From Thiohalorhabdus sp. Cl-TMA (GTDB lineage: Bacteria > Pseudomonadota > Gammaproteobacteria > Thiohalorhabdales > Thiohalorhabdaceae): DNA of 64,000 nt. A program made the position numbers and the translations under genes. This document shows positions 1 through 64,000 of the stretch, piece after piece; within the stretch, counting starts at the first letter, position 1; every line of letters starts with the position of its first letter. The stretch spans positions 186,001 to 250,000 of the forward strand of contig NZ_JBGUAW010000003.1 of assembly GCF_041821045.1 (NCBI RefSeq). The letters run 5' to 3'. Under the pieces are notes generated by a model. It saw only the letters and a list, made by a program, of their open reading frames with translations, ran no database searches and was not told where the DNA came from.

Positions 1-1365
1 GAGGAGCGGCGTGGCCCGGGACCGGTGATACGCCTCGGGCTGGCGGCCCTGGCCCTGACTACCGCGGGCGCGCTCTCCCGGTTCCCGGCCTGGAACGGCC
101 TGCCGGTGGCCGGCTACGTGGCCATCCTGCTGGTGCTGGGGGCCGGACTGCTGTTGGCGCCCCCGGCCTTGCGCCTGTTCGCGCGGGGGCTGCCGGTGAG
201 TCGGCGCGCCGTGGCCGCCTTGGTGGCACGCTCACAGCTTCTCGGCGCGCCACGCCGGGCCGCACTGGCGGTGAGCGCCGCGCTGGTGAGCTTCGCCCTG
301 CTGGTGGCCATGTCCACCATGATCCACTCCTTCCGGGGCAGCGTGGTGGCGTGGCTGGACCAGATCCTGGCCGCCGACCTCTACGTGCGCAGCGGGCCGG
401 GCGGGCAGACCACCTACATCTCAAAGGCGACCTGGAAGGCCATCGCGGGCTGGCGGGACGTCCGCCACCTAGACCCCTTCCGGCGGGCCGAGCTGGATTG
501 GGCGCCGGGCGGAGCCTCGGGACCCGATGCACCGGTGGAGATCACCGCCCGGCGTCTGGATCTGGCGGAGACCCGGAACGCCATCGAGGTGATGCGCGGA
601 CGCTGGCCGCAGCCCGGCGAGGACCGGGCGGTACTGGTATCCGAGGTCTTCGCCCGCAAGTACGGAACGGAGGTGGGGGATGTCCTGCGCGTGCCCCTGG
701 GCGGGGAGCTACGGCGCCTGGAGGTGGCCGGGGTATGGCGGGACTACTCCTACCAGTGGGGGCATCTGCTCATGGAGCGCGCCACCTATGCGGCGCTCGC
801 CGGGGACCGGCGGGTGGACCAGATCGCCCTGTACCTCGCCCCCCGGGCGGACAAGGAAGCGGTGCGTAAGCGGCTGGAGGAGACCTTCGCGGACGCCCCG
901 GCCCTGGAGATCGCCGACGCCGGGGAGATTCGCGGCACCAGCCTGGAGATCTTCGACCGTAGCTTCGCGGTGACCTATGTGCTGGTGGTGGTGGCGGTGG
1001 GTGTGGGGCTGGTGGGTACCCTGCAGTCCTTGGCGGTGCAGGCCATCGAGCGCCGCGGCGAGCTGGCCATGCTGCGCTTCCTCGGCTTCCGGGTGGCGGA
1101 CGTGGCCCGTGCCCAGGCCTACGAGGCCGGCCTGACCGGGGCTTTCGGCGGCATCCTCGGAATGGCGGTGGGCGCGGCGGTGGCGTGGCTCCTGGTGAAG
1201 GTGGTCAACGACCAGTCCTTCCTCTGGAGTCTGCCCGTGACCTTCCCCTGGGGGCTGCTGGCGGTAGCCTGGCTCGGTCTCGCAACGGCCACGGCCGCGG
1301 GCGGCTGGCTTCTCGGCAGGGCCCAGGGTCGGCGAGACCCGACCCAGGCGGTGGGCGAGGAATAG
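1..1365 (+). CDS. FtsX/MacB-type ABC transporter permease, C-terminal part (5' end outside window)
   Basis: The reading frame is open from base 1, so this is the C-terminal portion of a longer permease; the GTG at 25 is only the first in-window start-like codon. A hydrophobic helix lies near the beginning. A segment rich in Arg (LVARSQLLGAPRRAAL) leads into another helix and a large extracytoplasmic domain (about residues 105-305 counted from position 25). Three C-terminal helices follow, with the FtsX-family signature ERRGELAMLRFLGF. This is the layout of the second half of a duplicated-FtsX permease of the AttF/YbbP or lipoprotein-export type, which works with a separate ATPase. The ATPase should lie upstream of the window. 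A strong terminator follows. In other genomes such permeases are often next to AttH/CrtC-like lipocalin genes; one lies at 39315-40388 here but is not adjacent. Confidence 0.85.
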   Translation, partial: EERRGPGPVIRLGLAALALTTAGALSRFPAWNGLPVAGYVAILLVLGAGLLLAPPALRLFARGLPVSRRAVAALVARSQLLGAPRRAALAVSAALVSFALLVAMSTMIHSFRGSVVAWLDQILAADLYVRSGPGGQTTYISKATWKAIAGWRDVRHLDPFRRAELDWAPGGASGPDAPVEITARRLDLAETRNAIEVMRGRWPQPGEDRAVLVSEVFARKYGTEVGDVLRVPLGGELRRLEVAGVWRDYSYQWGHLLMERATYAALAGDRRVDQIALYLAPRADKEAVRKRLEETFADAPALEIADAGEIRGTSLEIFDRSFAVTYVLVVVAVGVGLVGTLQSLAVQAIERRGELAMLRFLGFRVADVARAQAYEAGLTGAFGGILGMAVGAAVAWLLVKVVNDQSFLWSLPVTFPWGLLAVAWLGLATATAAGGWLLGRAQGRRDPTQAVGEE

Positions 1366-1416
1366 CCGCGCCGGCAATCGCAACAACGGTGCATGGTCCC
1401 AGCGCTGCATCCCCCC

Positions 1417-1445
1417 AAGCCCCGGCCCCTACGGCCGGGGCTTTT
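1417..1445. terminator. Intrinsic terminator, probably bidirectional
   Basis: A perfect 11-bp stem (1417-1427 with 1433-1443) closes a 5-nt loop. It is preceded by AA and followed by TTTT. It lies about 50 bases after the permease stop and also serves the 3' end of the minus-strand gene at 1487-1801. Confidence 0.85.
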
Positions 1446-1486
1446 CAGTTTCCGGGCTGCCGGTGCCGGGGGTGTGTCCGCCGGAC

Positions 1487-1801
1487 TTACCGATAATAGG
1501 GATTGGCGAAGGCCTCGTCGGCAAGGTGCGGCTCGCGTGCACGCTCCGGATCGTAGCCGTATCCCTCGAACCCCGGAAGGTTCTCCAGGAAGCCCCAGTG
1601 GCCGGGCCGGCCGTGCGGCTCGGAGGCCGCATGGCCCAGCCCCATGACGCCCGTGGACGCGGTGTCGGGGTCGCGGGCCAATGCCCAGCAGGACACGGGC
1701 GTCAGGAAGAGCCGGCCGTTGCCGTCGCGATGTTTGGCCAGCCAACCCTCCGCAGTGATGATCTGAAGAATCTCCAGCCTGGCCGGATCAAAATCCTGCA
1801 T
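1487..1801 (-). CDS. Small hypothetical protein (104 aa)
   Basis: I do not recognise this protein. The ATG at 1801 is chosen because GGAG sits 6 bases upstream; a longer frame to 1834 has no such support. The product is soluble, with no signal peptide or membrane helix. It begins with an acidic/hydrophobic helix-like stretch (FDPARLEILQIITAEGWLAK), has a Gly/His/Pro-rich middle, and ends in aromatic residues (NPYYR). The gene stands alone between the terminator at 1417-1445 and an AT-richer gap. The codon pattern matches the neighbours and the ribosome site is good, so it is probably real, but no function can be given. Confidence 0.55.
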   Translation of the reverse strand: MQDFDPARLEILQIITAEGWLAKHRDGNGRLFLTPVSCWALARDPDTASTGVMGLGHAASEPHGRPGHWGFLENLPGFEGYGYDPERAREPHLADEAFANPYYR

Positions 1802-1834
1802 GTTTTTCTCCGAAGTTTCCCGGAATGAAATCAC

Positions 1835-2325
1835 GAAAGAGCGTGAAAGCGGAAATTAAACATATGTAATAGAAGGAAATGCATATTTACACCCCGCGGG
1901 GGGTTGCCTAGATTTGACGGGCTGGTTCCGGTGGGGGCGGTGGCCGGAGCGGATCGGCTCCAGGGAAACGTGGTATTCCCCGCTTTTGGAAGCGGTCCGG
2001 GTCTGTGCTCTGCGGTGCGTGTATTGCATCAGTGTTTATAGCATAAAAGCGCATTTTTCAAATATGCAGGCTTTTTGTTTTTTGTTTTCCGGGTATTCGG
2101 TCGCGGCCGAGCCGTTCTTTCCTGATTGGTAGGAGACTGCGGGGCATTCCCCGGCCGTTTGTTGCATAGTCGCCCAGCAATTTCGGATCCGGCATTCGCG
2201 CGTCGCCGCTATTGCATAGTCCCGGGGCAAGGGCCTCGGCAAGACAGAGCCGTCACCAGGAATCGGCAATCTCGCTATGGCTGCGGGCGTGTCCTTGGAA
2301 TCCGGCGAATCACCATGAGGATTGG
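1835..2325. other. AT-richer intergenic gap with a short direct repeat
   Basis: About 490 bases contain no convincing gene. Base composition is clearly more AT-rich than the flanks, especially 1845-1890 and 2025-2095. The 10-mer TTGCATAGTC occurs twice, at 2162-2171 and 2212-2221, exactly 50 bases apart. The gap must hold the promoters of the minus-strand gene ending at 1487 and of the barrel gene at 2326, but I cannot place a convincing -35/-10 pair. A 72-codon frame at 1914-2132 lacks coding character. Confidence 0.5.
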
Positions 2326-3459
2326 ATGCGGAAAGGGAAGCGCCACAGCCTGACCGGCGTGCTGGTCCTCGCGCTGAGCCTGGCGGCGGGAAGGGGAACG
2401 GCGACTCCTTTCGTCAACGAGCCCGGGGCGCGCTCCGCGGCCATGGGCGGCGCCTTTCTGGCCGTCGCCGACGATGCCTCGGCGGTGTGGCACAACCCCG
2501 CCGGTCTGGTGGGCCGGGAAAAGGCGGAGCTGGCGGTCGACTGGAGCCGGGGCGTGGGGTTTGGCCCCAAGGGAAAGGCCCGGTCGGCCGGCAATGGGCT
2601 CCTGGTGGGGGGCAGCGGCAGCACGCAGTCCATGAGCTCGGGGTTGTTCTATATCCGTCCGTACCGCGTGGATTACACGCTGGCGGATGCCGGAAGGTCG
2701 GGCACGGCCTCGGGAAAGGTGTCGCAGACCTTCGACCAGCTCAGCGTGCCCTACGCCGTCAACCTTCATTCGTATGGCCTGAAGCTGGGTCTTACGGCGG
2801 ACATCACGCGGGTTTCGGTGGCCGGTAACGACCTCGCTTACCGGACCGCCGGCAATGACCTACGGACGTTTCCCAGGAGCACCACGGAAAAGATCGGCCT
2901 GGCCGGCTCCCTCGGGCTTCTCTGGGACCTCTACCGGGGGCCCATGCGGGAGCGGACGGTGCGGTTGGGCGGGGTCCTGCGCACCAGCGCCACGAGCCGG
3001 GGCCGTCTCCATCCGAGCGAGAAGGCGGTCAAGGAGGTTCTGCGCAACCGGCCCAAGAGCCTGGGTCTGGGTGTGGCCTGGGAGGAGTACCTGAGCGCGC
3101 TGCGGCATTTTACCGCCAGCCTTCAGCTCGACATCCACCAGTGGGCGACGAACGCCGCCTGGGGCGCCAAGGCGGGTTACCGGACCCTGAAGGCGGGCGT
3201 GGAATACGCCCACGTCAAGGACTTCCGCGCCACGGTGCCGCTGGAGCTCAGCTACCGCGCCGGGGTGTGGCGCTCGCGCCCCTTCCAGGGGTCGAGCTAC
3301 CCCTTCTGGCCCACGGAGCGCGGCATCAGTCTGGGGTTTGGCGTGGGCGAGCGCCGGGATTTCCAGCTGGATATCGGTGTTCGCTATTCCAGCTATTCGG
3401 GAGCCGGCTTCGGGGGCGACGCCTTCACCTTCCAGACCGGTTTCGTGCGCAGGTACTGA
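2326..3459 (+). CDS. Outer-membrane beta-barrel protein, FadL/PorV-like
   Basis: A 377-aa protein. The ATG at 2326 is chosen because GAGG lies 6-7 bases upstream and it begins a clean Sec signal peptide (RKGKRH, a hydrophobic core, then a cleavage region near residues 23-27). Just after the signal comes the N-terminal hallmark of the FadL/OmpP1/PorV superfamily, EPGARSAAMGGAFLAVADDA followed by HNPAGL. The rest alternates in polar/hydrophobic strands typical of a transmembrane barrel, and the protein ends in an aromatic residue (Tyr). FadL-type proteins pass hydrophobic compounds across the outer membrane; PorV-type members help protein export. Sequence alone does not decide between them. It precedes the TAXI operon on the same strand by about 100 bases. 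Confidence 0.75.
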   Translation: MRKGKRHSLTGVLVLALSLAAGRGTATPFVNEPGARSAAMGGAFLAVADDASAVWHNPAGLVGREKAELAVDWSRGVGFGPKGKARSAGNGLLVGGSGSTQSMSSGLFYIRPYRVDYTLADAGRSGTASGKVSQTFDQLSVPYAVNLHSYGLKLGLTADITRVSVAGNDLAYRTAGNDLRTFPRSTTEKIGLAGSLGLLWDLYRGPMRERTVRLGGVLRTSATSRGRLHPSEKAVKEVLRNRPKSLGLGVAWEEYLSALRHFTASLQLDIHQWATNAAWGAKAGYRTLKAGVEYAHVKDFRATVPLELSYRAGVWRSRPFQGSSYPFWPTERGISLGFGVGERRDFQLDIGVRYSSYSGAGFGGDAFTFQTGFVRRY

Positions 3460-3556
3460 GCGGCGGACCTGGGCCACGGCGGGGATCGATGGGACGGGAA
3501 TTCAACAAACACCGGGTATAGCGACCGCTGCCTGGACCGAGCCGGAGGGACAGAAA

Positions 3557-4927
3557 TTGGGCTGGATCATGGATCTCTGGGAACGGATGAAGGATGTCCG
3601 CTCGTGGATCGGCTGGGCCATCGTGGCGGTCTCCGCATTGAGCCTGCTCACCTGGGGCTACATGCGGGCCAACCAGGACCGCGTGGTACAGGTGGCCACG
3701 GCGGGAAAGGGCGGTTACTACTACCAGTTCGGCACCATCCTCAAGCGCCATGTGGAAAAGGCCACGGAATACCAGGTGGAGCTCCTCGAGACCAAGGGGT
3801 CCGTGGACAACCGGTCCAAGCTTCTCAAGGGTCAGGCGGACATGGCGATCCTGCAGACCTCGGCGGTGTCCATGGAGAATCTGCGGGTGGTGGCGCCCCT
3901 CTGGAACGACTACATCCACTTCATCGTCCGCGACGGATCGGGGATCGCCAGCCCCGCGGACATCTCCGGCAAGCCCTTCGTGCTGGGTCCGGAAGGCTCC
4001 GGTTATCGGGCCAGCTCGCAGTTCATCCTGAGCCATTACGGCATCGAGCCCGCGGACGTGGCGGACAACACCGCCTATTTCAAGGAGCTGCTGACCAACG
4101 ATTCCCTCCAGGGGGCCATCGTCACCACCAGCCTGATGAACCCGGACCTGCAGGACGTCATGGCCAGCGGCCGCTTCCGTCTGCTGTCGCTGCCGGCGCT
4201 GGAGGGCGTGGCCTTCCACAACATCTACTTCCGCACCGTGGCAATCCCGCGCGGCGTGTACGCCACCAGCGGCATCCCCCGGCCCGCCGAGCCCACCGAT
4301 ACCATCGCCACCGAGGCGGTGCTCGCCAGCACCAGCCAGGTCCCCGACCGCATGGTGGAGACCGTCATGAATGTCCTCTACTCGGGGGAGCTGCGCTCCG
4401 AGGCCCCCCATCTGACGGACCGCAACCCGGTAACCGACAGCTTCGAGGATTTCCTCAATCTCCATGCCGCGGCCAAGAGCTTCTACGAGCCCTACTCCGG
4501 CCTGGGCGTGTTCTCGAACCTGATCGCCTATGTGGACCGGTTCAAGGAGATGATCCTGCTGGGCCTCATCGGCATCGGTGTCTTCCTCTACGAGTGGCGC
4601 AAGAAAAGCCAGCAGAAGGCCCGGGAAAAGCTCCGCAAGGGCCGGGAGTCCGTGGAGCGGCTCATGGCCCAGCTCGCCTGGCTGGAGCGCTCGCAGAAGG
4701 AGACCAAGGATCTGCGTGCCCTGCAGCGCTACTACGACGAGGCCTTCGAGGTGAAATACCGGGGCCTGGAGGAGACCGCCCATACCGGGGTGCAGGAGAC
4801 CACCCTGTTCCACGTCTTCCTGCAGGAGTGTGGCAACGTGATCAGCCAGCTTCAGTGGCGCATGGAGCATGGAAGCGCCGTGTACAGGGAGCGGCCCGAG
4901 GAGGCCCGCACGGGTACGGAGGGATAA
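3557..4927 (+). CDS. Membrane-anchored TAXI-family solute-binding protein with cytoplasmic coiled coil
   Basis: A 456-aa protein. The TTG at 3557 has GGAGG 8 bases upstream; the ATG at 3569 is the alternative. One membrane helix (residues ~17-35) is followed by a TAXI/NMT1-like periplasmic domain: TAGKGGYYYQFG at ~49, then a ligand-fold segment with KGSVDNRSKLLKGQADMAI. A second helix (~330-347) leads into a Lys/Arg/Glu-rich coiled coil facing the cytoplasm. TAXI proteins normally bind carboxylates or amino acids for TRAP transporters, but no TRAP permease (DctM or fused DctQM) is present. Instead, two HAMP-type sensor proteins follow 4 bases downstream. The anchored form suggests the protein stays at the membrane and may signal occupancy to them. 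The ligand is unknown. Confidence 0.8.
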   Translation: MGWIMDLWERMKDVRSWIGWAIVAVSALSLLTWGYMRANQDRVVQVATAGKGGYYYQFGTILKRHVEKATEYQVELLETKGSVDNRSKLLKGQADMAILQTSAVSMENLRVVAPLWNDYIHFIVRDGSGIASPADISGKPFVLGPEGSGYRASSQFILSHYGIEPADVADNTAYFKELLTNDSLQGAIVTTSLMNPDLQDVMASGRFRLLSLPALEGVAFHNIYFRTVAIPRGVYATSGIPRPAEPTDTIATEAVLASTSQVPDRMVETVMNVLYSGELRSEAPHLTDRNPVTDSFEDFLNLHAAAKSFYEPYSGLGVFSNLIAYVDRFKEMILLGLIGIGVFLYEWRKKSQQKAREKLRKGRESVERLMAQLAWLERSQKETKDLRALQRYYDEAFEVKYRGLEETAHTGVQETTLFHVFLQECGNVISQLQWRMEHGSAVYRERPEEARTGTEG

Positions 4928-4931
4928 CCGC

Positions 4932-5720
4932 TTGGAGGAGCCGAGGAAGGGGCTATCCCTGGTGGCCACGTTCACGGGCGTGGTGCTCTTCATCGTCACT
5001 TTCGCGGTGGGGCTCAGCGCCCTGCTCAACGAGTTCAGCTTCGAGAAGAGCTACGAGGAGCTGGTGGCCTCCCGCTACGAGTACAGCCTCAAGGACATGG
5101 GCCGCAGCATCGAGCTGAGCCTGGGCCTGGGGCTGAGCCTCGGCGAGGCCAAGAACATAGGGGCCCTGATCCGGGAGTCCGCCGCCGAGGATCCCTACAT
5201 CCGCAGCGTGCTGGTCTACGACGACGAGGGGAACATTCTCTTCTCGAGCAAGGCGGGCGAAGACCGGGGCCGGGTGCCGTCCACCTGGCCCGGCAGCTCG
5301 GGGGACCGGCGCGAAAGCCTCTGGAGCCGGGAGCAGGACCGGGCCTTCGTCCTCGGCTACCCCCTGTTCAATCCCTTCAATCAGTATGAAGGCACCCTGG
5401 CCCTTTCCTATTCCCGGGACGCGGTCTCCGGGGTGGTCGGAAAGGTGCGGAGCCGGCTGATGCTGCAGGCCCTCGGCGTGCTCGTGGTGTCGGGCCTGGT
5501 GGGGGCGCTGGTCATCTGGCTGGCGCTCGGCGGCTTCGTGCGGCGCCTTTCCCGCATCTCCCGGGGCCTCGACGAATTCCAACGGACCGGACGGATGCAC
5601 CCCCTGTCGAAGGGACGTTGGATGGGCCTGGAAGCGGATTTCGACCGGTTCCAGCGGGATGTCCAGGCGGTGGAGGCCGATATCCCCGCGGAGGAGCGGA
5701 CAGAGGAGACGGCCCGGTGA
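4932..5720 (+). CDS. Membrane sensor protein (TM-periplasmic-TM-HAMP) lacking an output domain
   Basis: A 262-aa protein. The TTG at 4932 is chosen because GGAGGG ends 8 bases upstream and it sits 4 bases after the previous stop. A first helix is at residues ~7-28. The periplasmic domain (~29-175) has sensor-like features: a SYEELVASRYEYSL helix, then VLVYDDEGNILFSS, typical of Cache/PAS-like extracytoplasmic domains. A second helix lies at ~177-203, followed by a HAMP-like segment (GGFVRRLSRISRGLDEFQ). The protein stops after about 60 further residues, with no kinase, cyclase or methyl-accepting domain. It matches the N-terminal third of the next gene in layout. It probably acts as a partner subunit of the sensor-MFS protein, with which its stop codon overlaps. 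Confidence 0.75.
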   Translation: MEEPRKGLSLVATFTGVVLFIVTFAVGLSALLNEFSFEKSYEELVASRYEYSLKDMGRSIELSLGLGLSLGEAKNIGALIRESAAEDPYIRSVLVYDDEGNILFSSKAGEDRGRVPSTWPGSSGDRRESLWSREQDRAFVLGYPLFNPFNQYEGTLALSYSRDAVSGVVGKVRSRLMLQALGVLVVSGLVGALVIWLALGGFVRRLSRISRGLDEFQRTGRMHPLSKGRWMGLEADFDRFQRDVQAVEADIPAEERTEETAR

Positions 5721-7708
5721 AGATTTCCGGCGACAAGGGCTTTCAGGCGTTCGTCATGGGAATCGCGCTGACTATCCTCCTCAGCGCCACCCTGGCGATC
5801 TCGGTGCTTTCCCTGCAGACCTTCCAGGAGACCCTGCGGCCCGCCATGGAGCGCAAGGCGGAGGTGGTGGGCGAGTCGCTCTCCGGGCTCACCATGAAGA
5901 TGCTCGACTACGGCGTCCCCCTGGACCGCCTGCGCGACATCGAGGAAATCTTCCGGTCGGTGACGGCCAACAATCCGGACATCGGCTTCATCAGCATCCG
6001 CGACGACAGCGGCGAGGTGCTGTACCGGCACTTCGCCGAATCGGCGTCCGCCCCGGAATCATTGAAGGAGCGGTTCTACCTTTCCCGGGTGCCGGTGCGC
6101 CATCAGGGCGGGGTCGTCGGGGAGGTGGTTATCGGCGCCGACCGGGGCTACATGAGCCAGAAGCTCGACGCCATCCGGGTGGATATCCTCACCGTGCTGG
6201 TGGTTTCCGGGCTCATGACCTTCGAGCTGCTGCTTTTCCTGACCACCTTTACCCTGGCCTCGCCGCTGAATACCGTCCGTGACGTCCTCCGGTCAGTGCG
6301 GGCCGGGGACTTCTACCGGGTGGCCCCGCTCACCGGGGCCCATGAGGTGAACCGGCTGGCGTCGCTGGTGAACCGGCTGGTAAGGCGGGTGAATGGCCGG
6401 CTGCAGCAGCTGGGTGAGGAGACCCAGGAGGCCATGGCGGAGAAATACCGCTTCGGCACCCGGGACCCGAAGCCGGTGCGCACGGCCCGTATCAGCTACA
6501 TCCGCCCGCCGCTGTTCCTGCTCATCTTCGCCGAGTCCATGAGCCTGTCCTTCTTCCCCATTTTCGTGGACCAGCTCTACACCCCCATGGCCGGCGTTTC
6601 CAAGAGTCTGGTCATCGGCCTGCCGATCTCCATCTTCATGCTGGTGTGGGCGGTTTCCCTGCCCTTCGCCGGACAGTGGTCGGACCGGCGGGGACGCCGC
6701 ACCGCCTTCATGCTGGGGGCGGTGGTCACCTCCCTGGGCCTGGTGCTCACCAGCCTGTCGCAGGACCTCTGGCAGCTCCTGCTGTTCCGCTCCCTCACCG
6801 CCGTGGGCTACGGGATGGTGTTCATCAGCGCCCAGGGCTACATCTCCGACAACACCACTCCGGAGAACCGCACCAAGGGCATGGCGCTGTTCCTGTCCGG
6901 ATTCTTCGCCGGCTCCCTGTGCGGGGCGGCCATCGGTGGCATGCTGGCCGACCGCATCGGCTACCGGCCGACCTTCCTGGTCTCCGCGGTGCTGGGCATC
7001 GCCGCGGCCCTGTTCGTCTATCGCTTCCTGGTGGACCGGCGGGAGGAAGAGGAAGGCACGGTGCGTCCCAAGCTCAGGGTGAAGGATTTCCAGACCCTGC
7101 TGACCAACAAGTATTTCCTGATCATCACCTTCCTGTCCGCCATACCCGCCAAGACCGCGCTCACGGGCATCCTCTACTACACGGGGCCGCTCTACCTGGA
7201 AGAGCTGGGCGCCACGCAGTCCGCCACCGGCCGGATCCTGATGGCCTACGGTCTGGCCATCATCTTCCTGTCCCCCCTGAGCGCCTGGGTGGTGGACCGG
7301 GTGGGCAGGAAGCCCCCCTTCATAATCGCCGGCGGCCTGCTGGGCGGGACTTCCCTGCTCATGACCCTGCTCATCCCGGGGGTTTGGGGGATGCTCTCGG
7401 CGGTGGTGCTGCTGGGGGTGGCCCACGCCATCGGCGTTTCGCCCCAGCTCTCGCTCATCACCGAGCTGGCGCCCGGGGCGCGGGAAGGCCTCTCCACGGG
7501 CAAGACCATCGGCATCTTTCGGCTTACCGAGCGGATCGGGAACATCACCGGGCCCCTGCTGGCCGGGGGGCTGAGCGCGGCCTTCGGATTCCGGGGGGTA
7601 TTCATGGGCTTCGGCGGGCTGATCCTGGGCAGCGCCCTGCTGTTCAGCCTCCTGTACCTGCTCTTCCAGATCCAGGACCGCCGACGGATGGAGGTGCACG
7701 CCGTATGA
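5717..7708 (+). CDS. Sensor-HAMP domain fused to a complete MFS transporter
   Basis: A 663-aa protein. The GTG at 5717 overlaps the preceding TGA and has GAGGAG 8 bases upstream. The N-terminus is receptor-like: TM1 (~11-31), a periplasmic sensor domain (~32-155, with GFISIRDDSGEVLYRHF), TM2 (~158-180) and a HAMP-like region (~181-235). Residues ~263-650 form a full Major Facilitator fold with about 12 helices. MFS motif A appears in both halves: GQWSDRRGRR near 319 and VVDRVGRK near 524. A receptor module joined to an MFS permease is unusual; HAMP domains normally lead to kinases, cyclases or chemoreceptors. The operon context (two binding proteins, a partner sensor, a porin) suggests a transporter whose activity is gated by a periplasmic ligand. 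The substrate is unknown. Confidence 0.85.
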   Translation: MKISGDKGFQAFVMGIALTILLSATLAISVLSLQTFQETLRPAMERKAEVVGESLSGLTMKMLDYGVPLDRLRDIEEIFRSVTANNPDIGFISIRDDSGEVLYRHFAESASAPESLKERFYLSRVPVRHQGGVVGEVVIGADRGYMSQKLDAIRVDILTVLVVSGLMTFELLLFLTTFTLASPLNTVRDVLRSVRAGDFYRVAPLTGAHEVNRLASLVNRLVRRVNGRLQQLGEETQEAMAEKYRFGTRDPKPVRTARISYIRPPLFLLIFAESMSLSFFPIFVDQLYTPMAGVSKSLVIGLPISIFMLVWAVSLPFAGQWSDRRGRRTAFMLGAVVTSLGLVLTSLSQDLWQLLLFRSLTAVGYGMVFISAQGYISDNTTPENRTKGMALFLSGFFAGSLCGAAIGGMLADRIGYRPTFLVSAVLGIAAALFVYRFLVDRREEEEGTVRPKLRVKDFQTLLTNKYFLIITFLSAIPAKTALTGILYYTGPLYLEELGATQSATGRILMAYGLAIIFLSPLSAWVVDRVGRKPPFIIAGGLLGGTSLLMTLLIPGVWGMLSAVVLLGVAHAIGVSPQLSLITELAPGAREGLSTGKTIGIFRLTERIGNITGPLLAGGLSAAFGFRGVFMGFGGLILGSALLFSLLYLLFQIQDRRRMEVHAV

Positions 7709-8736
7709 GGCGGCACGGCTGGAGCGCACGGATTCGGGGATGGCTCGCGGCCGTGGCCCTGGGGGTGGGCGGGCTCGCCGCCCCGCCCGCCGCCCCGGCG
7801 GCAACCGGGGAAAAGCCGCCCACCATCTTCATGGTCCTCTGGCGGGGCATGACCGATGCGGAACGGGGCTTCCAGGCCTATTTCCGGGAGAACGACATCC
7901 CCGTGAAGTACATCGTGCGGAACGCCGCAAAGGACCTGGACCGGCTGGAGGGCATCCGGGAGGAGATCAAACGGGTCCGCCCCGACTTGGTATACACCTT
8001 CGGGACCACCGTCACTTCCCGCATAGCGGGTACGGCCAGGCGGGAGCATGCGGACAAGTACGTGACGGACATCCCGGTGGTCTTCAACATCGTCGCCGAC
8101 CCCCTGGGGGCCGGACTGACCCGCTCCCTGGAGCGCACCGGACGCAACCTCACCGGGACCTCCCATTCCGTTCCCCTTTCCAGCCAGCTAAAGACCCTGC
8201 GGCGCATCGAGCCGGTGGAGAAGCTGGGCGCGCTCTACAACCCCCTGGAGCGCAATTCGGCGCTGGCGGTTCAGGAGCTGGCGCGGCTGGCCCGGGAGCG
8301 GGGGATGGAATTCCATTCCGTGAACGTACGGGTGCGCGACGCCAAGCCCCAGCGCTCCTCCATCTCCCACAAGGTGGCCGCGCTGGCGGAGAAGGGCGTG
8401 CGCTTCGTCTATCTGCCCTCGGACTCCTTCCTGATCTCCAACGCCGAGGCGGTCGTCCAGGCCATCCATGACCGGGGCATGATCACGTTCTCGGCCACGG
8501 AGGGGCCCATCAGCGACGCCGGGGCGTTCGTGGGCATCGTGAGCCTGTACTTCAACGTGGGGAAGTTCGCCGGACACAAGGCCGCGCGGATCCTGGTGGA
8601 CGGCAAGGACCCGGCCTCCATCCCCATCGAGACCCTCGAGCGCTACACGATCCTGGTCAATATGCGAACGGCCCGGAAGCTGGATTACTTCCCCCCGGTT
8701 CCGGTTCTGGAGTTCGCCAAGGTGGTCCAGCAATGA
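7705..8736 (+). CDS. ABC-type substrate-binding protein (ABC_sub_bind / TrpX-like family)
   Basis: A 343-aa protein. Its ATG overlaps the previous stop as ATGA. The N-terminal signal peptide (residues 1-~33, Ala/Pro-rich end) directs export. The rest matches the ABC_sub_bind family (PF04392), a periplasmic-binding-protein fold related to LacI-type sugar binders. Family-like segments are PDLVYTFGTTVTSRIAGT, DIPVVFNIVADPLGAG, LGALYNPLERNSA and FSATEGPISDAGAFVGIVSL. In other bacteria such proteins bind aromatic amino acids or similar ligands and feed an ABC permease, or are coupled to sensor proteins. No ABC permease or ATPase is nearby, so here it may present ligand to the sensor domains of the two upstream proteins. 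Confident as to family, not as to ligand. Confidence 0.8.
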   Translation: MRRHGWSARIRGWLAAVALGVGGLAAPPAAPAATGEKPPTIFMVLWRGMTDAERGFQAYFRENDIPVKYIVRNAAKDLDRLEGIREEIKRVRPDLVYTFGTTVTSRIAGTARREHADKYVTDIPVVFNIVADPLGAGLTRSLERTGRNLTGTSHSVPLSSQLKTLRRIEPVEKLGALYNPLERNSALAVQELARLARERGMEFHSVNVRVRDAKPQRSSISHKVAALAEKGVRFVYLPSDSFLISNAEAVVQAIHDRGMITFSATEGPISDAGAFVGIVSLYFNVGKFAGHKAARILVDGKDPASIPIETLERYTILVNMRTARKLDYFPPVPVLEFAKVVQQ

Positions 8737-8743
8737 ACCGTCA

Positions 8744-8765
8744 CGGGCCGACGGCCTCCGGCCCG
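8744..8765 (+). terminator. Hairpin between binding-protein gene and porin gene (weak terminator or attenuator)
   Basis: A 7-bp perfect stem (8744-8750 with 8759-8765) has an 8-nt loop and starts a few bases after the stop codon. No T-run follows, so it is at most a partial terminator or an mRNA 3'-end stabiliser that would lower or separate porin expression. Confidence 0.3.
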
Positions 8766-8808
8766 GGCGAGAACCGGAATTTTCACGGATGATGGAAAAG
8801 GGATTCGC

Positions 8809-10050
8809 ATGAAGAAGAAACGGATTCTGCAGGGGGCTGCCCTCCTGCCGGGCCTCGTCGCCGCGCCCGCCATGGCGGGCGGCGCAATCGACATCGACGG
8901 GGAGAGCAGGCTGAATCTGGGGCTCTCCCTGCAGGCCCATTACCTCCGTAACGATTCCGACCTGGAAGCGGATCCCGCCAACGAAAACCGGTTCACCGTC
9001 CGGCGGGCCCGGTTCCGCCTGGGGATGCAGGTCACGGAGGAGGTCGGCGCCTTCCTGCAAACGGAATACGGCACCACCGAGGGCGGCGTGGGCGCGGAGA
9101 TGCGCCTCATCGACGCCTTCATACGGTACACACCGCATCCCTGGGCGCGGTTCTACGTGGGCGAGAACATGGCTCCCACGACCCGCCAGCATCTCACCGG
9201 CCACGGCAGCATGCTGGCCTTCGACCGCCCCGCCATCATCAACAAGGAGCTCGCCTGGGGCTCCAAGGCGAAAACGGCGCTCCAGAACAGTACCCTGCCC
9301 GGAACGGACGCGGGGCTCGGCACCAGTGCCGGGGTTCGTGACAAGGGCGTAACCCTGTTCGGCAGCGGCCCGCTGATCGGGGCGCTGTCCGCCAAGTATT
9401 ACCTGGGCGCCTACGAGGGCTCCAAGTACCGCGTCGAGGACGAGGAACGGTTCTCGGGGCGGGTCCAGGTGAATCTCGGGGACCCCGAGCCGGGTTATTA
9501 CGAAGGCTCCACCTACCTGGGCCGCAAGCGGACGGTGGCGCTGGGGGCGGCCTTCGACCGCCAGCGGGGCGTGGCCGCCGATGCCGCCGGGGATCCGGTG
9601 GACTACGCCGCGTATACCGTGGACCTGTTTTTGGAGCAGCCGCTGGGGCCGGGCAGCCTGAGCGCGGAGACCGCCTGGCAGAGCATGGAGCTGGACGGCA
9701 CCACCGGTTTTCTGTGGGAGGCAGACGACGGCCTGCCCCAGGTGCGCCTGGACGACGACGCCGTCACCGCCGAGCAGGCCGCGGGGGAGGGCTTCTACGT
9801 CCAGGCCGGATATTTCGTGCAGCAGGGCGACCGGGAAAGCCGCGGCTGGCAGCCCTGGGCCCTATACGAGGAGTGGACGAGCGAGGCGGACGGCGATGCG
9901 GGGAGCTTTACCAGTTACCGCTACGGCCTCACCTATTTCATCAAGGGCAGCCGCGCCAACATCAAGGCGGGCTACGAGGTCACCGAGCCCAGGGCGAAAG
10001 GCGCGGACACCATTACTACGGCCGGGCTCGGCTTCTTCGTCTTCTACTAG
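8809..10050 (+). CDS. Outer-membrane porin, phosphate-selective porin O/P-like
   Basis: A 413-aa protein. The ATG at 8809 is preceded by AAGGGA at 5 bases and starts a signal peptide (KKKR, hydrophobic core, cleavage after APAMAGG-like residues near 24). The mature protein shows porin alternation: RFTVRRARFRLGMQVTEEVG and a following acidic/aromatic barrel pattern. Long polar loops and a final strand ending in Phe-Val-Phe-Tyr complete it. The opening strands resemble OprO/OprP-type porins, whose name does not guarantee phosphate as substrate. It lies 72 bases after the substrate-binding gene on the same strand and probably supplies the outer-membrane entry route for the ligand of that operon. 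Confidence 0.75.
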   Translation: MKKKRILQGAALLPGLVAAPAMAGGAIDIDGESRLNLGLSLQAHYLRNDSDLEADPANENRFTVRRARFRLGMQVTEEVGAFLQTEYGTTEGGVGAEMRLIDAFIRYTPHPWARFYVGENMAPTTRQHLTGHGSMLAFDRPAIINKELAWGSKAKTALQNSTLPGTDAGLGTSAGVRDKGVTLFGSGPLIGALSAKYYLGAYEGSKYRVEDEERFSGRVQVNLGDPEPGYYEGSTYLGRKRTVALGAAFDRQRGVAADAAGDPVDYAAYTVDLFLEQPLGPGSLSAETAWQSMELDGTTGFLWEADDGLPQVRLDDDAVTAEQAAGEGFYVQAGYFVQQGDRESRGWQPWALYEEWTSEADGDAGSFTSYRYGLTYFIKGSRANIKAGYEVTEPRAKGADTITTAGLGFFVFY

Positions 10051-10106
10051 TCGCCTGAAAGCCGTCCGTCCTTGAGTGTATCGACCAAAGCGGCGGGGTG
10101 ATCGCC

Positions 10107-13055
10107 ATGAGCGAAGGGGTGAGCTACAGCTTCCGCTGTCGGGGGAGCTTTTCGGGGGAAGCGCCCAAGGTGGTCCGGTTCACGGGCACGGAGGGCATCT
10201 CCCGGCTGTACCGGTTCGTCGTCGAGCTGCGCTGGGAGGACCCCGACGTCGACCCCGCGGAGGTCCTGGACAAGCCCTGGACCCTGGAGATGAACGTGGG
10301 TGGCGAGCAGCGGGTGGTCCACGGGCTGGCCATGGGCTTCGAGGAGCTCGGGCAGGCGGGTCCCGATGCGCTGTACCGGGTGGTTCTGGTGCCGCGGCTT
10401 TGGCGGGCGACCCGGAATCCCACCAGCGGCGCATACCTGGATCAGACCGTGGAGGAGATTATCCGGGAGGTCCTCGAAGGGGATGCCGGACTCACCACGG
10501 AGGACTACGAGCTCGACCTGCAGACGGATTACCGCAAATGGGACTACCGCTGCCAGTTCGGTGAAACACCGTTCAGGTTCCTGGCTCGCCTGATGGAGCG
10601 GGAGGGGATCTATTTCTTCTTCGAGCATCCCCCCGACGGCAAGCACGAAAAGCTGGTCGTCACCGACCACCGCGGCCGTCAGCCCGAAGCCCCGGAAGAG
10701 CCGTTGACCTATGCCCCGGACCGGGGGCAGGAGGTGGACGGCTTCGGACGCCTGCTGCGCGCCTTCGTTTCCCGCCATGACCACGTCCCGGGGCAGGTGG
10801 TGGTCCAGGACCACAACCCCGATCAGCCCGCTGCGGATCCCCAGGGGGAAGGTGAGGTGGAAGGCGGGGGCGGCCAGGTGGTGTACGAATACGGCGACAG
10901 CATCCTGGATCCGGAAGAGGGCGAGCGCCTCGGGCGCGTGCGTACCGAGGAGCTGCAGTGCCGGCGCCGGCGCTTCTTCGGCGAGGGCAGCGCGGTGGGG
11001 CTGCTGGCCGGGGCGCGCTTCGCCCTGGAGGGGCATTTCCGCGAGCGCTTCAATCGCGAATTCCTGGTGACCGAGCTGGAGCACAGCGGCCACGAGCCGA
11101 GCCTGCTGGTGGCGGATTCGGAGCCGGCCGGGGAGCCGCCCTACGCGTGCAGCCTCACGGCCCTGCCCGGGGATGTCCAGTTCCGTCCGGAGCGGAGTCA
11201 CGACAAGCCCCGCTTCCACGGGTCCATGACGGCGCGGGTGGAGTCGGAGGAAAGCAGCGAGAAGTACGCCTTCATCGACGATCAGGGCCGGTACAAGATC
11301 CGCCTGCCCTTTGACCGTAAAGGGGGAGATCGGCCATCGGGCAAGGCCTCCCACTGGGTGCGGACCGCCACCCCGTACGGCGGCAAGGAGGAGGGCCTGC
11401 ACTTCCGGCTTCGGCCGAATACCGAGGTGCTGCTGACCTTCCTGGAAGGGGACCCGGACCGGCCGGTGATCTCGGGGGTCTCCTCCAACCGGGACCAGAG
11501 TGCCAGTTTGCTGGAGTCGGATCGCACCAAGCACTGGCTGCAGACGCCGGGCGGAGTGGGAATCCGGCTCACGGATTCGGAGGAAGAAAAGGGCATGGAC
11601 ACCCTGCTCTGGGCGAGCTGGCAGACCCAGGTGGGGGACTCCGGAAAGTTCACCTCCGATATCAATACCCAGGCCTATTCGCCGGACGGGCGGACCAGCG
11701 ACCCGACCCGTCCGCCGAATACCGACCCCTTCCTGCCCCGCAATCATAAGGGCGGGCTCCAGGATGACCAGAAGTCGGATCCCTGGAGTCCACAGGATTA
11801 CACGGAGAGCCCGGCGCAGTTCGAGGCCCAGGACGGCGGCGGCGCCAAGGTCCGTTACCGTTTCGTGCGGCGCAACGCCGACGAGTACCACTTCCAGGTC
11901 GGGGACAGCTTCACCTGGGGAGACGGGGACAACGAGAGCCGGGACTTCCTGTTCGGGCGGCAATACCAGATTAGCGTGGCCAGCGAGGGGAACCACGAAA
12001 AAGCGGCGCCCACGGAGTACCTGATCGATACGCTGGCGGGGCAGTCCGTCAAATCCGGCGGGATCGTGGACAAGCGCAATCTGGGTACGGATGCCGACTG
12101 GGCGGAGGTGAAGAAGCTGGCCAACGTGAATCTCGGCGCCTATGACCAGATCAACTATGTGGAGGGCAGCGTCTACGATTTCGGCGGCTATTGGGAATAC
12201 GCCATGGGCAACGGCTACGAGGAGGCCCTGTTGGCCCGGGACGGCTCCGGGGAGTGGCCGCTGAATGCGGATTGGCTGGGCAAGGCGGGAACCGAAATGC
12301 CCGCCTTCCAAAGCACCATCGGTCCGGGGAACGACGTCAACGGTAAATTCCTCAATCTGGACGGCGGCAAGACGCTGGTCTCCAGGACCGTGGATCCGTC
12401 GGAGGCGGGCGGGGTCTTCGACTATACCCAGGCCGACGTGATCGAGGTGCATCGCGGCAAGAGCGAGGAGCATCGCCAGGGATCCAGCTACGAGCTGGCC
12501 TACGACGGCGGGGGGACCCTGCGTAGCCAGGCCTGGAAGGAAGGGACGGACTACGAGGAGCAGAAGTGGGACCCCAACGGCGTGGCCTACCACTTCAAGA
12601 AGGGCTACTGCTGGGGCGGCATGGACGACTGGTTCGAGTGGAGCAACATGGCCTCCATGAGCCTCAACATGAGCCTGTCGTCCATGAGCTCGACGAATAT
12701 CTACGCGGCCAATTCCAATACTTTGAATGTCTTTGCGGGTGCGGAGAGTGAAATAACCGTAAAAGCCTCTGCCGGGTTCTCGCTTACAGCCAATGCAGCG
12801 GTCAATTTGGACCTAAATTTCAATGCCGCCGCGAATATAAATATTTTTGTTGCCTCTCTGGATGTCGCGCTCGACCTTATAAATATGCAGATCGGAGTGG
12901 AGGGGCCAGGGGTGGAGATTGATACGGAGGCGATCACTGGTGGTGTATATTTGAAGGCCCCGGGACTGGAGCTGAATTCCAATATGTTTGAGAGATCCAT
13001 CAAGGTCTTGGGGGTAAATATAGAGATGCCCTCCGCCATGGAAATTAAAGTTTGA
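10107..13055 (+). CDS. vgrG: Type VI secretion spike protein VgrG, long form (copy 1)
   Basis: A 982-aa protein. The ATG at 10107 is preferred to the GTG at 10098 because GGGG lies 8 bases upstream. Residues ~5-330 form the gp27-like VgrG base (EGISRLYRFVVELR, LPW-type segment LDKPWTLEMNVGGEQRVVHG, EREGIYFFFEH). Residues ~370-470 form the gp5-like OB domain (DDQGRYKIRLPFDRKGGDRP, LLTFLEGDPDRPVISGV). A region of about 300 residues with no recognised domain follows. A beta-repeat tail rich in Asn/Ala forms the C-terminus. The protein trimerises as the puncturing tip on the Hcp tube. From about 12721 the DNA turns markedly AT-richer, unlike the rest of the gene, so the last ~110 codons look imported. 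Stretches are identical to the next gene. Confidence 0.9.
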   Translation: MSEGVSYSFRCRGSFSGEAPKVVRFTGTEGISRLYRFVVELRWEDPDVDPAEVLDKPWTLEMNVGGEQRVVHGLAMGFEELGQAGPDALYRVVLVPRLWRATRNPTSGAYLDQTVEEIIREVLEGDAGLTTEDYELDLQTDYRKWDYRCQFGETPFRFLARLMEREGIYFFFEHPPDGKHEKLVVTDHRGRQPEAPEEPLTYAPDRGQEVDGFGRLLRAFVSRHDHVPGQVVVQDHNPDQPAADPQGEGEVEGGGGQVVYEYGDSILDPEEGERLGRVRTEELQCRRRRFFGEGSAVGLLAGARFALEGHFRERFNREFLVTELEHSGHEPSLLVADSEPAGEPPYACSLTALPGDVQFRPERSHDKPRFHGSMTARVESEESSEKYAFIDDQGRYKIRLPFDRKGGDRPSGKASHWVRTATPYGGKEEGLHFRLRPNTEVLLTFLEGDPDRPVISGVSSNRDQSASLLESDRTKHWLQTPGGVGIRLTDSEEEKGMDTLLWASWQTQVGDSGKFTSDINTQAYSPDGRTSDPTRPPNTDPFLPRNHKGGLQDDQKSDPWSPQDYTESPAQFEAQDGGGAKVRYRFVRRNADEYHFQVGDSFTWGDGDNESRDFLFGRQYQISVASEGNHEKAAPTEYLIDTLAGQSVKSGGIVDKRNLGTDADWAEVKKLANVNLGAYDQINYVEGSVYDFGGYWEYAMGNGYEEALLARDGSGEWPLNADWLGKAGTEMPAFQSTIGPGNDVNGKFLNLDGGKTLVSRTVDPSEAGGVFDYTQADVIEVHRGKSEEHRQGSSYELAYDGGGTLRSQAWKEGTDYEEQKWDPNGVAYHFKKGYCWGGMDDWFEWSNMASMSLNMSLSSMSSTNIYAANSNTLNVFAGAESEITVKASAGFSLTANAAVNLDLNFNAAANINIFVASLDVALDLINMQIGVEGPGVEIDTEAITGGVYLKAPGLELNSNMFERSIKVLGVNIEMPSAMEIKV

Positions 13056-13078
13056 GTTAATTGGTTTGAGCATTGTGC

Positions 13079-16000
13079 ATGAGTGAAAAAGTTAGCTATC
13101 GCTTCCATTGCCGAGGACGCTTCGACGGGGAGCCCCTTCAGGTGGTGCGCTTCTCCGGCACCGAGGGCATATCGCGGCTCTACCGGTTCCGCGTGGAGCT
13201 CCGCTCGGCGGACCCCGATCTGGCGCCGGAGGAGGTCCTGGACAAGCCCTGGACCCTGGAGATGAACGTGGGCGGCGAGCAGCGGGTGGTCCACGGCATC
13301 GCCTGGGGGTTCGAGGAGCTGGGGATGGCGGGCCCCGACGCGCTCTATCGGGTCACCCTGGTGCCGCGCCTGTGGCGCGCCGACCAGGGCCCCACCAGCG
13401 GCGTCTACCTTCACCAGACCGTGGCGGAAACGGTGCATGACCTGCTGGAGGAGGACGCGGGTCTCACCCGGGAGGACTACGAGCTCGACCTCCAGACGGA
13501 CTACCGCCAATGGCCCTACCGCTGCCAGTTCGGGGAAAGTCCGTTCCACTTCCTGGTGCGGCTGCTCGAGCGGGAGGGAATCTGCTTCTTTTTCGAGCAC
13601 GATCCGGAAGGCAGCCACGAGAAGCTGGTGATCACTGACCATCGGGGCCGTCAGCCCCGGGTGCCCGAGTCGGCGGTTACCTTCGCCCCCGACCGTGGGC
13701 AGGAGGTGGACGGCTACGGGCGTATCCTGCGCTCGCTGGTTTCCCACCACAATCCGGTGCCGGCGAATGTGGTGGTGCAGGACCACAACCCCGACCAGCC
13801 CGCCGTTGGGGCGCGCGGTGAAGGCATGGTGGCGGGGGGCAGCGGCGGCTCCGTGTATGAGTACGGTGACAGCGTGCTGGACCCGGAGGAAGGCGAGCGC
13901 CTCGGCCGCGTGCGGGCCGAGGCGCTGCAGTGCCGGCGCCGGCGCTTCTTCGGCGAGGGCAGCGCGGTGGGGCTGCTGGCCGGGGCGCGCTTCGCCCTGG
14001 AGGGGCATTTCCGCGAGCGCTTCAATCGCGAATTCCTGGTGACGGAGCTGGAGCACAGCGGTCACGAGCCGAGCCTGCTGGTGGTAGAGTCGGAGCCGGC
14101 CGGGGAGCCGCCCTATGCATGCAGTCTCACGGCCGTGCCCGGGGACGTCCAGTACCGCCCGGAGCGGAGTCACGACAAGCCCCGCTTCCACGGGGCCATG
14201 ACGGCATGGGTGGAGTCCGAGGAGGAGGACGCCAAGTATGCCTTCGTGGACGACCAGGGGCGCTACAAGGTGCGCCTGCCCTTCGACCGCAAAGGCGGAG
14301 ACCGGCCATCGGGCAAGGCCTCCCACTGGGTACGGACCGCCACCCCTTACGGCGGTAGAGAGGAGGGTCTGCACTTCCGGTTGCGGGCCGGGACCGAGGT
14401 GCTGCTGACCTTCCTGGAGGGGGATCCGGACCGGCCGGTGATATCCGGCGTGGCCACCAACCGCGAGCAGACCGCCAGCCAGGTGGAGGGGGACCGCACC
14501 AAGCACTGGCTGCAGACCCCCGGAGAGGTGGCCATCCGGTTCACGGATTCGGAGGAAGAGAAGGGCATGGACACCCTGCTCTGGGCGAGCTGGCAGACGC
14601 AGGTGGGGGATTCCGGAAAGTTCACCTCCGACGTCAATACCACCGCCTATGACGCGGACGCCGGCTCCGGGGCGGTGAGCCGGCCGCCCAACACCGAGCC
14701 CTTCCGGCCCCGGGACCACGCGGGCAGCCTGAGCTCGGCCTGCTACGGCGACGATGCCCGGGACATCGGGGCGAACGGCTATCCGGAGCCCGTCCAGCCC
14801 ACGGGCTATACCGACAGCCCTGCCGCCTATACCGCGGCATCCGGGGATACCAAGGTCCGCTACCGGTTCGTCCGCAGGAACGCCGATCTCTACTGCCATC
14901 TGGTGGGGGACAGCTATACCTGGGGAGGTCCGGACAACCGGGATTTCCGCTATGGGCGCTCGTTCACGGTGCATGTGGCCAACGAGTCCCACTACAAGCA
15001 AGGCCCCGCCGGAGGGGGCTGGCCCGCGGCCTCCCTGATCGCGGATTTCGAGGGGCTGTCCATCCTCGAAAGTGGCAAGGACGGCGGTCCGGGCGTCCGC
15101 GGGGCCATGAACGCCGGCGAGGACTGGGCCGAGGTCAAGCGGCACGCCAACGTGCACCTGGGCGCCTACGACACCATCAAGGCCGTGGACGGCAACGTGT
15201 ACGACTACGGCGGCAACGGCGACTACGCCCTGGGGAACGGCTACGAGGAGGCCCTGCTCGGCGCCGTCGAGGGCAGCTGGCCCCTGAACGTGGATTGGGT
15301 GAACGAGGACCCCGGGAAGATCAGCAAGGGGGATCTTCCCGATTTCCAGGCGGAGCCCGGTCCCGGCAACGACGTAACCGGCAAGCACATCGCCCTCGAC
15401 GGCGGGAAGGCGGCCATCTCCAAGACCGTGGACCCGGAGGCCACGGGCGGCGGAGCGGGGACCGGCACCAAGGTGGGCGGGGTGTTCGACTTCGTCCAGG
15501 CGGACGTGATCGCCGTCCACCGGGGGGCGGGCGAGGAGCACCGCCAGGGCCATTCCTACGAGCTGGCCTACGACAAGGAAGGCACCCTGCGCAGCCAGGC
15601 CTGGAAGGAAGGAACGGACTACGAGGAGCAGAAGTGGGACGGCAACGGCGTGGCCTACCACTTCAAGAAGGGCTACTGCTGGGGCGGCATGGACGACTGG
15701 TTCGAGTGGAGCAACATGGCCTCCATGAGCCTCAACATGAGTCTGTCGTCCATGAGCTCGACGAATATCTACGCGGCCAATTCCAATACGCTGAACGTTT
15801 TCGCCGGAGCCACCAGCGAGATCAGTGTCCACGCTTCCGCGGGCCTGGAGGTGGACCTCCAGGTCGCCGCGAAGCTGGCGATGGAATTCAACGCGGCGGT
15901 GGCCCTGAATATTTCCGCGAAGGCCCTGGAGATCGACCTGAACGCCGCCAACGGGGAGCTCGAGGTCGCGGGCTATGCTGCCCACCTGTACATGGAAAAC

Positions 16001-16117
16001 GGCCACTTCAAGATGCGAACCCCGTTCCTGGCCATCGACACGGAGCAGGGCCACCTGGACCTGAAGCTCGCCGGATTCAATCTGAAAACCTTCAGCGGGA
16101 TCCACCTTGCTAGCTGA
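13079..16117 (+). CDS. vgrG: Type VI secretion spike protein VgrG, long form (copy 2)
   Basis: A 1012-aa paralogue of the preceding gene, 23 bases downstream. The ATG at 13079 aligns with the start of copy 1 (MSEKVSYRFHCRG versus MSEGVSYSFRCRG); its ribosome site is weak (GAG 8 bases upstream). It has the same order: gp27-like base, OB domain, an unassigned middle of ~330 residues, and a beta-repeat tail. A 120-nt block (13924-14043) is identical to 10952-11071, and a second block (15643-15788) is identical but for one base, showing recent exchange. After 15789 the two tails differ completely, and this one has the normal GC content. Differing tails on a shared body suggest each spike carries different cargo or tip partners. 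Confidence 0.9.
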   Translation: MSEKVSYRFHCRGRFDGEPLQVVRFSGTEGISRLYRFRVELRSADPDLAPEEVLDKPWTLEMNVGGEQRVVHGIAWGFEELGMAGPDALYRVTLVPRLWRADQGPTSGVYLHQTVAETVHDLLEEDAGLTREDYELDLQTDYRQWPYRCQFGESPFHFLVRLLEREGICFFFEHDPEGSHEKLVITDHRGRQPRVPESAVTFAPDRGQEVDGYGRILRSLVSHHNPVPANVVVQDHNPDQPAVGARGEGMVAGGSGGSVYEYGDSVLDPEEGERLGRVRAEALQCRRRRFFGEGSAVGLLAGARFALEGHFRERFNREFLVTELEHSGHEPSLLVVESEPAGEPPYACSLTAVPGDVQYRPERSHDKPRFHGAMTAWVESEEEDAKYAFVDDQGRYKVRLPFDRKGGDRPSGKASHWVRTATPYGGREEGLHFRLRAGTEVLLTFLEGDPDRPVISGVATNREQTASQVEGDRTKHWLQTPGEVAIRFTDSEEEKGMDTLLWASWQTQVGDSGKFTSDVNTTAYDADAGSGAVSRPPNTEPFRPRDHAGSLSSACYGDDARDIGANGYPEPVQPTGYTDSPAAYTAASGDTKVRYRFVRRNADLYCHLVGDSYTWGGPDNRDFRYGRSFTVHVANESHYKQGPAGGGWPAASLIADFEGLSILESGKDGGPGVRGAMNAGEDWAEVKRHANVHLGAYDTIKAVDGNVYDYGGNGDYALGNGYEEALLGAVEGSWPLNVDWVNEDPGKISKGDLPDFQAEPGPGNDVTGKHIALDGGKAAISKTVDPEATGGGAGTGTKVGGVFDFVQADVIAVHRGAGEEHRQGHSYELAYDKEGTLRSQAWKEGTDYEEQKWDGNGVAYHFKKGYCWGGMDDWFEWSNMASMSLNMSLSSMSSTNIYAANSNTLNVFAGATSEISVHASAGLEVDLQVAAKLAMEFNAAVALNISAKALEIDLNAANGELEVAGYAAHLYMENGHFKMRTPFLAIDTEQGHLDLKLAGFNLKTFSGIHLAS

Positions 16118-16171
16118 TCCGGCAACCCGGTACGTGCGGCGGGGAGCGGGGCGCTTGCCCGGCGGGGCGCC

Positions 16172-18979
16172 ATGCGCTTCGTAAAATCGCTCAGGGCCTC
16201 CCTGCTGAAGAGCAACCTCCTGTGGCAGGACCGGACCTTCCTGACCGTCTCCGCACTCTGGCCCTTCGACCTGTGCGGGGATCGGCCCCTGCTGGAAACC
16301 GATTTCCTGCCCGCCATGGCCGGTGCGGACGACGGCGCCTACCTGCCTGTGGACACCGGCTACCCCAAGCCGCAGGGAGAGTTCCTGGTGATGGGCAGCT
16401 GCCACCCGCCGGGCGGAAAGGCGGTGCAGTGCCGGGCCGAGGCGGAGGTGGCCGGGGTCCGGAAGGTGGTGGAGGTGTGGGGGGATCGGTTCCGGCGGGG
16501 TGGTGGCCTGGAGGGGCCGGCGCCCTTCCGGGAAATGCCCCTCGGATACACGCACGCCTACGGCGGCGAGGGCTTCGCGGACAACCCGGTGGGCAAGGGC
16601 GCGGCGGAAGTCTACGGCGGGGAGGGCGAGCGCCACCTGCCCCTTCCCAATCTCCTGGCCGTCCAGGAGTCGGCCCCCGGCGCGACGGGCGCCACGCCGG
16701 TTGCCTTCGGCCAGACCGGCGTGGACTGGGAGTCACGGCGCAAGCTGGCCGGAACCTATGACAGCACCTACATCGAGAAATGGATGCCCGGCTTCCCGCC
16801 CGACCTGGACTGGTCGTATTTCATGCAGGCGGCGCGGGACCAGTGGCTTCCCGGGTATTTCCAGGGCGCCGAGCGGATCCGCCTCGTCAATATGCACCCG
16901 GAGCGCGGGGAGCTGCGAACGGCGCTGCCCGGCATCCGGGCGCGGATCTTCGTCCTGCGGGAAAGGGGTAATGGCGAGGAGCTGGTGGAGCTGCCGGCGA
17001 GGCTGGACACCGTGCTGCTGTTTCCGGACCGGGAAATGGGCGTGGTGGTGCACCGGGGGCTGCTGGAAGGGGTGGAGCGCGACGAGGACGATGTGCTGGG
17101 GATCCTGGTGGCCCACGAGGCGGACTCGGAGCCGCGGCGCTCCAAGGCGCACTATCGGGAATTCTACCGCGGGGTGAGCGACCCGGAGCAAAGCTTCCGC
17201 TACCAGCTGGATACCGGCCCCCTCATACCGGAAGGGTTCGCCACGGAATTCGAGGTGCTCCAGGAACGGCAGCCCGATACCGATGAATCGGCCCTAACCG
17301 GGAACCTGCAGGCCCTGGGGGACCGCAAGCGGGAGGAGGTGGAGCAGCAGGTCAAGGAGGCCGAGGCGCGGGCGGAGGATCGGCTGGCGGCCAGCCCGGA
17401 CGCCCCCCGCGTGCGCATTCAGGGGGTCCACGGTCAAACCGAAGAGGCCGCGGAGCAGGTGTCCCCGCTCTCGGAGGGCAAGGTCCAGGAGATCCTGGAC
17501 CGGGCCCTGCCGAAGAAGGCGGACGGCTCCGGGGCGGTGGATCCCGCGCGGCTCGATCTCGCGGCCCTGGATGAGCTGATGGAGCTGGGCCAGCAGGTGG
17601 CCGACGACCAGCTGGAGGGGGCCGTCCAGAAGCTGGAGGCGCAGAAGGAAGAGATCCGGAGTCGTCTGCCCGCCCAGGAGCAGGAGGCGCCGTTGGCGCG
17701 GATCGAGCGCCAGATCCGGCTCCTGCGCGGCGAGGAAGCGGCGCCGCTGCCCCGCTTCGGGCACGTCCGGGAGCAGTACGACGCCCAACGGGAGCAATTG
17801 CGGATCCGGATCCACAATCTGCATGCCCTGGGCCTGGGTGCCGAGGAGCTGGTGAAGGCCAAGGAGCACCTCGACGCCCTGGAGGAGGAGCTGCGGAAGG
17901 CCCTCGACGCGGCGATCGGGGGCTATCGGCAGTCCGCCCATCACCAGTCGGCGGCCTCCTCGCCGCATCCGGGGGAGGAGGCGGCCATCGTCGAGCGGCT
18001 GAAGCGGAACCTGGCCGCGGGAATCCAGCCTGCCGGCGGGGATTTCGCCTTCACGGATCTGTCCGGGTGCGCCTTGACGGGGGCGGATTTCAGCGGGGCG
18101 TTCCTGGAGCACGCCGACCTGCGCGGCGCCGATCTGCGGGGTGCCCGATTGGACCGGGCCATCCTCGTGTTCGCGAACCTGGAGGGGGCCAATCTGGAGG
18201 GGGCCGGCCTGCGCGAGGCGAACCTCGGCGGCGCCTGCCTGGACCGGGCGAATCTGACCGGTTGCGACGCCACCGGTGCGCTTCTGCCCCGGGCCTCCCT
18301 GGTGGAGGCGACACTCCGCAACGCCGTGCTCAAGGAGCCGGCCGAGCCCATGCGGGAGGTGGTCCTGCGCGGCGCGGACTTTACCGGCGCCGATCTGGCC
18401 GGCGGGGTTTTCCAGGAGCTGGATTTCGCCGCCGTGAACCTCACCGAAGCCAATCTGGCGGGATGTCAGTTCCTGCAATGCGGGCTGGCGGGGACCCGCT
18501 TCGACCGCGCGACCCTGGAGGGCGCCAATTTCCTCCAGGCCAGCGGCGAAGGAGCGAGCTTCCACGGCGCCGCCCTGGCCAATGGCCGCTTCCTCGGCGG
18601 CTGTGCACTTCCCGGCGCGGACTTCTCCGGGGCCGGTTGCAGCATGGGCGGTTTCCGGGAGGCGGATCTGACCGGGGCGGATTTCGGCGAGGCGCTCCTG
18701 GACCAAGCGGATTTCGGCGGGGCCCGGCTCGAAGGGGCCCGCCTGGACCGGGCGCGGCTGCGGCAGGCCATGCTCCACCGCGCCAACCTGGACCGCTGCA
18801 GCGCCCGGGGGGCCGATTTCATGGAGGCCTGGCTGCAGGAGGCCACCCTGCGGGGCACGGATCTGTCCGGCGCCAGCCTCTACGGCGCCAACCTCTATTA
18901 CATCACCATGGGGGCCACGGAGACGGCGGGCGCCAATCTCGCGGGCACCATCCTGCAGGACTGGGTGCCGGACCAATGA
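16172..18979 (+). CDS. DUF2169 protein with coiled coil and C-terminal pentapeptide repeats (T6SS accessory)
   Basis: A 935-aa protein. Residues 1-~340 match DUF2169, a domain found next to vgrG and PAAR-like genes and thought to act as an adaptor or chaperone for T6SS cargo. Cues include an N-terminal SLLKSNLLWQ-type segment, GYTHAYGGEGFADNPVGKG and YFMQAARDQWLPGYFQG. Residues ~355-600 are charged and helical (many Glu, Lys, Arg, Gln), consistent with a coiled coil. From ~635 to the end runs an almost uninterrupted array of A(D/N)LXX pentapeptide repeats, which fold as a right-handed square beta-helix. The next gene's ATG overlaps this stop. Function as a cargo loader is inferred from the family and the neighbourhood. 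Confidence 0.8.
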   Translation: MRFVKSLRASLLKSNLLWQDRTFLTVSALWPFDLCGDRPLLETDFLPAMAGADDGAYLPVDTGYPKPQGEFLVMGSCHPPGGKAVQCRAEAEVAGVRKVVEVWGDRFRRGGGLEGPAPFREMPLGYTHAYGGEGFADNPVGKGAAEVYGGEGERHLPLPNLLAVQESAPGATGATPVAFGQTGVDWESRRKLAGTYDSTYIEKWMPGFPPDLDWSYFMQAARDQWLPGYFQGAERIRLVNMHPERGELRTALPGIRARIFVLRERGNGEELVELPARLDTVLLFPDREMGVVVHRGLLEGVERDEDDVLGILVAHEADSEPRRSKAHYREFYRGVSDPEQSFRYQLDTGPLIPEGFATEFEVLQERQPDTDESALTGNLQALGDRKREEVEQQVKEAEARAEDRLAASPDAPRVRIQGVHGQTEEAAEQVSPLSEGKVQEILDRALPKKADGSGAVDPARLDLAALDELMELGQQVADDQLEGAVQKLEAQKEEIRSRLPAQEQEAPLARIERQIRLLRGEEAAPLPRFGHVREQYDAQREQLRIRIHNLHALGLGAEELVKAKEHLDALEEELRKALDAAIGGYRQSAHHQSAASSPHPGEEAAIVERLKRNLAAGIQPAGGDFAFTDLSGCALTGADFSGAFLEHADLRGADLRGARLDRAILVFANLEGANLEGAGLREANLGGACLDRANLTGCDATGALLPRASLVEATLRNAVLKEPAEPMREVVLRGADFTGADLAGGVFQELDFAAVNLTEANLAGCQFLQCGLAGTRFDRATLEGANFLQASGEGASFHGAALANGRFLGGCALPGADFSGAGCSMGGFREADLTGADFGEALLDQADFGGARLEGARLDRARLRQAMLHRANLDRCSARGADFMEAWLQEATLRGTDLSGASLYGANLYYITMGATETAGANLAGTILQDWVPDQ

Positions 18980-20052
18980 ATCGCCGGGAGCTGGAGGCGC
19001 GCATCCAGGGGCGGGAGGGCGAGCATCCCGTCATCGAAAGCCGGGATTTCTCCGGCGTGGAGCTGGCCGGCGCGCAGCTCCAGGGGGGCATCTTCTACAG
19101 CACCGCCTTCCGGGGCGCGGTGCTGCGCGGCGCCGATCTGCGGGAGTCCCTGTTCATGGACTGCGATTTCACCGGCGCCGATCTGCGGGGGGCGGACCTG
19201 AGCCGAACCAAGCTCATGCAGGGCACCATCGGGGAGGCGGACTGCTCCGGCTGCGCTGCGGAGTCCCTGGTGCTGGCGGAAACGGAGGGCGCCGGAAGCG
19301 TCTGGACGGAGGCCTGCATGGACAACGGCGTGCTCGGCGGCGGAGACCTTACCGGGGCGCGCTTCACGGGAATCCGGGCGGAGAAGATGGTCCTGGCCGG
19401 TTGCCGCCTGGACGACGTTGACCTCTCCGGCGCCCGGCTCGTGGAGCCCAACCTGGCCGCCAGCACGGGGATGCGGGGGCTGCGCCTGTCCGGGGCCGCC
19501 ATCGAGCGCGGCACTTTCCAGGACCTGGCCCTGGAGGACTATGACTTCCGCGATATGGCGCTTTCGGACTGCCAGTTCCTGGAGGCCTCCCTGCCCGGCG
19601 CGGATTTCAGCGGACTGGATCTGGGACAGTGCGGGTTCAAGGGGGCGGAGCTGACCGGCGCGCGCTTCGACCGGACGGTTACCCGGTATGCCATGTTCCT
19701 CGAAGCGGATCTTTCCCGGGCCAGCCTGCGGGGTGCCGGCCTCCAGCAGGCCCTGCTGATCGGCGCGAACCTTGCCGGAGCCGAGCTCGCGGGGGCGGAC
19801 CTGGAGATGGCCATGCTGCGCGAGGCCCGCTGTCCCGAGGCGGGCTTCGTCGGCGCCCGGCTCCGCTACGCGGACCTGTCCCAGGCCGACCTCACGGGCG
19901 CCGACCTGAGCCGCGCGGAGCTCTACCAGGCGAAGCTGCATCGCATTCGGGAGGAAAAGACCATCTGGGACGGCTCCTCGCGGGACCAGGCGAAGGAGAC
20001 CGACGAAAAGCGCGCCGAGGCGGAGGATTTCCGTCCGGCGGGAAAGGGCTGA
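18976..20052 (+). CDS. Pentapeptide-repeat protein (T6SS accessory)
   Basis: A 358-aa protein whose ATG overlaps the preceding TGA (ATGA). Apart from a short N-terminal helix (NRRELEARIQGREGE) and a charged C-terminal tail, residues ~22-335 are pentapeptide repeats (ADLRGADL, GADLSRAEL and similar), predicting a long beta-helical rod. It resembles the C-terminal half of the preceding protein, so the pair may come from duplication and partial fusion. Such proteins recur in DUF2169/DUF3540/DUF4150 clusters, where their job is unknown. A role as structural rod, adaptor or effector is possible, and no catalytic motif is visible. No signal peptide is present. Confidence 0.8.
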   Translation: MNRRELEARIQGREGEHPVIESRDFSGVELAGAQLQGGIFYSTAFRGAVLRGADLRESLFMDCDFTGADLRGADLSRTKLMQGTIGEADCSGCAAESLVLAETEGAGSVWTEACMDNGVLGGGDLTGARFTGIRAEKMVLAGCRLDDVDLSGARLVEPNLAASTGMRGLRLSGAAIERGTFQDLALEDYDFRDMALSDCQFLEASLPGADFSGLDLGQCGFKGAELTGARFDRTVTRYAMFLEADLSRASLRGAGLQQALLIGANLAGAELAGADLEMAMLREARCPEAGFVGARLRYADLSQADLTGADLSRAELYQAKLHRIREEKTIWDGSSRDQAKETDEKRAEAEDFRPAGKG

Positions 20053-20053
20053 A

Positions 20054-20731
20054 ATGGGTCGATCGGAGGCACCGGCCATGCAAGAAGGAAGCACCGTGGA
20101 AGGAACGCAGGTACCGCCCGCACAGGAGCTGCGGGCCGGGGTGGTGGAATCCGCCGCGCAGGGCGGCTGGAGCGTGGCGCTGGATACCGGAAAGATTCGG
20201 GCCGAAAAGGCCTTCAGCTGCCTGGTGGAGCCCCGGTGGGGCGACCGCGTCCTGGTGGCGGAGCTGGCCGGCGCGGCCTACATCCTCGCGGTTCTGGAGC
20301 GCCAGGGCGCCCAGGACACGCGCCTGAGCTTCCCGGGGAACGTGGATATGCAGGCGCCCAACGGCGACCTGCGCCTCACTTCGGACCGGGAGGTGGACCT
20401 CACGGGCTCGGAGGCGCGGGTGACGGCCCAGCGGACCCGCATGCTGTCCCGGGAGATGGACGTCTACGCCGAGCATCTGTCGGCGCGTGGTGGTGCCCTC
20501 CAGGCGCAGGCCACAGAGGTGAGCGTGACCGCCAAGCGCAGCAATACGGTAATCGGTCGGGTCTTCCAGCGCGCCGAAGCGGTGGTGCGTCAGGTGGAGC
20601 AGGTGGAGACGCTGCACGTGGGCAGCCTCGTCCAGACCGTGCGCGAGCAGCTCAACCTGCGGGCCCGCTGGGGCGTCCTGCGCACCAGCAAGGACCTGAG
20701 CATCGACGGCGAGCACATCCACATGGGCTGA
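20054..20731 (+). CDS. DUF3540-family T6SS-associated protein
   Basis: A 225-aa protein; the ATG at 20054 follows AAGGG at a proper distance. A second ATG nine codons in is an alternative. The central part (RAEKAFSCLVEPRWGDRVLV, ILAVLERQ) looks like a small OB-type or beta-sandwich domain. It is followed by regular beta strands (VDMQAPNGDLRLTSDREVDL and so on), resembling the needle-like repeats of VgrG tails. DUF3540 proteins occur almost only in T6SS loci with DUF2169 and DUF4150 neighbours, as here. By shape it could be a spike-associated assembly factor. Family call is good, biochemical role unknown. Confidence 0.7.
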   Translation: MGRSEAPAMQEGSTVEGTQVPPAQELRAGVVESAAQGGWSVALDTGKIRAEKAFSCLVEPRWGDRVLVAELAGAAYILAVLERQGAQDTRLSFPGNVDMQAPNGDLRLTSDREVDLTGSEARVTAQRTRMLSREMDVYAEHLSARGGALQAQATEVSVTAKRSNTVIGRVFQRAEAVVRQVEQVETLHVGSLVQTVREQLNLRARWGVLRTSKDLSIDGEHIHMG

Positions 20732-20750
20732 AGGGCCCCAAGGAGCGGCC

Positions 20751-21143
20751 ATGTTCCAGAATACGCAGATGCCCGGCATGAACTTCGCGATCCCGGACGT
20801 ATGCCTGACGCCGCCCTTCGCGGTTCCCGTGCCCTATCCCAACATCGCCATGTCGGCCACGGCCGTGCCCTCGCAGTTCAAGCTCCTCAATCTGGGCATG
20901 CCGCTGCATAACATGATGACCATGGGGACAATCAGCATGGGGGACCAGGGGGGCGTCTGGCTCAACCCGATATCCGGCATGTTCATGGGTCCCTACCGCC
21001 ACTTCCGGTGCAGCACCAAGGTGTTCTCGGGCGGCCTGCCGGCTACCCGGATGCTCGACAACACCGGCCAGGACGGCCTGTCGCCCGGGGCCTTCGGCCT
21101 CACGCTCGTGCCCGGACAGTTCAAATCCCTCATTCTCGCCTGA
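20751..21143 (+). CDS. DUF4150 PAAR-like spike-tip protein
   Basis: A 130-aa protein with AAGGAG upstream of the ATG. It matches the DUF4150 (PAAR_4) family: PDVCLTPPFAVPVPYPN near the start, then a Met-rich middle and NTGQDGLSPGAFGLTLVPGQ. PAAR-type proteins cap the VgrG trimer and carry effectors as fused domains or partners. This one ends just after the tip domain, so no toxin is fused. Any effector must be one of the neighbouring proteins, the VgrG tails, or be encoded elsewhere. It overlaps nothing and lies 19 bases after the DUF3540 gene. Confidence 0.8.
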   Translation: MFQNTQMPGMNFAIPDVCLTPPFAVPVPYPNIAMSATAVPSQFKLLNLGMPLHNMMTMGTISMGDQGGVWLNPISGMFMGPYRHFRCSTKVFSGGLPATRMLDNTGQDGLSPGAFGLTLVPGQFKSLILA

Positions 21144-21155
21144 CAGGAGCCCGTA

Positions 21156-21488
21156 TTGGCGGAAAAGTCCGAAGAAGCGCAGCAGGAGGAGCAGGACGGG
21201 GGTGTTCAGGTGCACGTGCCCCCGGACCTGGATTACGTGTACCGGGATGCCTTCGAGGTGTTCGTGGGGCGGGGGGACGTGGTGCTGGAGCTCGCCAACC
21301 ACCATCGCGGCATGCCCGGCCACGTGACCATCGGCAACCGCATCGTCCTTTCGATCCCCAATGCTTACCACCTGCAGCAGAAGCTGCAGCAGGCCCTCCA
21401 CGAAGCCCAGCTACAGCTGCAGCAGAGCCTCCAGGCCCAGCAGCAGGCGCAGGGTCAGGGCTCCGGAACGGGCGGCTACGGTACCTGA
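21156..21488 (+). CDS. Small DUF3467-like protein at the end of the spike operon
   Basis: A 110-aa protein starting at TTG 21156, chosen because AGGAG ends 6 bases upstream. Residues ~20-80 (YVYRDAFEVFVGRGDVVLEL, NHHRGMPGHVTI, RIVLSIPNAYHLQQKLQQAL) look like the DUF3467 fold, a small alpha/beta domain of unknown role. The C-terminus is a low-complexity Gln/Ala/Gly tail. It is the last gene of the vgrG-to-PAAR operon; its stop codon lies inside the terminator hairpin at 21484-21512. It may be an immunity, chaperone or tip-binding protein, but nothing in the sequence decides this. Confidence 0.6.
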   Translation: MAEKSEEAQQEEQDGGVQVHVPPDLDYVYRDAFEVFVGRGDVVLELANHHRGMPGHVTIGNRIVLSIPNAYHLQQKLQQALHEAQLQLQQSLQAQQQAQGQGSGTGGYGT

Positions 21489-21512
21489 GCGGCGCGAAGG
21501 GCGCCGCTCAGG
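21484..21512. terminator. Bidirectional hairpin containing both convergent stop codons
   Basis: A perfect 12-bp GC-rich stem (21484-21495 with 21501-21512) has a 5-nt loop. The TGA of the plus-strand gene (21486-21488) and the TGA of the minus-strand regulator (21508-21510) both lie in the stem. There is no T-run. It probably separates the two convergent transcripts. Confidence 0.6.
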
Positions 21513-22158
21513 AGGCTACCCATCCCTTCTGCAGGGCCAGGAAGACCGCCTCGCCCCGGGTCCGTACTTTCATGGCCTTCAGGATGGCGCTGACGTGGAT
21601 GCGGATGGTGCCTTCCGCCACCCCCAGCTCATCGGCGATCAGCCGGTTGGGGAGGCCGCGCGCCACCAAGTTGAGGACCTCGCGCTGACGCGGGCTCAGG
21701 AGGTGCTGGGCCTCTTCCCTGGTCCGCGGGGCCTCCTCCTCGGCCAGCTCTCCGAGCAGCACGGGGCCGGCCAGGGCCGGCGGCGAATAGAAGCCGCCCG
21801 CATGCACCTGCTCGATGGCCTGGATCATCTGTCTCCGGCTGGATGTCTTGGGGACGTAGCCGCGCGCGCCGGCCTCGAACATCCGCGTCATCAAGGCCTG
21901 GTCCTCGGCGCCGCAGATCCCCAGCCACGGAATGGTCGGGGCGGCGCCCGCCAGATACCGCAGCGCCTGGTCGTTGTCGCCGCAGGGCAGATCCGGGGCC
22001 AGCAGGCCGATGTCGATGTCCGGATGCAGGGCAATATACTCCAGCGCCTCCTCGCAGCTCGAAGCCTCGAGAATTTCCGGACGCTCCTCCAAATCCAGGA
22101 GAAGATGGCGCATCCCCTCCCGGAACAGCAGATGGTCGTCCACTAATAGTATTTTCAT
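21508..22158 (-). CDS. LuxR/NarL-type response regulator with degenerate receiver domain
   Basis: A 216-aa protein. The second of two adjacent ATGs (22158) is chosen because GGGGGA lies 5 bases upstream. Residues 1-~120 form a receiver domain with the acidic pair D7-D8 (LLVDDH) and the conserved Lys104 (YVPK). However, the phospho-acceptor position reads LLAPDLP, Ala54 instead of Asp, and the conserved Thr/Ser position is Cys82. Phosphorylation at the usual site is therefore unlikely. Residues ~150-210 are a LuxR helix-turn-helix (LLSPRQREVLNLVARGLPNR). It is transcribed away from tssB across a 212-base gap and converges on the vgrG operon, so control of the T6SS genes is a reasonable inference. 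No histidine kinase lies beside it. Confidence 0.8.
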   Translation of the reverse strand: MKILLVDDHLLFREGMRHLLLDLEERPEILEASSCEEALEYIALHPDIDIGLLAPDLPCGDNDQALRYLAGAAPTIPWLGICGAEDQALMTRMFEAGARGYVPKTSSRRQMIQAIEQVHAGGFYSPPALAGPVLLGELAEEEAPRTREEAQHLLSPRQREVLNLVARGLPNRLIADELGVAEGTIRIHVSAILKAMKVRTRGEAVFLALQKGWVAS

Positions 22159-22370
22159 CATATCCCCCGACTTCACAGACGGATGGAAATAGCAGGCCCT
22201 GCATAGATGGAAGTTCATATTTACTGGGGGGGACCCAATGCGTAAGGTTCAAAAACCGGACGGAGGGGCCTGATCCCCGCCGATTTTCGAGGCTAAGTAT
22301 AAACATGGTTCCGTTATCGAACTGTTAATCGCCGCGGCGCCCGGTGCCAGCCGGCAACAGGAGTTAGGTC
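22159..22370. promoter_or_regulatory. Divergent control region between the LuxR-type regulator and tssB
   Basis: This 212-base gap separates the two divergent transcripts and must hold both promoters. It is somewhat AT-richer around 22210-22240 and 22290-22330. A TATAAA-like box lies near 22299-22304, with no matching -35 I can defend. No sigma-54 -24/-12 pattern is visible, although sigma-54 controls some T6SS operons. Confidence 0.4.
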
Positions 22371-22859
22371 ATGGCGAAGCCAACGCAGGGATCCGTCGCC
22401 CCGAAGGAACGGGTGAATATCGTCTACAAGCCGGCTACCGGCGAAGCCACGGAGCGGGTGGAGCTGCCCTTGAGGGCGCTGGTCCTGGGGGATTTCACCA
22501 AGCGGGCCGACGACCGCTCCATCGAGGAGCGGGAGCCGGTCCAGGTGGGCCCGGACAATTTCGACGAGGTCATGGAGAGCATGGACCTGGAGCTCTCCTT
22601 CTCCGTCCCCAACCGGCTCACCGAGCAGGGACAAAAAGAGGTGGAGGTGAAGCTGAACCCCAAGGAGCTGGCGGACTTCCACCCCGATCGGATCCTCGAA
22701 GCGGTCCCGGAGATGCAGAAGACGCTGGCGGTGCGCGAGGCCCTCAAGGCCCTGAAGGGGCCCATTGGGAACATCCCGGAGGTCCGCCGCACCATCCAGC
22801 GCCTCCTGCAGGACGAAGAGACCCGTTCCCAGCTGGAGAGTGAGCTGGGCATCAAGTAA
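22371..22859 (+). CDS. tssB: T6SS contractile sheath small subunit TssB (VipA)
   Basis: A 162-aa protein of typical length. Family features are VNIVYKPATGEATERVELPL, ALVLGDFT, NFDEVMESMDLELSFSVPNRL and the C-terminal helical part ending SELGIK. TssB and TssC interlock to form the cytoplasmic sheath whose contraction drives the Hcp tube and VgrG tip into a target cell. This is the first gene of the structural operon. An intrinsic terminator lies between it and tssC, which is unusual for two subunits needed in equal amounts. Confidence 0.95.
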   Translation: MAKPTQGSVAPKERVNIVYKPATGEATERVELPLRALVLGDFTKRADDRSIEEREPVQVGPDNFDEVMESMDLELSFSVPNRLTEQGQKEVEVKLNPKELADFHPDRILEAVPEMQKTLAVREALKALKGPIGNIPEVRRTIQRLLQDEETRSQLESELGIK

Positions 22860-22864
22860 CCACG

Positions 22865-22895
22865 AAAGGCCGCGGCCCGTAGCCGCGGTTTTTTT
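22865..22895 (+). terminator. Intrinsic terminator between tssB and tssC
   Basis: A 7-bp perfect GC stem (22870-22876 with 22882-22888) encloses a 5-nt loop. Seven T residues follow (22889-22895), and three A residues upstream can extend the stem through two wobble pairs. It starts just after the tssB stop and ends 15 bases before the tssC start, so part of the transcription from the tssB promoter should stop here. Confidence 0.8.
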
Positions 22896-22909
22896 GCGAG
22901 GTGCATGGA

Positions 22910-24364
22910 ATGGCCGAAGGGACGGATACCGCGGAGATGCCCCTGGTGGGGCAGATTCTGGACCAGACACGCTTCGCCCCGGACGAGGAGGGCTACCAGC
23001 TCGCCCGCGAGGGGGTGCAGGCCCTGCTGCTGCGTTTGCTCGGCGGCGAGGTGGAGGAGGAGCGCGTCGACAAGCGGGTGCTGGACGAAATGATCGACGA
23101 GCTGGACCGCCGGCTGGGGGCCCAGATGGACGAGATCCTCCATCATCCCGATTTCCAGGAGATGGAGAGCACCTGGCGCGGCCTCCGCTTCCTCGTGGAC
23201 CGCACGGACTTCAAGGAGAACATCCGGATCGAGGTGATGAACGCCTCCAAGCAGGATCTCCTGGAGGACTTCGAGGAGGCCGGGGAGAACACCAGCTCCG
23301 GGCTCTACCGCCATGCCTACACCAACGGCTTCGGGCAGTTCGGCGGCGAGCCCGTCGGCGTGATGGTCGGTGACTACAGCTTCACGCCCGCCGGCGCGGA
23401 CATCCGCCTCCTGCAGGAGCTGGGCAGCCTCGGCACCATGCTCCACGCTCCCTTCATCGGCAACGCTGGTGAGGAGTTCTTTCGCTTGGAGAGCTTCGAG
23501 GAGCTTCCGCAGCTCAAGGACCTGGAGTCCATTTTCGAGGGGCCCCGCTACGCCAAGTGGAACACCCTCCGGAACTCGCCGGACGCCAACAACATCGGTC
23601 TGACCCTGCCGCGGTTCATGCTCCGCACCCCCTATGGGGAGGACAGCCCCATCCGGCGCTTCAATTACTCGGAGGCCACCGAGGGGCACAACGAGAACTA
23701 CCTCTGGGGGAGCGCCTCGTACGCCTTCGCCACCCGGGTGACCGAGAGCTTCGCCAATTACCGCTGGTGCCCCAACATCATCGGGCCCACCTCCGGCGGC
23801 GCCATGAAGGACATGCCGGTGGACACGGTGGTGAAGGAGGGCCAGGAGCTGCTGTTCGGCCCCGTGGAGGTGCCCATCTCCGATCGGCAGGAGTTCGAGC
23901 TCTCCGAACTGGGCTTCATCCCGCTGACCCTGCGCAAGGGAAGCGACAACGCGGCCTTCTTCTCCGCCAACTCCGTGCAGAAGCCCAAATACTTCGGCGC
24001 CGACGAGGAGAGCAAGCAGGCCGAGCTCAACTACCGCCTCGGCACGCAGCTGCCCTACCTGTTCATCGTCAGCCGGCTCGCCCATTACCTGAAGGTGCTG
24101 CAGCGGGAGAATCTCGGCAGCTGGAAGGGGCGGGCGGAGCTGGAGAACGAGCTCAATCGCTGGCTCCGCCAGTACGTGGCCGACCAGGAGAATCCCGCGC
24201 CGGCCACGCGCAGCCAGCGGCCCCTGCGCCGGGCCAATATCAAGGTCGACGAGGTGGCCGGCGAGGGCGGCTGGTACAAGGTTTCCATGGATGTGACGCC
24301 GCATTTCAAATTCATGGGGGTCAACTTCACCTTGTCCCTCAGCGGCATGCTGGAGCGGGTGTAA
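22910..24364 (+). CDS. tssC: T6SS contractile sheath large subunit TssC (VipB)
   Basis: A 484-aa protein. The ATG at 22910 is chosen with GAGG 8 bases upstream. Family features appear in order: ILHHPDFQEMESTWRGLRFL, FGGEPVGVMVGDYSFTP, FMLRTPYGEDSPIRRFNY, LWGSASYAFA and the C-terminal core-forming part VTPHFKFMGVNFTLSLSG. It pairs with TssB to build the sheath. It is transcribed with hcp and tssJ downstream. The protein is of normal length with no missing region. Confidence 0.95.
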   Translation: MAEGTDTAEMPLVGQILDQTRFAPDEEGYQLAREGVQALLLRLLGGEVEEERVDKRVLDEMIDELDRRLGAQMDEILHHPDFQEMESTWRGLRFLVDRTDFKENIRIEVMNASKQDLLEDFEEAGENTSSGLYRHAYTNGFGQFGGEPVGVMVGDYSFTPAGADIRLLQELGSLGTMLHAPFIGNAGEEFFRLESFEELPQLKDLESIFEGPRYAKWNTLRNSPDANNIGLTLPRFMLRTPYGEDSPIRRFNYSEATEGHNENYLWGSASYAFATRVTESFANYRWCPNIIGPTSGGAMKDMPVDTVVKEGQELLFGPVEVPISDRQEFELSELGFIPLTLRKGSDNAAFFSANSVQKPKYFGADEESKQAELNYRLGTQLPYLFIVSRLAHYLKVLQRENLGSWKGRAELENELNRWLRQYVADQENPAPATRSQRPLRRANIKVDEVAGEGGWYKVSMDVTPHFKFMGVNFTLSLSGMLERV

Positions 24365-24415
24365 GGGGGGAGCCCTGCCCCACGAGTGATCCGGGAATGA
24401 ATAAGGAGAAGTGAG

Positions 24416-24934
24416 ATGCCCCATGACATCTTTATGACGGTGGAAGCTACGGAGGAAGGCGAGACTCTCAGCGAGGGCGCTTCCAGCGAGGACAGCATCG
24501 GTGCGTTCAGCAAGGCCCAGCACGAGGACAAGATCTACGTGCTCGGCTTCCAGCAGCGCCTGTCCCTGCCCACGGACCGCAAGACGGGTGGCGTGGTGGG
24601 CAATCGGCGGCACGAGTACCTCACCATCACCAAGCTGATCGACAAGAGCTCGCCGCTGCTTCACGCCAAGCTCGTGAACCCCACCAAGCTGGACTGTGAG
24701 CTGGAATTCTTCCGGCCCTCCGACGCCGGCGGGGAGGGCGAGCCGCAGCACTACTACACCATCACCCTGGAGAAGGCGAAGATCGTCAGCATCGAGACCA
24801 CTTCGCCCAACCTGCTGGATCCGCGCAACGACGACTTCATGCCCTACGAGGTGGTGACTTTCCTCTACGGCGGCATCGACTGGGTGCACGAGGTGGGCTC
24901 CACCAACGCGAGCGACACCTGGTCCGGTGAGTGA
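24416..24934 (+). CDS. hcp: T6SS tube protein Hcp (TssD), first copy
   Basis: A 172-aa Hcp-family protein that forms the hexameric rings of the inner tube. Recognisable parts are DIFMTVE at the start, HEYLTITKLIDKSSPLLHAK and HYYTITLEKAKIVSI near the end. AAGGAGAAGTG lies just upstream of the ATG. An acidic insert (EGETLSEGASSEDS) follows the first strand. The next gene's start overlaps this stop. A second, divergent Hcp is encoded at 33081-33575. Confidence 0.95.
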   Translation: MPHDIFMTVEATEEGETLSEGASSEDSIGAFSKAQHEDKIYVLGFQQRLSLPTDRKTGGVVGNRRHEYLTITKLIDKSSPLLHAKLVNPTKLDCELEFFRPSDAGGEGEPQHYYTITLEKAKIVSIETTSPNLLDPRNDDFMPYEVVTFLYGGIDWVHEVGSTNASDTWSGE

Positions 24935-25674
24935 TGGCCGACCAGTCTCCAGCAAGGAGGCTGGCGGGTCCGGCAGCGGCTTTCTGTCTGGGGCTCGCTG
25001 CTCTGGCCCTCGGGGGCTGTGCTTCCCCGCAGCCCAAATGGACCGGGCTGATCGGCCCGGAGCCCGGTCTTCGGGCGGAAGGGGGCGAGTACCCCGTCTG
25101 GAATGACGGACGGGAGAAATGGCGGCTCCCCGCCGCCTGGAAGGGAGACAAGAACAAGGCCGTCGTTCCCCAGGGGGACTGGGTGTACGAGGACAAGGCG
25201 CTGGCCTTCCATCTGGAGGGTGCCGAGACCCTGAACGCGTACCGCGGCCGGTCTCACTCCCTGCGGGTTACGTTGATCCAGCTGGCCAAGCCGGCCAAGT
25301 TCAACGAGCTTCGCGGCACGCCCACGGGGCTGGGCCGCCTGCTCACCGACGAAGAGCTGGGAGCGGTGCTCTCCAGGGAGACCGTGACCCTCTACCCGGG
25401 GGAAGGGCAGGCCCTGACCCTGGACCGGGCGGAGCAGGCCCGATTCCTGGGGATCGTGGCCGGCTACTACGACCTGGATGCCGGGAAGGTCACGCGGCTT
25501 ATCCCCATTCCGCCCATGCACGATCGCAAAAGCCTGTTCCAGAAGGCGGTGGGTGCCGTCCGACCCTACGTGCCCTTCACGGGTCCGCCGCCCCGTCCCC
25601 GTCCGGCCCATCTCAAGGGCTGGGTGAAGCTGGGCTCCACCGCCATAGACGGGGTGGAGGTGCGCGCCCACTAG
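24934..25674 (+). CDS. tssJ: T6SS outer-membrane lipoprotein TssJ
   Basis: A 246-aa protein. The ATG at 24934 overlaps the hcp TGA. A lipoprotein signal ends in the lipobox LGGC, so the protein is anchored in the outer membrane. The middle part (LRVTLIQLAKPAKFNELR, then YPGEGQALTLDRAEQARFLGI) carries the TssJ pattern. TssJ binds TssM to hold the trans-envelope complex. It is longer than usual (most are 150-190 aa), with an extra ~60 residues between lipobox and core and a Pro-rich C-terminal tail. Its place just before tssK-tssL-tssM supports the call. Confidence 0.85.
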   Translation: MADQSPARRLAGPAAAFCLGLAALALGGCASPQPKWTGLIGPEPGLRAEGGEYPVWNDGREKWRLPAAWKGDKNKAVVPQGDWVYEDKALAFHLEGAETLNAYRGRSHSLRVTLIQLAKPAKFNELRGTPTGLGRLLTDEELGAVLSRETVTLYPGEGQALTLDRAEQARFLGIVAGYYDLDAGKVTRLIPIPPMHDRKSLFQKAVGAVRPYVPFTGPPPRPRPAHLKGWVKLGSTAIDGVEVRAH

Positions 25675-25720
25675 CCCGGAAACCTGTTCTCACACGCGGC
25701 CGCACACCGGAGCGTCAAGA

Positions 25721-27115
25721 TTGAACTTTCGGAAACCGATTTTTTGGCAACAGGGCCTGTTCCTACAGCCGCAGCACCTCCAGTACGGGGACATGCGGGC
25801 CCGGCAGCTGTCCTATGACCTTCATCGCCAGCTGGCCCCGCATCTGTGGGGGGTCGGGGCCCTGGAGGTGAACGAGGAGGCCCTGGAGAACGGCGTATTC
25901 GAGGTTCATTCGGGCAACTTCCTCTTCCAGGACGGCACCCATGTGTTCCATCCGGAGAGCGCGGTCCTGGAATCGCGGAGCTTCGAGCAGGCGTGGACGG
26001 ACCGGAACCGGCCCTTCCGGGTCTTCCTCGGCCTCCCCAAGCTCTCGGCGGCGGACGCCAACGTGGCCGTGGGAAGCGACGGGCAGGGCGGCGGGACCCG
26101 CTTCGTCGCCGCGGCGGAGAACACCGACGGCATGCCGGACCTGTACCAGGAGGGTCCACGCGGCGAAGTGCAGACCCTGGACCACGTCCTCCGGATCCTC
26201 TGGGATACGGAGGTCCAGGAGGAAGGCGGAGAGGGGCGCTATCACCTGATTCCGCTGGCCCAGCTGATCTCGGACGGCGATATGATCCGGGTGGACCCCG
26301 CGTTCTCGCCGCCCTGCCTCAGTATCGGCGCCTCGGCGGGCCTGATGCGGCTCTTGCGGGGGGTGCGTGACGACCTCGTGGGCCGGGCGCACCAGCTGGA
26401 GGCCTACAAAGTCTCCAGCGACGCGGTCAGCTCCGATTCCAGTCCCCGCTATATGCGCTATCTGCTCGCCCTGCAGGCCTTCGGACGCCATGTTCCGACG
26501 CTCGTGCACTATCTGGAAGAGCCCGCGGTTCACCCCTGGGAGGCTTACCGGACCCTCCGCCAGCTGGTAGGGGAGCTGAGCATCTACTCCACCCAGGTGG
26601 ACGTAACCGGGGCCAGTCCGGACCGGAGCGACGGCCTGCCGGTCTATTCCCACGCTGACCCCGGCGCCTCCTTCTCGGCGGCCATACGGATCCTCCAGCG
26701 GGCGATGAATGAGATCACCGTGGGCCCCGAGGAGCTGATCCACTTCGAGCCCGTTGGGGAGGGGCGCTTCCACGGCGACATCCCCGAGGATTTCCTGGAC
26801 CGCCGCAACACGCTGTACCTGGTGCTGCGCACCGAAGAAGACTTCGAGGACCACCTGGAGCCGTTCCTGCGCTTCGCCAAGCTCGGCGCCGGCGACGAGG
26901 TGGAGCTCTTCGCCCGACGGGCCCTTCCGGGGGTCGGCCTCCAGCACGTCCAGGTCCGCCCCGAGGGGCTTCCCTACCGGCCCAACGCCACCTATTTCCG
27001 GGTGGACCGCGGCGGCGAGGCTTGGTCCGCCGTGGAGCGGCGCGGCGAGCTGGACCTGCTCTGGGATGAGGCGCCCGCGGACCTGAGCATCGAGCTGCTG
27101 GTAGTGAGGGGCTGA
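25721..27115 (+). CDS. tssK: T6SS baseplate protein TssK
   Basis: A 464-aa protein. It starts at TTG 25721 with GGAG 8 bases upstream and begins directly with the family signature FRKPIFWQQGLFLQPQHLQ. TssK links the cytoplasmic baseplate (TssEFG) to the membrane complex by binding TssL and TssM. Length and C-terminal portion (PNATYFRVDRGGEAWSAVE) are normal. It is followed after 2 bases by tssL, the usual gene pair. Confidence 0.95.
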   Translation: MNFRKPIFWQQGLFLQPQHLQYGDMRARQLSYDLHRQLAPHLWGVGALEVNEEALENGVFEVHSGNFLFQDGTHVFHPESAVLESRSFEQAWTDRNRPFRVFLGLPKLSAADANVAVGSDGQGGGTRFVAAAENTDGMPDLYQEGPRGEVQTLDHVLRILWDTEVQEEGGEGRYHLIPLAQLISDGDMIRVDPAFSPPCLSIGASAGLMRLLRGVRDDLVGRAHQLEAYKVSSDAVSSDSSPRYMRYLLALQAFGRHVPTLVHYLEEPAVHPWEAYRTLRQLVGELSIYSTQVDVTGASPDRSDGLPVYSHADPGASFSAAIRILQRAMNEITVGPEELIHFEPVGEGRFHGDIPEDFLDRRNTLYLVLRTEEDFEDHLEPFLRFAKLGAGDEVELFARRALPGVGLQHVQVRPEGLPYRPNATYFRVDRGGEAWSAVERRGELDLLWDEAPADLSIELLVVRG

Positions 27116-27117
27116 CC

Positions 27118-27789
27118 ATGCGACTTACCGACTGCTTCGCCGACCTGCTCGGGTTCGCGCTGGAGACGAGGAATGGGCTCGAGGCTGGCGCAGGCCCGGG
27201 CTACGACGAAGTCCGCAGCCAGGTGGAGCAGCTCCTCGCGGAGGCCTCGGCCACCTGCTCGGGGGGCAAGTTCAGCCCCGAGCAGTTCGAGGCGGCCAAA
27301 TTCGCCGTGGTGGCGTTCATCGACGAGGTGCTCCTGAGCGCCGATTGGCCCGGTCAGGAGCAATGGGCCCGGTCCCCCTTGCAGCGGGCCCATTTCGGCA
27401 CGGCGAATGCCGGCGAGGAGCTGTTTGCGCGCCTGGATGCCCTCAACCCCTTCAACCCCGCCGAGAACGACATCCGGGAAGTCTACTTCTACTGCCTGAG
27501 CCTGGGCTTCACGGGGCGGTACGAATACTCGGGGGGGAAGGCCAAGCTCGCCGAGCTGCGCTCCGGGCTATTCGAGTCCCTGGCCAGGCGGACGGAAAGC
27601 GGGACCGAGGACGGGGATCGGCTGTTCCCCGGGGCCGATCCGGCCCCCATGGACAGCCCCGGGGTCCATGCCTCCGCCTCGTGGCTTCCCGTGTATGTGG
27701 GCATCCCCCTGCTGTTGCTGATCGGCGCCTATATTTTCTTCCGTATGGACCTGGTTCAAACGGCCGAATCGCTGCTCAGGACGGTCTAG
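27118..27789 (+). CDS. tssL: T6SS inner-membrane protein TssL (DotU/IcmH-like)
   Basis: A 223-aa protein. The cytoplasmic helical domain shows RLTDCFADLLGFAL, FAVVAFIDEVLL, the typical NPFNPAENDIREVYFYCLSL and LGFTGRY. A single membrane helix near the C-terminus (VYVGIPLLLLIGAYIFF) anchors it. It lacks an OmpA-like peptidoglycan-binding extension, so cell-wall anchoring must come from another protein. It forms the inner-membrane complex with TssM, encoded next. Confidence 0.95.
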   Translation: MRLTDCFADLLGFALETRNGLEAGAGPGYDEVRSQVEQLLAEASATCSGGKFSPEQFEAAKFAVVAFIDEVLLSADWPGQEQWARSPLQRAHFGTANAGEELFARLDALNPFNPAENDIREVYFYCLSLGFTGRYEYSGGKAKLAELRSGLFESLARRTESGTEDGDRLFPGADPAPMDSPGVHASASWLPVYVGIPLLLLIGAYIFFRMDLVQTAESLLRTV

Positions 27790-27859
27790 CCGCCGGGGTT
27801 CCGGAGCCTCCGGGCCCGGGATCCGATCTTGGGACATTCCGTAGGAAGCGGTGCGTACC

Positions 27860-30800
27860 GTGAAGAAATTTCTGAAATTTCTACTCATAACCGGCATCTG
27901 GGTCGCCATCGCCGCGCTGGCCGTGGCCGGTGCCGTGATGCTGGGCTATTCCCCGCTTGCGGGCCTACAGCTCGCCGGGGTCCTGCTGGCGCTGTGGCTC
28001 CTCTTCCTCGGAGTGCGGAAGCTCATCCGGAGGCAGCGGGCCAAGCGCCGCACGGAGCGGCTGGTGAACGTTGCGGAACCGGAGGGGAGTGGCGAAGCGC
28101 CGGGGGAGAGCGGTGCCGGCTCACCGCTTCCGGAGCGGTTCCGCTCCGTGGTCCGTTTCCTGCGGAAAAGCGATCTTCGTCGCAAGGGCGATCCCCTGTA
28201 TGTCCTGCCCTGGTATCTGCTATTGGGGCGGCCGGCAAGCGGCAAGACCTCCGTCCTGCACCAGGCCCGGCTACCGATTCCCTCCCTGGACCAGAGCGCC
28301 TTCAGCTCCGGCGGCAGGAGCTGCGATTGGTGGCTATATCACCAGGCCATCGTCATGGACACGCCCGGGGAGTATTACGAGAAGGAGAAGCCCGGTCCGA
28401 GCACGGAGTGGCGCCGGCTGCTCCAGGGCCTCGGCCGCTACCGCTCCCGGGAGCCCATCAACGGCGTGGTGGTTACCGTCTCCGCCCAGCGTCTGGTGGA
28501 GGCGGATCTGGAGGAGCTGTTCGAGGAGGGCCAGCAGAACCGGAAGCGGGTGGACGAGGCCATGGAGCGGCTGGGGGTCCGGGTGCCCGTATACGTTCTG
28601 GTTACCCAGTCCGACCGCCTGGAAGGCTTCGCCGAATGGGTGCGGACGGTGCCCCGGGAGGAGCGTTTCCAGGCCATGGGCTATGGCTGCAGCGATCAGT
28701 CCGATCCCCGGCAGTTCGCCCTGGACGCGGTGCGCAGCATCGGCGAGCGCGTCAAGGACCTGATGATGCCAGCGCTCCACCAGGGGCAGGCCTCCCCGGA
28801 GCTGGTCCGGTTCCCCAGCCGGCTGCAGGAGCTCGGCCGCCCGCTGCGCGGCTTCCTGGACGGCCTTTTCCAGGCGGACGTCTACCAGGAGACCCCGCTC
28901 ATACGCGGCCTCTATTTCGCCGGTCCCGACTGCGAGGAGCGCGAGGAGGCGGACCGGGACGTGGCCGGTACGGGCGTTTTCTCCCACCAGTTCTTCACGG
29001 AGATCCTGCCCGGCGACCGCGACGCGGTCCGGGACCTGGCCTCCGCTCAGCGCTCCCGCGGCCGGTACCAGCGCGCCTGGGCCGCCGTGCTCACCCTGGT
29101 CGCTACCGTCGCCTTCGTGGGCATGGGCGTCAGCTACTACACCCACAAGGCTTCCCTGGAAGGTCTGCAGCAGCGCTATTCCGGTGAGCTCGTCCGGCCC
29201 GGGACCCTCTCCGAGCGGGTGGGGGTGCTCATGAAGATGCGGAGCATGGCCCGCGAGCTGCAGGTGGAGACCGCCGCCACGTGGATTCCCTGGCACAACG
29301 CGCTGGGCCCGGCGCCCACGGTGGGCAAGCTCAAGAACATCTTCACGGCCCGCTTCCGCTCCGATCTCCTGGAGCCCGTGGACAAGCGCTTCAATGCAGA
29401 GATGGAGGCGCTGAGCCCCGGTAGCGGGGCCGGCAGCGACAGCGAGCCCGGTCTATCGGATTTCCTGCTGAGCCTGGTATTTCGCCTGAACGTGCTCAAC
29501 GCACGCCTGGACGGCATGGGGGAGAGGGGTCTCGGGGGGCTGCCCGAGCCCTTTGCGCGGCCGGCGCTGTTCTTCCCCGAGGAGATGTCCGCGGAGCGGG
29601 TGGCTCAATTCAACGATCTCTACCGCACCCGGGTGGCCTGGATCCAGGACCGGGAGGTCCTGATGAGCGAGCGGGACCGGCTCCAGGAGATGCTGCTGGG
29701 CCTGCTCCGGGAGGAGTCGGACAACCTGGACTGGGTGGTGTCCTGGGCCAACAGCATGCTGCCGGAGCAGGGGGTGGGCCTGAAGGATTTCTGGCAGGGC
29801 TCCGGGCGCGCGCCCGGCGGGATCGGGGTGCCCCCGGCCTTCACCCTGGCGGGCCGCGAGCGGATCCAGGGCTTCCTCGGCCAGCTGGAGGATGTGGCCC
29901 CGGATTCGGAGGTGATCCGCCAGCTGGTGAAGCGTTTCCGCGGCAGCTATCGGGAGCGCTATCTGGCTGCCTGGCGACGGTTCGCCGCCGACTTTCAGCA
30001 GGGCGCCCGGACCCTCCAGACCCGGGAGGAATGGATCTTCTCCCTCCAGAATCTGGCCACGCCGCGCAACAAGTACTTCCAGCTTCTCGACCGCATGAAC
30101 GCGCAGCTCGCGCCCGTCCTGGGAAACGAGGCACCCCCGGCCTGGGCCCGGCTGGTGACCTACTACCAGGACGTCAGCACCTTCGCGCCCGCGCAGGAGA
30201 GCGGGGGCGGCAATTCCAAGGTCCTGAGCAAGCTGGGCCTGAAGGTGATGAAGAAGCTCGGGGCCAAGAAGCTGGCGAAGACCGGCAAGAAGGCCATGAA
30301 GACCCAGCGGAAGCTGGACAAGGGCGGGTCGGAGGGCCCCAGCGACCGGGTGAAGGCCCTGGAGGAGGCGGGAAAGCTCCTGGACAAGTACCGCAAGGCC
30401 ATGAAGGAGATCGTGGTCAACGCGGAGGTACGCTCGGTGTCCCTCAAGGCCATGAAAGGGTACTTCAACGATCCGCATGCCGTGGGCCAGGGGAAGGGAC
30501 CGCTGTCCCAGGCGGTCTCGGCGGTGAAGGAGATGCAGCAGTTCGCCGGGCTTCCCAACCGGGATAATCGGGCGTTCTGGAAGATCTATAACGGCCCGGT
30601 CACCCTGGCCAAGCGCTTCATGAAGCGGGAGGCCGGCTGCGTCCTCCAGCAGCGGTGGACGGACCGGTTCCTGGCGGCCCTGGAGGGGGTGCCGGAGTAC
30701 AAGCTGCCGAAGATGATCTACGGCGAGGGCGGGGAGCTATGGAAGTTTCTGGACGGTGAGCTGGCGCCCTTCGTAAAGAAGCAGTACCGCGCGGGCTACG

Positions 30801-31336
30801 TTCCGGTGAAGGCCGAGGGTCTGAAGATCCCCTTCCGCGAGGAGTTCCTGGCTTTCCTGTCGCGCGGCTGGGATACCTCCCAGGCCCGCCGGGACGCCTA
30901 TAAGGTCAAGCTCCAGGCCCTGCCCACGGACGCCAATTCCGGCGCCGCCTACCCACCCGGGAAGACGGTGACGGAGCTGCAATGTCCCACCGCAACCCAG
31001 CGGCTGGTCAACTACAACTTCCCCGCAGAGAAGACCTTCAAGTGGAGCCCCGACTGCGGGGACGCCCTGATCGCAATGCAAATCAACGGCTTGCGCGTGG
31101 AGCACCGTTTCGAGGGCCCCAAGGGCTTCCTCGAACTCCTGAAAACCTTCCGTTCCGGCGCTCATCGCTTCACGCCGGCGGACTTCCCGGAGCACCGCAA
31201 GGAACTGCGTGACATGGGCGTGAAGTACCTACAGGTGCGGTTCCGGATGGACGGACACAAGGCGGCGCTGGCTTCGCAGGACAAGGCGACCCTGACCCCG
31301 CCCACCAATATCGTCGGCTGCTGGTCGCAGGCCTGA
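27860..31336 (+). CDS. tssM: T6SS inner-membrane protein TssM (IcmF-like)
   Basis: A 1158-aa protein. The GTG at 27860 is given; the in-frame GTG at 27851 is equally possible because AGGAAG (27843-27848) is too close to one and slightly far from the other. Two N-terminal helices (KFLKFLLITGIWVAIAALAV and the next) precede a cytoplasmic NTPase domain with the Walker A motif GRPASGKTS at ~122-130 and DTPGEYY downstream. A third helix is near residue 410. The rest is the large periplasmic part that contacts TssJ. A Lys-rich stretch (KVMKKLGAKKLAKTGKKAMK) around residue 800 is an unusual basic insert in the periplasmic part. Confidence 0.95.
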   Translation: MKKFLKFLLITGIWVAIAALAVAGAVMLGYSPLAGLQLAGVLLALWLLFLGVRKLIRRQRAKRRTERLVNVAEPEGSGEAPGESGAGSPLPERFRSVVRFLRKSDLRRKGDPLYVLPWYLLLGRPASGKTSVLHQARLPIPSLDQSAFSSGGRSCDWWLYHQAIVMDTPGEYYEKEKPGPSTEWRRLLQGLGRYRSREPINGVVVTVSAQRLVEADLEELFEEGQQNRKRVDEAMERLGVRVPVYVLVTQSDRLEGFAEWVRTVPREERFQAMGYGCSDQSDPRQFALDAVRSIGERVKDLMMPALHQGQASPELVRFPSRLQELGRPLRGFLDGLFQADVYQETPLIRGLYFAGPDCEEREEADRDVAGTGVFSHQFFTEILPGDRDAVRDLASAQRSRGRYQRAWAAVLTLVATVAFVGMGVSYYTHKASLEGLQQRYSGELVRPGTLSERVGVLMKMRSMARELQVETAATWIPWHNALGPAPTVGKLKNIFTARFRSDLLEPVDKRFNAEMEALSPGSGAGSDSEPGLSDFLLSLVFRLNVLNARLDGMGERGLGGLPEPFARPALFFPEEMSAERVAQFNDLYRTRVAWIQDREVLMSERDRLQEMLLGLLREESDNLDWVVSWANSMLPEQGVGLKDFWQGSGRAPGGIGVPPAFTLAGRERIQGFLGQLEDVAPDSEVIRQLVKRFRGSYRERYLAAWRRFAADFQQGARTLQTREEWIFSLQNLATPRNKYFQLLDRMNAQLAPVLGNEAPPAWARLVTYYQDVSTFAPAQESGGGNSKVLSKLGLKVMKKLGAKKLAKTGKKAMKTQRKLDKGGSEGPSDRVKALEEAGKLLDKYRKAMKEIVVNAEVRSVSLKAMKGYFNDPHAVGQGKGPLSQAVSAVKEMQQFAGLPNRDNRAFWKIYNGPVTLAKRFMKREAGCVLQQRWTDRFLAALEGVPEYKLPKMIYGEGGELWKFLDGELAPFVKKQYRAGYVPVKAEGLKIPFREEFLAFLSRGWDTSQARRDAYKVKLQALPTDANSGAAYPPGKTVTELQCPTATQRLVNYNFPAEKTFKWSPDCGDALIAMQINGLRVEHRFEGPKGFLELLKTFRSGAHRFTPADFPEHRKELRDMGVKYLQVRFRMDGHKAALASQDKATLTPPTNIVGCWSQA

Positions 31337-31350
31337 ACGGGGGAACATCC

Positions 31351-33081
31351 GTGGCCGATCTCTTCCTGCAGCAAACCCCCTGGGATCCGTTGGCGCTCAC
31401 CTTCCAGTCCCTGCGCGAGGGGGGCTCGGGCCGCGAGCTGCCGTTTCGCCTGCTGGTGCTGGGGGATTTCGGCGACCGCAGGACTCCGGCGGGCGAGCGC
31501 GAGCCGGTGGCCGTGAACCCGGCCAATTTCGAAGAGGTGCTTCGCGCGCGCGGCATCCGCCTGCAGCTGACCGTGGAGAACTGCCTGGGAGGCACGGGAG
31601 AGGAGACCGAGGCGCTGGAGGTCCCCATCGACGGGGCTGCCGGCTTCACGCCCCGCGGCCTGCTGGAGGGCGTGCCCCAGCTGCGCGCGGCGTGGGAAGT
31701 GCTGGCGGGCTTGGCCGGGGAGGACGGGCCCGCGACGGAGGGCGAGGAAGCGCGGAAGACGGCCCTCCGGGAGGAGGTGCTGCGCGCGGCGGGCGGTGAC
31801 CGCCGGGTCGCCTTCGCCGAGCTCTCCGGCCGGCTGGAGCGTCAGCTCGACCGGATCCTGCACCATCCCGAATTCCGGACCCTGGAGGCCAACTGGCTGG
31901 GGGTCCATTTCCTCCTGGGGCATATCCACCCGGAGAGTAATGCCCAGGTGGTGCTCCTGGACATGGACCGGGAGACCCTGCACGAGGATTTCCGGGGCCA
32001 GCCGGAGCTGGCTGAATCGGTCCTCTTCGATCGCATGTACGTCCGCGAGCTCGGCCAATACGGGGGCGTGCCCTTCGGTGCGCTGATCACCACCTATGCC
32101 TTCGGGCCCGGTAGCGAGGATGCCGGGCTGCTGCGGAGCCTCGCCCGGGTCGGGGCCGCCTGCCAGTGCCCGGTGATCGGTCAGGCGGGATGCGCCGTGC
32201 TCGGTGCGGTGGAAGCGGCCGAGGTGGCCGAGATCCCGGACCTGCGGGAAGCCCATGCCGGCGCCGTGGGCCGCGCCTGGCGCGATCTCGCGGCCAGTCC
32301 GGAAGCCCGGTTCCTGGGGCTCGGCTTTCCGGAGATCGTGCTGCGCGGCCGGTATGACTACCTCCGGGACGACATCCCGCTCGTGGCCTACCGGGAGGGC
32401 AGGGCCACCGCGGATCACGGGCCTTTGACGGGCAGCGCCGCCTTCGCCTTCGGCGCCAATCTGCTGGAGAGCTTCGAGCGATATCGACTGTGCAGCGACA
32501 TTGCCGGCGAGCCCGGGGGGGCGGTTCGGGGGCTGGCCCCCGGGCGGGACCTGGACTGGATGGACACGGGCATGGCCACCCCGGTGCAGATCTCGGAGAC
32601 CCGGGAGCGCGATCTCGCGGAACTGGGGTTTATCCCGCTGAGCGCCAGCCGGGAAGTGCCCGGCCAGGTGGTGGTGCACGCCGCCCCCTCCCTGGCCTGG
32701 GGCGCCCGGCGCGGGCGGGCGCCGGGCGCCGAAGGGGAAGGCATGGACGAGCAGGTGGCGGCCCAGCTGCCGTATCAGTTCCTGGTCTGCCGGGTCGGGC
32801 ATTTCCTGAAGGTTATCCAGCGCGACAATCTGGGCACCCTCAAGAGCCCGGTGGAGGTGCAGTCCGAGCTGAACAGCTGGCTGAGCGGCTATGTTTCCGA
32901 CGTGGAGAATCCCAGCGAAGGGGTGCGCGCCCGCCGTCCCTTTCGCGAGGCCCGGGTGGAGGTGGCCGACGGCGCCGGGGCCGACGGCCGGTTCGATATG
33001 ACCCTCCGCCTGGTGCCGCACCTGAAGTACCTGAGCTCCCGGTTCGCCCTGACCCTCCACTCCTCCCTGGGGCCGCGCTAA
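31351..33081 (+). CDS. TssB-TssC fusion, second sheath-like protein
   Basis: A 576-aa protein. It starts at GTG 31351 with GGGGGA 6 bases upstream. Residues ~28-125 resemble TssB: LPFRLLVLGDFGDRR, REPVAVNPANFEEVL, IRLQLTVENCLGG, directly comparable to the tssB product. Residues ~150-576 resemble TssC: ILHHPEFRTLEANWLGVHFL, YGGVPFGALITTYAFGP, SAAFAFGANLLESF, LVPHLKYLSSRFALTLHS. The gene is therefore a one-chain TssB-TssC paralogue besides the separate tssB and tssC. TssC-like second copies are known in some T6SS loci (ImpD of Rhizobium), but the TssB-like N-terminus is notable. It might cap the sheath or replace subunits near the baseplate; this is inference. It overlaps the second hcp by one base. 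Confidence 0.8.
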   Translation: MADLFLQQTPWDPLALTFQSLREGGSGRELPFRLLVLGDFGDRRTPAGEREPVAVNPANFEEVLRARGIRLQLTVENCLGGTGEETEALEVPIDGAAGFTPRGLLEGVPQLRAAWEVLAGLAGEDGPATEGEEARKTALREEVLRAAGGDRRVAFAELSGRLERQLDRILHHPEFRTLEANWLGVHFLLGHIHPESNAQVVLLDMDRETLHEDFRGQPELAESVLFDRMYVRELGQYGGVPFGALITTYAFGPGSEDAGLLRSLARVGAACQCPVIGQAGCAVLGAVEAAEVAEIPDLREAHAGAVGRAWRDLAASPEARFLGLGFPEIVLRGRYDYLRDDIPLVAYREGRATADHGPLTGSAAFAFGANLLESFERYRLCSDIAGEPGGAVRGLAPGRDLDWMDTGMATPVQISETRERDLAELGFIPLSASREVPGQVVVHAAPSLAWGARRGRAPGAEGEGMDEQVAAQLPYQFLVCRVGHFLKVIQRDNLGTLKSPVEVQSELNSWLSGYVSDVENPSEGVRARRPFREARVEVADGAGADGRFDMTLRLVPHLKYLSSRFALTLHSSLGPR

Positions 33082-33575
33082 TGCCCACACCCGTCTTCCT
33101 CAGCCTGAGCGGCCAGAGCCAGGGGGCCATCGAGGGCTCCAGCACGGTTACCGACCGGGAGGGCCAGGTCGAGGTCCTGGCCTTCGAGCACGTGGTGGAG
33201 ATCCCGCCGCGACGGGGCTCCGGGGTGCCCTACGGCAAGCCGGTGCATGGCCAGGTCCGGATCAAGAAATGGCTCGACCGGGCCACCCCCCGGCTGTATC
33301 AGGCGCTGCTGGAGGAGGAGCCGCTGGCGGAGGCGCTGTTCACCTGGTACCACTTCAACGCCTCGGGCCAGGAGGAGGTGCTCTACACGGTACGGCTGGA
33401 GAACGGCCGCATCACCCGCATGCAGCCCTGGATGCCCGAAACCTTCGACCCGCATTCGGACCACGCCTGGCACATGGAGGCCGTTTCCTTCGCCTACGAA
33501 AAGATCATCTGGAGCTGGGGTCCCGGCGGCGAGGTGGAGTTCGAGGACACCTGGCGGAGCGGAGAGGGGGGGTAG
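33081..33575 (+). CDS. hcp: T6SS tube protein Hcp, second copy
   Basis: A 164-aa Hcp-family protein whose ATG shares a base with the preceding stop (TAATG). Family features are PVFLSLSGQSQGAIEGSS, RRGSGVPYGKPVHGQVRIKK, FTWYHFNASGQEEVLYTVRL and IIWSW near the end. It resembles the effector-carrying Hcp1 type more than the first copy does. Placed next to the sheath-fusion gene, the pair looks like a second tube-and-sheath set within one operon, possibly specialised for the baseplate-proximal end. Confidence 0.9.
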   Translation: MPTPVFLSLSGQSQGAIEGSSTVTDREGQVEVLAFEHVVEIPPRRGSGVPYGKPVHGQVRIKKWLDRATPRLYQALLEEEPLAEALFTWYHFNASGQEEVLYTVRLENGRITRMQPWMPETFDPHSDHAWHMEAVSFAYEKIIWSWGPGGEVEFEDTWRSGEGG

Positions 33576-33580
33576 CGGCC

Positions 33581-34000
33581 ATGCGGGAGAAACGCCTGTT
33601 CGAGCGACTGACCGAGTCGGAGCTGCCGGCGGCCTGGGGGCGGCCCGATCCGGAGCACGGCCTGCGCCGCTCGGTTACTGCGCACCTCGGACGCCTCCTG
33701 AACACCCGGCGGGGCACGGTGGCTACCGACCCGGAAATGGGGGTCCCGGACTGGTCGCACCTGGCGGGTAGCGTGAGCGCGCCCGAGGGCGAGGCGCTGG
33801 CAGCGGCCATCCGCGCATACCTGGAACGGTACGAGCCGCGCCTGGTGGGCGTATCCGTGGAGTTCGGCGGCGCCGATCCGGACCTGCTGGGGCTGATGTT
33901 CCGGATTACCGGCACGCTGGAGGTGGACGGCCGGTCGGTTCCTTTCCGGATGCGCACGCAAATGCAGCCCCACGGGGCTTTCCACGACCAAACGGTATAA
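33581..34000 (+). CDS. tssE: T6SS baseplate protein TssE (gp25-like)
   Basis: A 139-aa protein. The ATG is five bases after the hcp stop. It belongs to the gp25/lysozyme-like baseplate family: LFERL near the start, SVTAHLGRLLNTRRGTVATD, MGVPDWSHL, and YEPRLVGVSVEF. TssE starts sheath assembly at the baseplate together with TssF and TssG, which follow. Length is normal. Confidence 0.95.
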   Translation: MREKRLFERLTESELPAAWGRPDPEHGLRRSVTAHLGRLLNTRRGTVATDPEMGVPDWSHLAGSVSAPEGEALAAAIRAYLERYEPRLVGVSVEFGGADPDLLGLMFRITGTLEVDGRSVPFRMRTQMQPHGAFHDQTV

Positions 34001-34005
34001 CAGCG

Positions 34006-35739
34006 GTGATCGATCAATACTATCGCCAGGAACTGGACCTTCTCCGCCGGGTCGCGGCGGACTTCGGACGGGATAACCCCACCCTGGCCGGGCTGCTCCG
34101 GGAGGGATCCACGGACCCCGACGTGGAGCGGCTCCTGGAGGGAACCGCCTTCCTGGCCGGCGACATCCGCCGGGATCTCGACGGCCGGTTCCCGGACCTG
34201 GTCCAGGAGCTGCTCCAGATTGTCTCGCCGCACTTCCTGCGGCCCATACCGGCCACCACCACCATCGCCTTCCAGCCGGCGGCGGGACTGCGCGAGCCCC
34301 TGACGGTGCCCGCCGGCACCCATCTGGATTCCGAGACGAACGGCGCGGGACAGTTCCGGTTCCGGACCTGCTTCGACGTGCGGGTGCAGCCCCTGCAGCT
34401 CTCCACCGTGGCGGTGGGGGAGGCCGTCGGAACCCCCGACGGCGGCCGTTCCCTCCCGGTAGCCTTCCGTTTTTCCACCGGCGGCGTGCCCCTTTCGGAG
34501 CTGGCCCTGGACCGCATCCGACTGCATTTCGCGGGCGAGTACGCCGAGGCCGCGGACCGCTATTTCTTCCTGCGGCATTACCTCCGAGGGGTCGCCATCG
34601 AGGGCGGCGGCAGCCGGCACGACGGAGGGCCGGAAGCCGTCCGCGCGGTGGGCTTCGACGCGGAGGAGGCGCTTCTGCCGCAGCCGGGCAACCTGCTCCC
34701 CGCGTTCCGGGTGGCGCACGAGTATTTCCTCTACCCCAGGAAGCACCTCTACCTCGATGTGGACCTGACGGGCTGGATGCCCGAGCCGGGGGCCACCGAG
34801 CTGGAAGTGCGGTTCCTGTGCGAGCAGCCCGCCTTTCCGGTGCCGGATCTCCAGCCCGAGCATTTCGCCCTCCACGCCACCCCCGCCGTGAACCTGTTCG
34901 AGGCCGAGTCGGATCCGGTCACCGTGGACCACACGGCCACGGAGCTGCCGCTCCGGCCGCGGGAGGCCGACCCCAGGCCTGCGGTCTATTCCGTGGACGG
35001 TCTTGAGGGGGTCTCACGGGCGGAGGGGACGCGGCGGCGCTACAAGGCCTTCAGCGCCATGGAAGGGGACGCGGAGAGCCCGACATACCAGGTGCACCTG
35101 CGTCCCGAGCCGCGCTCCGGGGAGGCGCGGCCCGCCCTCTCCGTGGCTTATCCGCAAGGCGGACCCACGCCGGGGGACGAGGTGCTGGTGGCGCGGCTCA
35201 CCTGCACCCAGGGGCAGGGCGCCGAGCGCCTGGCGCCCGGCGAGATCCGTATTCCCACCGGAGAGGTCCCCGAGCTGGTGAGCTTCCGGAATCTGGACAG
35301 CCCGCAGCCGGGGACTGCCCTGCACCTGGACGAGGAGCCCCTCTGGCACCTCCTTTCCGACCTCTCCTTCAATTACCTGTCCTTCGCCGACGCCGAGAAC
35401 CTGCGCACCTTCCTGACCCACAACGTGCGCATGGCCCGCCGTAACGCCGACCAGGAGGGCCTGAACCAGAAGCGGGTGAACGGATTGCAGACGCTGACCG
35501 GTCACCGGGAGGAGCGCCTGTTCGGGGGCTACTTCGTGCGCGGCACCGCCCTCCAAGGCGAGGTCCGGCAGGACCATTTCCTGAGCCGCGGCGACCAGTA
35601 CCTCTTCGGCTGCCTGCTGGATGCCTTCTTCGGCGGGGTGTGTGAGGCCAACTCCTTCGTGGCGCTCAGCTTCCGCGATCCCAATACGGGCGAGCGCACC
35701 CATTGGCCGGCCCACCTCGGCACCGAGCCCCTGCTATGA
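34006..35739 (+). CDS. tssF: T6SS baseplate protein TssF
   Basis: A 577-aa protein starting at GTG 34006. The start DQYYRQELDLLRRVAADFGR and DPDVERLLEGTAFLAG, DLVQELLQIVSPHFLRPIP are diagnostic for TssF (ImpG/VasA). The C-terminal part (LRTFLTHNVRMARRNADQEG, LFGGYFVRGT, DQYLFGCLLDAFF) is also typical. TssF binds TssG and the sheath end in the baseplate wedge. The start of tssG overlaps its stop. Confidence 0.95.
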   Translation: MIDQYYRQELDLLRRVAADFGRDNPTLAGLLREGSTDPDVERLLEGTAFLAGDIRRDLDGRFPDLVQELLQIVSPHFLRPIPATTTIAFQPAAGLREPLTVPAGTHLDSETNGAGQFRFRTCFDVRVQPLQLSTVAVGEAVGTPDGGRSLPVAFRFSTGGVPLSELALDRIRLHFAGEYAEAADRYFFLRHYLRGVAIEGGGSRHDGGPEAVRAVGFDAEEALLPQPGNLLPAFRVAHEYFLYPRKHLYLDVDLTGWMPEPGATELEVRFLCEQPAFPVPDLQPEHFALHATPAVNLFEAESDPVTVDHTATELPLRPREADPRPAVYSVDGLEGVSRAEGTRRRYKAFSAMEGDAESPTYQVHLRPEPRSGEARPALSVAYPQGGPTPGDEVLVARLTCTQGQGAERLAPGEIRIPTGEVPELVSFRNLDSPQPGTALHLDEEPLWHLLSDLSFNYLSFADAENLRTFLTHNVRMARRNADQEGLNQKRVNGLQTLTGHREERLFGGYFVRGTALQGEVRQDHFLSRGDQYLFGCLLDAFFGGVCEANSFVALSFRDPNTGERTHWPAHLGTEPLL

Positions 35740-36686
35740 TCGCGCAGCTCGAGAATTCCCCCGGCAGCTTCGGCTTCCTCCAGGCCCTGCGGATCCTGCG
35801 CCGGGCGCTGCGCCGTGAGGGCCGCGATCCCGAGCAGTGCATCCGCATCCGGCCGGACCTGTCCCAGGCACGTCCCGCCCGTGCGGTGGAAGCGGTGGAG
35901 CGCGACGCCGACGGGACCTACTGGGTGACCGTTAACCTGCCCGGACTCTACGGGGCGCGCTCCCCCCTGCCCCGGTTCTATACCGAGGACCTGCTGGCCG
36001 CCAACCAGGAGGATCAGCCGGCGCCACGGCTGCTGCTGGACGCGCTGCACGCGCGGCTCTACCACCTCTGGTACCGGGCCCGGCTGCACGGACGGCCGGC
36101 GGTTGCCGCGGAGGAAGGGGACCGGCGCTTCAGCGGGCTGGTGGCCGCCCTGGTGGGCTTCGAGGCGGAGGGGGAGCGGTCGGACAGCCTGCCGGCCCGC
36201 GAGTCACTGCGCTACGTGAAGCTCCTGGGCCCCCGGCAGCGCTCCGCCCAGGGGCTTGCCGCCCTCCTGCGCGACGCCTTCCCGGGCGTTGAATTCCGCG
36301 TCCGCGAGTGCGTGCCGCGCAGGGTTCGGGTGCCCGCCAGCCAGCGCCTCTCCCTGGGTCGGCAGGCGAACCGTCTGGGGCAGACCACCGTGGTGGGCGA
36401 CGAGATTCGCGAGCGCAAGGGCAAGCTGCAGGTGGAGGTGGGACCGGTGGACGCCGGCACGTTCGCACGGTGGGTGAATGACCGGGTGGAATGGCGGCGT
36501 ATGGTGCGTCTGGTGCGCGCCTACCTGAAGGCGCCGCTGGAGTGCGAGCTGGTGTTCCGGCTGGCGCCGGGCACCGCCGGCAGCCTGTGCCTGGGCGACC
36601 CCGACTGGGCCCGGCTGGGACAGAGCGGCTGGCTTTTCAGCGGCGATGCCCGGGAGGGCGGACGGGCGGTCCTGCCGCTGGTGTGA
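35736..36686 (+). CDS. tssG: T6SS baseplate protein TssG
   Basis: A 316-aa protein whose ATG overlaps the tssF TGA (ATGA). Family marks are SFGFLQALRILRRAL, LPGLYGARSPLPRFYTEDLL, LLLDALHARLYHLWYRARL and TVVGDEIRERKGKLQVEVGP. It is the last gene of the structural operon. The convergent chemoreceptor gene ends only 12 bases later with no terminator hairpin between. No tssA or tssH/clpV gene follows. Confidence 0.95.
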   Translation: MIAQLENSPGSFGFLQALRILRRALRREGRDPEQCIRIRPDLSQARPARAVEAVERDADGTYWVTVNLPGLYGARSPLPRFYTEDLLAANQEDQPAPRLLLDALHARLYHLWYRARLHGRPAVAAEEGDRRFSGLVAALVGFEAEGERSDSLPARESLRYVKLLGPRQRSAQGLAALLRDAFPGVEFRVRECVPRRVRVPASQRLSLGRQANRLGQTTVVGDEIRERKGKLQVEVGPVDAGTFARWVNDRVEWRRMVRLVRAYLKAPLECELVFRLAPGTAGSLCLGDPDWARLGQSGWLFSGDAREGGRAVLPLV

Positions 36687-36698
36687 GCTCCCCTCTCC

Positions 36699-38636
36699 CT
36701 ATTCGGCCCGGATCCGGAACTGGTCCACCGAGGCGCGCAGGGAGGCGGCCAGCTCGCCCAGCTGCTGGGCGGCGCTCTCGATCTGGGTGACGCTCCCCGT
36801 CACCTGCTCCACGTTGCCGCTGATATGGGTCATGTTCTCCGTGGTCTCGCTCATGGTGGCGGCCAGCTCCTCCGCCGAGGCGGCGATCTGGTTGGCGGTC
36901 TCGTCGTTCCGCTGGATATGGCTGAGGACCCGGTTCATCCGCTCCTGGACCTCGCCCATGGCCCGCACCGAGGCCTCGGATTGTCCCTGCAGGTCGGAGA
37001 TGATCTGGTTCACCTGGTAGGTGGCCTCGGAGGTCTGCTCGGCGAGCTTGCGGACCTCGTCGGCCACCACGGCGAAGCCCTTGCCGTGCTCGCCAGCGTT
37101 GGCCGCCTCGATGGCGGCGTTGAGGGCCAGCAGGTCGGTCTTCTTGGCGATGGCCTGGATGGTCTCCATGATCTCCTCCACCCGGTCGCTGGCCTGCTTC
37201 AGGCCGTCGATCTTGCCGGAGGCATCCTCCACGGTATTGATGCCCTCCCGCGCGATCCGGGTGGCCTCCGTGGCTGTGGTGGAAACCTCGTTGATGTTGG
37301 AGGCCACCTCCTGCACCACATTGTTCACCTCATTCGCCGATCCGCTCACCTCCTCCACGCGCTGGCTCGACGTCCGGGCACTATGGCTGATCTCGTCCGC
37401 CGTGGCGGTTAGCTCCTCGCTGGAGGTGGCCACCTGCGCCGCCTGCTCCTGGATGCCGGCGAGCAGGCCGCTCTGGTGGTCCACCATGGTGTTGAAGGAG
37501 CGTGCCATGCCGCTGATCTCGTCGTTCCCGTGGACCTCCGCCCGCCGGGTGAAATCGTTATTTGCCTGGATGTGCTGGACCGCAGCGCTCACCGCGCGAA
37601 TGGGCTTGCGGATGTTGCGCGTGATCAGGAACGCCAGCAGCGAGGTGAGCAGGATGGCCACAAGGTTCACCGACAGGATGCTGCTCTTCAGGGTGTCCCG
37701 AACGGCCAGCTGCGCCGTGTGCTCCCGCCTGCCGAGCTCCGCCGCCGTTTTCTCCAGGGATCGTGCGGCCTCGACCATGACCGCGATCTGCGCCTCGCCT
37801 TCCCGGCGGGCGGCAGCGTAATCCTTCAGCCGGGCTAGGTAGGCGTCCGCGGCCTCCAGGACCGAATCCATCCGCCAGCGGTCCTTGATCCGGCTAAGCT
37901 GCCCCTTGGTCTTCTCGGTGATCTCCTTGACCTCCAGGATGGACTGCCGGGCTGTCTTCAGATTCGCTGGATTGCCCTGGAGCATGTACTCCTTGGCCGC
38001 CATGCGGGCCTTGCGCACCAGCGCGATGGTATGCTGTCCGGAGCCCATCTGGTTCATGCGCTTGATCAGGGTTTCCGGCTTCTCGCCGCTCTGCAGCAGC
38101 ACCTCGAAGCGGCCCTGCTGGGTCTTGTCCAGCGTGGCCGCGCCTTTTTGCATGCCGGTGGCGGCCTTGCCCATGGCACGCGAGGCCTTGGCCAGGGCTC
38201 GGCGGCGGGCGACCAGGTTGTCGAAGGCCTCGGTGTAGCGGCGATTGGCCGCCAGGATCTTCCGGGCCTGTTCATGGAGCCTTTGCTCCCCTTCCAGGGC
38301 CTGTACCTTCTCGCCGGCCAGGGTCCCGATCCGCCCGGTGGCCTTCTGGAAGGTTTCCAGGGCGGCCTGCCGTTTGTCGGCCTTGCCTGCCTGGTCCCAG
38401 CGCACGTAGCTCAGCCCCGCGACGCGGGCCTGCAGGGCCAGGGCTTCCAGGCGGCCCGAGGCCTCGGCCTGGTCGACGCGGTCCTGGTATTCGGCCAGAT
38501 TCAGGCGGGTGATGGCATAGACGCCGATCAGCGCGATGACGGCGAGAGCGGGAATCAGGGCCAGCTTGGCGCCCAGGCCCAGTCTGGTGAGCATGCGGTA
38601 GTCCGGAAGCCGCAGACGGAAACGGAAGCGTGCCAT
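36699..38636 (-). CDS. Methyl-accepting chemotaxis protein with long helical sensor domain
   Basis: A 645-aa protein. The ATG at 38636 has AAGGGGA just upstream; the frame extends further up but without a ribosome site. TM1 lies at ~25-42. The periplasmic domain of ~260 residues is almost wholly helical, with no Cache-type pattern. This fits the helical bimodular (HBM) or a long four-helix type, which senses organic acids in known cases. TM2 (near [20 protein letters not shown]) leads into HAMP and a long signalling coil with the hairpin tip signature [20 protein letters not shown]. It would bind CheW/CheA, which are not encoded here. There is no C-terminal NWETF-like tether. Confidence 0.9.
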
Positions 38637-38854
38637 GGAGTCCCCTTCTGTCCAGCCGTCCGCATTGCGCCTTGTGCGGATACGGATTTCTGTCCAAGCG
38701 GGAGGCCGAATTGCAGGACAAGTTTTCTGCAATCCTGTCTAGGCAATATGGGTGAGGCAACAACAACGATGGCGTACTGCGAAAGGGGAACGACAGACGT
38801 TGTAGACAAAGTCGGACAATGTCTTCCCCGTATAACCGTTGAAGGGTGCCGCCA
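38637..38854. promoter_or_regulatory. Divergent gap between chemoreceptor and dtd, with a dyad
   Basis: The 218-base gap carries both promoters. A dyad with 7-bp arms (ATTGCAG at 38710-38716 and CTGCAAT at 38727-38733, 10 bases apart) is a possible operator. I see no sigma-28 flagellar-type promoter. Confidence 0.3.
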
Positions 38855-39310
38855 GTGATTGGACTACTGCAGCGCGTAACGGCGGCGGAGGTGGTCATCG
38901 ACGGCGGAGTAGCGGGGGCCGTCGGGCCCGGCCTCGCGGTGCTCGTGGGGGTGGAGAAGGGTGACGGCTCGGCCCAGGCCGATCGCCTGCTTGAACGCCT
39001 GCTGGGCTACCGGGTCTTTCCCGACGAGGAGGGCCGCATGAATCGCTCGCTGCGCCACACTGGCGGCGGCCTGCTGTTGGTTCCGCAGTTCACGTTGGCC
39101 GCGGACACCGGGAAGGGCACCCGGCCCAGTTTCGGCACCGCAGCGCCGCCGGAGGAGGGCGAGCGGCTGTTCGGCTACTTCCTCGAGCAAGCGCGGGCGG
39201 CGCATCCCGAGGTTGCGGCCGGGCGCTTCGGGGCGGACATGCAGGTGCGCCTCACCAACGACGGGCCGGTCACCTTCTGGCTCCGGGTGCCGCCGGAGCG
39301 GGAGGGCTAG
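38855..39310 (+). CDS. dtd: D-aminoacyl-tRNA deacylase
   Basis: A 151-aa protein. The GTG at 38855 is chosen because GAAGGG lies 8 bases upstream; the family also begins at this point (IGLLQRVTAAEV). The two active-site motifs are intact: PQFTLAADT (Ser-Gln-x-Thr region, here with Pro in place of Ser) and the Gly-cisPro motif NDGPVTFWL. Dtd removes D-amino acids or glycine wrongly attached to tRNA. Length is normal. The next gene starts five bases after its stop. Confidence 0.92.
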   Translation: MIGLLQRVTAAEVVIDGGVAGAVGPGLAVLVGVEKGDGSAQADRLLERLLGYRVFPDEEGRMNRSLRHTGGGLLLVPQFTLAADTGKGTRPSFGTAAPPEEGERLFGYFLEQARAAHPEVAAGRFGADMQVRLTNDGPVTFWLRVPPEREG

Positions 39311-39314
39311 CCCC

Positions 39315-40388
39315 TTGCGCCGATCCAGGCGGGAATTCCTCCGGCTGCTGGCCGCCGGGCCTCCGCTCCTGCTGGCCGGCGGAGGACGGGCGGCGGAGCG
39401 GAGCTACGCGCGGGTCACGCCCGAACGGCCGGTGAACCTGCCCGCCGACCATGCCGCCCATCCGGACTACGCCATCGAGTGGTGGTACTTCACAGGGTTC
39501 CTGGACCTGGCGGGGGGCGGACGGCGCACCTTCGAGGTGACCTTTTTCCGCAACCGCCCCGAGCCCGGGCGCTGGCTGGAGAATCCCTCGGCCTTCACGC
39601 CGCGCCAGGTGATGAGCGCGCATGCGGCGCTTGGCGACCCGACCACGGAGTCCTTCCGGCACTGGCGGCGCCTGGCCCGGGTCGGCCTGGACGGCGGCCG
39701 GGCGGACCCGGACCGGCTGCGTGTCGGTATCCGGGACTGGGCCCTGGAGGCCGAGACGGGTGGGTCCTGGCGGTTGCGCCTGAATGGCGAGCCCGGTGCC
39801 TGGGACCTGGCGCTTTCGCCCACCGGAAAGGCCGTCCTCCAGGGTCGGGACGGCATAAGCGCCAAGAACGCCAGCGGCTCCGTGGCGAGCTACTATTATT
39901 CCTATCCCGCCCTGGCGGTGCGAGGCACGCTACCGGTGGACGGGCGGCCCCGGGAGGTGACGGGCACCGCCTGGTTCGACCACGAATGGACCTCCACCTT
40001 CCTGCCCGAGGGTACGGCCGGCTGGGACTGGGTGGGTCTGCGGTTCGCAGGGGGCGGCGGGCTCATGGCCTACCGCTTCCGCGATCCGAAGGGGCGCACG
40101 ACCTACGCCGCCGGCACCTGGATCCGGCCGGACCGCACCACCGAGCATCTCGGCCCGGACCGGGTCCGGTGGCGGCCCCTGCGTGAATGGACCTCCCCGG
40201 AGACGGGCAGCACCTACCCGGTGGCCTGGGAGATCCGGGCGGGGGGGCGGACCCTGCGGGTCACGCCGCTGTTCGACAGCCAGGAGATGCGCGGCACGGG
40301 CCCCTTCAATCCCACCTACTGGGAAGGGGCCATGCGGGTCGGCGGCGACCGCGTCGGGGAGGGCTTCCTGGAGATGACCCGGTTCTAG
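39315..40388 (+). CDS. Tat-exported AttH/CrtC-like lipocalin-domain protein
   Basis: A 357-aa protein. The TTG at 39315 is chosen because GGAGGG (in the end of dtd) is 8 bases upstream and because it begins a twin-arginine signal (SRREFLRLL followed by a hydrophobic stretch). The mature part matches the AttH/carotenoid 1,2-hydratase-like family (former DUF2006): AIEWWYFTGFLD, TFEVTFFRNR, TGTAWFDHEWTSTF, GWDWVGLRF and YPVAWEIR. AttH proteins have two lipocalin-like barrels; true CrtC enzymes hydrate carotenoids, but no carotenoid genes are present. In other genomes it often sits beside an FtsX-type permease and ATPase. Here dtd is the neighbour. Role is probably envelope lipid handling, by inference. 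Confidence 0.8.
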   Translation: MRRSRREFLRLLAAGPPLLLAGGGRAAERSYARVTPERPVNLPADHAAHPDYAIEWWYFTGFLDLAGGGRRTFEVTFFRNRPEPGRWLENPSAFTPRQVMSAHAALGDPTTESFRHWRRLARVGLDGGRADPDRLRVGIRDWALEAETGGSWRLRLNGEPGAWDLALSPTGKAVLQGRDGISAKNASGSVASYYYSYPALAVRGTLPVDGRPREVTGTAWFDHEWTSTFLPEGTAGWDWVGLRFAGGGGLMAYRFRDPKGRTTYAAGTWIRPDRTTEHLGPDRVRWRPLREWTSPETGSTYPVAWEIRAGGRTLRVTPLFDSQEMRGTGPFNPTYWEGAMRVGGDRVGEGFLEMTRF

Positions 40389-40398
40389 GAAGGCTCCC

Positions 40399-40429
40399 CC
40401 GGGCAGGGCTCCAAGCGCGCCTTGCCCGG
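40399..40429 (+). terminator. Hairpin after the AttH-like gene (GGGCTCCAAG loop)
   Basis: An 11-bp stem with one mismatch (40399-40409 with 40419-40429) and a 9-nt loop starts 10 bases after the stop. No T-run follows. The 10-mer GGGCTCCAAG at the loop side also occurs in the core of the large inverted repeats at 49866-50048 and 57019-57190. Confidence 0.4.
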
Positions 40430-40458
40430 CTACCCGGTGTCTGAGAACATTCCATTCC

Positions 40459-40776
40459 ATGACCCGGTTACTCAGCGGACTCCTCATGCTCGCCGTGCTC
40501 TTCGCCCAGTCGGCCTGGGCGTGGGAGGGCAGTGCCGGCGGCTTCGAGGGCGGTGGCCACGTCCACGCCGACGGTCCGCACACCGGGCAGCAGGTCCCCG
40601 ACGAGGCCGATAGTGGGCAGGGCCACCATTGTATGCACTCCCCGGTGCATTTCGTGGCCATTCCGGTGGACAGCTTCCTGCCCGGCCCGGCCGCCGGCGC
40701 CGCCCGGATCCTTCCGGCTCCCCCGGGCCACTCCCGCTTCTCGCCCGCACCTCCCGAGCAGCCACCCACAGCCTGA
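40459..40776 (+). CDS. Small exported His-rich protein ahead of the efflux genes
   Basis: A 105-aa protein. A signal peptide (residues 1-~21, ending AWAWE) is followed by a His/Gly/Asp-rich part (GGHVHADGPHTGQQ, GQGHHCMHSPVHF) and a Pro/Ala-rich tail. The His residues, Cys and Met suggest periplasmic metal binding. It lies 73 bases before an outer-membrane efflux gene. Small proteins of this kind often precede HME-RND operons and have no established role. I do not recognise a named family. Confidence 0.6.
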   Translation: MTRLLSGLLMLAVLFAQSAWAWEGSAGGFEGGGHVHADGPHTGQQVPDEADSGQGHHCMHSPVHFVAIPVDSFLPGPAAGAARILPAPPGHSRFSPAPPEQPPTA

Positions 40777-40849
40777 GTCCTCGACCCTCCGTCCGCCCGG
40801 TCTCGTGCCGTGGCGGGATCGGCCAATGTGATTCCGAGGACTCCCGATC

Positions 40850-42166
40850 ATGCCGCGATTCCGCATCGTAGCAGCGGGCGCCCTGGCCATCGCGGCCGGA
40901 GCGGCCCCGCGGGCTATGGCAGCGCCCGACGACGGCCTGCCCGCGCCCCTGCGTATGGAACAGGCCCTCCAACGGGCCCTGGACCGCAATCTCACCATTC
41001 GCCAGGCCCGTCAGCAGGTGGGCATTCTGCGCGGCCGCCGCGAGCATGCGGCGCGCATCGTACCCACCAACCCCGAGCTAGCGCTCTCCGCCGGCCGGCG
41101 CTCGCGTGGTAGCGAGGCCACGACCGACATCGGTGTACGGATCTCCCAGACCCTGTTCACCGGCGGCAAGCGTGGCCTGCATATAGCGGTAGCCGAGGCC
41201 CGCACCGGCAGCGCCCGGGCCCGGCTGGAATACCTGCAGACCGCCACCGTCGCCCGCACCCGGCGGGCCTTTCTCGACCTTCTGGTCGCCAAGGAGGCGG
41301 TTACCACAGCCGAGGAGGTGCTGGAAAGCGCCCGGGCCTTTCACGAATACGCCCGCCAGCGCCTTGAGGCCGGCGAGGCCACCCGGCTGGCAGTGAACAC
41401 CGCCCGCATCGGTTCGGGCCGGGCCCGGGCCGCGCTGGCCGCCGCCCGTACCGAGGTGTCCCGCACCCGGGTGCGGCTGCTCCAGCTCCTGGCCGCGGAC
41501 CCGGCCCGAGAGCTCCGCGTGGCGGGTAACCTGACCACGCGGCCGCTCGATCTGCCCGACCGGGAAAAGCTGCTTCGCCGGGCCCTGGAGCGCCGCTCCG
41601 ATCTGGCCGCGGCGGGGCGGCAGGTGGCCGCCGCGCGCAAGGCGCTCAAGCTCTCCGAGCGCCAGCTCATCCCCAACCTCACCGTGTACGGCTTCTACAA
41701 GCGCGAGGAGGGCGCCGACGTCGCCGGCGGCGGCCTGTCCGCCCCCATCCCGGTGCTGCACCGCTACGGCGGCGAGCAGCGCGCGGCGCGCGCCCGCCTG
41801 CAGCAGGCCCGGCTGGAGGAGGACACCCTGCGCCTTACCGTGCGCCGCGAGGTGACCCGCGCCCTGGCCGCCTACGAGGGGGCCCGGCAGCGGGTGAAGG
41901 CCCTCAAGGGCACTGTGCTGGAGAGCGCCGCCGAGAACCTGGAGCTGGTCCAGCGCGCGCTAAAGGCCGGCAACGTGGGGGCGCCCGCGGTGACCACCGC
42001 CCGTGACAATCTCTTGAACGTGCGCCGCGATTACCTGGACGCGCTACGCAGCCTCGTGGAGGCGGGGACTACCCTGGAGCGGGCCACCGGTGGGCTGATC
42101 GCCCTCGGTCCCAGGCCCGGGACCACGGCTGCCACCGAACAGGAGACCGAATCCCATGCGCGTTAA
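40850..42166 (+). CDS. TolC-family outer-membrane factor of HME-RND efflux system 1 (CzcC/CusC-like)
   Basis: A 438-aa protein with a signal peptide (residues ~1-24) and two tandem outer-membrane-efflux repeats rich in Ala, Arg and Glu. The start LRMEQALQRALDRNLTI and GVRISQTLFTGGKRGLHI are typical of CzcC/CusC proteins. It forms the trimeric exit duct. No N-terminal lipobox Cys is present. Its end overlaps the start of the adaptor gene by 11 bases, so the two are translated together. Confidence 0.9.
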   Translation: MPRFRIVAAGALAIAAGAAPRAMAAPDDGLPAPLRMEQALQRALDRNLTIRQARQQVGILRGRREHAARIVPTNPELALSAGRRSRGSEATTDIGVRISQTLFTGGKRGLHIAVAEARTGSARARLEYLQTATVARTRRAFLDLLVAKEAVTTAEEVLESARAFHEYARQRLEAGEATRLAVNTARIGSGRARAALAAARTEVSRTRVRLLQLLAADPARELRVAGNLTTRPLDLPDREKLLRRALERRSDLAAAGRQVAAARKALKLSERQLIPNLTVYGFYKREEGADVAGGGLSAPIPVLHRYGGEQRAARARLQQARLEEDTLRLTVRREVTRALAAYEGARQRVKALKGTVLESAAENLELVQRALKAGNVGAPAVTTARDNLLNVRRDYLDALRSLVEAGTTLERATGGLIALGPRPGTTAATEQETESHAR

Positions 42167-43364
42167 TTCGAAGATGCTTGCGGCCCTGGCTCTGCTGAGC
42201 GGGCTTATCGCTGTTCCCGCTCCGGCCGTAGCGGAAGATGGCAGCCATAACGAAGGCAAGGCGGGTGCCCCCCAAGGAAACGAGGAAGGCGCCTCCCGCC
42301 GGGTGCATTTGAATGAGAAGCAGCGGGATCGGCTGGATCTGAAGATCGCCCCGGCCGAGCTTGGCAGTGCCGAGGGAGCCCTAGTGCTGCCCGCCACCGT
42401 GCATTTCGACCAGGATCGGGTGGCCCAGGTGGGCCCGCGCCTGCGGGCCAAGGTGGTCCGCGTCACCAAGGACCTCGGCGAGCGGGTGAAGGCCGGCGAG
42501 ACCGTGGTCGTCATGGACAGCGTGGCCCTCGGCAAGGCCAAGGCCCGCTACCTTACCGCCCAGGCCGCCTATGAGACGGCCGAGGCGGACTACGAGCGCC
42601 AGCAGAAGCTGCAGGAGGAGCAGATCGCCTCCGAGGCGGAGCTGCTGGACGCCCGGGCCCGTTTCCAGGAGGCACGGGCGCGGCGCAACGCCGCCATGGA
42701 GGAGCTGCGCCTGTACGGCCTGGCCCGCGCGCGGATCCGCGACATCGAGGCGGGCGGCGACCAGCCGCTGTCCCGCTACCAGCTTGCCAGCCCCCTGGCC
42801 GGGGTGGTCCAGAGGCGCGACCTGACCCCGGGACAGACGGTCTCCCCCGAGGAGACGCCCATCCACGTGGTGGATACCGGTCAGGTGTGGGTCATGATCG
42901 AGGCCTACGAGCGGCACTTGCCGCTGTTGAAACCGGGCCAGCAGGTTGCCTTCCGCGTCCGGGCCCTGCCGGACCACACCTTCAGCGGCCGGACCGATTG
43001 GACCTCCCGGCAACTGGATAAGCAGACCCGGACAGTGCGGGTCCGAGCGATGGTGGATAACGCCGGAGGGCTGTTGCGCGCCGGCATGTTCGGCAAGGCC
43101 ACCCTGCGCACCTCGCTGAATGGCAAGGCCGCCATGATCCCCGTGGACGCGGTCCAGACCATTCACGGCAAGCCCATGGTCTTCCTCCCGGGGCAAAGAA
43201 AGGGCCACTTCCGGGCCGTCCCCGTGGCTCTGGGTGAGGAGGCCGACGGTCGCGTGGAGGTGCTGAAGGGGCTCAAGCCCGGGGACCGGTTCGTGGCCCG
43301 CGGTGCCTTCGACCTGAAGTCGGCGCTGACGGCCAGCGGCCGCAGCACCTCGCACAGCCACTAG
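42156..43364 (+). CDS. Periplasmic adaptor of HME-RND efflux system 1 (CzcB/CusB-like)
   Basis: A 402-aa membrane-fusion protein. A signal peptide (residues 1-~24) precedes a His/Asn-rich segment, a barrel-sandwich half with VRVTKDLGERVKAGETVVVM, a helical hairpin (ARYLTAQAAYETAEADYERQ) and the second half-motif LAGVVQRRDLTPGQTVSPEE. A beta-barrel and membrane-proximal domain complete it (FRVRALPDHTFSGR, VLKGLKPGDRFVARG). The C-terminus is His-containing. It links the pump encoded next to the outer-membrane duct. Confidence 0.9.
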   Translation: MRVNSKMLAALALLSGLIAVPAPAVAEDGSHNEGKAGAPQGNEEGASRRVHLNEKQRDRLDLKIAPAELGSAEGALVLPATVHFDQDRVAQVGPRLRAKVVRVTKDLGERVKAGETVVVMDSVALGKAKARYLTAQAAYETAEADYERQQKLQEEQIASEAELLDARARFQEARARRNAAMEELRLYGLARARIRDIEAGGDQPLSRYQLASPLAGVVQRRDLTPGQTVSPEETPIHVVDTGQVWVMIEAYERHLPLLKPGQQVAFRVRALPDHTFSGRTDWTSRQLDKQTRTVRVRAMVDNAGGLLRAGMFGKATLRTSLNGKAAMIPVDAVQTIHGKPMVFLPGQRKGHFRAVPVALGEEADGRVEVLKGLKPGDRFVARGAFDLKSALTASGRSTSHSH

Positions 43365-43376
43365 GGGGCGGGCACC

Positions 43377-46300
43377 ATGATCGAGCGTTTGATCAATCTG
43401 GCCCTGCGCAACCGGCTCATGGTGCTGGTGCTGGTGGCGGGGCTGGCGGTGGCGGGCTACATGTCCTTCAACCGCGTGCCCATCGACTCCTTCCCCGACG
43501 TCACCCCGCCCATGGTGCAGATCTACACCGCCAGCCCCGGGCTGTCGCCGGTGGACGTGGAGACGCTGATCAGCTATCCGGTCGAGATCTCCATGTACGG
43601 CCTGCCCGGACTAAAGCGGGTACAGTCCACCTCCATCTTCGGCCTGTCGCGGGTGAACGTGTACTTCGAGGAAGGCACGGACATCTACTTCGCCCGCCGG
43701 CTGGTGATGGAGCGCCTGGCCAAGGCCAAGGAGAACATCCCGCCGGGCATGGGCGAGCCCCGGCTCGGCCCCATCACCACCGGGCTGGGCCGGGTGATGC
43801 TCTACACCATCCGGAGCCAGGACGGTTATGACCACACCTTGATGGAGAAGCGGACGGCCCAGGACTGGATCGCCAAGCCCATGCTGCGGACGATCCCCGG
43901 GGTAACCGGCGTGCTTTCCCTGGGCGGCGAGCGCAAGCAGTACCAGGTCAAGCTCGACCGGCAGGGCCTGCAGGCCCATGACCTGACCATCGGGGACGTC
44001 CGCAATGCCATCGCCAGCAATAACCGCAACGTGGGCGGCTCCTTCATCAACCGGGGCGGTGAGGAGCACATCGTTCGGGGCTATGGTTGGATCGATTCCG
44101 GGAAGGCAGGTCTGGACGACCTGCGCAGCATCGTCGTCCACGAGCACGGCGGAACGCCGGTAACCATAGGCGACATCGCCACCGTCGAGCTCGGCGCGGC
44201 CATCCGCCGCGGCGCCCAGGTGGCCAACGGCGAGGAGTCGGTGGGCGGCACCGTCCTCAAGCTGATCCATGCCAACACCCAGGAGCTGCTGGAGGGCGTC
44301 GAGGACAAGCTGGCGGCCGTGAACAAGGCCCTGCCGGAGGGCATGGAGGCGGTGCCGTTCTACTCCCAGGCCGACCTCATCGCCAAGGCCGTGGGCACGG
44401 TGGAGGATGCCCTGCTGGAGGGGGCGGTGCTGGTGCTGATCTTCCTCTACCTGTTCCTGGGCAATGTGCGCTCCACCCTGATCGTTATCGCCAGCCTGCC
44501 GCTGGCCACCCTGATCGCCTTCATCGCCATGGACTACGTGGGGATGACCGCCAACCTCATGAGCCTCGGGGGGCTGGCCATCGGCATCGGCATGATGGTG
44601 GACGGCTCGGTGGTGATGATGGAGAACATCTTCCGTCATCTGGAGCAGCGCAAGGGGGAGGAAGTCCCCATGCTGCGCCTGGCGGGTGAGGCGGCCCGCG
44701 AGGTGGGCCGGCCCATCGCCTTCGGCATCAGCATTATCATCATCGTGTTCCTGCCGCTGTTCACCCTCCAGGGGGTGGAGGGCAAGATGTTCTCCCCTAT
44801 GGCCTACACCATCGCCTTCGCCCTGGTGGGCGCCCTGTTCCTGGCGCTGACCATGGTTCCGGTGCTGGCCGGCTACGCCTTCCGACGCGGTGAGGCCCCG
44901 GGCGAGCCGCGCCTGGTGGGCTGGATCAAGGCCGCCTATCGGCCCATTCTCAATAGCGTCTATCGCCATCCGGCGTGGGTAATCGGTGCCGCCGGCGTGG
45001 CCTTCGCCGCCAGCCTGGCGCTGTTCCCCTTCCTCGGCACAACCTTCGTGCCCACCCTGCGCGAGGGCACCTACATGGTGCGCACCACCCTGCCGCCGGG
45101 GGCCAACCTGCCCACCACCAAGGCTTACGCCAAGCGCATCCAGGAGGTCATGCAGACCTTCCCGGAGGTGACCGGGACCTACTCGCGGGTGGGACGGCCC
45201 GAGGTGGGCGGCGAGCCCACCCCGGTCAACGGGATCCACACCGTGGTCACCCTCAAGCCTCTGAGTGCGTGGACCAGCGGCCGCGACTACGAGGAGCTCC
45301 AGAACGCCATGTCGGCCCGGGTCAAGGAGCAGGTGCCGGGGGTGGCCAACAACTTCAACCAGCCCATCCAGATGCGCACCGACGAGCTGATCTCCGGCCT
45401 CAAGGCGCAGGTGGCGGTGTCGGTGTTCGGCGAGGACCTGGACGAGCTCGCCGGGCTCGGCCGGGAGGTGGCCGCCGTCGCCAGGGGCGTTGAGGGCGCG
45501 GTAGACGTGCGCATGCAGCAGCAATCCGGCAAGCCGCAGATCGTCATCCGGCCCGACCGCGACGCCCTGGCCCGCTATGGCATCCCGGTGGACAAGGTCC
45601 TGGAGACCATCGAGACCGGGATCGGGGGCGCCTCCGTGGGCCAGGTGTTCGAGGAGATCCGGCGCTTCGACATTTTCCTGCGGCTTGAGGAAGCAGCGGA
45701 CGAAGACCTGCAGCTGGCCGAGATCCGCGACCTGCCGCTCCGAACCGTCGAGGGCGGTCTGATCCCGGTGTCGCGGGTGGCCGACATCGAGACCTATGTG
45801 GGGCCGAAGAAGATCTCCCGCTCCCAGGCGAGCCGCCGGGTTTTCGTGCAGTTCAATGTGCGCGGCCGGGACATGGGCGGTGTGGTGCGCGAAGTGCAGC
45901 GCAAGGTGGATGAGCAGGTGGATTTGCCGGCCGGCTACTTCACCGAGTACGGCGGCCAGTTCGAGAACCAGCAGCGGGCCATGCAGCGTCTCTATCTGGT
46001 GGTGCCCCTCACCCTGGGGCTGATCTTCCTCATGCTGTTCTCGGCCTTCGGCAGCCTGCGCTACGCCACCCTGATCTTTTTGAATGTCCCCATCGCCGTC
46101 ACCGGCGGCATCTTCGCCCTGTGGGTCTCCGGCATGTACCTGTCCGTGGCCGGGGCGGTGGGCTTCATCGCCGTATTCGGCGTGGCGGTGCTGAACGGCG
46201 TGGTGCTGGTGTCCTACATCAACCAGCTGCGCGAGCGCGGTCTGGAAACGGAAGAGGCGGTGAAGACTGGTGCCGAGCACCGGATGCGGCCGGTGCTGAT

Positions 46301-46487
46301 GACCGCCACCGTGGCCATCCTCGGGCTGCTTCCCCTGCTTCTGGCCGACGGCATAGGCGCCAACGTCCAGCGGCCCCTGGCGGCGGTGGTGATCGGTGGT
46401 CTTGTGACTTCCACCATCCTTACCCTGCTGGTGCTGCCGGCGGTCTACCGCTGGTTCACGGAGCCGGGCGAGGAGGTGGCGGTGTAG
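43377..46487 (+). CDS. Heavy-metal RND efflux pump 1 (CzcA/CusA family)
   Basis: A 1036-aa inner-membrane pump with the family start IERLINLALRNRLMVLVLV, the DSFPDVTPPMVQIYTASPGL segment and twelve helices in two halves. Helix 4 carries VDGSVVMMEN, with the proton-relay Asp and Glu. The additional upstream Asp of Zn/Co pumps (the DFG position of CzcA) is absent, as in CusA. That argues for monovalent Cu/Ag or another cation rather than Zn/Co, but the class cannot be settled by eye. It forms a tripartite system with the two preceding genes, starting 12 bases after the adaptor. Confidence 0.9.
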   Translation: MIERLINLALRNRLMVLVLVAGLAVAGYMSFNRVPIDSFPDVTPPMVQIYTASPGLSPVDVETLISYPVEISMYGLPGLKRVQSTSIFGLSRVNVYFEEGTDIYFARRLVMERLAKAKENIPPGMGEPRLGPITTGLGRVMLYTIRSQDGYDHTLMEKRTAQDWIAKPMLRTIPGVTGVLSLGGERKQYQVKLDRQGLQAHDLTIGDVRNAIASNNRNVGGSFINRGGEEHIVRGYGWIDSGKAGLDDLRSIVVHEHGGTPVTIGDIATVELGAAIRRGAQVANGEESVGGTVLKLIHANTQELLEGVEDKLAAVNKALPEGMEAVPFYSQADLIAKAVGTVEDALLEGAVLVLIFLYLFLGNVRSTLIVIASLPLATLIAFIAMDYVGMTANLMSLGGLAIGIGMMVDGSVVMMENIFRHLEQRKGEEVPMLRLAGEAAREVGRPIAFGISIIIIVFLPLFTLQGVEGKMFSPMAYTIAFALVGALFLALTMVPVLAGYAFRRGEAPGEPRLVGWIKAAYRPILNSVYRHPAWVIGAAGVAFAASLALFPFLGTTFVPTLREGTYMVRTTLPPGANLPTTKAYAKRIQEVMQTFPEVTGTYSRVGRPEVGGEPTPVNGIHTVVTLKPLSAWTSGRDYEELQNAMSARVKEQVPGVANNFNQPIQMRTDELISGLKAQVAVSVFGEDLDELAGLGREVAAVARGVEGAVDVRMQQQSGKPQIVIRPDRDALARYGIPVDKVLETIETGIGGASVGQVFEEIRRFDIFLRLEEAADEDLQLAEIRDLPLRTVEGGLIPVSRVADIETYVGPKKISRSQASRRVFVQFNVRGRDMGGVVREVQRKVDEQVDLPAGYFTEYGGQFENQQRAMQRLYLVVPLTLGLIFLMLFSAFGSLRYATLIFLNVPIAVTGGIFALWVSGMYLSVAGAVGFIAVFGVAVLNGVVLVSYINQLRERGLETEEAVKTGAEHRMRPVLMTATVAILGLLPLLLADGIGANVQRPLAAVVIGGLVTSTILTLLVLPAVYRWFTEPGEEVAV

Positions 46488-46599
46488 CCCCGTTGGCGGG
46501 CATCCGGAAGGCGAATGGGCCCAAAGACAGCATGGACATTCGGAGGAGATTTGCGGACACTGACTCCTGCGGAGGACAGGACCTCAGCTACTGTCCGGT

Positions 46600-46619
46600 C
46601 CCGGCGCCGCCGCGCCGGG
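46600..46619 (+). terminator. GC-rich hairpin after pump gene 1
   Basis: A perfect 8-bp stem (46600-46607 with 46612-46619) has a 4-nt loop, about 110 bases after the pump stop and 38 bases before the next start. It is followed by AAGCCAAATTTC, not a true T-run, so termination is uncertain. Confidence 0.3.
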
Positions 46620-46656
46620 AAGCCAAATTTCTTCATCCGTGGAGAGGACCGCACCC

Positions 46657-49600
46657 TTGGTCCAGGATTCCCGAAGCCCGGCGTGGCGCATATTTGCCAT
46701 GGTTGCCGGGGGCTATCTGCTGTTCGGCCTGCTCTGGATCCTGCTCTCGGACTGGGCTGTACAGATGCTCGCCCCCGACCGGGCGGCCCTCGCCCAGCTG
46801 CAATCCTACAAGGGCATGGCCTATGTGGTCCTGAGTACGGGGCTGATCCTGGGGCTCCTCGCCCGGGAGGTCCGGCATCGGGAAGCCAAGGACCGCTACT
46901 GGCAGGACATTATCGACCTGGCCCAGGAGGGCTTCTGGCTTATCGATGCCGGCGGCCGGACCCGCGCTGTGAACCAATCCATGGCCGCCCTCCTGGGCTA
47001 CCGAGCCGAGGAAATGCACGGCCGGACCCCCTTCGAGTTCGCAACGCCCCAGGGGCGGGAGGTCTTCGCGGAGCAGCTCGGGCAGGGGCGTGATCAGGGC
47101 CTACGCCATACGCGGGCGGAGCCCCGCCAGTACGAGGTCACCCTCCAGACCCGGGCCGGCGAGCCGGTTCCCGTGCTCGTCCACGCCACCGCCCTCCGCG
47201 ATGACGCCGGCCGGGTCACGGGCTCCTTCGCCTTCATGACTGACTTGTCGGATATCCGGGCCCGTCAGCGCGAGCTGGACCTCAGCCGCCACGCGGTGGA
47301 GAACAGCTTCGACGAGATCTATCGCATCAGTCCCGACGGCCGGCTCCTCGACGCCAACCATACCGCCTGCGAAAACCTGGGCTACAGCCTCCGGGAGCTA
47401 ATGGGCCTCACCGTCGCCGATGTGGACCCCAACTTCTCGGCAGCGGACTGGCGGGCCCACTGGAGCTCGCTCAAGGCCCGGGGCCACCTCGCCCTGGAGA
47501 CCACCCACCGCACCCGGGAGGGCATCGACTACCCCGTGGAAGTGGGCGTGATCTACCTGGCCTACGAGGAAGAGGAGTTCGCCTACGCCATCGCCCGAGA
47601 CATCAGCGAGCGCAAGGCCGCCGAGGAATCCAGCCGGCGCGCCGACTATGCCCTGCGGGCCCTGTCCCGGGCCAATGCGGCCCTGATCCATGCCACCGAC
47701 GAGGCGGTCCTGTTTCAGGAGGTCTGCCAGGCTCTGACCAACGGCAAGGGGTATCCGCTCGCCTGGGTGGGCCTGGCGGAGGGCGACCCGCAGCGAACGG
47801 TCCGGGTCGCCGGAGCGGCTGGAAGGGAGCAGGCCTATCTAAAGGAGATCACCGTCGGCTGGGGGGATGATGCGGCCGGTCAGGGTCCCACCGGCAACGC
47901 CATCCGCACCGGCGAGCGCCAGGTGCTGCGGAATCTGGAGGGGAGCCCGGACTACGACCGGTGGCGGGAGGCCGCCCATCGGCACCGCTTCCAGGCTTCC
48001 GCTGCCCTGCCCATCTTCCGGGAGGATCGGCCCATCGGCGCCCTCAACGTCTATTCCACCGATGCCACCGCCTTCGATGCGCGGGAGATCGCGCTGCTGG
48101 AAGAGCTGGCGGCCGATCTGGGGTTCGGCGTCCAGACCCTGCAAGTCCGGGCCGAGCGGGACCGGCAGATGGGGGAGCTGCGGCTTGCCGGGGCGGTTTT
48201 CGACAGCAGCGCCGAGGGCATCCTCGTTACCGACCTCGAGCTTCGCATCGAGAAGGTCAATCGCGCCTTCACCCGCATCACCGGCTACGAAGCGGACGAG
48301 GTCCTGGGCCACACCCCCGACCTGCTGCGCTCGGGCCTGCATGACGAGGCATTCTACGAAGCCCTCTGGGCCGATATCGAAAACCAGGGCCACTGGCAGG
48401 GCGAGATCTGGGGCCGGCGCAAGAACGGCGAGCTGTACCCGAAATGGCTGACGCTCAGCGAGGTCCGGGACGAATCCGGTACCCTGACCAACTACGTGGC
48501 CGTCTTCGCGGACATCACGCAGGCCCACCAGACCCAGGAAGAGCTCACCTTCCGGACCTACCACGATCCCCTTACCGGGCTGCCCAACCGTGCCCTGTTT
48601 CGCGAACGCCTGGAGCATGCCCTGGAGTCGGGCCAGCGGCGCATGGCCCTGGTGCTGATCGATCTCCAGGGCTTCCGGGCGCTCAACGACAGCTTCGGCG
48701 CCGAAGGAGGCGACGAGGTGCTGCGCCGGACCGCCGAGCGTCTGCAGGCGGTCCTGCGCCATCAGGATACCGTGGCCCGGCCCGGGGCGGACGAATTCTG
48801 GGTCCTGCTGGAGGATCTTCCCCGGCACCATGCGCTGGAGCGCTGGCTGACCACCCTCATGGAGGCCCTCTCCATGCCGCTGTCCATCGGCGAGCAGACG
48901 GTTCGGCTGGAGGCCAACATGGGGGTGGCCCTGGCTCCCGAGGACGGCACGGATCTGGATCCCCTGCTTACCAATGCCGCCACCGCGCTTCATCGCGCCC
49001 AAAGGGAGGGCCACGGCCAGATCCATTACTTCCAGCCCGAGATGCACCAGACGGTGCAGCGCCGGGTGCGCCTCGAGGAGGCCCTCAAGGTCGCCATCGA
49101 CCAGGAGGAGCTGCGTGTTTGCTACCAGCCCCAGGTGGACCTGGAAAGCGGGGCGATCGACGGCCTGGAGGCCCTGGTCCGTTGGCACCACCCGGAATGG
49201 GGGCTGGTCTCCCCCGGTGAATTCATTCCCATCGCCGAGGAGACCGGGCTGGTGGTGCAGATCGGCGATTGGGTACTGGAGCAGGCTCTGGCCCAGCTCG
49301 CCTGCTGGCGGAGCAAGGGCTACCCCCTCCGACGGGTATCCGTGAATGTGGCCGCCGCCCAGCTCCAGCGGGAGGATTGGCCCCGTTACGTGGCGGCCGT
49401 TCTGGGGCGAACCGGGGTCCCTGCCCAATGCCTGGAGCTGGAGATCACCGAGGAGGGGGTGCTGGCCAGCCTGGAGGAGACGGCGGAGACCATGACCCGC
49501 CTCAAGGGGCTGGATATTCGACTGGCCATCGATGACTTCGGCACCGGCTACAGCTCCCTGGCCTACCTCAAGCAGCTCCCCGTGGATACCCTCAAGGTCG

Positions 49601-49839
49601 ATAAGGCGTTCATCGACGGTCTCCCCGGCGTGGAGCACGACCGCTCCATCACCGAGGCCATTCTGGCCGTGGCCGGAACCCTGGGGCTGGACGTGGTGCC
49701 GGAAGGGGTGGAGGAGGAGGCCCAGGCCCGGTGGCTCCGGGAGAAAGGGGTCCGCCTGGCCCAGGGCTTCCTTTTCCACCGGCCCCAGGATCCGGAGCAG
49801 CTAGCGCCCCATCTGAACGGGGTCCACCCGGACGGGTAA
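46657..49839 (+). CDS. Membrane PAS-PAS-GAF-PAS-GGDEF-EAL cyclic-di-GMP signalling protein
   Basis: A 1060-aa protein. The TTG at 46657 has GAGAGGA 8 bases upstream; the GTG at 46639 has no ribosome site. Two N-terminal helices (IFAMVAGGYLLFGLLWIL and a second near 50-68) are followed by PAS domains (~85-205 and ~205-320), a GAF-like domain (~325-500) and a PAS/PAC domain (~505-630). The GGDEF domain (~635-800) has GADEF instead of GGDEF near 710 and DLQGF in place of DxDxF, so cyclase activity is doubtful. The EAL domain keeps EALVRW (~838), EITEEGVL and DDFGTGYSSL, so a c-di-GMP phosphodiesterase role is more likely. It follows the pump operon and may not be part of it. Confidence 0.9.
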   Translation: MVQDSRSPAWRIFAMVAGGYLLFGLLWILLSDWAVQMLAPDRAALAQLQSYKGMAYVVLSTGLILGLLAREVRHREAKDRYWQDIIDLAQEGFWLIDAGGRTRAVNQSMAALLGYRAEEMHGRTPFEFATPQGREVFAEQLGQGRDQGLRHTRAEPRQYEVTLQTRAGEPVPVLVHATALRDDAGRVTGSFAFMTDLSDIRARQRELDLSRHAVENSFDEIYRISPDGRLLDANHTACENLGYSLRELMGLTVADVDPNFSAADWRAHWSSLKARGHLALETTHRTREGIDYPVEVGVIYLAYEEEEFAYAIARDISERKAAEESSRRADYALRALSRANAALIHATDEAVLFQEVCQALTNGKGYPLAWVGLAEGDPQRTVRVAGAAGREQAYLKEITVGWGDDAAGQGPTGNAIRTGERQVLRNLEGSPDYDRWREAAHRHRFQASAALPIFREDRPIGALNVYSTDATAFDAREIALLEELAADLGFGVQTLQVRAERDRQMGELRLAGAVFDSSAEGILVTDLELRIEKVNRAFTRITGYEADEVLGHTPDLLRSGLHDEAFYEALWADIENQGHWQGEIWGRRKNGELYPKWLTLSEVRDESGTLTNYVAVFADITQAHQTQEELTFRTYHDPLTGLPNRALFRERLEHALESGQRRMALVLIDLQGFRALNDSFGAEGGDEVLRRTAERLQAVLRHQDTVARPGADEFWVLLEDLPRHHALERWLTTLMEALSMPLSIGEQTVRLEANMGVALAPEDGTDLDPLLTNAATALHRAQREGHGQIHYFQPEMHQTVQRRVRLEEALKVAIDQEELRVCYQPQVDLESGAIDGLEALVRWHHPEWGLVSPGEFIPIAEETGLVVQIGDWVLEQALAQLACWRSKGYPLRRVSVNVAAAQLQREDWPRYVAAVLGRTGVPAQCLELEITEEGVLASLEETAETMTRLKGLDIRLAIDDFGTGYSSLAYLKQLPVDTLKVDKAFIDGLPGVEHDRSITEAILAVAGTLGLDVVPEGVEEEAQARWLREKGVRLAQGFLFHRPQDPEQLAPHLNGVHPDG

Positions 49840-49865
49840 TGCCCTCCCGCTGGTGGGACCAGTGT

Positions 49866-50048
49866 CCCGTCGCAGAAATCCTCTCTCTAATCCTTGGGCC
49901 GGACCTGGGATGCGGGGCAAGCCCTCCGGGCTCCAAGGGGCCCTCCCCAACCGTCGGTGCTTGCAAAACGGGAGCAGGCCATAGATCGCCTTTCGGGCTT
50001 ACCCCGCATCCCGAGGAGCCCATTTTGGTTACGAATTTCTGCGCCGGG
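49866..50048. repeat. Nested inverted-repeat element, copy A (related to 57019-57190)
   Basis: An outer arm pair (49866-49879 with 50035-50048, 13 of 14 matching) and an inner arm pair (49907-49924 with 49995-50012, 17 of 18 matching) enclose a ~70-nt core. The core shares CCTCCGGGCTCCAAGGGGCC and flanking bases with copy B. The inner arms of the two copies differ by a compensated pair (T-A here, G-C there). It starts 26 bases after a stop codon and fills the gap before a convergent gene. It may be a structured RNA, a MITE-like mobile repeat or an elaborate terminator. Confidence 0.7.
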
Positions 50049-50059
50049 CCACTAGCGGT

Positions 50060-50386
50060 TTAGTCCTTTTGGTCCCTCCAGGCCGCGACCCCGCCCCGCA
50101 GGATCCGGACGTCCATGCCCATCTCCGCCAGGGTGGAGCGGCCCCGCCCGTCGCAGCAGCCCACCACCGGCGGTTCAGGGCGCGCCAGATGGTCCGCGAT
50201 CCGGGCCTCCAGCGTATCCCGGGGCAGGTTGACTGCCCCCGGGAGGTGGTCCTCGGCGTATTCCGCCAGGGTACGGACGTCCACGACCAGGGACCCTTCC
50301 ACCTCCAGTCCGGGCATCTCCCCGGGCGCCAGGTGGGGGACGCGGGCCTCAGTCCCGTCCAGCAGCGCCTCATGGCTTCGGGCCAT
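50060..50386 (-). CDS. Rhodanese-like single-domain protein
   Basis: A 108-aa protein. The ATG at 50386 is preferred since GGAGAA lies 8 bases upstream; the ATG at 50392, overlapping the MFS stop, is the alternative. The fold is seen in LVVDVRTLAEYAEDHLPGAV, NLPRDTL and ILRGGVAAW. A candidate active-site loop is present (VVGCCDGRGRS). Between that loop and the final GG-W motif the usual helix is shortened by about six to seven residues. Rhodaneses move sulfane sulfur or reduce arsenate-like substrates. It is the last gene of an ArsR-MFS-rhodanese operon, so a link to metal(loid) or sulfur stress is likely. Confidence 0.8.
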   Translation of the reverse strand: MARSHEALLDGTEARVPHLAPGEMPGLEVEGSLVVDVRTLAEYAEDHLPGAVNLPRDTLEARIADHLARPEPPVVGCCDGRGRSTLAEMGMDVRILRGGVAAWRDQKD

Positions 50387-50388
50387 GC

Positions 50389-51726
50389 TCATTTCTCCAT
50401 GCCGGGCTGCAATTGAGGAGCCGGGTTCAAGCGCGGGTGGGTCTCGTCGGCGGCGAGCAGTACCCACAGCCCGGAGAGGCCCATGGCACCGGCGGTGAGC
50501 CAGAAGCCGGTATCCAGGGCGCCGGTGGCGTCGGCGGCGAGGCCGATGGCGAGCGCGCCGAAGCCGTAGCCGGAGTCCCGCCAGAAGCGGTAGACCCCCA
50601 GGGAGGAGCCCCGCCAGTTGGGATGGGAGATGTCGCTCACCGCGGCGATGAGGGTGGGGTAGAGCAGGGCCATGCCCACCCCGGCCACAGCCGCGGTGGC
50701 GCACCAGGCCCAGAAGCCCTCCACGAGCAGGGTGGCCGCCACCCCGGCGCCGCAGATCCACATGCCGGCCACGATAGGGAGCTTGCGGCCGATGCGGTCC
50801 GACAGCGGTCCGGTCCACAGCTGGCTGGCGCCCCACACCACGCCGAACACGCCCACCACCCAGCCGATGGCCACCACCGTTAGCCCCTGGGCATGCAGCC
50901 AGGCGGGGAAGAAAGCCCACACCAGGGCATCCACGAACTTCTCCACGCAGCCGGCCTGGGACAGGGCGCTGAAGGTGCGGTGGCGGAAGGACACGAGGCC
51001 GAAGATCTCCCGGGCCCCCGGGTGGTCGGAGACGTTGTCCGGGAAGCGCGGCCGGGGCCCCTTGTGGGCGCCGCTGGCATGGGCGTGGGCCTCGGCGCGG
51101 GCCCAGTGCAGGGTCTCGGCGGCGAACAGCCAGGCGGTGGCCAGGGCCACCAGGGCCACGGTAAGGCCGAACAGGAACAGCGCCCAGCGCGGGTCCATGT
51201 CGGCGGCCAGGTAGCCGGTGACTACGCTGGCGATGGCCACCCCGGTGTAGCCGGCGAACTCGTTGAAGCCGGTGGCCAGGCCGCGCTGCTCGGCGCGGGT
51301 TATGTCCGCTTTGGAGGTGACGGTCATGGACCAGGCAAAGCCCTGGTTCACCCCCAGCAGGACGTTGGCGGCGACGATCCAGCCCCAGGAGGGCGCGTAG
51401 AGGATCATGAATGGGATAGGCAGCGCCGCCAGCCAGCCCCACAGCAGCACCCGGCGCCGGCCCACCCGCTCCGAGAGGCGCCCGGCGACGAAGTTCAGCG
51501 CTCCCTTCACGAAGCCGAAGCTGATGATGAAGGCCATGAACAGGAGATAGGAGCCCGGTGCGAGACCGAACTCCTCCTCGGCCAGGGCGGGCACCACGTT
51601 GCGCTGCAGGCCGATGGTCAGGCCGACGAAGAGGACCTGCAGCATCTGGAAGCCGAACTGGCCGAGGTTGGCGCGGATGCCGTGGGTGTAGGCGGCGTGG
51701 TCCTTGCCTTCCGGAAGCTCAGCCAT
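50389..51726 (-). CDS. MFS transporter in an ArsR-controlled operon
   Basis: A 445-aa protein with about twelve helices. MFS motif A occurs twice (NFVAGRLSERVGRRRVLLWG in the first half, GPLSDRIGRKLPIV in the second). A cytoplasmic His/Ala-rich loop (RAEAHAHASGAHKGPRPR) lies between the halves. The start overlaps the end of the arsR-like gene and GAGGA lies upstream. The neighbours suggest export of a toxic ion, metalloid or related compound sensed by the ArsR protein. The exact substrate cannot be read from sequence. Confidence 0.85.
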   Translation of the reverse strand: MAELPEGKDHAAYTHGIRANLGQFGFQMLQVLFVGLTIGLQRNVVPALAEEEFGLAPGSYLLFMAFIISFGFVKGALNFVAGRLSERVGRRRVLLWGWLAALPIPFMILYAPSWGWIVAANVLLGVNQGFAWSMTVTSKADITRAEQRGLATGFNEFAGYTGVAIASVVTGYLAADMDPRWALFLFGLTVALVALATAWLFAAETLHWARAEAHAHASGAHKGPRPRFPDNVSDHPGAREIFGLVSFRHRTFSALSQAGCVEKFVDALVWAFFPAWLHAQGLTVVAIGWVVGVFGVVWGASQLWTGPLSDRIGRKLPIVAGMWICGAGVAATLLVEGFWAWCATAAVAGVGMALLYPTLIAAVSDISHPNWRGSSLGVYRFWRDSGYGFGALAIGLAADATGALDTGFWLTAGAMGLSGLWVLLAADETHPRLNPAPQLQPGMEK

Positions 51727-52084
51727 CGCCGTCCTCGCCGGTGCGGCTGCCGTCCAGGGTGGCCAGGAAGGGCCGCACCGCCTCGAAGGATTCCACCTGC
51801 TCCAGCACCAGCTGGCGCACGCCCTCGCATACGGAGAAAACCGCCGGCGAGGCCACCCGGTAGTAGCAGAACGAGCCCCGCTTGTCGCACAGCACCAGGG
51901 CCTGGGCCTTGAGCACGGACAGGTGCTGGCTGACGGCGGTCTTGGACAGGCCGGTGGCTTCGGCGAGCTGGGTGGCGGTGCGCTCCCCTTCGCGCAAGGC
52001 GTGAATGATCTCCAGGCGCTTGGGGTGACCGAGGGCCTTGAAGACCTCCGAGAACAGGGCGAAGCGGGCGGGCTGTTGGCTCAT
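51719..52084 (-). CDS. ArsR-family winged-helix repressor
   Basis: A 121-aa protein from ATG 52084. The domain is typical: FKALGHPKRLEIIHALREGE, then the recognition region TGLSKTAVSQHLSVLKAQAL, and the wing DKRGSFCYYRV. The classical ArsR ELCVCDL metal box is absent. Cys66, Cys73 and Cys86 could form a different thiol site for metal or sulfur sensing. It is the first gene of an operon with the MFS and rhodanese genes. A dyad 15 bases upstream of its start (52099-52124) is a likely autoregulatory operator. Confidence 0.9.
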   Translation of the reverse strand: MSQQPARFALFSEVFKALGHPKRLEIIHALREGERTATQLAEATGLSKTAVSQHLSVLKAQALVLCDKRGSFCYYRVASPAVFSVCEGVRQLVLEQVESFEAVRPFLATLDGSRTGEDGDG

Positions 52085-52098
52085 GGGTTTCAAAATCC

Positions 52099-52124
52099 AA
52101 GAGTTGCGGAATTTAGAAACTCTT
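52099..52124. promoter_or_regulatory. Candidate ArsR operator dyad
   Basis: AAGAGTT (52099-52105) and AACTCTT (52118-52124) form a perfect 7-bp dyad with a 12-base spacer, just upstream of the arsR-like start on the minus strand. The sequence is AT-rich relative to its surroundings, as expected for a promoter. Confidence 0.5.
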
Positions 52125-52297
52125 TTGCCCTCGGCGCTCCATCCTGTCAACCGCGCCGGAGGAAAGCCATGCCGTTTCGCCCGCCGCGGGACTCTGCGAC
52201 GGGACACGGACGGCCTCCACGCGAAAACAGCCACGGGCAGCACCCTTCTGCCCCGGTTTCTATCCCCGGGCATAGTGGGTGGGAGGGTGCCGGGCCG

Positions 52298-52321
52298 AGG
52301 CGGTATCATGTACCGCCTTTT
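52298..52321 (+). terminator. Leader hairpin with T-run just before the GDT1-type gene
   Basis: A perfect 8-bp stem (52298-52305 with 52311-52318), a 5-nt loop and a run of T residues end 17 bases before the start codon at 52339. The form is that of an intrinsic terminator. It may stop transcription from upstream or act as an attenuator of a leader. Confidence 0.5.
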
Positions 52322-52338
52322 ACTTCCCGAGGAATCCA

Positions 52339-52917
52339 ATGAGCCTGGCAACCATCGCCTCCACTTTCGCCGTGCTCTTCGTCGCCGAGCTGGGCGACAA
52401 GACCCAGCTGGTGGCCATGAGCCTCGCCCACCGCCACCGCGCCGCCCCGGTTCTGGCTGGGATCCTCACCGCCTTCCTGGTGCTGAACGTGCTGGCCGTG
52501 GCGGTGGGGGCGGTACTGTTCGAGCTAGTGCCCAAGCAGTGGATCCTGCTGGCGGCGGGCCTGCTTTTCCTGGCCTTCGGCTACCGCATCTGGCGCGAGG
52601 GTGAGGAGGACGAGGAGATGGAGGATGTGGCCGCCAGGGGGGGCTGGCGGGTGGCGCTGGGCAGCTTCGCCCTGATCTTCGTCGCCGAGCTAGGCGACAA
52701 GACCCAGCTCGCCCTGGTGGCCCTCGCCGCCAGCACCGGGGAGACCCTGGCGGTGCTCATCGGTGGAACCCTGGCCCTGTGGCTGGTGTCCCTGCTCGGC
52801 GTGGCGGTGGGCGCGACCCTGCTGCGCCGCATCCCGGCCGTCTGGGTGCACCGGGTGGCGGCGGTGCTGTTCTTCGCCTTCGGCGCCTGGGCGCTGTTCC
52901 GGGCGGCCACGGGGTAG
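52339..52917 (+). CDS. GDT1/UPF0016-family cation (Mn2+/Ca2+) transporter
   Basis: A 192-aa membrane protein of six helices in two halves. Each half has the family signature ELGDKTQL (residues ~17-24 and ~118-125). GAGGAA lies upstream of the ATG. Relatives such as bacterial MneA/MntX and eukaryotic TMEM165/Gdt1 export manganese or exchange cations. The central loop (EGEEDEEMEDVAARGG) is strongly acidic. In many bacteria such genes follow the yybP-ykoY manganese riboswitch. The leader here ends in a terminator-like hairpin, but I do not find the conserved riboswitch loops. Confidence 0.9.
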   Translation: MSLATIASTFAVLFVAELGDKTQLVAMSLAHRHRAAPVLAGILTAFLVLNVLAVAVGAVLFELVPKQWILLAAGLLFLAFGYRIWREGEEDEEMEDVAARGGWRVALGSFALIFVAELGDKTQLALVALAASTGETLAVLIGGTLALWLVSLLGVAVGATLLRRIPAVWVHRVAAVLFFAFGAWALFRAATG

Positions 52918-52968
52918 ACAAACCCCGGGCCGGACTGACCATCCCTTCTCTATCGGAGGGCCCAAGCC

Positions 52969-53184
52969 ATGAGCGAGCATCCCGTAAGGTCGTCCACCAT
53001 TACTTGCCCGGAATGTGGGCACCAGGAGACGGAAACCATGCCGCTGGAGGCCTGCCAGTGGTTCTACGAATGCCCGGGATGCGGGGCCTTGCTTCGGCCC
53101 AGGCCGGGGGACTGCTGCGTGTTCTGCTCATTCGGCACCGTCCCTTGCCCGCCCGTCCAACAGCAAGGGGGCCCCTGTTGCTAG
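52969..53184 (+). CDS. GDCCVxC-domain small metal-binding protein
   Basis: A 71-aa protein. It carries CPECG and CPGCG, which could bind zinc like a small ribbon, then the family motif GDCCVFCSFG and a Cys-rich end (PCC). The related family contains both Cys and selenocysteine forms; this one uses Cys throughout, with no in-frame UGA. It lies between two metal transporter genes. Its role in metal or mercury handling is suggested by context only. Confidence 0.75.
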   Translation: MSEHPVRSSTITCPECGHQETETMPLEACQWFYECPGCGALLRPRPGDCCVFCSFGTVPCPPVQQQGGPCC

Positions 53185-53246
53185 GCTGGTGACCTTTCCC
53201 TTTGGCGCGCCTCGAGAATACAAATCTGGCAGGGAAGGAAGCAGTT

Positions 53247-53891
53247 ATGAGCGGATGCTGCGGCGGCGATTCTTGCGCCCCCAACGCCACCAATCATCGA
53301 CAATCCCGTACCTTGAAGGCGGTGCTGGGCATCAACACCGCCATGTTCGGCGTGGAGCTCACGGCCGGGCTGCTGATCGGCTCGGTGGCCCTGCTGGCGG
53401 ACTCCCTGGATATGCTGGGCGACGCCCTTACCTACGGTGTGAGCCTGGCGGTGGTTGGCGCGAGTACGAAGAAGCGGGCTGGGGCGGCCCTGTTCAAGGG
53501 CCTCATCATGCTGGTCTTCGGCCTGTTCGTGCTGGGCCAGACTGCCTACCGGGCCTTTCTGCCGGAGCTGCCTGCCGCCCTGCCCATGGGGGCGGTGGCT
53601 GCCCTGGCTTTGGTCGCCAACGTGGTCTGCTTCGCGCTGCTGTGGCACCATCGCGGCGAGGACATCAACATGCGATCGGTGTGGCTGTGCTCGCGCAATG
53701 ACCTGATCGCCAATACCGGGGTGATCCTGGCCGCCGGCGCGGTGGCGATTACCGCCACACCATGGCCGGACCTGGCCATGGGCCTGGTGATCGCCGCCGT
53801 ATTCCTGCATTCCGCCTGGGAAGTGCTGGTTGATTCCTGGAGGCAATGGCGGACGGTCCCCGCGGGTGACGGCGGAGGCGCCACGGGGTAA
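53247..53891 (+). CDS. Short cation diffusion facilitator (CDF) transporter
   Basis: A 214-aa protein. The ATG at 53247 has AGGAAG upstream. The Cys-rich N-terminus (SGCCGGDSCAP) may bind metal. Six helices follow with the CDF signature in helix 2 (VALLADSLDMLGDALTYG) and the helix-5 site (LCSRNDLIANTGVI). It lacks the usual ~90-residue cytoplasmic C-terminal domain. CDF proteins export Zn, Co, Cd or similar ions in exchange for protons. The preceding GDCCVxC gene ends 62 bases upstream, and the two may be co-transcribed. Confidence 0.85.
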   Translation: MSGCCGGDSCAPNATNHRQSRTLKAVLGINTAMFGVELTAGLLIGSVALLADSLDMLGDALTYGVSLAVVGASTKKRAGAALFKGLIMLVFGLFVLGQTAYRAFLPELPAALPMGAVAALALVANVVCFALLWHHRGEDINMRSVWLCSRNDLIANTGVILAAGAVAITATPWPDLAMGLVIAAVFLHSAWEVLVDSWRQWRTVPAGDGGGATG

Positions 53892-53928
53892 TCGCGGAGG
53901 AGTTGCGCCCGCGGCGTGGGTTGGGGTA

Positions 53929-53953
53929 AAAAACCGATCATGGATCGGTTTTT
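53929..53953. promoter_or_regulatory. Palindrome upstream of the BlaI-like gene (operator and/or terminator)
   Basis: Arms of 11 bases (AAAAACCGATC at 53929-53939, GATCGGTTTTT at 53943-53953) flank a 3-base spacer, 21 bases before the BlaI-like start. A similar palindrome lies at 55387-55409 inside the start of the efflux gene in the same operon. An operator for the repressor is my preferred reading; the flanking A and T runs also allow a terminator after the CDF gene. Confidence 0.55.
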
Positions 53954-53974
53954 GGGGCGGGAGGACGTTCGGTT

Positions 53975-54379
53975 ATGACGAATCTGCGGTTGGGCGAGCT
54001 GGAGGTGGCGGTACTGGAGGATCTGTGGGCCCGCGGGGCGGATCATGCCAAGGCGGTCCATGGGCGCCTCGGCGGGCAGCGCGGCATCTCCCTCAATACC
54101 ATTCAGTCCACCCTGGAGCGCCTGTACCGCAAGGACCTCCTGCACCGGAGCAAGGAGGGCCACGCCTATATCTACCGCCCAGCCCTGGAGCGCGAAGAGC
54201 TGCTGGCGCGCCTGATTGAGGGGGCCACTGCGCCGGTGGCCGGCGAGGAGGGAGCCGATACCCTGCTTACCGCCTTCGTGGATTTCGCCGCCGAAAAGGA
54301 TGAGGCGGCCCTTGACCGCCTGGAGGCGCTGATTGCCCGGAAGCGGGCGCAGGGCGCCAAGGACCCAGACGGATCATGA
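53975..54379 (+). CDS. BlaI/MecI/CopY-family repressor
   Basis: A 134-aa protein with the winged-helix domain of the family: LGELEVAVLEDLWARG, GISLNTIQSTLERLYRKDLL and the wing RSKEGHAYIYRP. The C-terminal part is helical for dimerisation. Its stop overlaps the start of an M56 peptidase gene, the partner that cleaves such repressors. The targets are probably the downstream efflux genes, not a beta-lactamase, since none is present. Confidence 0.88.
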   Translation: MTNLRLGELEVAVLEDLWARGADHAKAVHGRLGGQRGISLNTIQSTLERLYRKDLLHRSKEGHAYIYRPALEREELLARLIEGATAPVAGEEGADTLLTAFVDFAAEKDEAALDRLEALIARKRAQGAKDPDGS

Positions 54380-55341
54380 CCTCCCTGATCCTGATCCTGG
54401 TGGTCCTGGGCCTGACGGCGGCAGGGGCTGCCGCAGCCTTGAGCCAGCTTGTCCGGCCCAAAGTCATGGGCCTGTTGCAGCGAATGCCCGTGGAGCAACA
54501 GGCCAATTTGCTGCTGGTCTGGGCGCTCTTCCCCTTGCTGGCCGGCCTCATGGCGGTGGCCGTGGTGGTGGCCCCTTCCGTCTCGGCCGCGCTGGGCCTG
54601 ACGGCCGATCACTGCTTGCTGCACGGCACCCACCACAGCCACCTCTGCCTACTGCATCCCGGCACTACGCCTGAGATCCCCGGGGCGGGCGCCCTGCTGG
54701 GCCTGATGGCTGCCGGGCTGGTCCTAAGCGGGGCGTACAAGGTACGCGTGCTGGAACGGGCCAATCGACCGTGGCGAACGCTCCGAAGAATGGCCCGCCA
54801 AGCGCCCCGGGGGCCGACCCGGATCCTGGAGACCGCCCAGCCCGTGGCGGCCACGGTGGGCCTGCTGCGGCCCCAGGTGCTGTTCTCCCGCGGCCTTCTG
54901 GACCTCCTTTCCCCACAGCAGGACCGGGCGGTACGGGCCCACGAGGCTGCCCATCGGCGCCGGCGGGACCCTCTGCGGCTGGCCTTGGCGCGGCTGGGCA
55001 CGACCCTGCACCTCCCGGATACAGGCCGGGCCTTGTATCGGGAGCTCGGGCTAACCGTGGAACGCGCCGCGGACGAGGCGGCCGCGCGAATCGTGGGCGA
55101 CCGGGTCACGGTGGCCGAGGCGCTGCTGGCCGTGGCCCGTATGCGTCCCGTTCCCGCCCCGGGCCCCGGGTTCACGGGGAATCCCCTGGAGGTCCGAGTG
55201 CAGGCGCTTCTGGAGGACGCTCCCGCCAGTCGCCGGCCCTGGCGGGGGACAGGTTCCACTCTGGTGGGCTTTGCCCTGGCCCTGCTCGCCTTCTCCCCCC
55301 AGCTCCACCACGGGCTGGAAACCCTCCTGGGCCACCTCTAA
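54376..55341 (+). CDS. M56-family (BlaR1/MecR1-like) membrane metallopeptidase
   Basis: A 321-aa protein whose ATG overlaps the repressor stop. Helices near the N-terminus and residue ~110 bracket an external loop with CLLHGTHHSHLCLLH, a His/Cys cluster suited to metal sensing. The cytoplasmic zinc-protease domain has HEAAH (the HExxH motif, ~196) and a downstream ERAADEA with the third ligand. A last helix lies near the C-terminus. It lacks the penicillin-binding sensor domain of BlaR1. It likely inactivates the BlaI-type repressor upon a signal; the His/Cys loop suggests that the signal is a metal. Confidence 0.85.
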   Translation: MTSLILILVVLGLTAAGAAAALSQLVRPKVMGLLQRMPVEQQANLLLVWALFPLLAGLMAVAVVVAPSVSAALGLTADHCLLHGTHHSHLCLLHPGTTPEIPGAGALLGLMAAGLVLSGAYKVRVLERANRPWRTLRRMARQAPRGPTRILETAQPVAATVGLLRPQVLFSRGLLDLLSPQQDRAVRAHEAAHRRRRDPLRLALARLGTTLHLPDTGRALYRELGLTVERAADEAAARIVGDRVTVAEALLAVARMRPVPAPGPGFTGNPLEVRVQALLEDAPASRRPWRGTGSTLVGFALALLAFSPQLHHGLETLLGHL

Positions 55342-55351
55342 AGGAACACCC

Positions 55352-56626
55352 ATGGGTGCACCTCGAATTCCCCTTGCCATGGCAAAAAAACCGATCGCCG
55401 GTCGGTTTTCTTTCCTGGGGCTGCTTCTGCTCACCGGGCTGACCCCGGGCTCGGCCGTGGCTAGCTCCCCCCTCACCATCGAACGGGCCCTGCGAATGGC
55501 CGGGGAATACGCCCCCTTGCAGCGGGAGCTCCGGGCGGAGGTGGACTTGGCGGAGAGCCGGGCCCTGGGGGCCTCGCTGTGGCCCAATCCGCGGATGGAC
55601 CTCTCCCAGGAGCGCTTCTCGGTGGACGGCAGCGACACCACCCAGCGTTTCTACAGCCTGTCCCAGGAATTCGATCTCTCCGGCCAGCGCGCCCTGCGGA
55701 TCCGGGCAGCGCGAATCCGGACCGAGGGCGTGCGCCGAGGCAACGAATGGACGCGCCTGGAGCGCCGTGCCCGGGTCCGCGAGCGCTTCTACGCGGTGCT
55801 GGTCCAGCAGCGGCGGGTGGCAGCCCTTCGGGAGAGCCTCGACCGCCTAGACCGGGTGGCCGGCATTGTCGCCGAACGCCGCCGGGCGGGGGCGGCCTCC
55901 GGGTATGACCAGCGCCGACTGGAGCGCGAGCGGGCGGCCCTAAAGGCCCGGCTGCGTCAGGCCCGGGCCGAGCGGGAGCGCGCCTGGTCCGCCCTGCGCG
56001 CCCTGATGCCCGAGTCCGCCGCCTTGCCGGAGCAGGTGGCGGGGAACCTGCGTCCCGGGGAGGTGGCCTCACTGGCCCGCTACCGGGAGGCGCTGAACCG
56101 GCGGGCCGATCTGCGGCGCCTGCAGGTCGAGGCGCGCGCCGCCGGGCTCAGCCGGCAGGCGGCGAATCGGGCCTGGATCCCCGATCCCACCGTTGGTCTG
56201 GGCTACACCACGGTGGACCAGCCCGGGGGGGAGGGGGGCGGTCCACTAGTGGAGCTGGCCTTCCCCCTGCCCGTCTTTGACCGGGGTCAGGCCCAAGCGG
56301 CCGCCGCCACCGCCCGCCAGACCCGCGCCGAGGCCCGCTACCGGCGGCTGCTGGACCGGGCCCGGGCCCGGGTAAGCGGCCTGTGGCGGCAGACCAGGGA
56401 GCTGGACGCCGCTACCACCGAGTTTCGGCAGCAGGCCCTGGCCAAGTCCCGGGAGGTGACGAAGATCGCGGAATCCGCCTACCGGGCCGGGGAGCTGGGC
56501 ATCCTGGAGCTGCTGGACGCCTACCGTGGTCAGCTTGACGCCCGTTTGCGTGCCTTGGAAATGGCGAGCTCCGCTCGGGCGAGCTGGATCGACCTGGCGC
56601 GCACCGCCGGCGGTGCGCGCCCGTAA
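55352..56626 (+). CDS. TolC-family outer-membrane factor of HME-RND efflux system 2 (CzcC-like)
   Basis: A 424-aa protein. The ATG at 55352 has AAGGA upstream; an in-frame ATG at 55379 begins a shorter signal peptide. A signal sequence (FLGLLLLTGLTPGSAVAS) precedes the CzcC-type repeats: LTIERALRMAGEYAPLQREL, then ASLWPNPRMDLSQERFSVDG and LGILELLDAYRGQLDARL. It lies 10 bases after the peptidase gene. The palindrome at 55387-55409 falls inside its signal-peptide codons, matching one upstream of the repressor. Confidence 0.9.
   Translation: MGAPRIPLAMAKKPIAGRFSFLGLLLLTGLTPGSAVASSPLTIERALRMAGEYAPLQRELRAEVDLAESRALGASLWPNPRMDLSQERFSVDGSDTTQRFYSLSQEFDLSGQRALRIRAARIRTEGVRRGNEWTRLERRARVRERFYAVLVQQRRVAALRESLDRLDRVAGIVAERRRAGAASGYDQRRLERERAALKARLRQARAERERAWSALRALMPESAALPEQVAGNLRPGEVASLARYREALNRRADLRRLQVEARAAGLSRQAANRAWIPDPTVGLGYTTVDQPGGEGGGPLVELAFPLPVFDRGQAQAAAATARQTRAEARYRRLLDRARARVSGLWRQTRELDAATTEFRQQALAKSREVTKIAESAYRAGELGILELLDAYRGQLDARLRALEMASSARASWIDLARTAGGARP
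55387..55409. promoter_or_regulatory. Second copy of the BlaI-region palindrome, inside the efflux gene start
   Basis: AAAACCGATC (55387-55396), a 3-base spacer and GGTCGGTTTT (55400-55409) form a dyad with one T-G mismatch. It has the same arm sequence and spacer length as the palindrome at 53929-53953. It lies 35 bases into the coding region. Confidence 0.5.
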
Positions 56627-56659
56627 TCCCGGCCCAGCCGGAATCCGAGGACAGGTCCT

Positions 56660-57010
56660 ATGGGCTATTACCTGACCAAGACGGTGATCACGGCGATCCT
56701 GGTGGTCGCCATCTCCGAGGTGGCCAAGCGCAGCTCCCTGATCGGGGGGATCCTGGCCTCGGTGCCGCTTACATCCGTGCTGGCCATGGTCTGGCTATAC
56801 GTGGATACCGGCGACGTGGCCAGGGTCAGCGCCCTGGCAAGCAGCATCGTCTGGCTGGTGCTGCCCTCCCTGGTGCTGTTCGTGGTGCTCCCTTGGTTGC
56901 TTCACCGGGGCGTGTCCTTTCCCCTGGCCCTGACCGTGGCGATTGGGGCCACGGCGCTCGCCTACTGGGCGTTGGTCCTGGTGCTGGCCCGATTCGGCAT
57001 CCGGCTCTGA
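56660..57010 (+). CDS. DUF3147-family small membrane protein
   Basis: A 116-aa protein with four predicted helices and almost no soluble part. It matches the DUF3147 family (YYLTKTVITAILVVAISEVA, SSLIGGILASVPLTSVLAM). These proteins commonly lie in HME-RND metal-efflux operons. Their function is unknown. It follows the outer-membrane factor gene by 33 bases. Copy B of the large inverted repeat begins 9 bases after its stop. Confidence 0.85.
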   Translation: MGYYLTKTVITAILVVAISEVAKRSSLIGGILASVPLTSVLAMVWLYVDTGDVARVSALASSIVWLVLPSLVLFVVLPWLLHRGVSFPLALTVAIGATALAYWALVLVLARFGIRL

Positions 57011-57018
57011 GTGGGGCT

Positions 57019-57190
57019 GGTGCGCCGGCGCGGGAATTCTTTTCAAAACCTTTCGGAGGGGCCCGGGAGGCGGGGCAAAACCTCCGGGCTCCAAGGGGCC
57101 CTGCCCTGCGGGCATCCCTTCAGTCGCCCTACGACCTTGCCCCGCCTCCCGGGCGTTTGCATTTGCGGCGAATTCCCGCGCCGGCGCACC
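57019..57190. repeat. Nested inverted-repeat element, copy B (related to 49866-50048)
   Basis: A perfect 21-bp outer arm pair (57019-57039 with 57170-57190) and an inner arm pair of at least 16 bp (57061-57076 with 57139-57154) enclose a ~62-nt core. The core contains CCTCCGGGCTCCAAGGGGCC, shared with copy A. The outer arms have a different sequence from copy A yet pair equally well, as expected if the structure is conserved. The inner pair 57069-57146 (G-C) is T-A in copy A. It interrupts the efflux operon between the DUF3147 gene and the His-rich gene. Confidence 0.75.
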
Positions 57191-57301
57191 GGTCCCCTTT
57201 TTCCGAAGGGTTGCCCGTGACCAATAGCAAAGACCTCAACAAGAGGGCCCACCGGATCGCCGTGCGGCCTCTTCCATCTCTACCCCAAACGGGAGAAAAC
57301 A

Positions 57302-57598
57302 ATGAAGCACAACCTCTTGATCAGCCTCCTCACCATCGCCCTGAGCACCGGTACCGCCCTCGCCGGGGAAGGCCACGACCATTCTGGCGGTCATGGCCAT
57401 GAATCCGGTGCAAGTGACGAGCCCAAAACCGAAGCCTTCTATCCGGGTGAAGACCAGGGTGAGGGGGAGACCGGAGAGGACCACGGCGACCACGAGCATG
57501 AAGCCCACGAAGAAGGCCACAGCGGTCATGGCGAGGGCGAAGAGCGCCACGACAAGCAAGCCCATCAGGATAGCCACGGGCATGGCCATGACCACTGA
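57302..57598 (+). CDS. Small exported His/Asp/Glu-rich metal-binding protein
   Basis: A 98-aa protein with a signal peptide (residues 1-~21, KHNLLISLLTIAL, cleavage after ALA) and GGAG upstream of the ATG. The mature part is almost wholly His, Glu, Asp and Gly (GHDHSGGHGHES, HGDHEHEAHEEGHSGHGEGE). It probably binds metal in the periplasm, as a buffer or carrier for the adaptor encoded next, whose start overlaps this gene. Low complexity prevents a family assignment. Confidence 0.8.
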   Translation: MKHNLLISLLTIALSTGTALAGEGHDHSGGHGHESGASDEPKTEAFYPGEDQGEGETGEDHGDHEHEAHEEGHSGHGEGEERHDKQAHQDSHGHGHDH

Positions 57599-59195
57599 GC
57601 ATTTCTTCCGCCGCCCCGCGGTCCTGCTGCCCGGTCTGCTGGCAGTGCTGCTTGCCGCCTGCGACGGCGGCGCGGGGCATTCCCATGGCGAGGAAGGGCG
57701 TGGTCACGACCACGTCGCCGAGCCCGGGAGCTCGGCAGCCTCCGAGCGGCCGAGCCGGGTGGTGACCCGATTCAATGACGCCACCGAGCTGTTCGTGGAG
57801 TACCCGGTGCTGGTGGCCGGGGAGGCCTCTCGCTTCGCCGCCCACCTCACCTGGCTGGACGGCTACCAGCCGGTGGACTCGGGGCGGCTCACCGTAACCC
57901 TGAACCGCGACGGCAAGGTGGTGGCCGGCTTCCGGGTTGGGCGGCCCACGCGGGGCGGGCTGTACACCCCGGAGGTCACGCCCCGCGAGGCGGGCACCTT
58001 CACCATGGTGCTGACCTGGGAGGAAGGCGACCGCCGCACCGTGCACCGCCTGGAGGGCGTCCGGGTCTACGCCAGCCGGGCGGAGGCGCCCAAGCAGCTG
58101 GCCGCAGGGGGGGAGGGGGACATTACCTTCCTCAAGGAGCAGCAGTGGCGGCTGCCTTTCGGCACGGCGGTGGCCACCGAGCGGCGTCTGCGTGCCACGG
58201 TGCCGGCCACCGGCACCCTGCAGGCGGCCCCGGCCGGCGATCGCCGGGTCACCGCCCCGGTCCCCGGACGGCTGCAGGCCCCGGAGGGGGGCTTCCCCGA
58301 GGCCGGCCAGCAGGTGGCCAGCGGGGAGGTGCTGGCCCGCATCGTGCCCCGCCTGGGCACGGGCACTGACCTGGCCACCCTGCGCCTGGCGGTGACCGAG
58401 GCCGAGTCCGAGTACCGCATGGCCCGGCGCGAGCGGCGGCGTCTGGAGGGGCTGCTGGCCAAGGATGCGGTGCCCGAGCGCCGGGTGGCCGAGGCCCGCT
58501 CCCGGGCACGGGTGGCCCAGGCCCGGCTGGAGGCGGCCCGCCAGCGCCTCGCCGCCTACCAGGCGGAAAAGGGGAAGGGCGACGGGCCCGCCGGGGTACC
58601 GGTGCTCGCCGGGGCCGAGGGCCGGGTCGCCGAGCTGCGCGCCACGCCGGGCACCCAGGTGCGGGAGGGGGACGCCCTGATGCGAGTGGTGAACCGGCGC
58701 CGGCTGTGGCTGGTGGCCCGGGTCCCCGAGGCGGAGGCGAGCCGGCTGAAGCGGCCCACCGGCGCCTGGGTCACGCCCACCGGACACGACCGCGCCCTCA
58801 AGGTGGACACCGCCGCGGGCGCCCACCTGCTGTCCGCCGGTCAGACGGTGGACCCCGAGACCCGCACGGTACCGGTGACCTTCGCCCTGGCCAATCCGGG
58901 CGACCTGCGCGCTGGCACCAGCGCGGCGGTGCGGGTCTGGACCGGCAAGGGCGCCAAGTCCCTGGCCGTGCCGACGGCGGCGGTGCAGAAGGAGGCCGGG
59001 GAGGCGGTGGTCTACGTCCAGACCAGCGGCGAGGCCTTCGCCCGTCGCCCGGTAACCCTGGGCACCCAGGAGGGCGGGTACGTGGCGGTCACCAGCGGCC
59101 TGGAGCCCGGCGAGCGGGTGGTGACCCAGGGCAGCTACCTGGTCCGCCTGGCCGCCAGCGGCGATACCGGGGCCGGACACGGCCACGCGCATTAG
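57582..59195 (+). CDS. Lipoprotein adaptor of HME-RND efflux system 2 (CzcB-like)
   Basis: A 537-aa protein. The ATG at 57582 (or 57588) overlaps the end of the His-rich gene. A lipoprotein signal ends in LLAAC at residue ~26, followed by a His-rich linker (HSHGEEGRGHDHVAEP). An extra N-terminal beta domain (~50-165; SRVVTRFNDATELFVEYPVL) precedes the usual lipoyl, hairpin and barrel domains (VTAPVPGRLQAPEGGFPEAG, LRATPGTQVREGDALMRVV, GLEPGERVVTQGSYLVRL). The C-terminus is again His-rich. Such long CzcB proteins carry metal-binding extensions at both ends. Confidence 0.88.
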   Translation: MAMTTEHFFRRPAVLLPGLLAVLLAACDGGAGHSHGEEGRGHDHVAEPGSSAASERPSRVVTRFNDATELFVEYPVLVAGEASRFAAHLTWLDGYQPVDSGRLTVTLNRDGKVVAGFRVGRPTRGGLYTPEVTPREAGTFTMVLTWEEGDRRTVHRLEGVRVYASRAEAPKQLAAGGEGDITFLKEQQWRLPFGTAVATERRLRATVPATGTLQAAPAGDRRVTAPVPGRLQAPEGGFPEAGQQVASGEVLARIVPRLGTGTDLATLRLAVTEAESEYRMARRERRRLEGLLAKDAVPERRVAEARSRARVAQARLEAARQRLAAYQAEKGKGDGPAGVPVLAGAEGRVAELRATPGTQVREGDALMRVVNRRRLWLVARVPEAEASRLKRPTGAWVTPTGHDRALKVDTAAGAHLLSAGQTVDPETRTVPVTFALANPGDLRAGTSAAVRVWTGKGAKSLAVPTAAVQKEAGEAVVYVQTSGEAFARRPVTLGTQEGGYVAVTSGLEPGERVVTQGSYLVRLAASGDTGAGHGHAH

Positions 59196-59241
59196 CTCTA
59201 GCCGGCTATTTCGCGCATCGGGACGCCCCCGGTAGAGAAGG

Positions 59242-59419
59242 TGTAGGAGCGGTCTCCAGGCCGCGACCCGCTGGCACTGACTAATTAGGCCGCGGGTTTG
59301 CTGAAGAGCAGCTACCGCAACCCAGTTCCGGGAAGCCTGGCTGCGGGCAGGGCTGAAGAGCGTCTACCAGGAATGGCGGCTTCGCTTTTGGAAGTCGCGA
59401 CCTGGAGATCGCTCCTACA
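59242..59419. repeat. REPIN-like element: two inverted REP palindromes
   Basis: The left arm (59242-59267) and right arm (59394-59419) are 26-nt inverted copies differing at two bases. Each is of the TGTAGGAGCG...CGCGAC type known as REP sequences in gammaproteobacteria. Each can fold as a small hairpin with a TCCA loop; one of the two differences (G-C to A-T) is a compensatory change in that hairpin. The interior holds a short direct repeat (59300-59316 and 59352-59368, GCTGAAGAGC..CTACC). It fills the gap between the adaptor and pump genes. Confidence 0.8.
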
Positions 59420-59469
59420 ACGGTAAGCAGCCCGCCGTACCCTTTCCGCATCCCCGTTTAGGAACCTCC

Positions 59470-62400
59470 ATGATCGGCAAAATCGTCCAATGGTCCCTCA
59501 AGTTCCGGCTGTTCGTGCTGGCGGGGGCCGCCCTGCTGCTGGCCTGGGGAATCGTTGAGTCCATGCGCAGCCCGGTGGACGTCTTCCCCGAGCTCACCGC
59601 GCCGCGGGTCACCGTGGTCACCGAGGCCCACGACATGGCGCCCCGCGAGGTGGAGCGGCTGGTGACCTACCCGGTGGAGACGGCCCTGAACGGCTCGGCG
59701 GGGGTGCGCCGCATCCGCTCCTCCACCGGCGTGGGGATCTCGGTGGTGACGGTGGAGTTCGAGTGGGGCACGGACATCTACCGGGCGCGGCAGGTGGTGT
59801 CCGAGAAGCTGCAGGGGGTGCGGGGCGCGCTGCCGCCGGGGGCGGGCCAGCCCACCCTGGCGCCGGTGACCTCGGTAATGGGCGAGGTGATGTTCCTGGC
59901 GGTGACCGGCGAGGCCGATCCCATGGCCCTGCGCACCGCCGCCGACTGGACGGTGCGCCGCCGGCTGCTGGCGGTGCCGGGCGTGGCCCAGGTGATCCCC
60001 ATCGGCGGCGACATCAAGCAGTACCAGGTGCAGGTAAATACCGAGCGGCTGGCCGCTCACGGCGTCGGCCTGAACAAGGTGGTGGCGGCGGTGGCCGATA
60101 CCAACCGCAACGTCTCCGCCGGCTTCTACGTGGACAGTGGCCGCGAGCTGCTGATCCATGGCCTGGGGCGGGTGTCCGATCCCGAGGAGATCGGCAACAC
60201 GGTGGTGGTCAGCCGCGACGGCCATCCGGTGCGGGTCCGGGATCTGGCCGAGGTGGCCATCGGGCCCGCCCCGGTGCGCGGCACCGGTTCCCGCAACGGC
60301 GAGGCCGCGGTGGTGATGGGCGTACAGAAGCAGCCGGGGGTGAACACCCTGGCCCTCACCGAGCGCCTCGATGCGGAGATCGAGGCGCTGCGCACGGACC
60401 TGCCGGAGGGGGTAGCCCTCAAGGCCGACCTGTTCCGCCAGGCGGATTTCATCCACACCGCCGTGGACAACCTGATGGAGGCGCTGCGCGACGGCGCCAT
60501 CCTGGTGGTGGCGGTGGTCCTGCTGTTCCTGGTGAGCCTGCGTGCCGGGCTGGTGAGCCTGGTGGCCATCCCGCTGTCGCTGGTGGCGGCGGTGCTCGCC
60601 CTGCGCGGCATGGGCGGCACCCTGAACACCATGACCCTGGGCGGCCTGGCCATCGCCATCGGCGCGGTGGTGGACGACGCCATCATCGTGGTGGAGAACA
60701 TCGTCCGCCGCCTGCGGGAGAACAACGCCCGACCGGAGGGCGAACGCCGACCGGCCATTTCGGTGGTGGGGGAGGCCACCCGCGAGATCCAGGGCTCCAT
60801 CGTCTTCGCCACCTTCATCATCATCCTGGTGTTCACGCCGCTGTTCTTCCTGCCCGGCATCGAGGGACGCTTCATGGGGCCGCTGGGCTTCGCCTATATC
60901 GTTGCCCTGGGCGCGTCCCTGCTGGTGGCGATCACCGTCACACCCGCCCTGGCGAGCATCACTCTGCCGTTCTCCCGGACCGTCAAGCGGGCCTTGGAGC
61001 CGCGCATGGTGGAGCGCACCAAGCGGGCCTTCGCCCCGCTCCTCGATGCCACCCTGCATCGCTGGCGGGCGCTGACCGCCGCTTCCCTGCTGGTGCTCGC
61101 CGGGGCCGGGGCGGCCCTGACCTGGGCCGGGCAGTCCTTCCTGCCGGAGTTCAACGAGGGCTCGCTCACCGTCAGCGTGGTGACCCGGCCGGGCACGGCG
61201 CTGGAGGAATCCGACCGGCTCGGCAGCATGGTGGAGGCCATCCTCCTGGAGCACCCGGAGGTGACCTCCACCGCGCGGCGCACCGGCCGGGCGCAGCTGG
61301 ACCCCCACGCCCAGGCGGTGTACGCCAGCGAGATCGACGTCTCCCTGGACCTGGGCGACCGCCCCAAGGCGGACCTGCTGGCCGACCTGCGCGCCGAGCT
61401 ACAGGCGGTGCCGGGCACCAACGTGGTCATCGGCCAGCCCCTGTCCCACCGCATCGACCACATGCTCTCCGGCACCCGCGCCAACATCGCCGTGAAGCTG
61501 TTCGGCCCCGAACTGGACCGGCTGCGGGAGCTGGCCAAGGAGGTGCAGGGCGTCATGGAAGGGGTGCCGGGGGTGGTGGACCTGGCGCGCCAGCCCCGAG
61601 CCCAGATCCCCTTCCTCACCGTGGACTTCGACCGCGACGCCATCGTCCGCCACGGCCTGACCACCGGCGAGGTGGGGCGGGCGGTGCGCACCGCCTTCAC
61701 CGGCACCACCGCCTCCCGGGTGCTCCAGGGCCAGAAGGCCTTCGACCTGGTGGTGCGCCTGCCCCCAAAGGCCAAGGAGGACCGCGACGCCATCGGCGAG
61801 GCGCCCATCACCACTGCCGACGGCACCCAGGTGCCGCTGCACGCCCTCGCCGAGATCCGCGAGACGCGCGGGCCCAACACCATCCTGCGCGAGGACGTGG
61901 CGCGCAAGATGATCGTCATCGCCAATGTCTCCAAATCCGATCTGGTGGGCGTGGTGCGCGACGCCCAGGAGGCCGTGGCGGCGCAGGTGGCGCTGCCCCC
62001 GGGCTACCGCATCGAGTACGGCGGCCAGTTCCGGGCGGCCCAGGAGTCCACCCGCGCCCTGCTGTGGATGGGGGCGGCGGTGCTGGCGGGGATCTTCCTG
62101 CTGCTCTATGTGGCCTTCGACTCGGCGCGCGACGCCACCCTGGTCATGGTCAACCTGCCGCTGGCCCTGATCGGCGGCATCGCGGGGCTGTTCGCGGCCG
62201 GCGGGGTGATCTCGGTGGCCACCCTGATCGGCTTCATCGCCCTGTTCGGCATCGCCACCCGAAACGGCGTCATGCTGGTGAGCCACATCCACACCCTGCG
62301 CGGGCAGGAGGGCGAGGGGCCGCTGGCGGCGGTGCGCCGCGCCACCCTGGAGCGGCTGGTGCCGATCCTGATGACCGCCCTGTCCGCCGGCCTGGGGCTG

Positions 62401-62571
62401 CTGCCCCTGGCCCTGAGCGCCGGGGAGCCGGGCAGCGAGATCCAGGCGCCCATGGCCTTGGTCATCCTGTTCGGGCTGCTGTCCTCCACCATCCTGAATA
62501 TGGTGGTGCTCCCGGCGCTGTATCTGCGCTTCGGGGCGGCGAGCCGGACAGGCCGGGAGGGGACGGTTTAA
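59470..62571 (+). CDS. Heavy-metal RND efflux pump 2 (CzcA/CusA family)
   Basis: A 1033-aa pump. The start IGKIVQWSLKFRLFVLAGAA, the PVDVFPELTAPRVTVVTEAH segment and helix-4 motif VVDDAIIVVEN are typical. The first of the three CzcA helix-4 acidic residues is missing, as in pump 1. The periplasmic porter parts and second-half helices are complete (GFIALFGIATRNGVMLVSHI, PMALVILFGLLSSTILNMVV). It belongs to the BlaI-controlled operon but is separated from the adaptor gene by the REPIN-like repeat. Its last four bases overlap the convergent methyltransferase gene. Confidence 0.92.
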   Translation: MIGKIVQWSLKFRLFVLAGAALLLAWGIVESMRSPVDVFPELTAPRVTVVTEAHDMAPREVERLVTYPVETALNGSAGVRRIRSSTGVGISVVTVEFEWGTDIYRARQVVSEKLQGVRGALPPGAGQPTLAPVTSVMGEVMFLAVTGEADPMALRTAADWTVRRRLLAVPGVAQVIPIGGDIKQYQVQVNTERLAAHGVGLNKVVAAVADTNRNVSAGFYVDSGRELLIHGLGRVSDPEEIGNTVVVSRDGHPVRVRDLAEVAIGPAPVRGTGSRNGEAAVVMGVQKQPGVNTLALTERLDAEIEALRTDLPEGVALKADLFRQADFIHTAVDNLMEALRDGAILVVAVVLLFLVSLRAGLVSLVAIPLSLVAAVLALRGMGGTLNTMTLGGLAIAIGAVVDDAIIVVENIVRRLRENNARPEGERRPAISVVGEATREIQGSIVFATFIIILVFTPLFFLPGIEGRFMGPLGFAYIVALGASLLVAITVTPALASITLPFSRTVKRALEPRMVERTKRAFAPLLDATLHRWRALTAASLLVLAGAGAALTWAGQSFLPEFNEGSLTVSVVTRPGTALEESDRLGSMVEAILLEHPEVTSTARRTGRAQLDPHAQAVYASEIDVSLDLGDRPKADLLADLRAELQAVPGTNVVIGQPLSHRIDHMLSGTRANIAVKLFGPELDRLRELAKEVQGVMEGVPGVVDLARQPRAQIPFLTVDFDRDAIVRHGLTTGEVGRAVRTAFTGTTASRVLQGQKAFDLVVRLPPKAKEDRDAIGEAPITTADGTQVPLHALAEIRETRGPNTILREDVARKMIVIANVSKSDLVGVVRDAQEAVAAQVALPPGYRIEYGGQFRAAQESTRALLWMGAAVLAGIFLLLYVAFDSARDATLVMVNLPLALIGGIAGLFAAGGVISVATLIGFIALFGIATRNGVMLVSHIHTLRGQEGEGPLAAVRRATLERLVPILMTALSAGLGLLPLALSAGEPGSEIQAPMALVILFGLLSSTILNMVVLPALYLRFGAASRTGREGTV

Positions 62572-63218
62572 ATCGGCGTCGAGGCGTCCTTGTGCAGGGA
62601 CAGGGCGAGGAAGGCCCCAAAGGGCAGGTGGGCCGGGAGCATCCGCTCCAGGACGCGACCGACCGGTCCGGCATTGGGAGAGAAGATGACCGTGCCCCAG
62701 CGTGTTGCGTCTGGGGCAGGAGAAAGTGCGCTGGACCAGGAGCGGGCCTCCCCGAGGCTGTCCCAACGGGCGTTGGCGTAGCCGCCGCGCCCGGCCTTTC
62801 TACGGTGGAGCAGGCTGCGCCGGTTCAGCAGCCCCACCAGCACCGCCCTTCTCGCCACCCGCCACATCTCCGCCAGCGCCGCCTCCGGGTTGTCGATGAA
62901 GCACAGGCTGGTTACCGCGGTCACCAGGTCGAAGGAGTGGTCGGCGAAAGGCAGGCTGATGGCCGTGCCCCGCACCCAGGGCAGCTCGGGGCTCCAGTGA
63001 CGGGTGTAGTCCAGCATGGCGGGGTCGGGGTCCAGCCCGGTAACTGCCAGCCCGGCCCCGGCGAAGCGCCGGGTGAAGTGGCCGGTACCGCAGCCCACAT
63101 CCAAGAGGGTCTCTCCGGACTGCGGCTGCAGCAGGCGGTGCATGAGCGTCGCCTCCCGCCCGGCGATTCAGACGCCGTGCGGGGTGTGGTACCAAGCCTC
63201 GTAGTCCGCCGCCTCCAT
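62568..63218 (-). pseudogene. SAM-dependent methyltransferase with an in-frame UGA at codon 17
   Basis: From ATG 63218, which has AGGAG 6 bases upstream, the frame reads MEAADYEAWYHTPHGV, then TGA (63168-63170), then IAGREATLMHRLLQPQ without a frame change. Class I methyltransferases of this type normally read TPxGxWIG here, so a Trp TGG codon has probably become TGA. The rest is intact: LLDVGCGTGHFTRRFAG (SAM site), GLDPDPAMLDYTR, GTAISLPFADHSFDLVTAVT. Translation could restart at ATG 63143 to give 191 aa with the SAM site but without the N-terminal substrate-side helix. It is either a recent pseudogene, a sequencing error, or a shortened active gene. Confidence 0.75.
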
Positions 63219-63329
63219 GCGGTTCTCCTGCCTGATAGGGACGGGAGCGAGCTTAAACCGCGCAGCTTGAGCGGAGCCAGTGGGGAGAGGGGGCCTAGCT
63301 TTGCAGCGGGGCAGGAGGTGGCTTGTACA

Positions 63330-63355
63330 GGCGCCCCGGGGTGCTCCGGGGCGCC
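63330..63355. terminator. Strong GC hairpin downstream of the Spy/CpxP-like gene
   Basis: A perfect 10-bp stem (63330-63339 with 63346-63355) and 6-nt loop lie about 30 bases past the stop of the minus-strand gene at 63387. No T-run follows on either strand, so it may act as a weak terminator or mRNA-end stabiliser. Confidence 0.4.
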
Positions 63356-63386
63356 GGGTAGAGACGGGGCCGGAAGCTGCCGCCCG

Positions 63387-63926
63387 CTAGTGCTTGTACC
63401 CGTGCTTGGAGCCGTGCTTGCCGCCACCCATGTGCATTTTGTGCATGCGCTTCTTCATTTCCTGCAGCTTCTGCATCTGTTCCTGGTTGAGCACGCCCAT
63501 CATTTCGTTGCGGGTCTGGACCTTTCCCTGGAGCAGGGTTTTCTTCTTCTGGGCGATCTGTTCATAGATCTTGCCGACTTCTTCGGGGCTGGGCTGGTCC
63601 TTCTGCATCTCCTGGTAGAGCTGCCAGCGGAGCTGCATCATCTCCACCTTCATTCCGGCGCGCTGCTGGGCGTATTCCTTGTAGATATTCGCCATTTCCT
63701 GGACCTGGCCCTCGTCCAGGCCCAGGGCGCTCATGCCCTTCATCATCATGCCGTGGTCCATCATGTCCATGCCGTGGTCCGACATACCGCCTTCCATCAT
63801 ACCGTGGCCCATCATCATGCCGTGCAGCTCCCCGTGCTCGTAATCGTTCGCGAGGGCGGGGGCGGCCAGGGAAACCGCGGTTGCAGTGCCCAGGGAAACA
63901 AAAAGATTGCGGAATATTCGGTTCAT
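63387..63926 (-). CDS. Spy/CpxP-like periplasmic protein rich in His and Met
   Basis: A 179-aa protein. A signal peptide (residues 1-~26, ending APALAND) is followed by a Met/His/Gly-rich region (HGELHGMMMGHGMMEGGMSD) fit for copper or silver binding. A helical domain of the LTxxQ superfamily comes next: LGLDEGQVQEMANIYKEYAQ and MMGVLNQEQMQKLQEMKK are its two LTxxQ-like positions. The tail is again His/Lys-rich (GGGKHGSKHGYKH). Such proteins act as periplasmic chaperones or metal buffers under envelope or metal stress. It fits the metal-resistance character of this end of the window. Confidence 0.82.
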   Translation of the reverse strand: MNRIFRNLFVSLGTATAVSLAAPALANDYEHGELHGMMMGHGMMEGGMSDHGMDMMDHGMMMKGMSALGLDEGQVQEMANIYKEYAQQRAGMKVEMMQLRWQLYQEMQKDQPSPEEVGKIYEQIAQKKKTLLQGKVQTRNEMMGVLNQEQMQKLQEMKKRMHKMHMGGGKHGSKHGYKH

Positions 63927-64000
63927 GGCCCATTTCCTCCCGTGTAGCGGCGAATTGTTCCGGGCAACAAAGCTTCTTCGGGCTTCCTTACCACCCTGTG

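Follow-up and report, generated by a model that had tools for sequence, protein, structure and literature searches.

The window considered here, the whole stretch of 64,000 nucleotides analysed from Thiohalorhabdus sp. Cl-TMA, carries a compact operon followed by a type VI secretion system (T6SS) cluster (Table 1). The central gene of the operon is an uninterrupted open reading frame, and its product combines a sensor, a HAMP-type segment and a complete MFS transporter in one protein. The GTG start codon of the fusion gene overlaps the stop codon of the upstream sensor gene (GTGA), and its own stop codon overlaps the ATG of the following binding-protein gene (ATGA at 7705). The first-pass annotation had described a receptor joined to a full transporter in a continuous frame, with an operon start coupled by overlap, and all three points are confirmed.

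Table 1. Features of the fusion operon and the adjoining secretion cluster in the window. Residue numbers refer to the fusion protein.
Feature	Position	Strand	Basis or remarks
TAXI-family solute-binding protein, accessory	3569..4927	+	TIGR02122, E 1.4e-37
SENS, separate TM-Cache-TM second sensor subunit	4932..5720	+	Start TTG 4932 or ATG 4869; 262-283 aa
Sensor-HAMP-MFS fusion, 663 aa	5717..7708	+	ORF, Pfam, hydropathy, family alignment, AlphaFold2
Fusion: TM1	residues about 13-31
Fusion: Cache-like periplasmic domain	residues about 35-155
Fusion: TM2	residues 157-175
Fusion: HAMP-type segment	6251..6391 (residues about 179-225)	+	Pfam PF00672 sub-threshold; family-level conservation
Fusion: linker
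Fusion: DHA1-like MFS	residues about 256-655
Orphan ABC_sub_bind solute-binding protein	7705..8736	+	PF04392, E 4.1e-31; signal-peptide-like N-terminus
ExtI-like outer-membrane porin	8809..10050	+	NF040900, E 1.1e-28, below cut-off; system membership uncertain
Type VI secretion cluster	10098..36686	+	Orientation as fusion operon
T6SS: VgrG	10098, 13073
T6SS: TssC	22901
T6SS: TssK	25721
T6SS: TssL	27118
T6SS: TssM	27851
T6SS: TssB-TssC-like	31351
T6SS: TssF	34006
T6SS: TssG	35703

The C-terminal part of the fusion protein matches MFS_1 (PF07690, residues 267-594, E 5.5e-68, above the cut-off), as do all 65 members of the aligned family. Hydropathy places the two sensor TMs (13-31 and 157-175) ahead of the MFS helices. 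The AlphaFold2 model, built with 65 homologues, is confident (mean pLDDT 90.4, pTM 0.87) and runs from a long helix through a four-strand alpha/beta periplasmic domain, a long helix leaving the membrane and a second HAMP-like helix into a 12-TM MFS. The topology of the modelled periplasmic domain fits a single Cache, and sCache_3_2 is matched in 6 of 65 members. MFS entries filled the results of a structure search with the whole fusion model, which leaves the sensor fold without an independent structural match. The MFS part of the model matches the structures of VMAT2, NorA, SotB and G6PT (VIA Z about 37-42 to the first three). In the structure and PDB profile searches, the nearest MFS structures are mostly DHA1-type exporters or antiporters.

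Both copies of motif A are present in the fusion protein, as G319-xxx-D323-R-R-G326-R-R and D527-R-V-G-R-K. Across the family, D323 is conserved in 51/65 members and G326 in 63/65. The alignment also shows conservation of the TM4 arginine R358 (63/65) and of E605 and R606 in TM11 (65/65 and 63/65). Most members retain motif A, the TM4 arginine and membrane-embedded charges, and a working MFS conformational cycle is therefore likely in most of the family. The sensor itself carries an acidic residue, E170, inside TM2 (conserved in 64/65). An acidic residue is uncommon in receptor TMs and hints at contact with a further membrane component.

HAMP segments are known to have kinases, cyclases, phosphatases or the coils of chemoreceptors as outputs. 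In the fusion protein, PF00672 aligns to residues 179-225 with an E-value of 0.0013 and scores 19.4 bits in the protein scan or 24.1 in the genome scan, below the cut-off of 25 bits. Of the profile matches anticipated from the sequence, MFS_1 is found outright, and HAMP stays below the cut-off in this protein but is matched in 22 of the 65 family members, being sub-threshold in most. The signature positions of HAMP recur across the family, with P183 in 63/65 members, N219 in 57/65, and G, D and F at 197-199 in 44, 36 and 40 of 65, respectively. The model places helices at 143-195 and 209-231 in this region. A family profile further matches a histidine kinase construct of solved structure (9trk, E 2e-6) over profile positions 198-262, which correspond to the HAMP region. 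The predicted HAMP segment, weak in the fusion protein alone, is supported at the family level by conserved positions, profile matches and the model. A divergent subgroup (L039, L051, L052, L076-L078) shows no HAMP in the alignment, nor by a scan of one member (P0002), and HAMP therefore cannot be essential to the whole family. The same subgroup has a degenerate motif A. Depending on the member, the stretch joining HAMP to the MFS is as short as 24 or as long as 116 residues, which argues against rigid mechanical coupling in every member.

Full-length sensor-MFS relatives occur in Pseudomonadota, Thermodesulfobacteriota, Myxococcota and Spirochaetota. Class- and phylum-level searches with a two-sequence profile found relatives in about a dozen and a half genomes, and 13 of 398 sampled Pseudomonadota genomes match (about 3%). 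A separate class-level search returned a diverged relative that has the MFS and a pair of sensor modules in a single chain. Scanning the genome collection with the fusion as a single-protein query gave no relatives. With an alignment of eight family sequences as the query, the scan gave 80 loci, almost all of them aligned over the sensor as well as the MFS, from Vibrio, Hahella, Marinobacterium, Marinomonas, Thalassospira, Oxalobacteraceae, Thermodesulfobacteriota, Corallococcus and a spirochaete. The MFS domains of the fusions fall into a single clade against 14 generic MFS in a quick maximum-likelihood tree (SH-aLRT 99). The architecture that the first-pass annotation proposed to look for in other genomes hence recurs in four phyla, and its relatives are intact and full-length instead of being split into two genes with a frameshift at this locus. 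These intact homologues in many independent genomes rule out a frameshift, an assembly artefact or a chance fusion. One relative (L099) lies on a contig labelled as a Bordetella parapertussis metagenome-assembled genome and is close to those of Janthinobacterium and Moraxellaceae; the label may be wrong. Aquibaculum carries a second, degenerate sensor-MFS copy (L075 12137-14164, also L131) that has lost the conserved TM11 ERxG. This copy forms a tandem pair with an intact one, and a SpoIIE phosphatase comes after it.

Partner genes were counted in 79 distinct loci, each having 1.5 kb or more of sequence to either side of the fusion and chosen by an MFS peptide pattern irrespective of neighbouring genes. 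A second TM-Cache-TM sensor is present in 77/79 loci, 47 times as a separate gene just upstream and 30 times fused in the same chain, though a few of the fused assignments depend on long upstream frames and may reflect a misplaced start site. The receptor module seen by the first-pass annotation is accordingly present in the chain as TM-Cache-TM-HAMP but is not self-contained. SENS, the separate second sensor of the window, matches dCache_1 below the cut-off (E 2.9e-4), and a PDB profile search with it gave chance matches only. Profile-profile alignment with hhalign identifies SENS as homologous to two sensors, the N-terminal one of the fusion (98.6%) and the first one in the fused Vibrio proteins (99.7%). 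Because SENS is homologous to both sensors, the fused double-sensor chain can be read as a Rosetta stone for a complex of SENS and the fusion, which suggests that the two act together.

The second recurrent partner is the binding protein. An ABC_sub_bind gene lies within 5 kb of the fusion in 75/79 loci and is directly adjacent on the same strand in 64/79. The common gene order is SENS, fusion and binding protein, typically with overlaps of a few bases. PF04392 is rare, with 0-3 matches per genome, and the genome of the window has only the operon copy. Among 12 genomes, copies linked to the fusion make up 11 of the 17 above the cut-off. Only 2/79 loci have an ABC ATPase motif pair within 4 kb of the fusion, on the opposite strand in both, and the window locus has none. 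The binding protein is considered an orphan because ABC ATPases are almost absent nearby. Judged by gene content and order, the extra sensor, the sensor-transporter fusion and the periplasmic binding protein are a conserved three-part system.

The TAXI protein, whose co-occurrence had been put forward as support for a real system, was rejected as a conserved partner. Its gene is found in 4 of about 92 loci (the window, L080, L133 and L142), and the partner that is conserved is ABC_sub_bind. Unusually for a periplasmic solute-binding protein, the TAXI protein of the window has a hydrophobic segment at its C-terminus together with a tail that resembles a coiled coil. No DctQM-type membrane subunits are among the Pfam and NCBIfam matches of the operon proteins between 3569 and 10050, where the permease is the MFS.

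The neighbourhoods of the module are recurrent. T6SS clusters contain or adjoin 34 of the 92 distinct loci examined (the window and 33 others). SpoIIE-type phosphatases adjoin 19/92, often with STAS and HATPase_c_2 partner-switching genes, and two of these 19 are also beside a T3SS gene. Further loci adjoin cyclase or GGDEF-EAL genes, and 27/92 show none of the searched output genes in the sequence at hand. By taking the transporter as the only output, the first-pass annotation overlooked the adjoining T6SS, T3SS, SpoIIE/STAS/HATPase, cyclase and GGDEF-EAL genes. The main T6SS operon of many Vibrio contains the fusion, flanked by clpV on one side and by the genes for the binding protein, FHA and tssK on the other. 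The quick tree requires at least three changes in T6SS linkage on well-supported branches. Two genomes of the same genus without the fusion are also without the T6SS sheath gene. Several neighbouring output proteins carry sensors of their own. As far as gene order can tell, these neighbourhoods favour some service of the module to the adjoining systems, and the MFS may be a signalling part and not the final output.

Several details of these clusters stand out. In Thalassospira (L139, L145), the module lies between an sctU-like T3SS export-apparatus gene and genes for a SpoIIE phosphatase and a HATPase. Vibrio T6SS clusters (L083-L102) have a small SBP_bac_3-like protein of about 240 aa between the ABC_sub_bind and FHA genes. 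In the window, the 576-aa protein at 31351-33081 matches TssB (25-121) and TssC (155-573) and is an apparent TssB-TssC fusion, and a second full TssC is encoded in the same cluster at 22901-24364. The match of the TssM-like protein at 27851-31336 (1161 aa) to the TssM model is confined to the first 468 of its 1168 positions.

A study of Vibrio fluvialis lists two such genes at the border of VflT6SS1, a cluster likely inactive under the conditions tried, and calls the flank of the V. furnissii cluster identical to that of V. fluvialis (PMC5371669). V. furnissii (L130) carries the module beside its T6SS, and since its flank was called identical, the V. fluvialis border genes are probably the module described here. 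That study recognised neither the fused sensor nor a conserved system (PMC5371669).

The interpretation that we favour, and that might prove right or wrong with about equal chance, is a conserved binding-protein-dependent sensory transport system in which HAMP sets the state of the MFS in the service of an adjacent output. The orphan periplasmic ABC_sub_bind protein would bind a small ligand and dock on a receptor that combines two Cache modules, SENS and the transporter's own Cache domain. The two TM pairs would form the usual four-helix receptor bundle, with both modules in one chain in Vibrio. The HAMP-type segment might then relay the signal to the DHA1-like MFS at its cytoplasmic face and alter its conformational cycle, so that an external ligand would set transport, or the state of the transporter. 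The operon would be sited beside the process that it serves, which could be the T6SS in the window and in many Vibrio and Oceanospirillales, and SpoIIE/STAS, a cyclase or T3SS elsewhere. Stimulation of receptor ligand-binding domains by solute-binding proteins is an established mechanism (PMC9602780). For the module itself, we infer the docking of the binding protein, the heterodimeric receptor, the gating of the MFS by HAMP and the link to an output. Direct gating of transport by the ligand, as already proposed in the first-pass annotation, would likewise be part of this mechanism. Points against it are the sub-threshold HAMP of most members, its absence in the divergent subgroup, the variable linker and the sensors that several adjoining output proteins have of their own.

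That the module so often adjoins signalling-enzyme genes and secretion clusters could also be explained by a transceptor, although we regard this as rather unlikely. The MFS would no longer be important as a transporter but act as a membrane sensor or transducer, as UhpC does for UhpB, and together with the Cache modules and the solute-binding protein would signal by protein contact to the neighbouring SpoIIE phosphatase, cyclase or T6SS. The second Aquibaculum copy, which lacks the TM11 E-R pair and still lies in the operon, fits such a role, as does the degenerate motif A of the divergent subgroup. However, most members retain motif A, the TM4 arginine and the charges in TM1 and TM11, which a pure receptor need not do. 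The fusion also has no cytoplasmic output domain, and about 27/92 loci lack the searched output genes in the sequence at hand.

More doubtful still is a secondary transporter that depends on its solute-binding protein, as in TRAP, with Cache modules acting as docking platforms that pass ligand from the binding protein to the MFS and no signalling involved. An orphan binding protein with no ABC ATPase nearby in 77/79 loci fits such a transporter, and TAXI, the binding-protein class of TRAP, is found in the window and three other loci. Against this, the Cache fold and the HAMP-type segment are signalling parts, the repeated siting in T6SS clusters and beside SpoIIE/STAS genes would be unexpected for plain uptake, and the closest MFS structures are mostly of exporters or antiporters. 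An ordinary MFS pump with a vestigial N-terminal extension and incidental neighbours, in line with the sub-threshold HAMP score and with profile libraries that name the fusion only as an MFS transporter, is highly improbable given that architecture and operon are conserved across phyla, the partners are near-universal and the sensor and HAMP positions are conserved.

The preferred sensory transport system would have broader implications. As a conserved family, HAMP segments leading into a transporter would widen what bacterial receptors can control, and the family would make ligand-gated secondary transport directly testable. For clusters that stay silent in the laboratory, VflT6SS1 among them, the linkage to T6SS makes the module a candidate for the environmental cue that they lack, and the module may couple external sensing to transport and attack behaviour. 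The fused Vibrio form is a natural single chain apt for structural work. More tentatively, and with somewhat less than an even chance of being right, we suggest a new class of device. In it, a heterodimeric Cache receptor activated by a solute-binding protein would have as its HAMP output a secondary transporter switched directly by an external ligand, which would tie the exchange of nutrients or cues to the deployment of T6SS, T3SS or partner-switching regulation.

No description of the three-part system was found in the open-access literature, and subscription journals may hold one. A review of T6SS regulation makes no mention of MFS, HAMP, substrate-binding, Cache or SpoIIE. The parts belong to known families and their combination is apparently undescribed. 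Cache-HAMP receptors, which include chemoreceptors, histidine kinases, cyclases and SpoIIE-type phosphatases, share the TM-Cache-TM-HAMP input module and a second TM-Cache-TM subunit with the system, and the operon-encoded binding protein recalls receptors stimulated by solute-binding proteins. Such receptors end in a kinase, cyclase, phosphatase or coiled coil, whereas the HAMP of the fusion leads into a 12-TM MFS. DHA1-type drug/H+ antiporters (NorA, VMAT, MdfA, SotB) share the fold, the motif A copies, the TM4 arginine and the TM1 acidic residue. The fusion differs by its N-terminal receptor and HAMP, its family-specific IPAK and RxxERxG signatures and its near-universal binding-protein and sensor partners. 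TAXI/TRAP systems resemble the window in the TAXI-class protein upstream and in the pairing of a solute-binding protein with a secondary transporter, but the operon lacks DctQ/DctM subunits and its permease is an MFS. An MFS protein with a sensory role is known from UhpC-UhpB-UhpA, where UhpC is a stand-alone MFS that signals to the separate kinase UhpB. UhpC has no fused sensor, whereas the fusion described here carries a sensor in its own chain and is associated with two Cache modules, a solute-binding protein and no fixed kinase partner.
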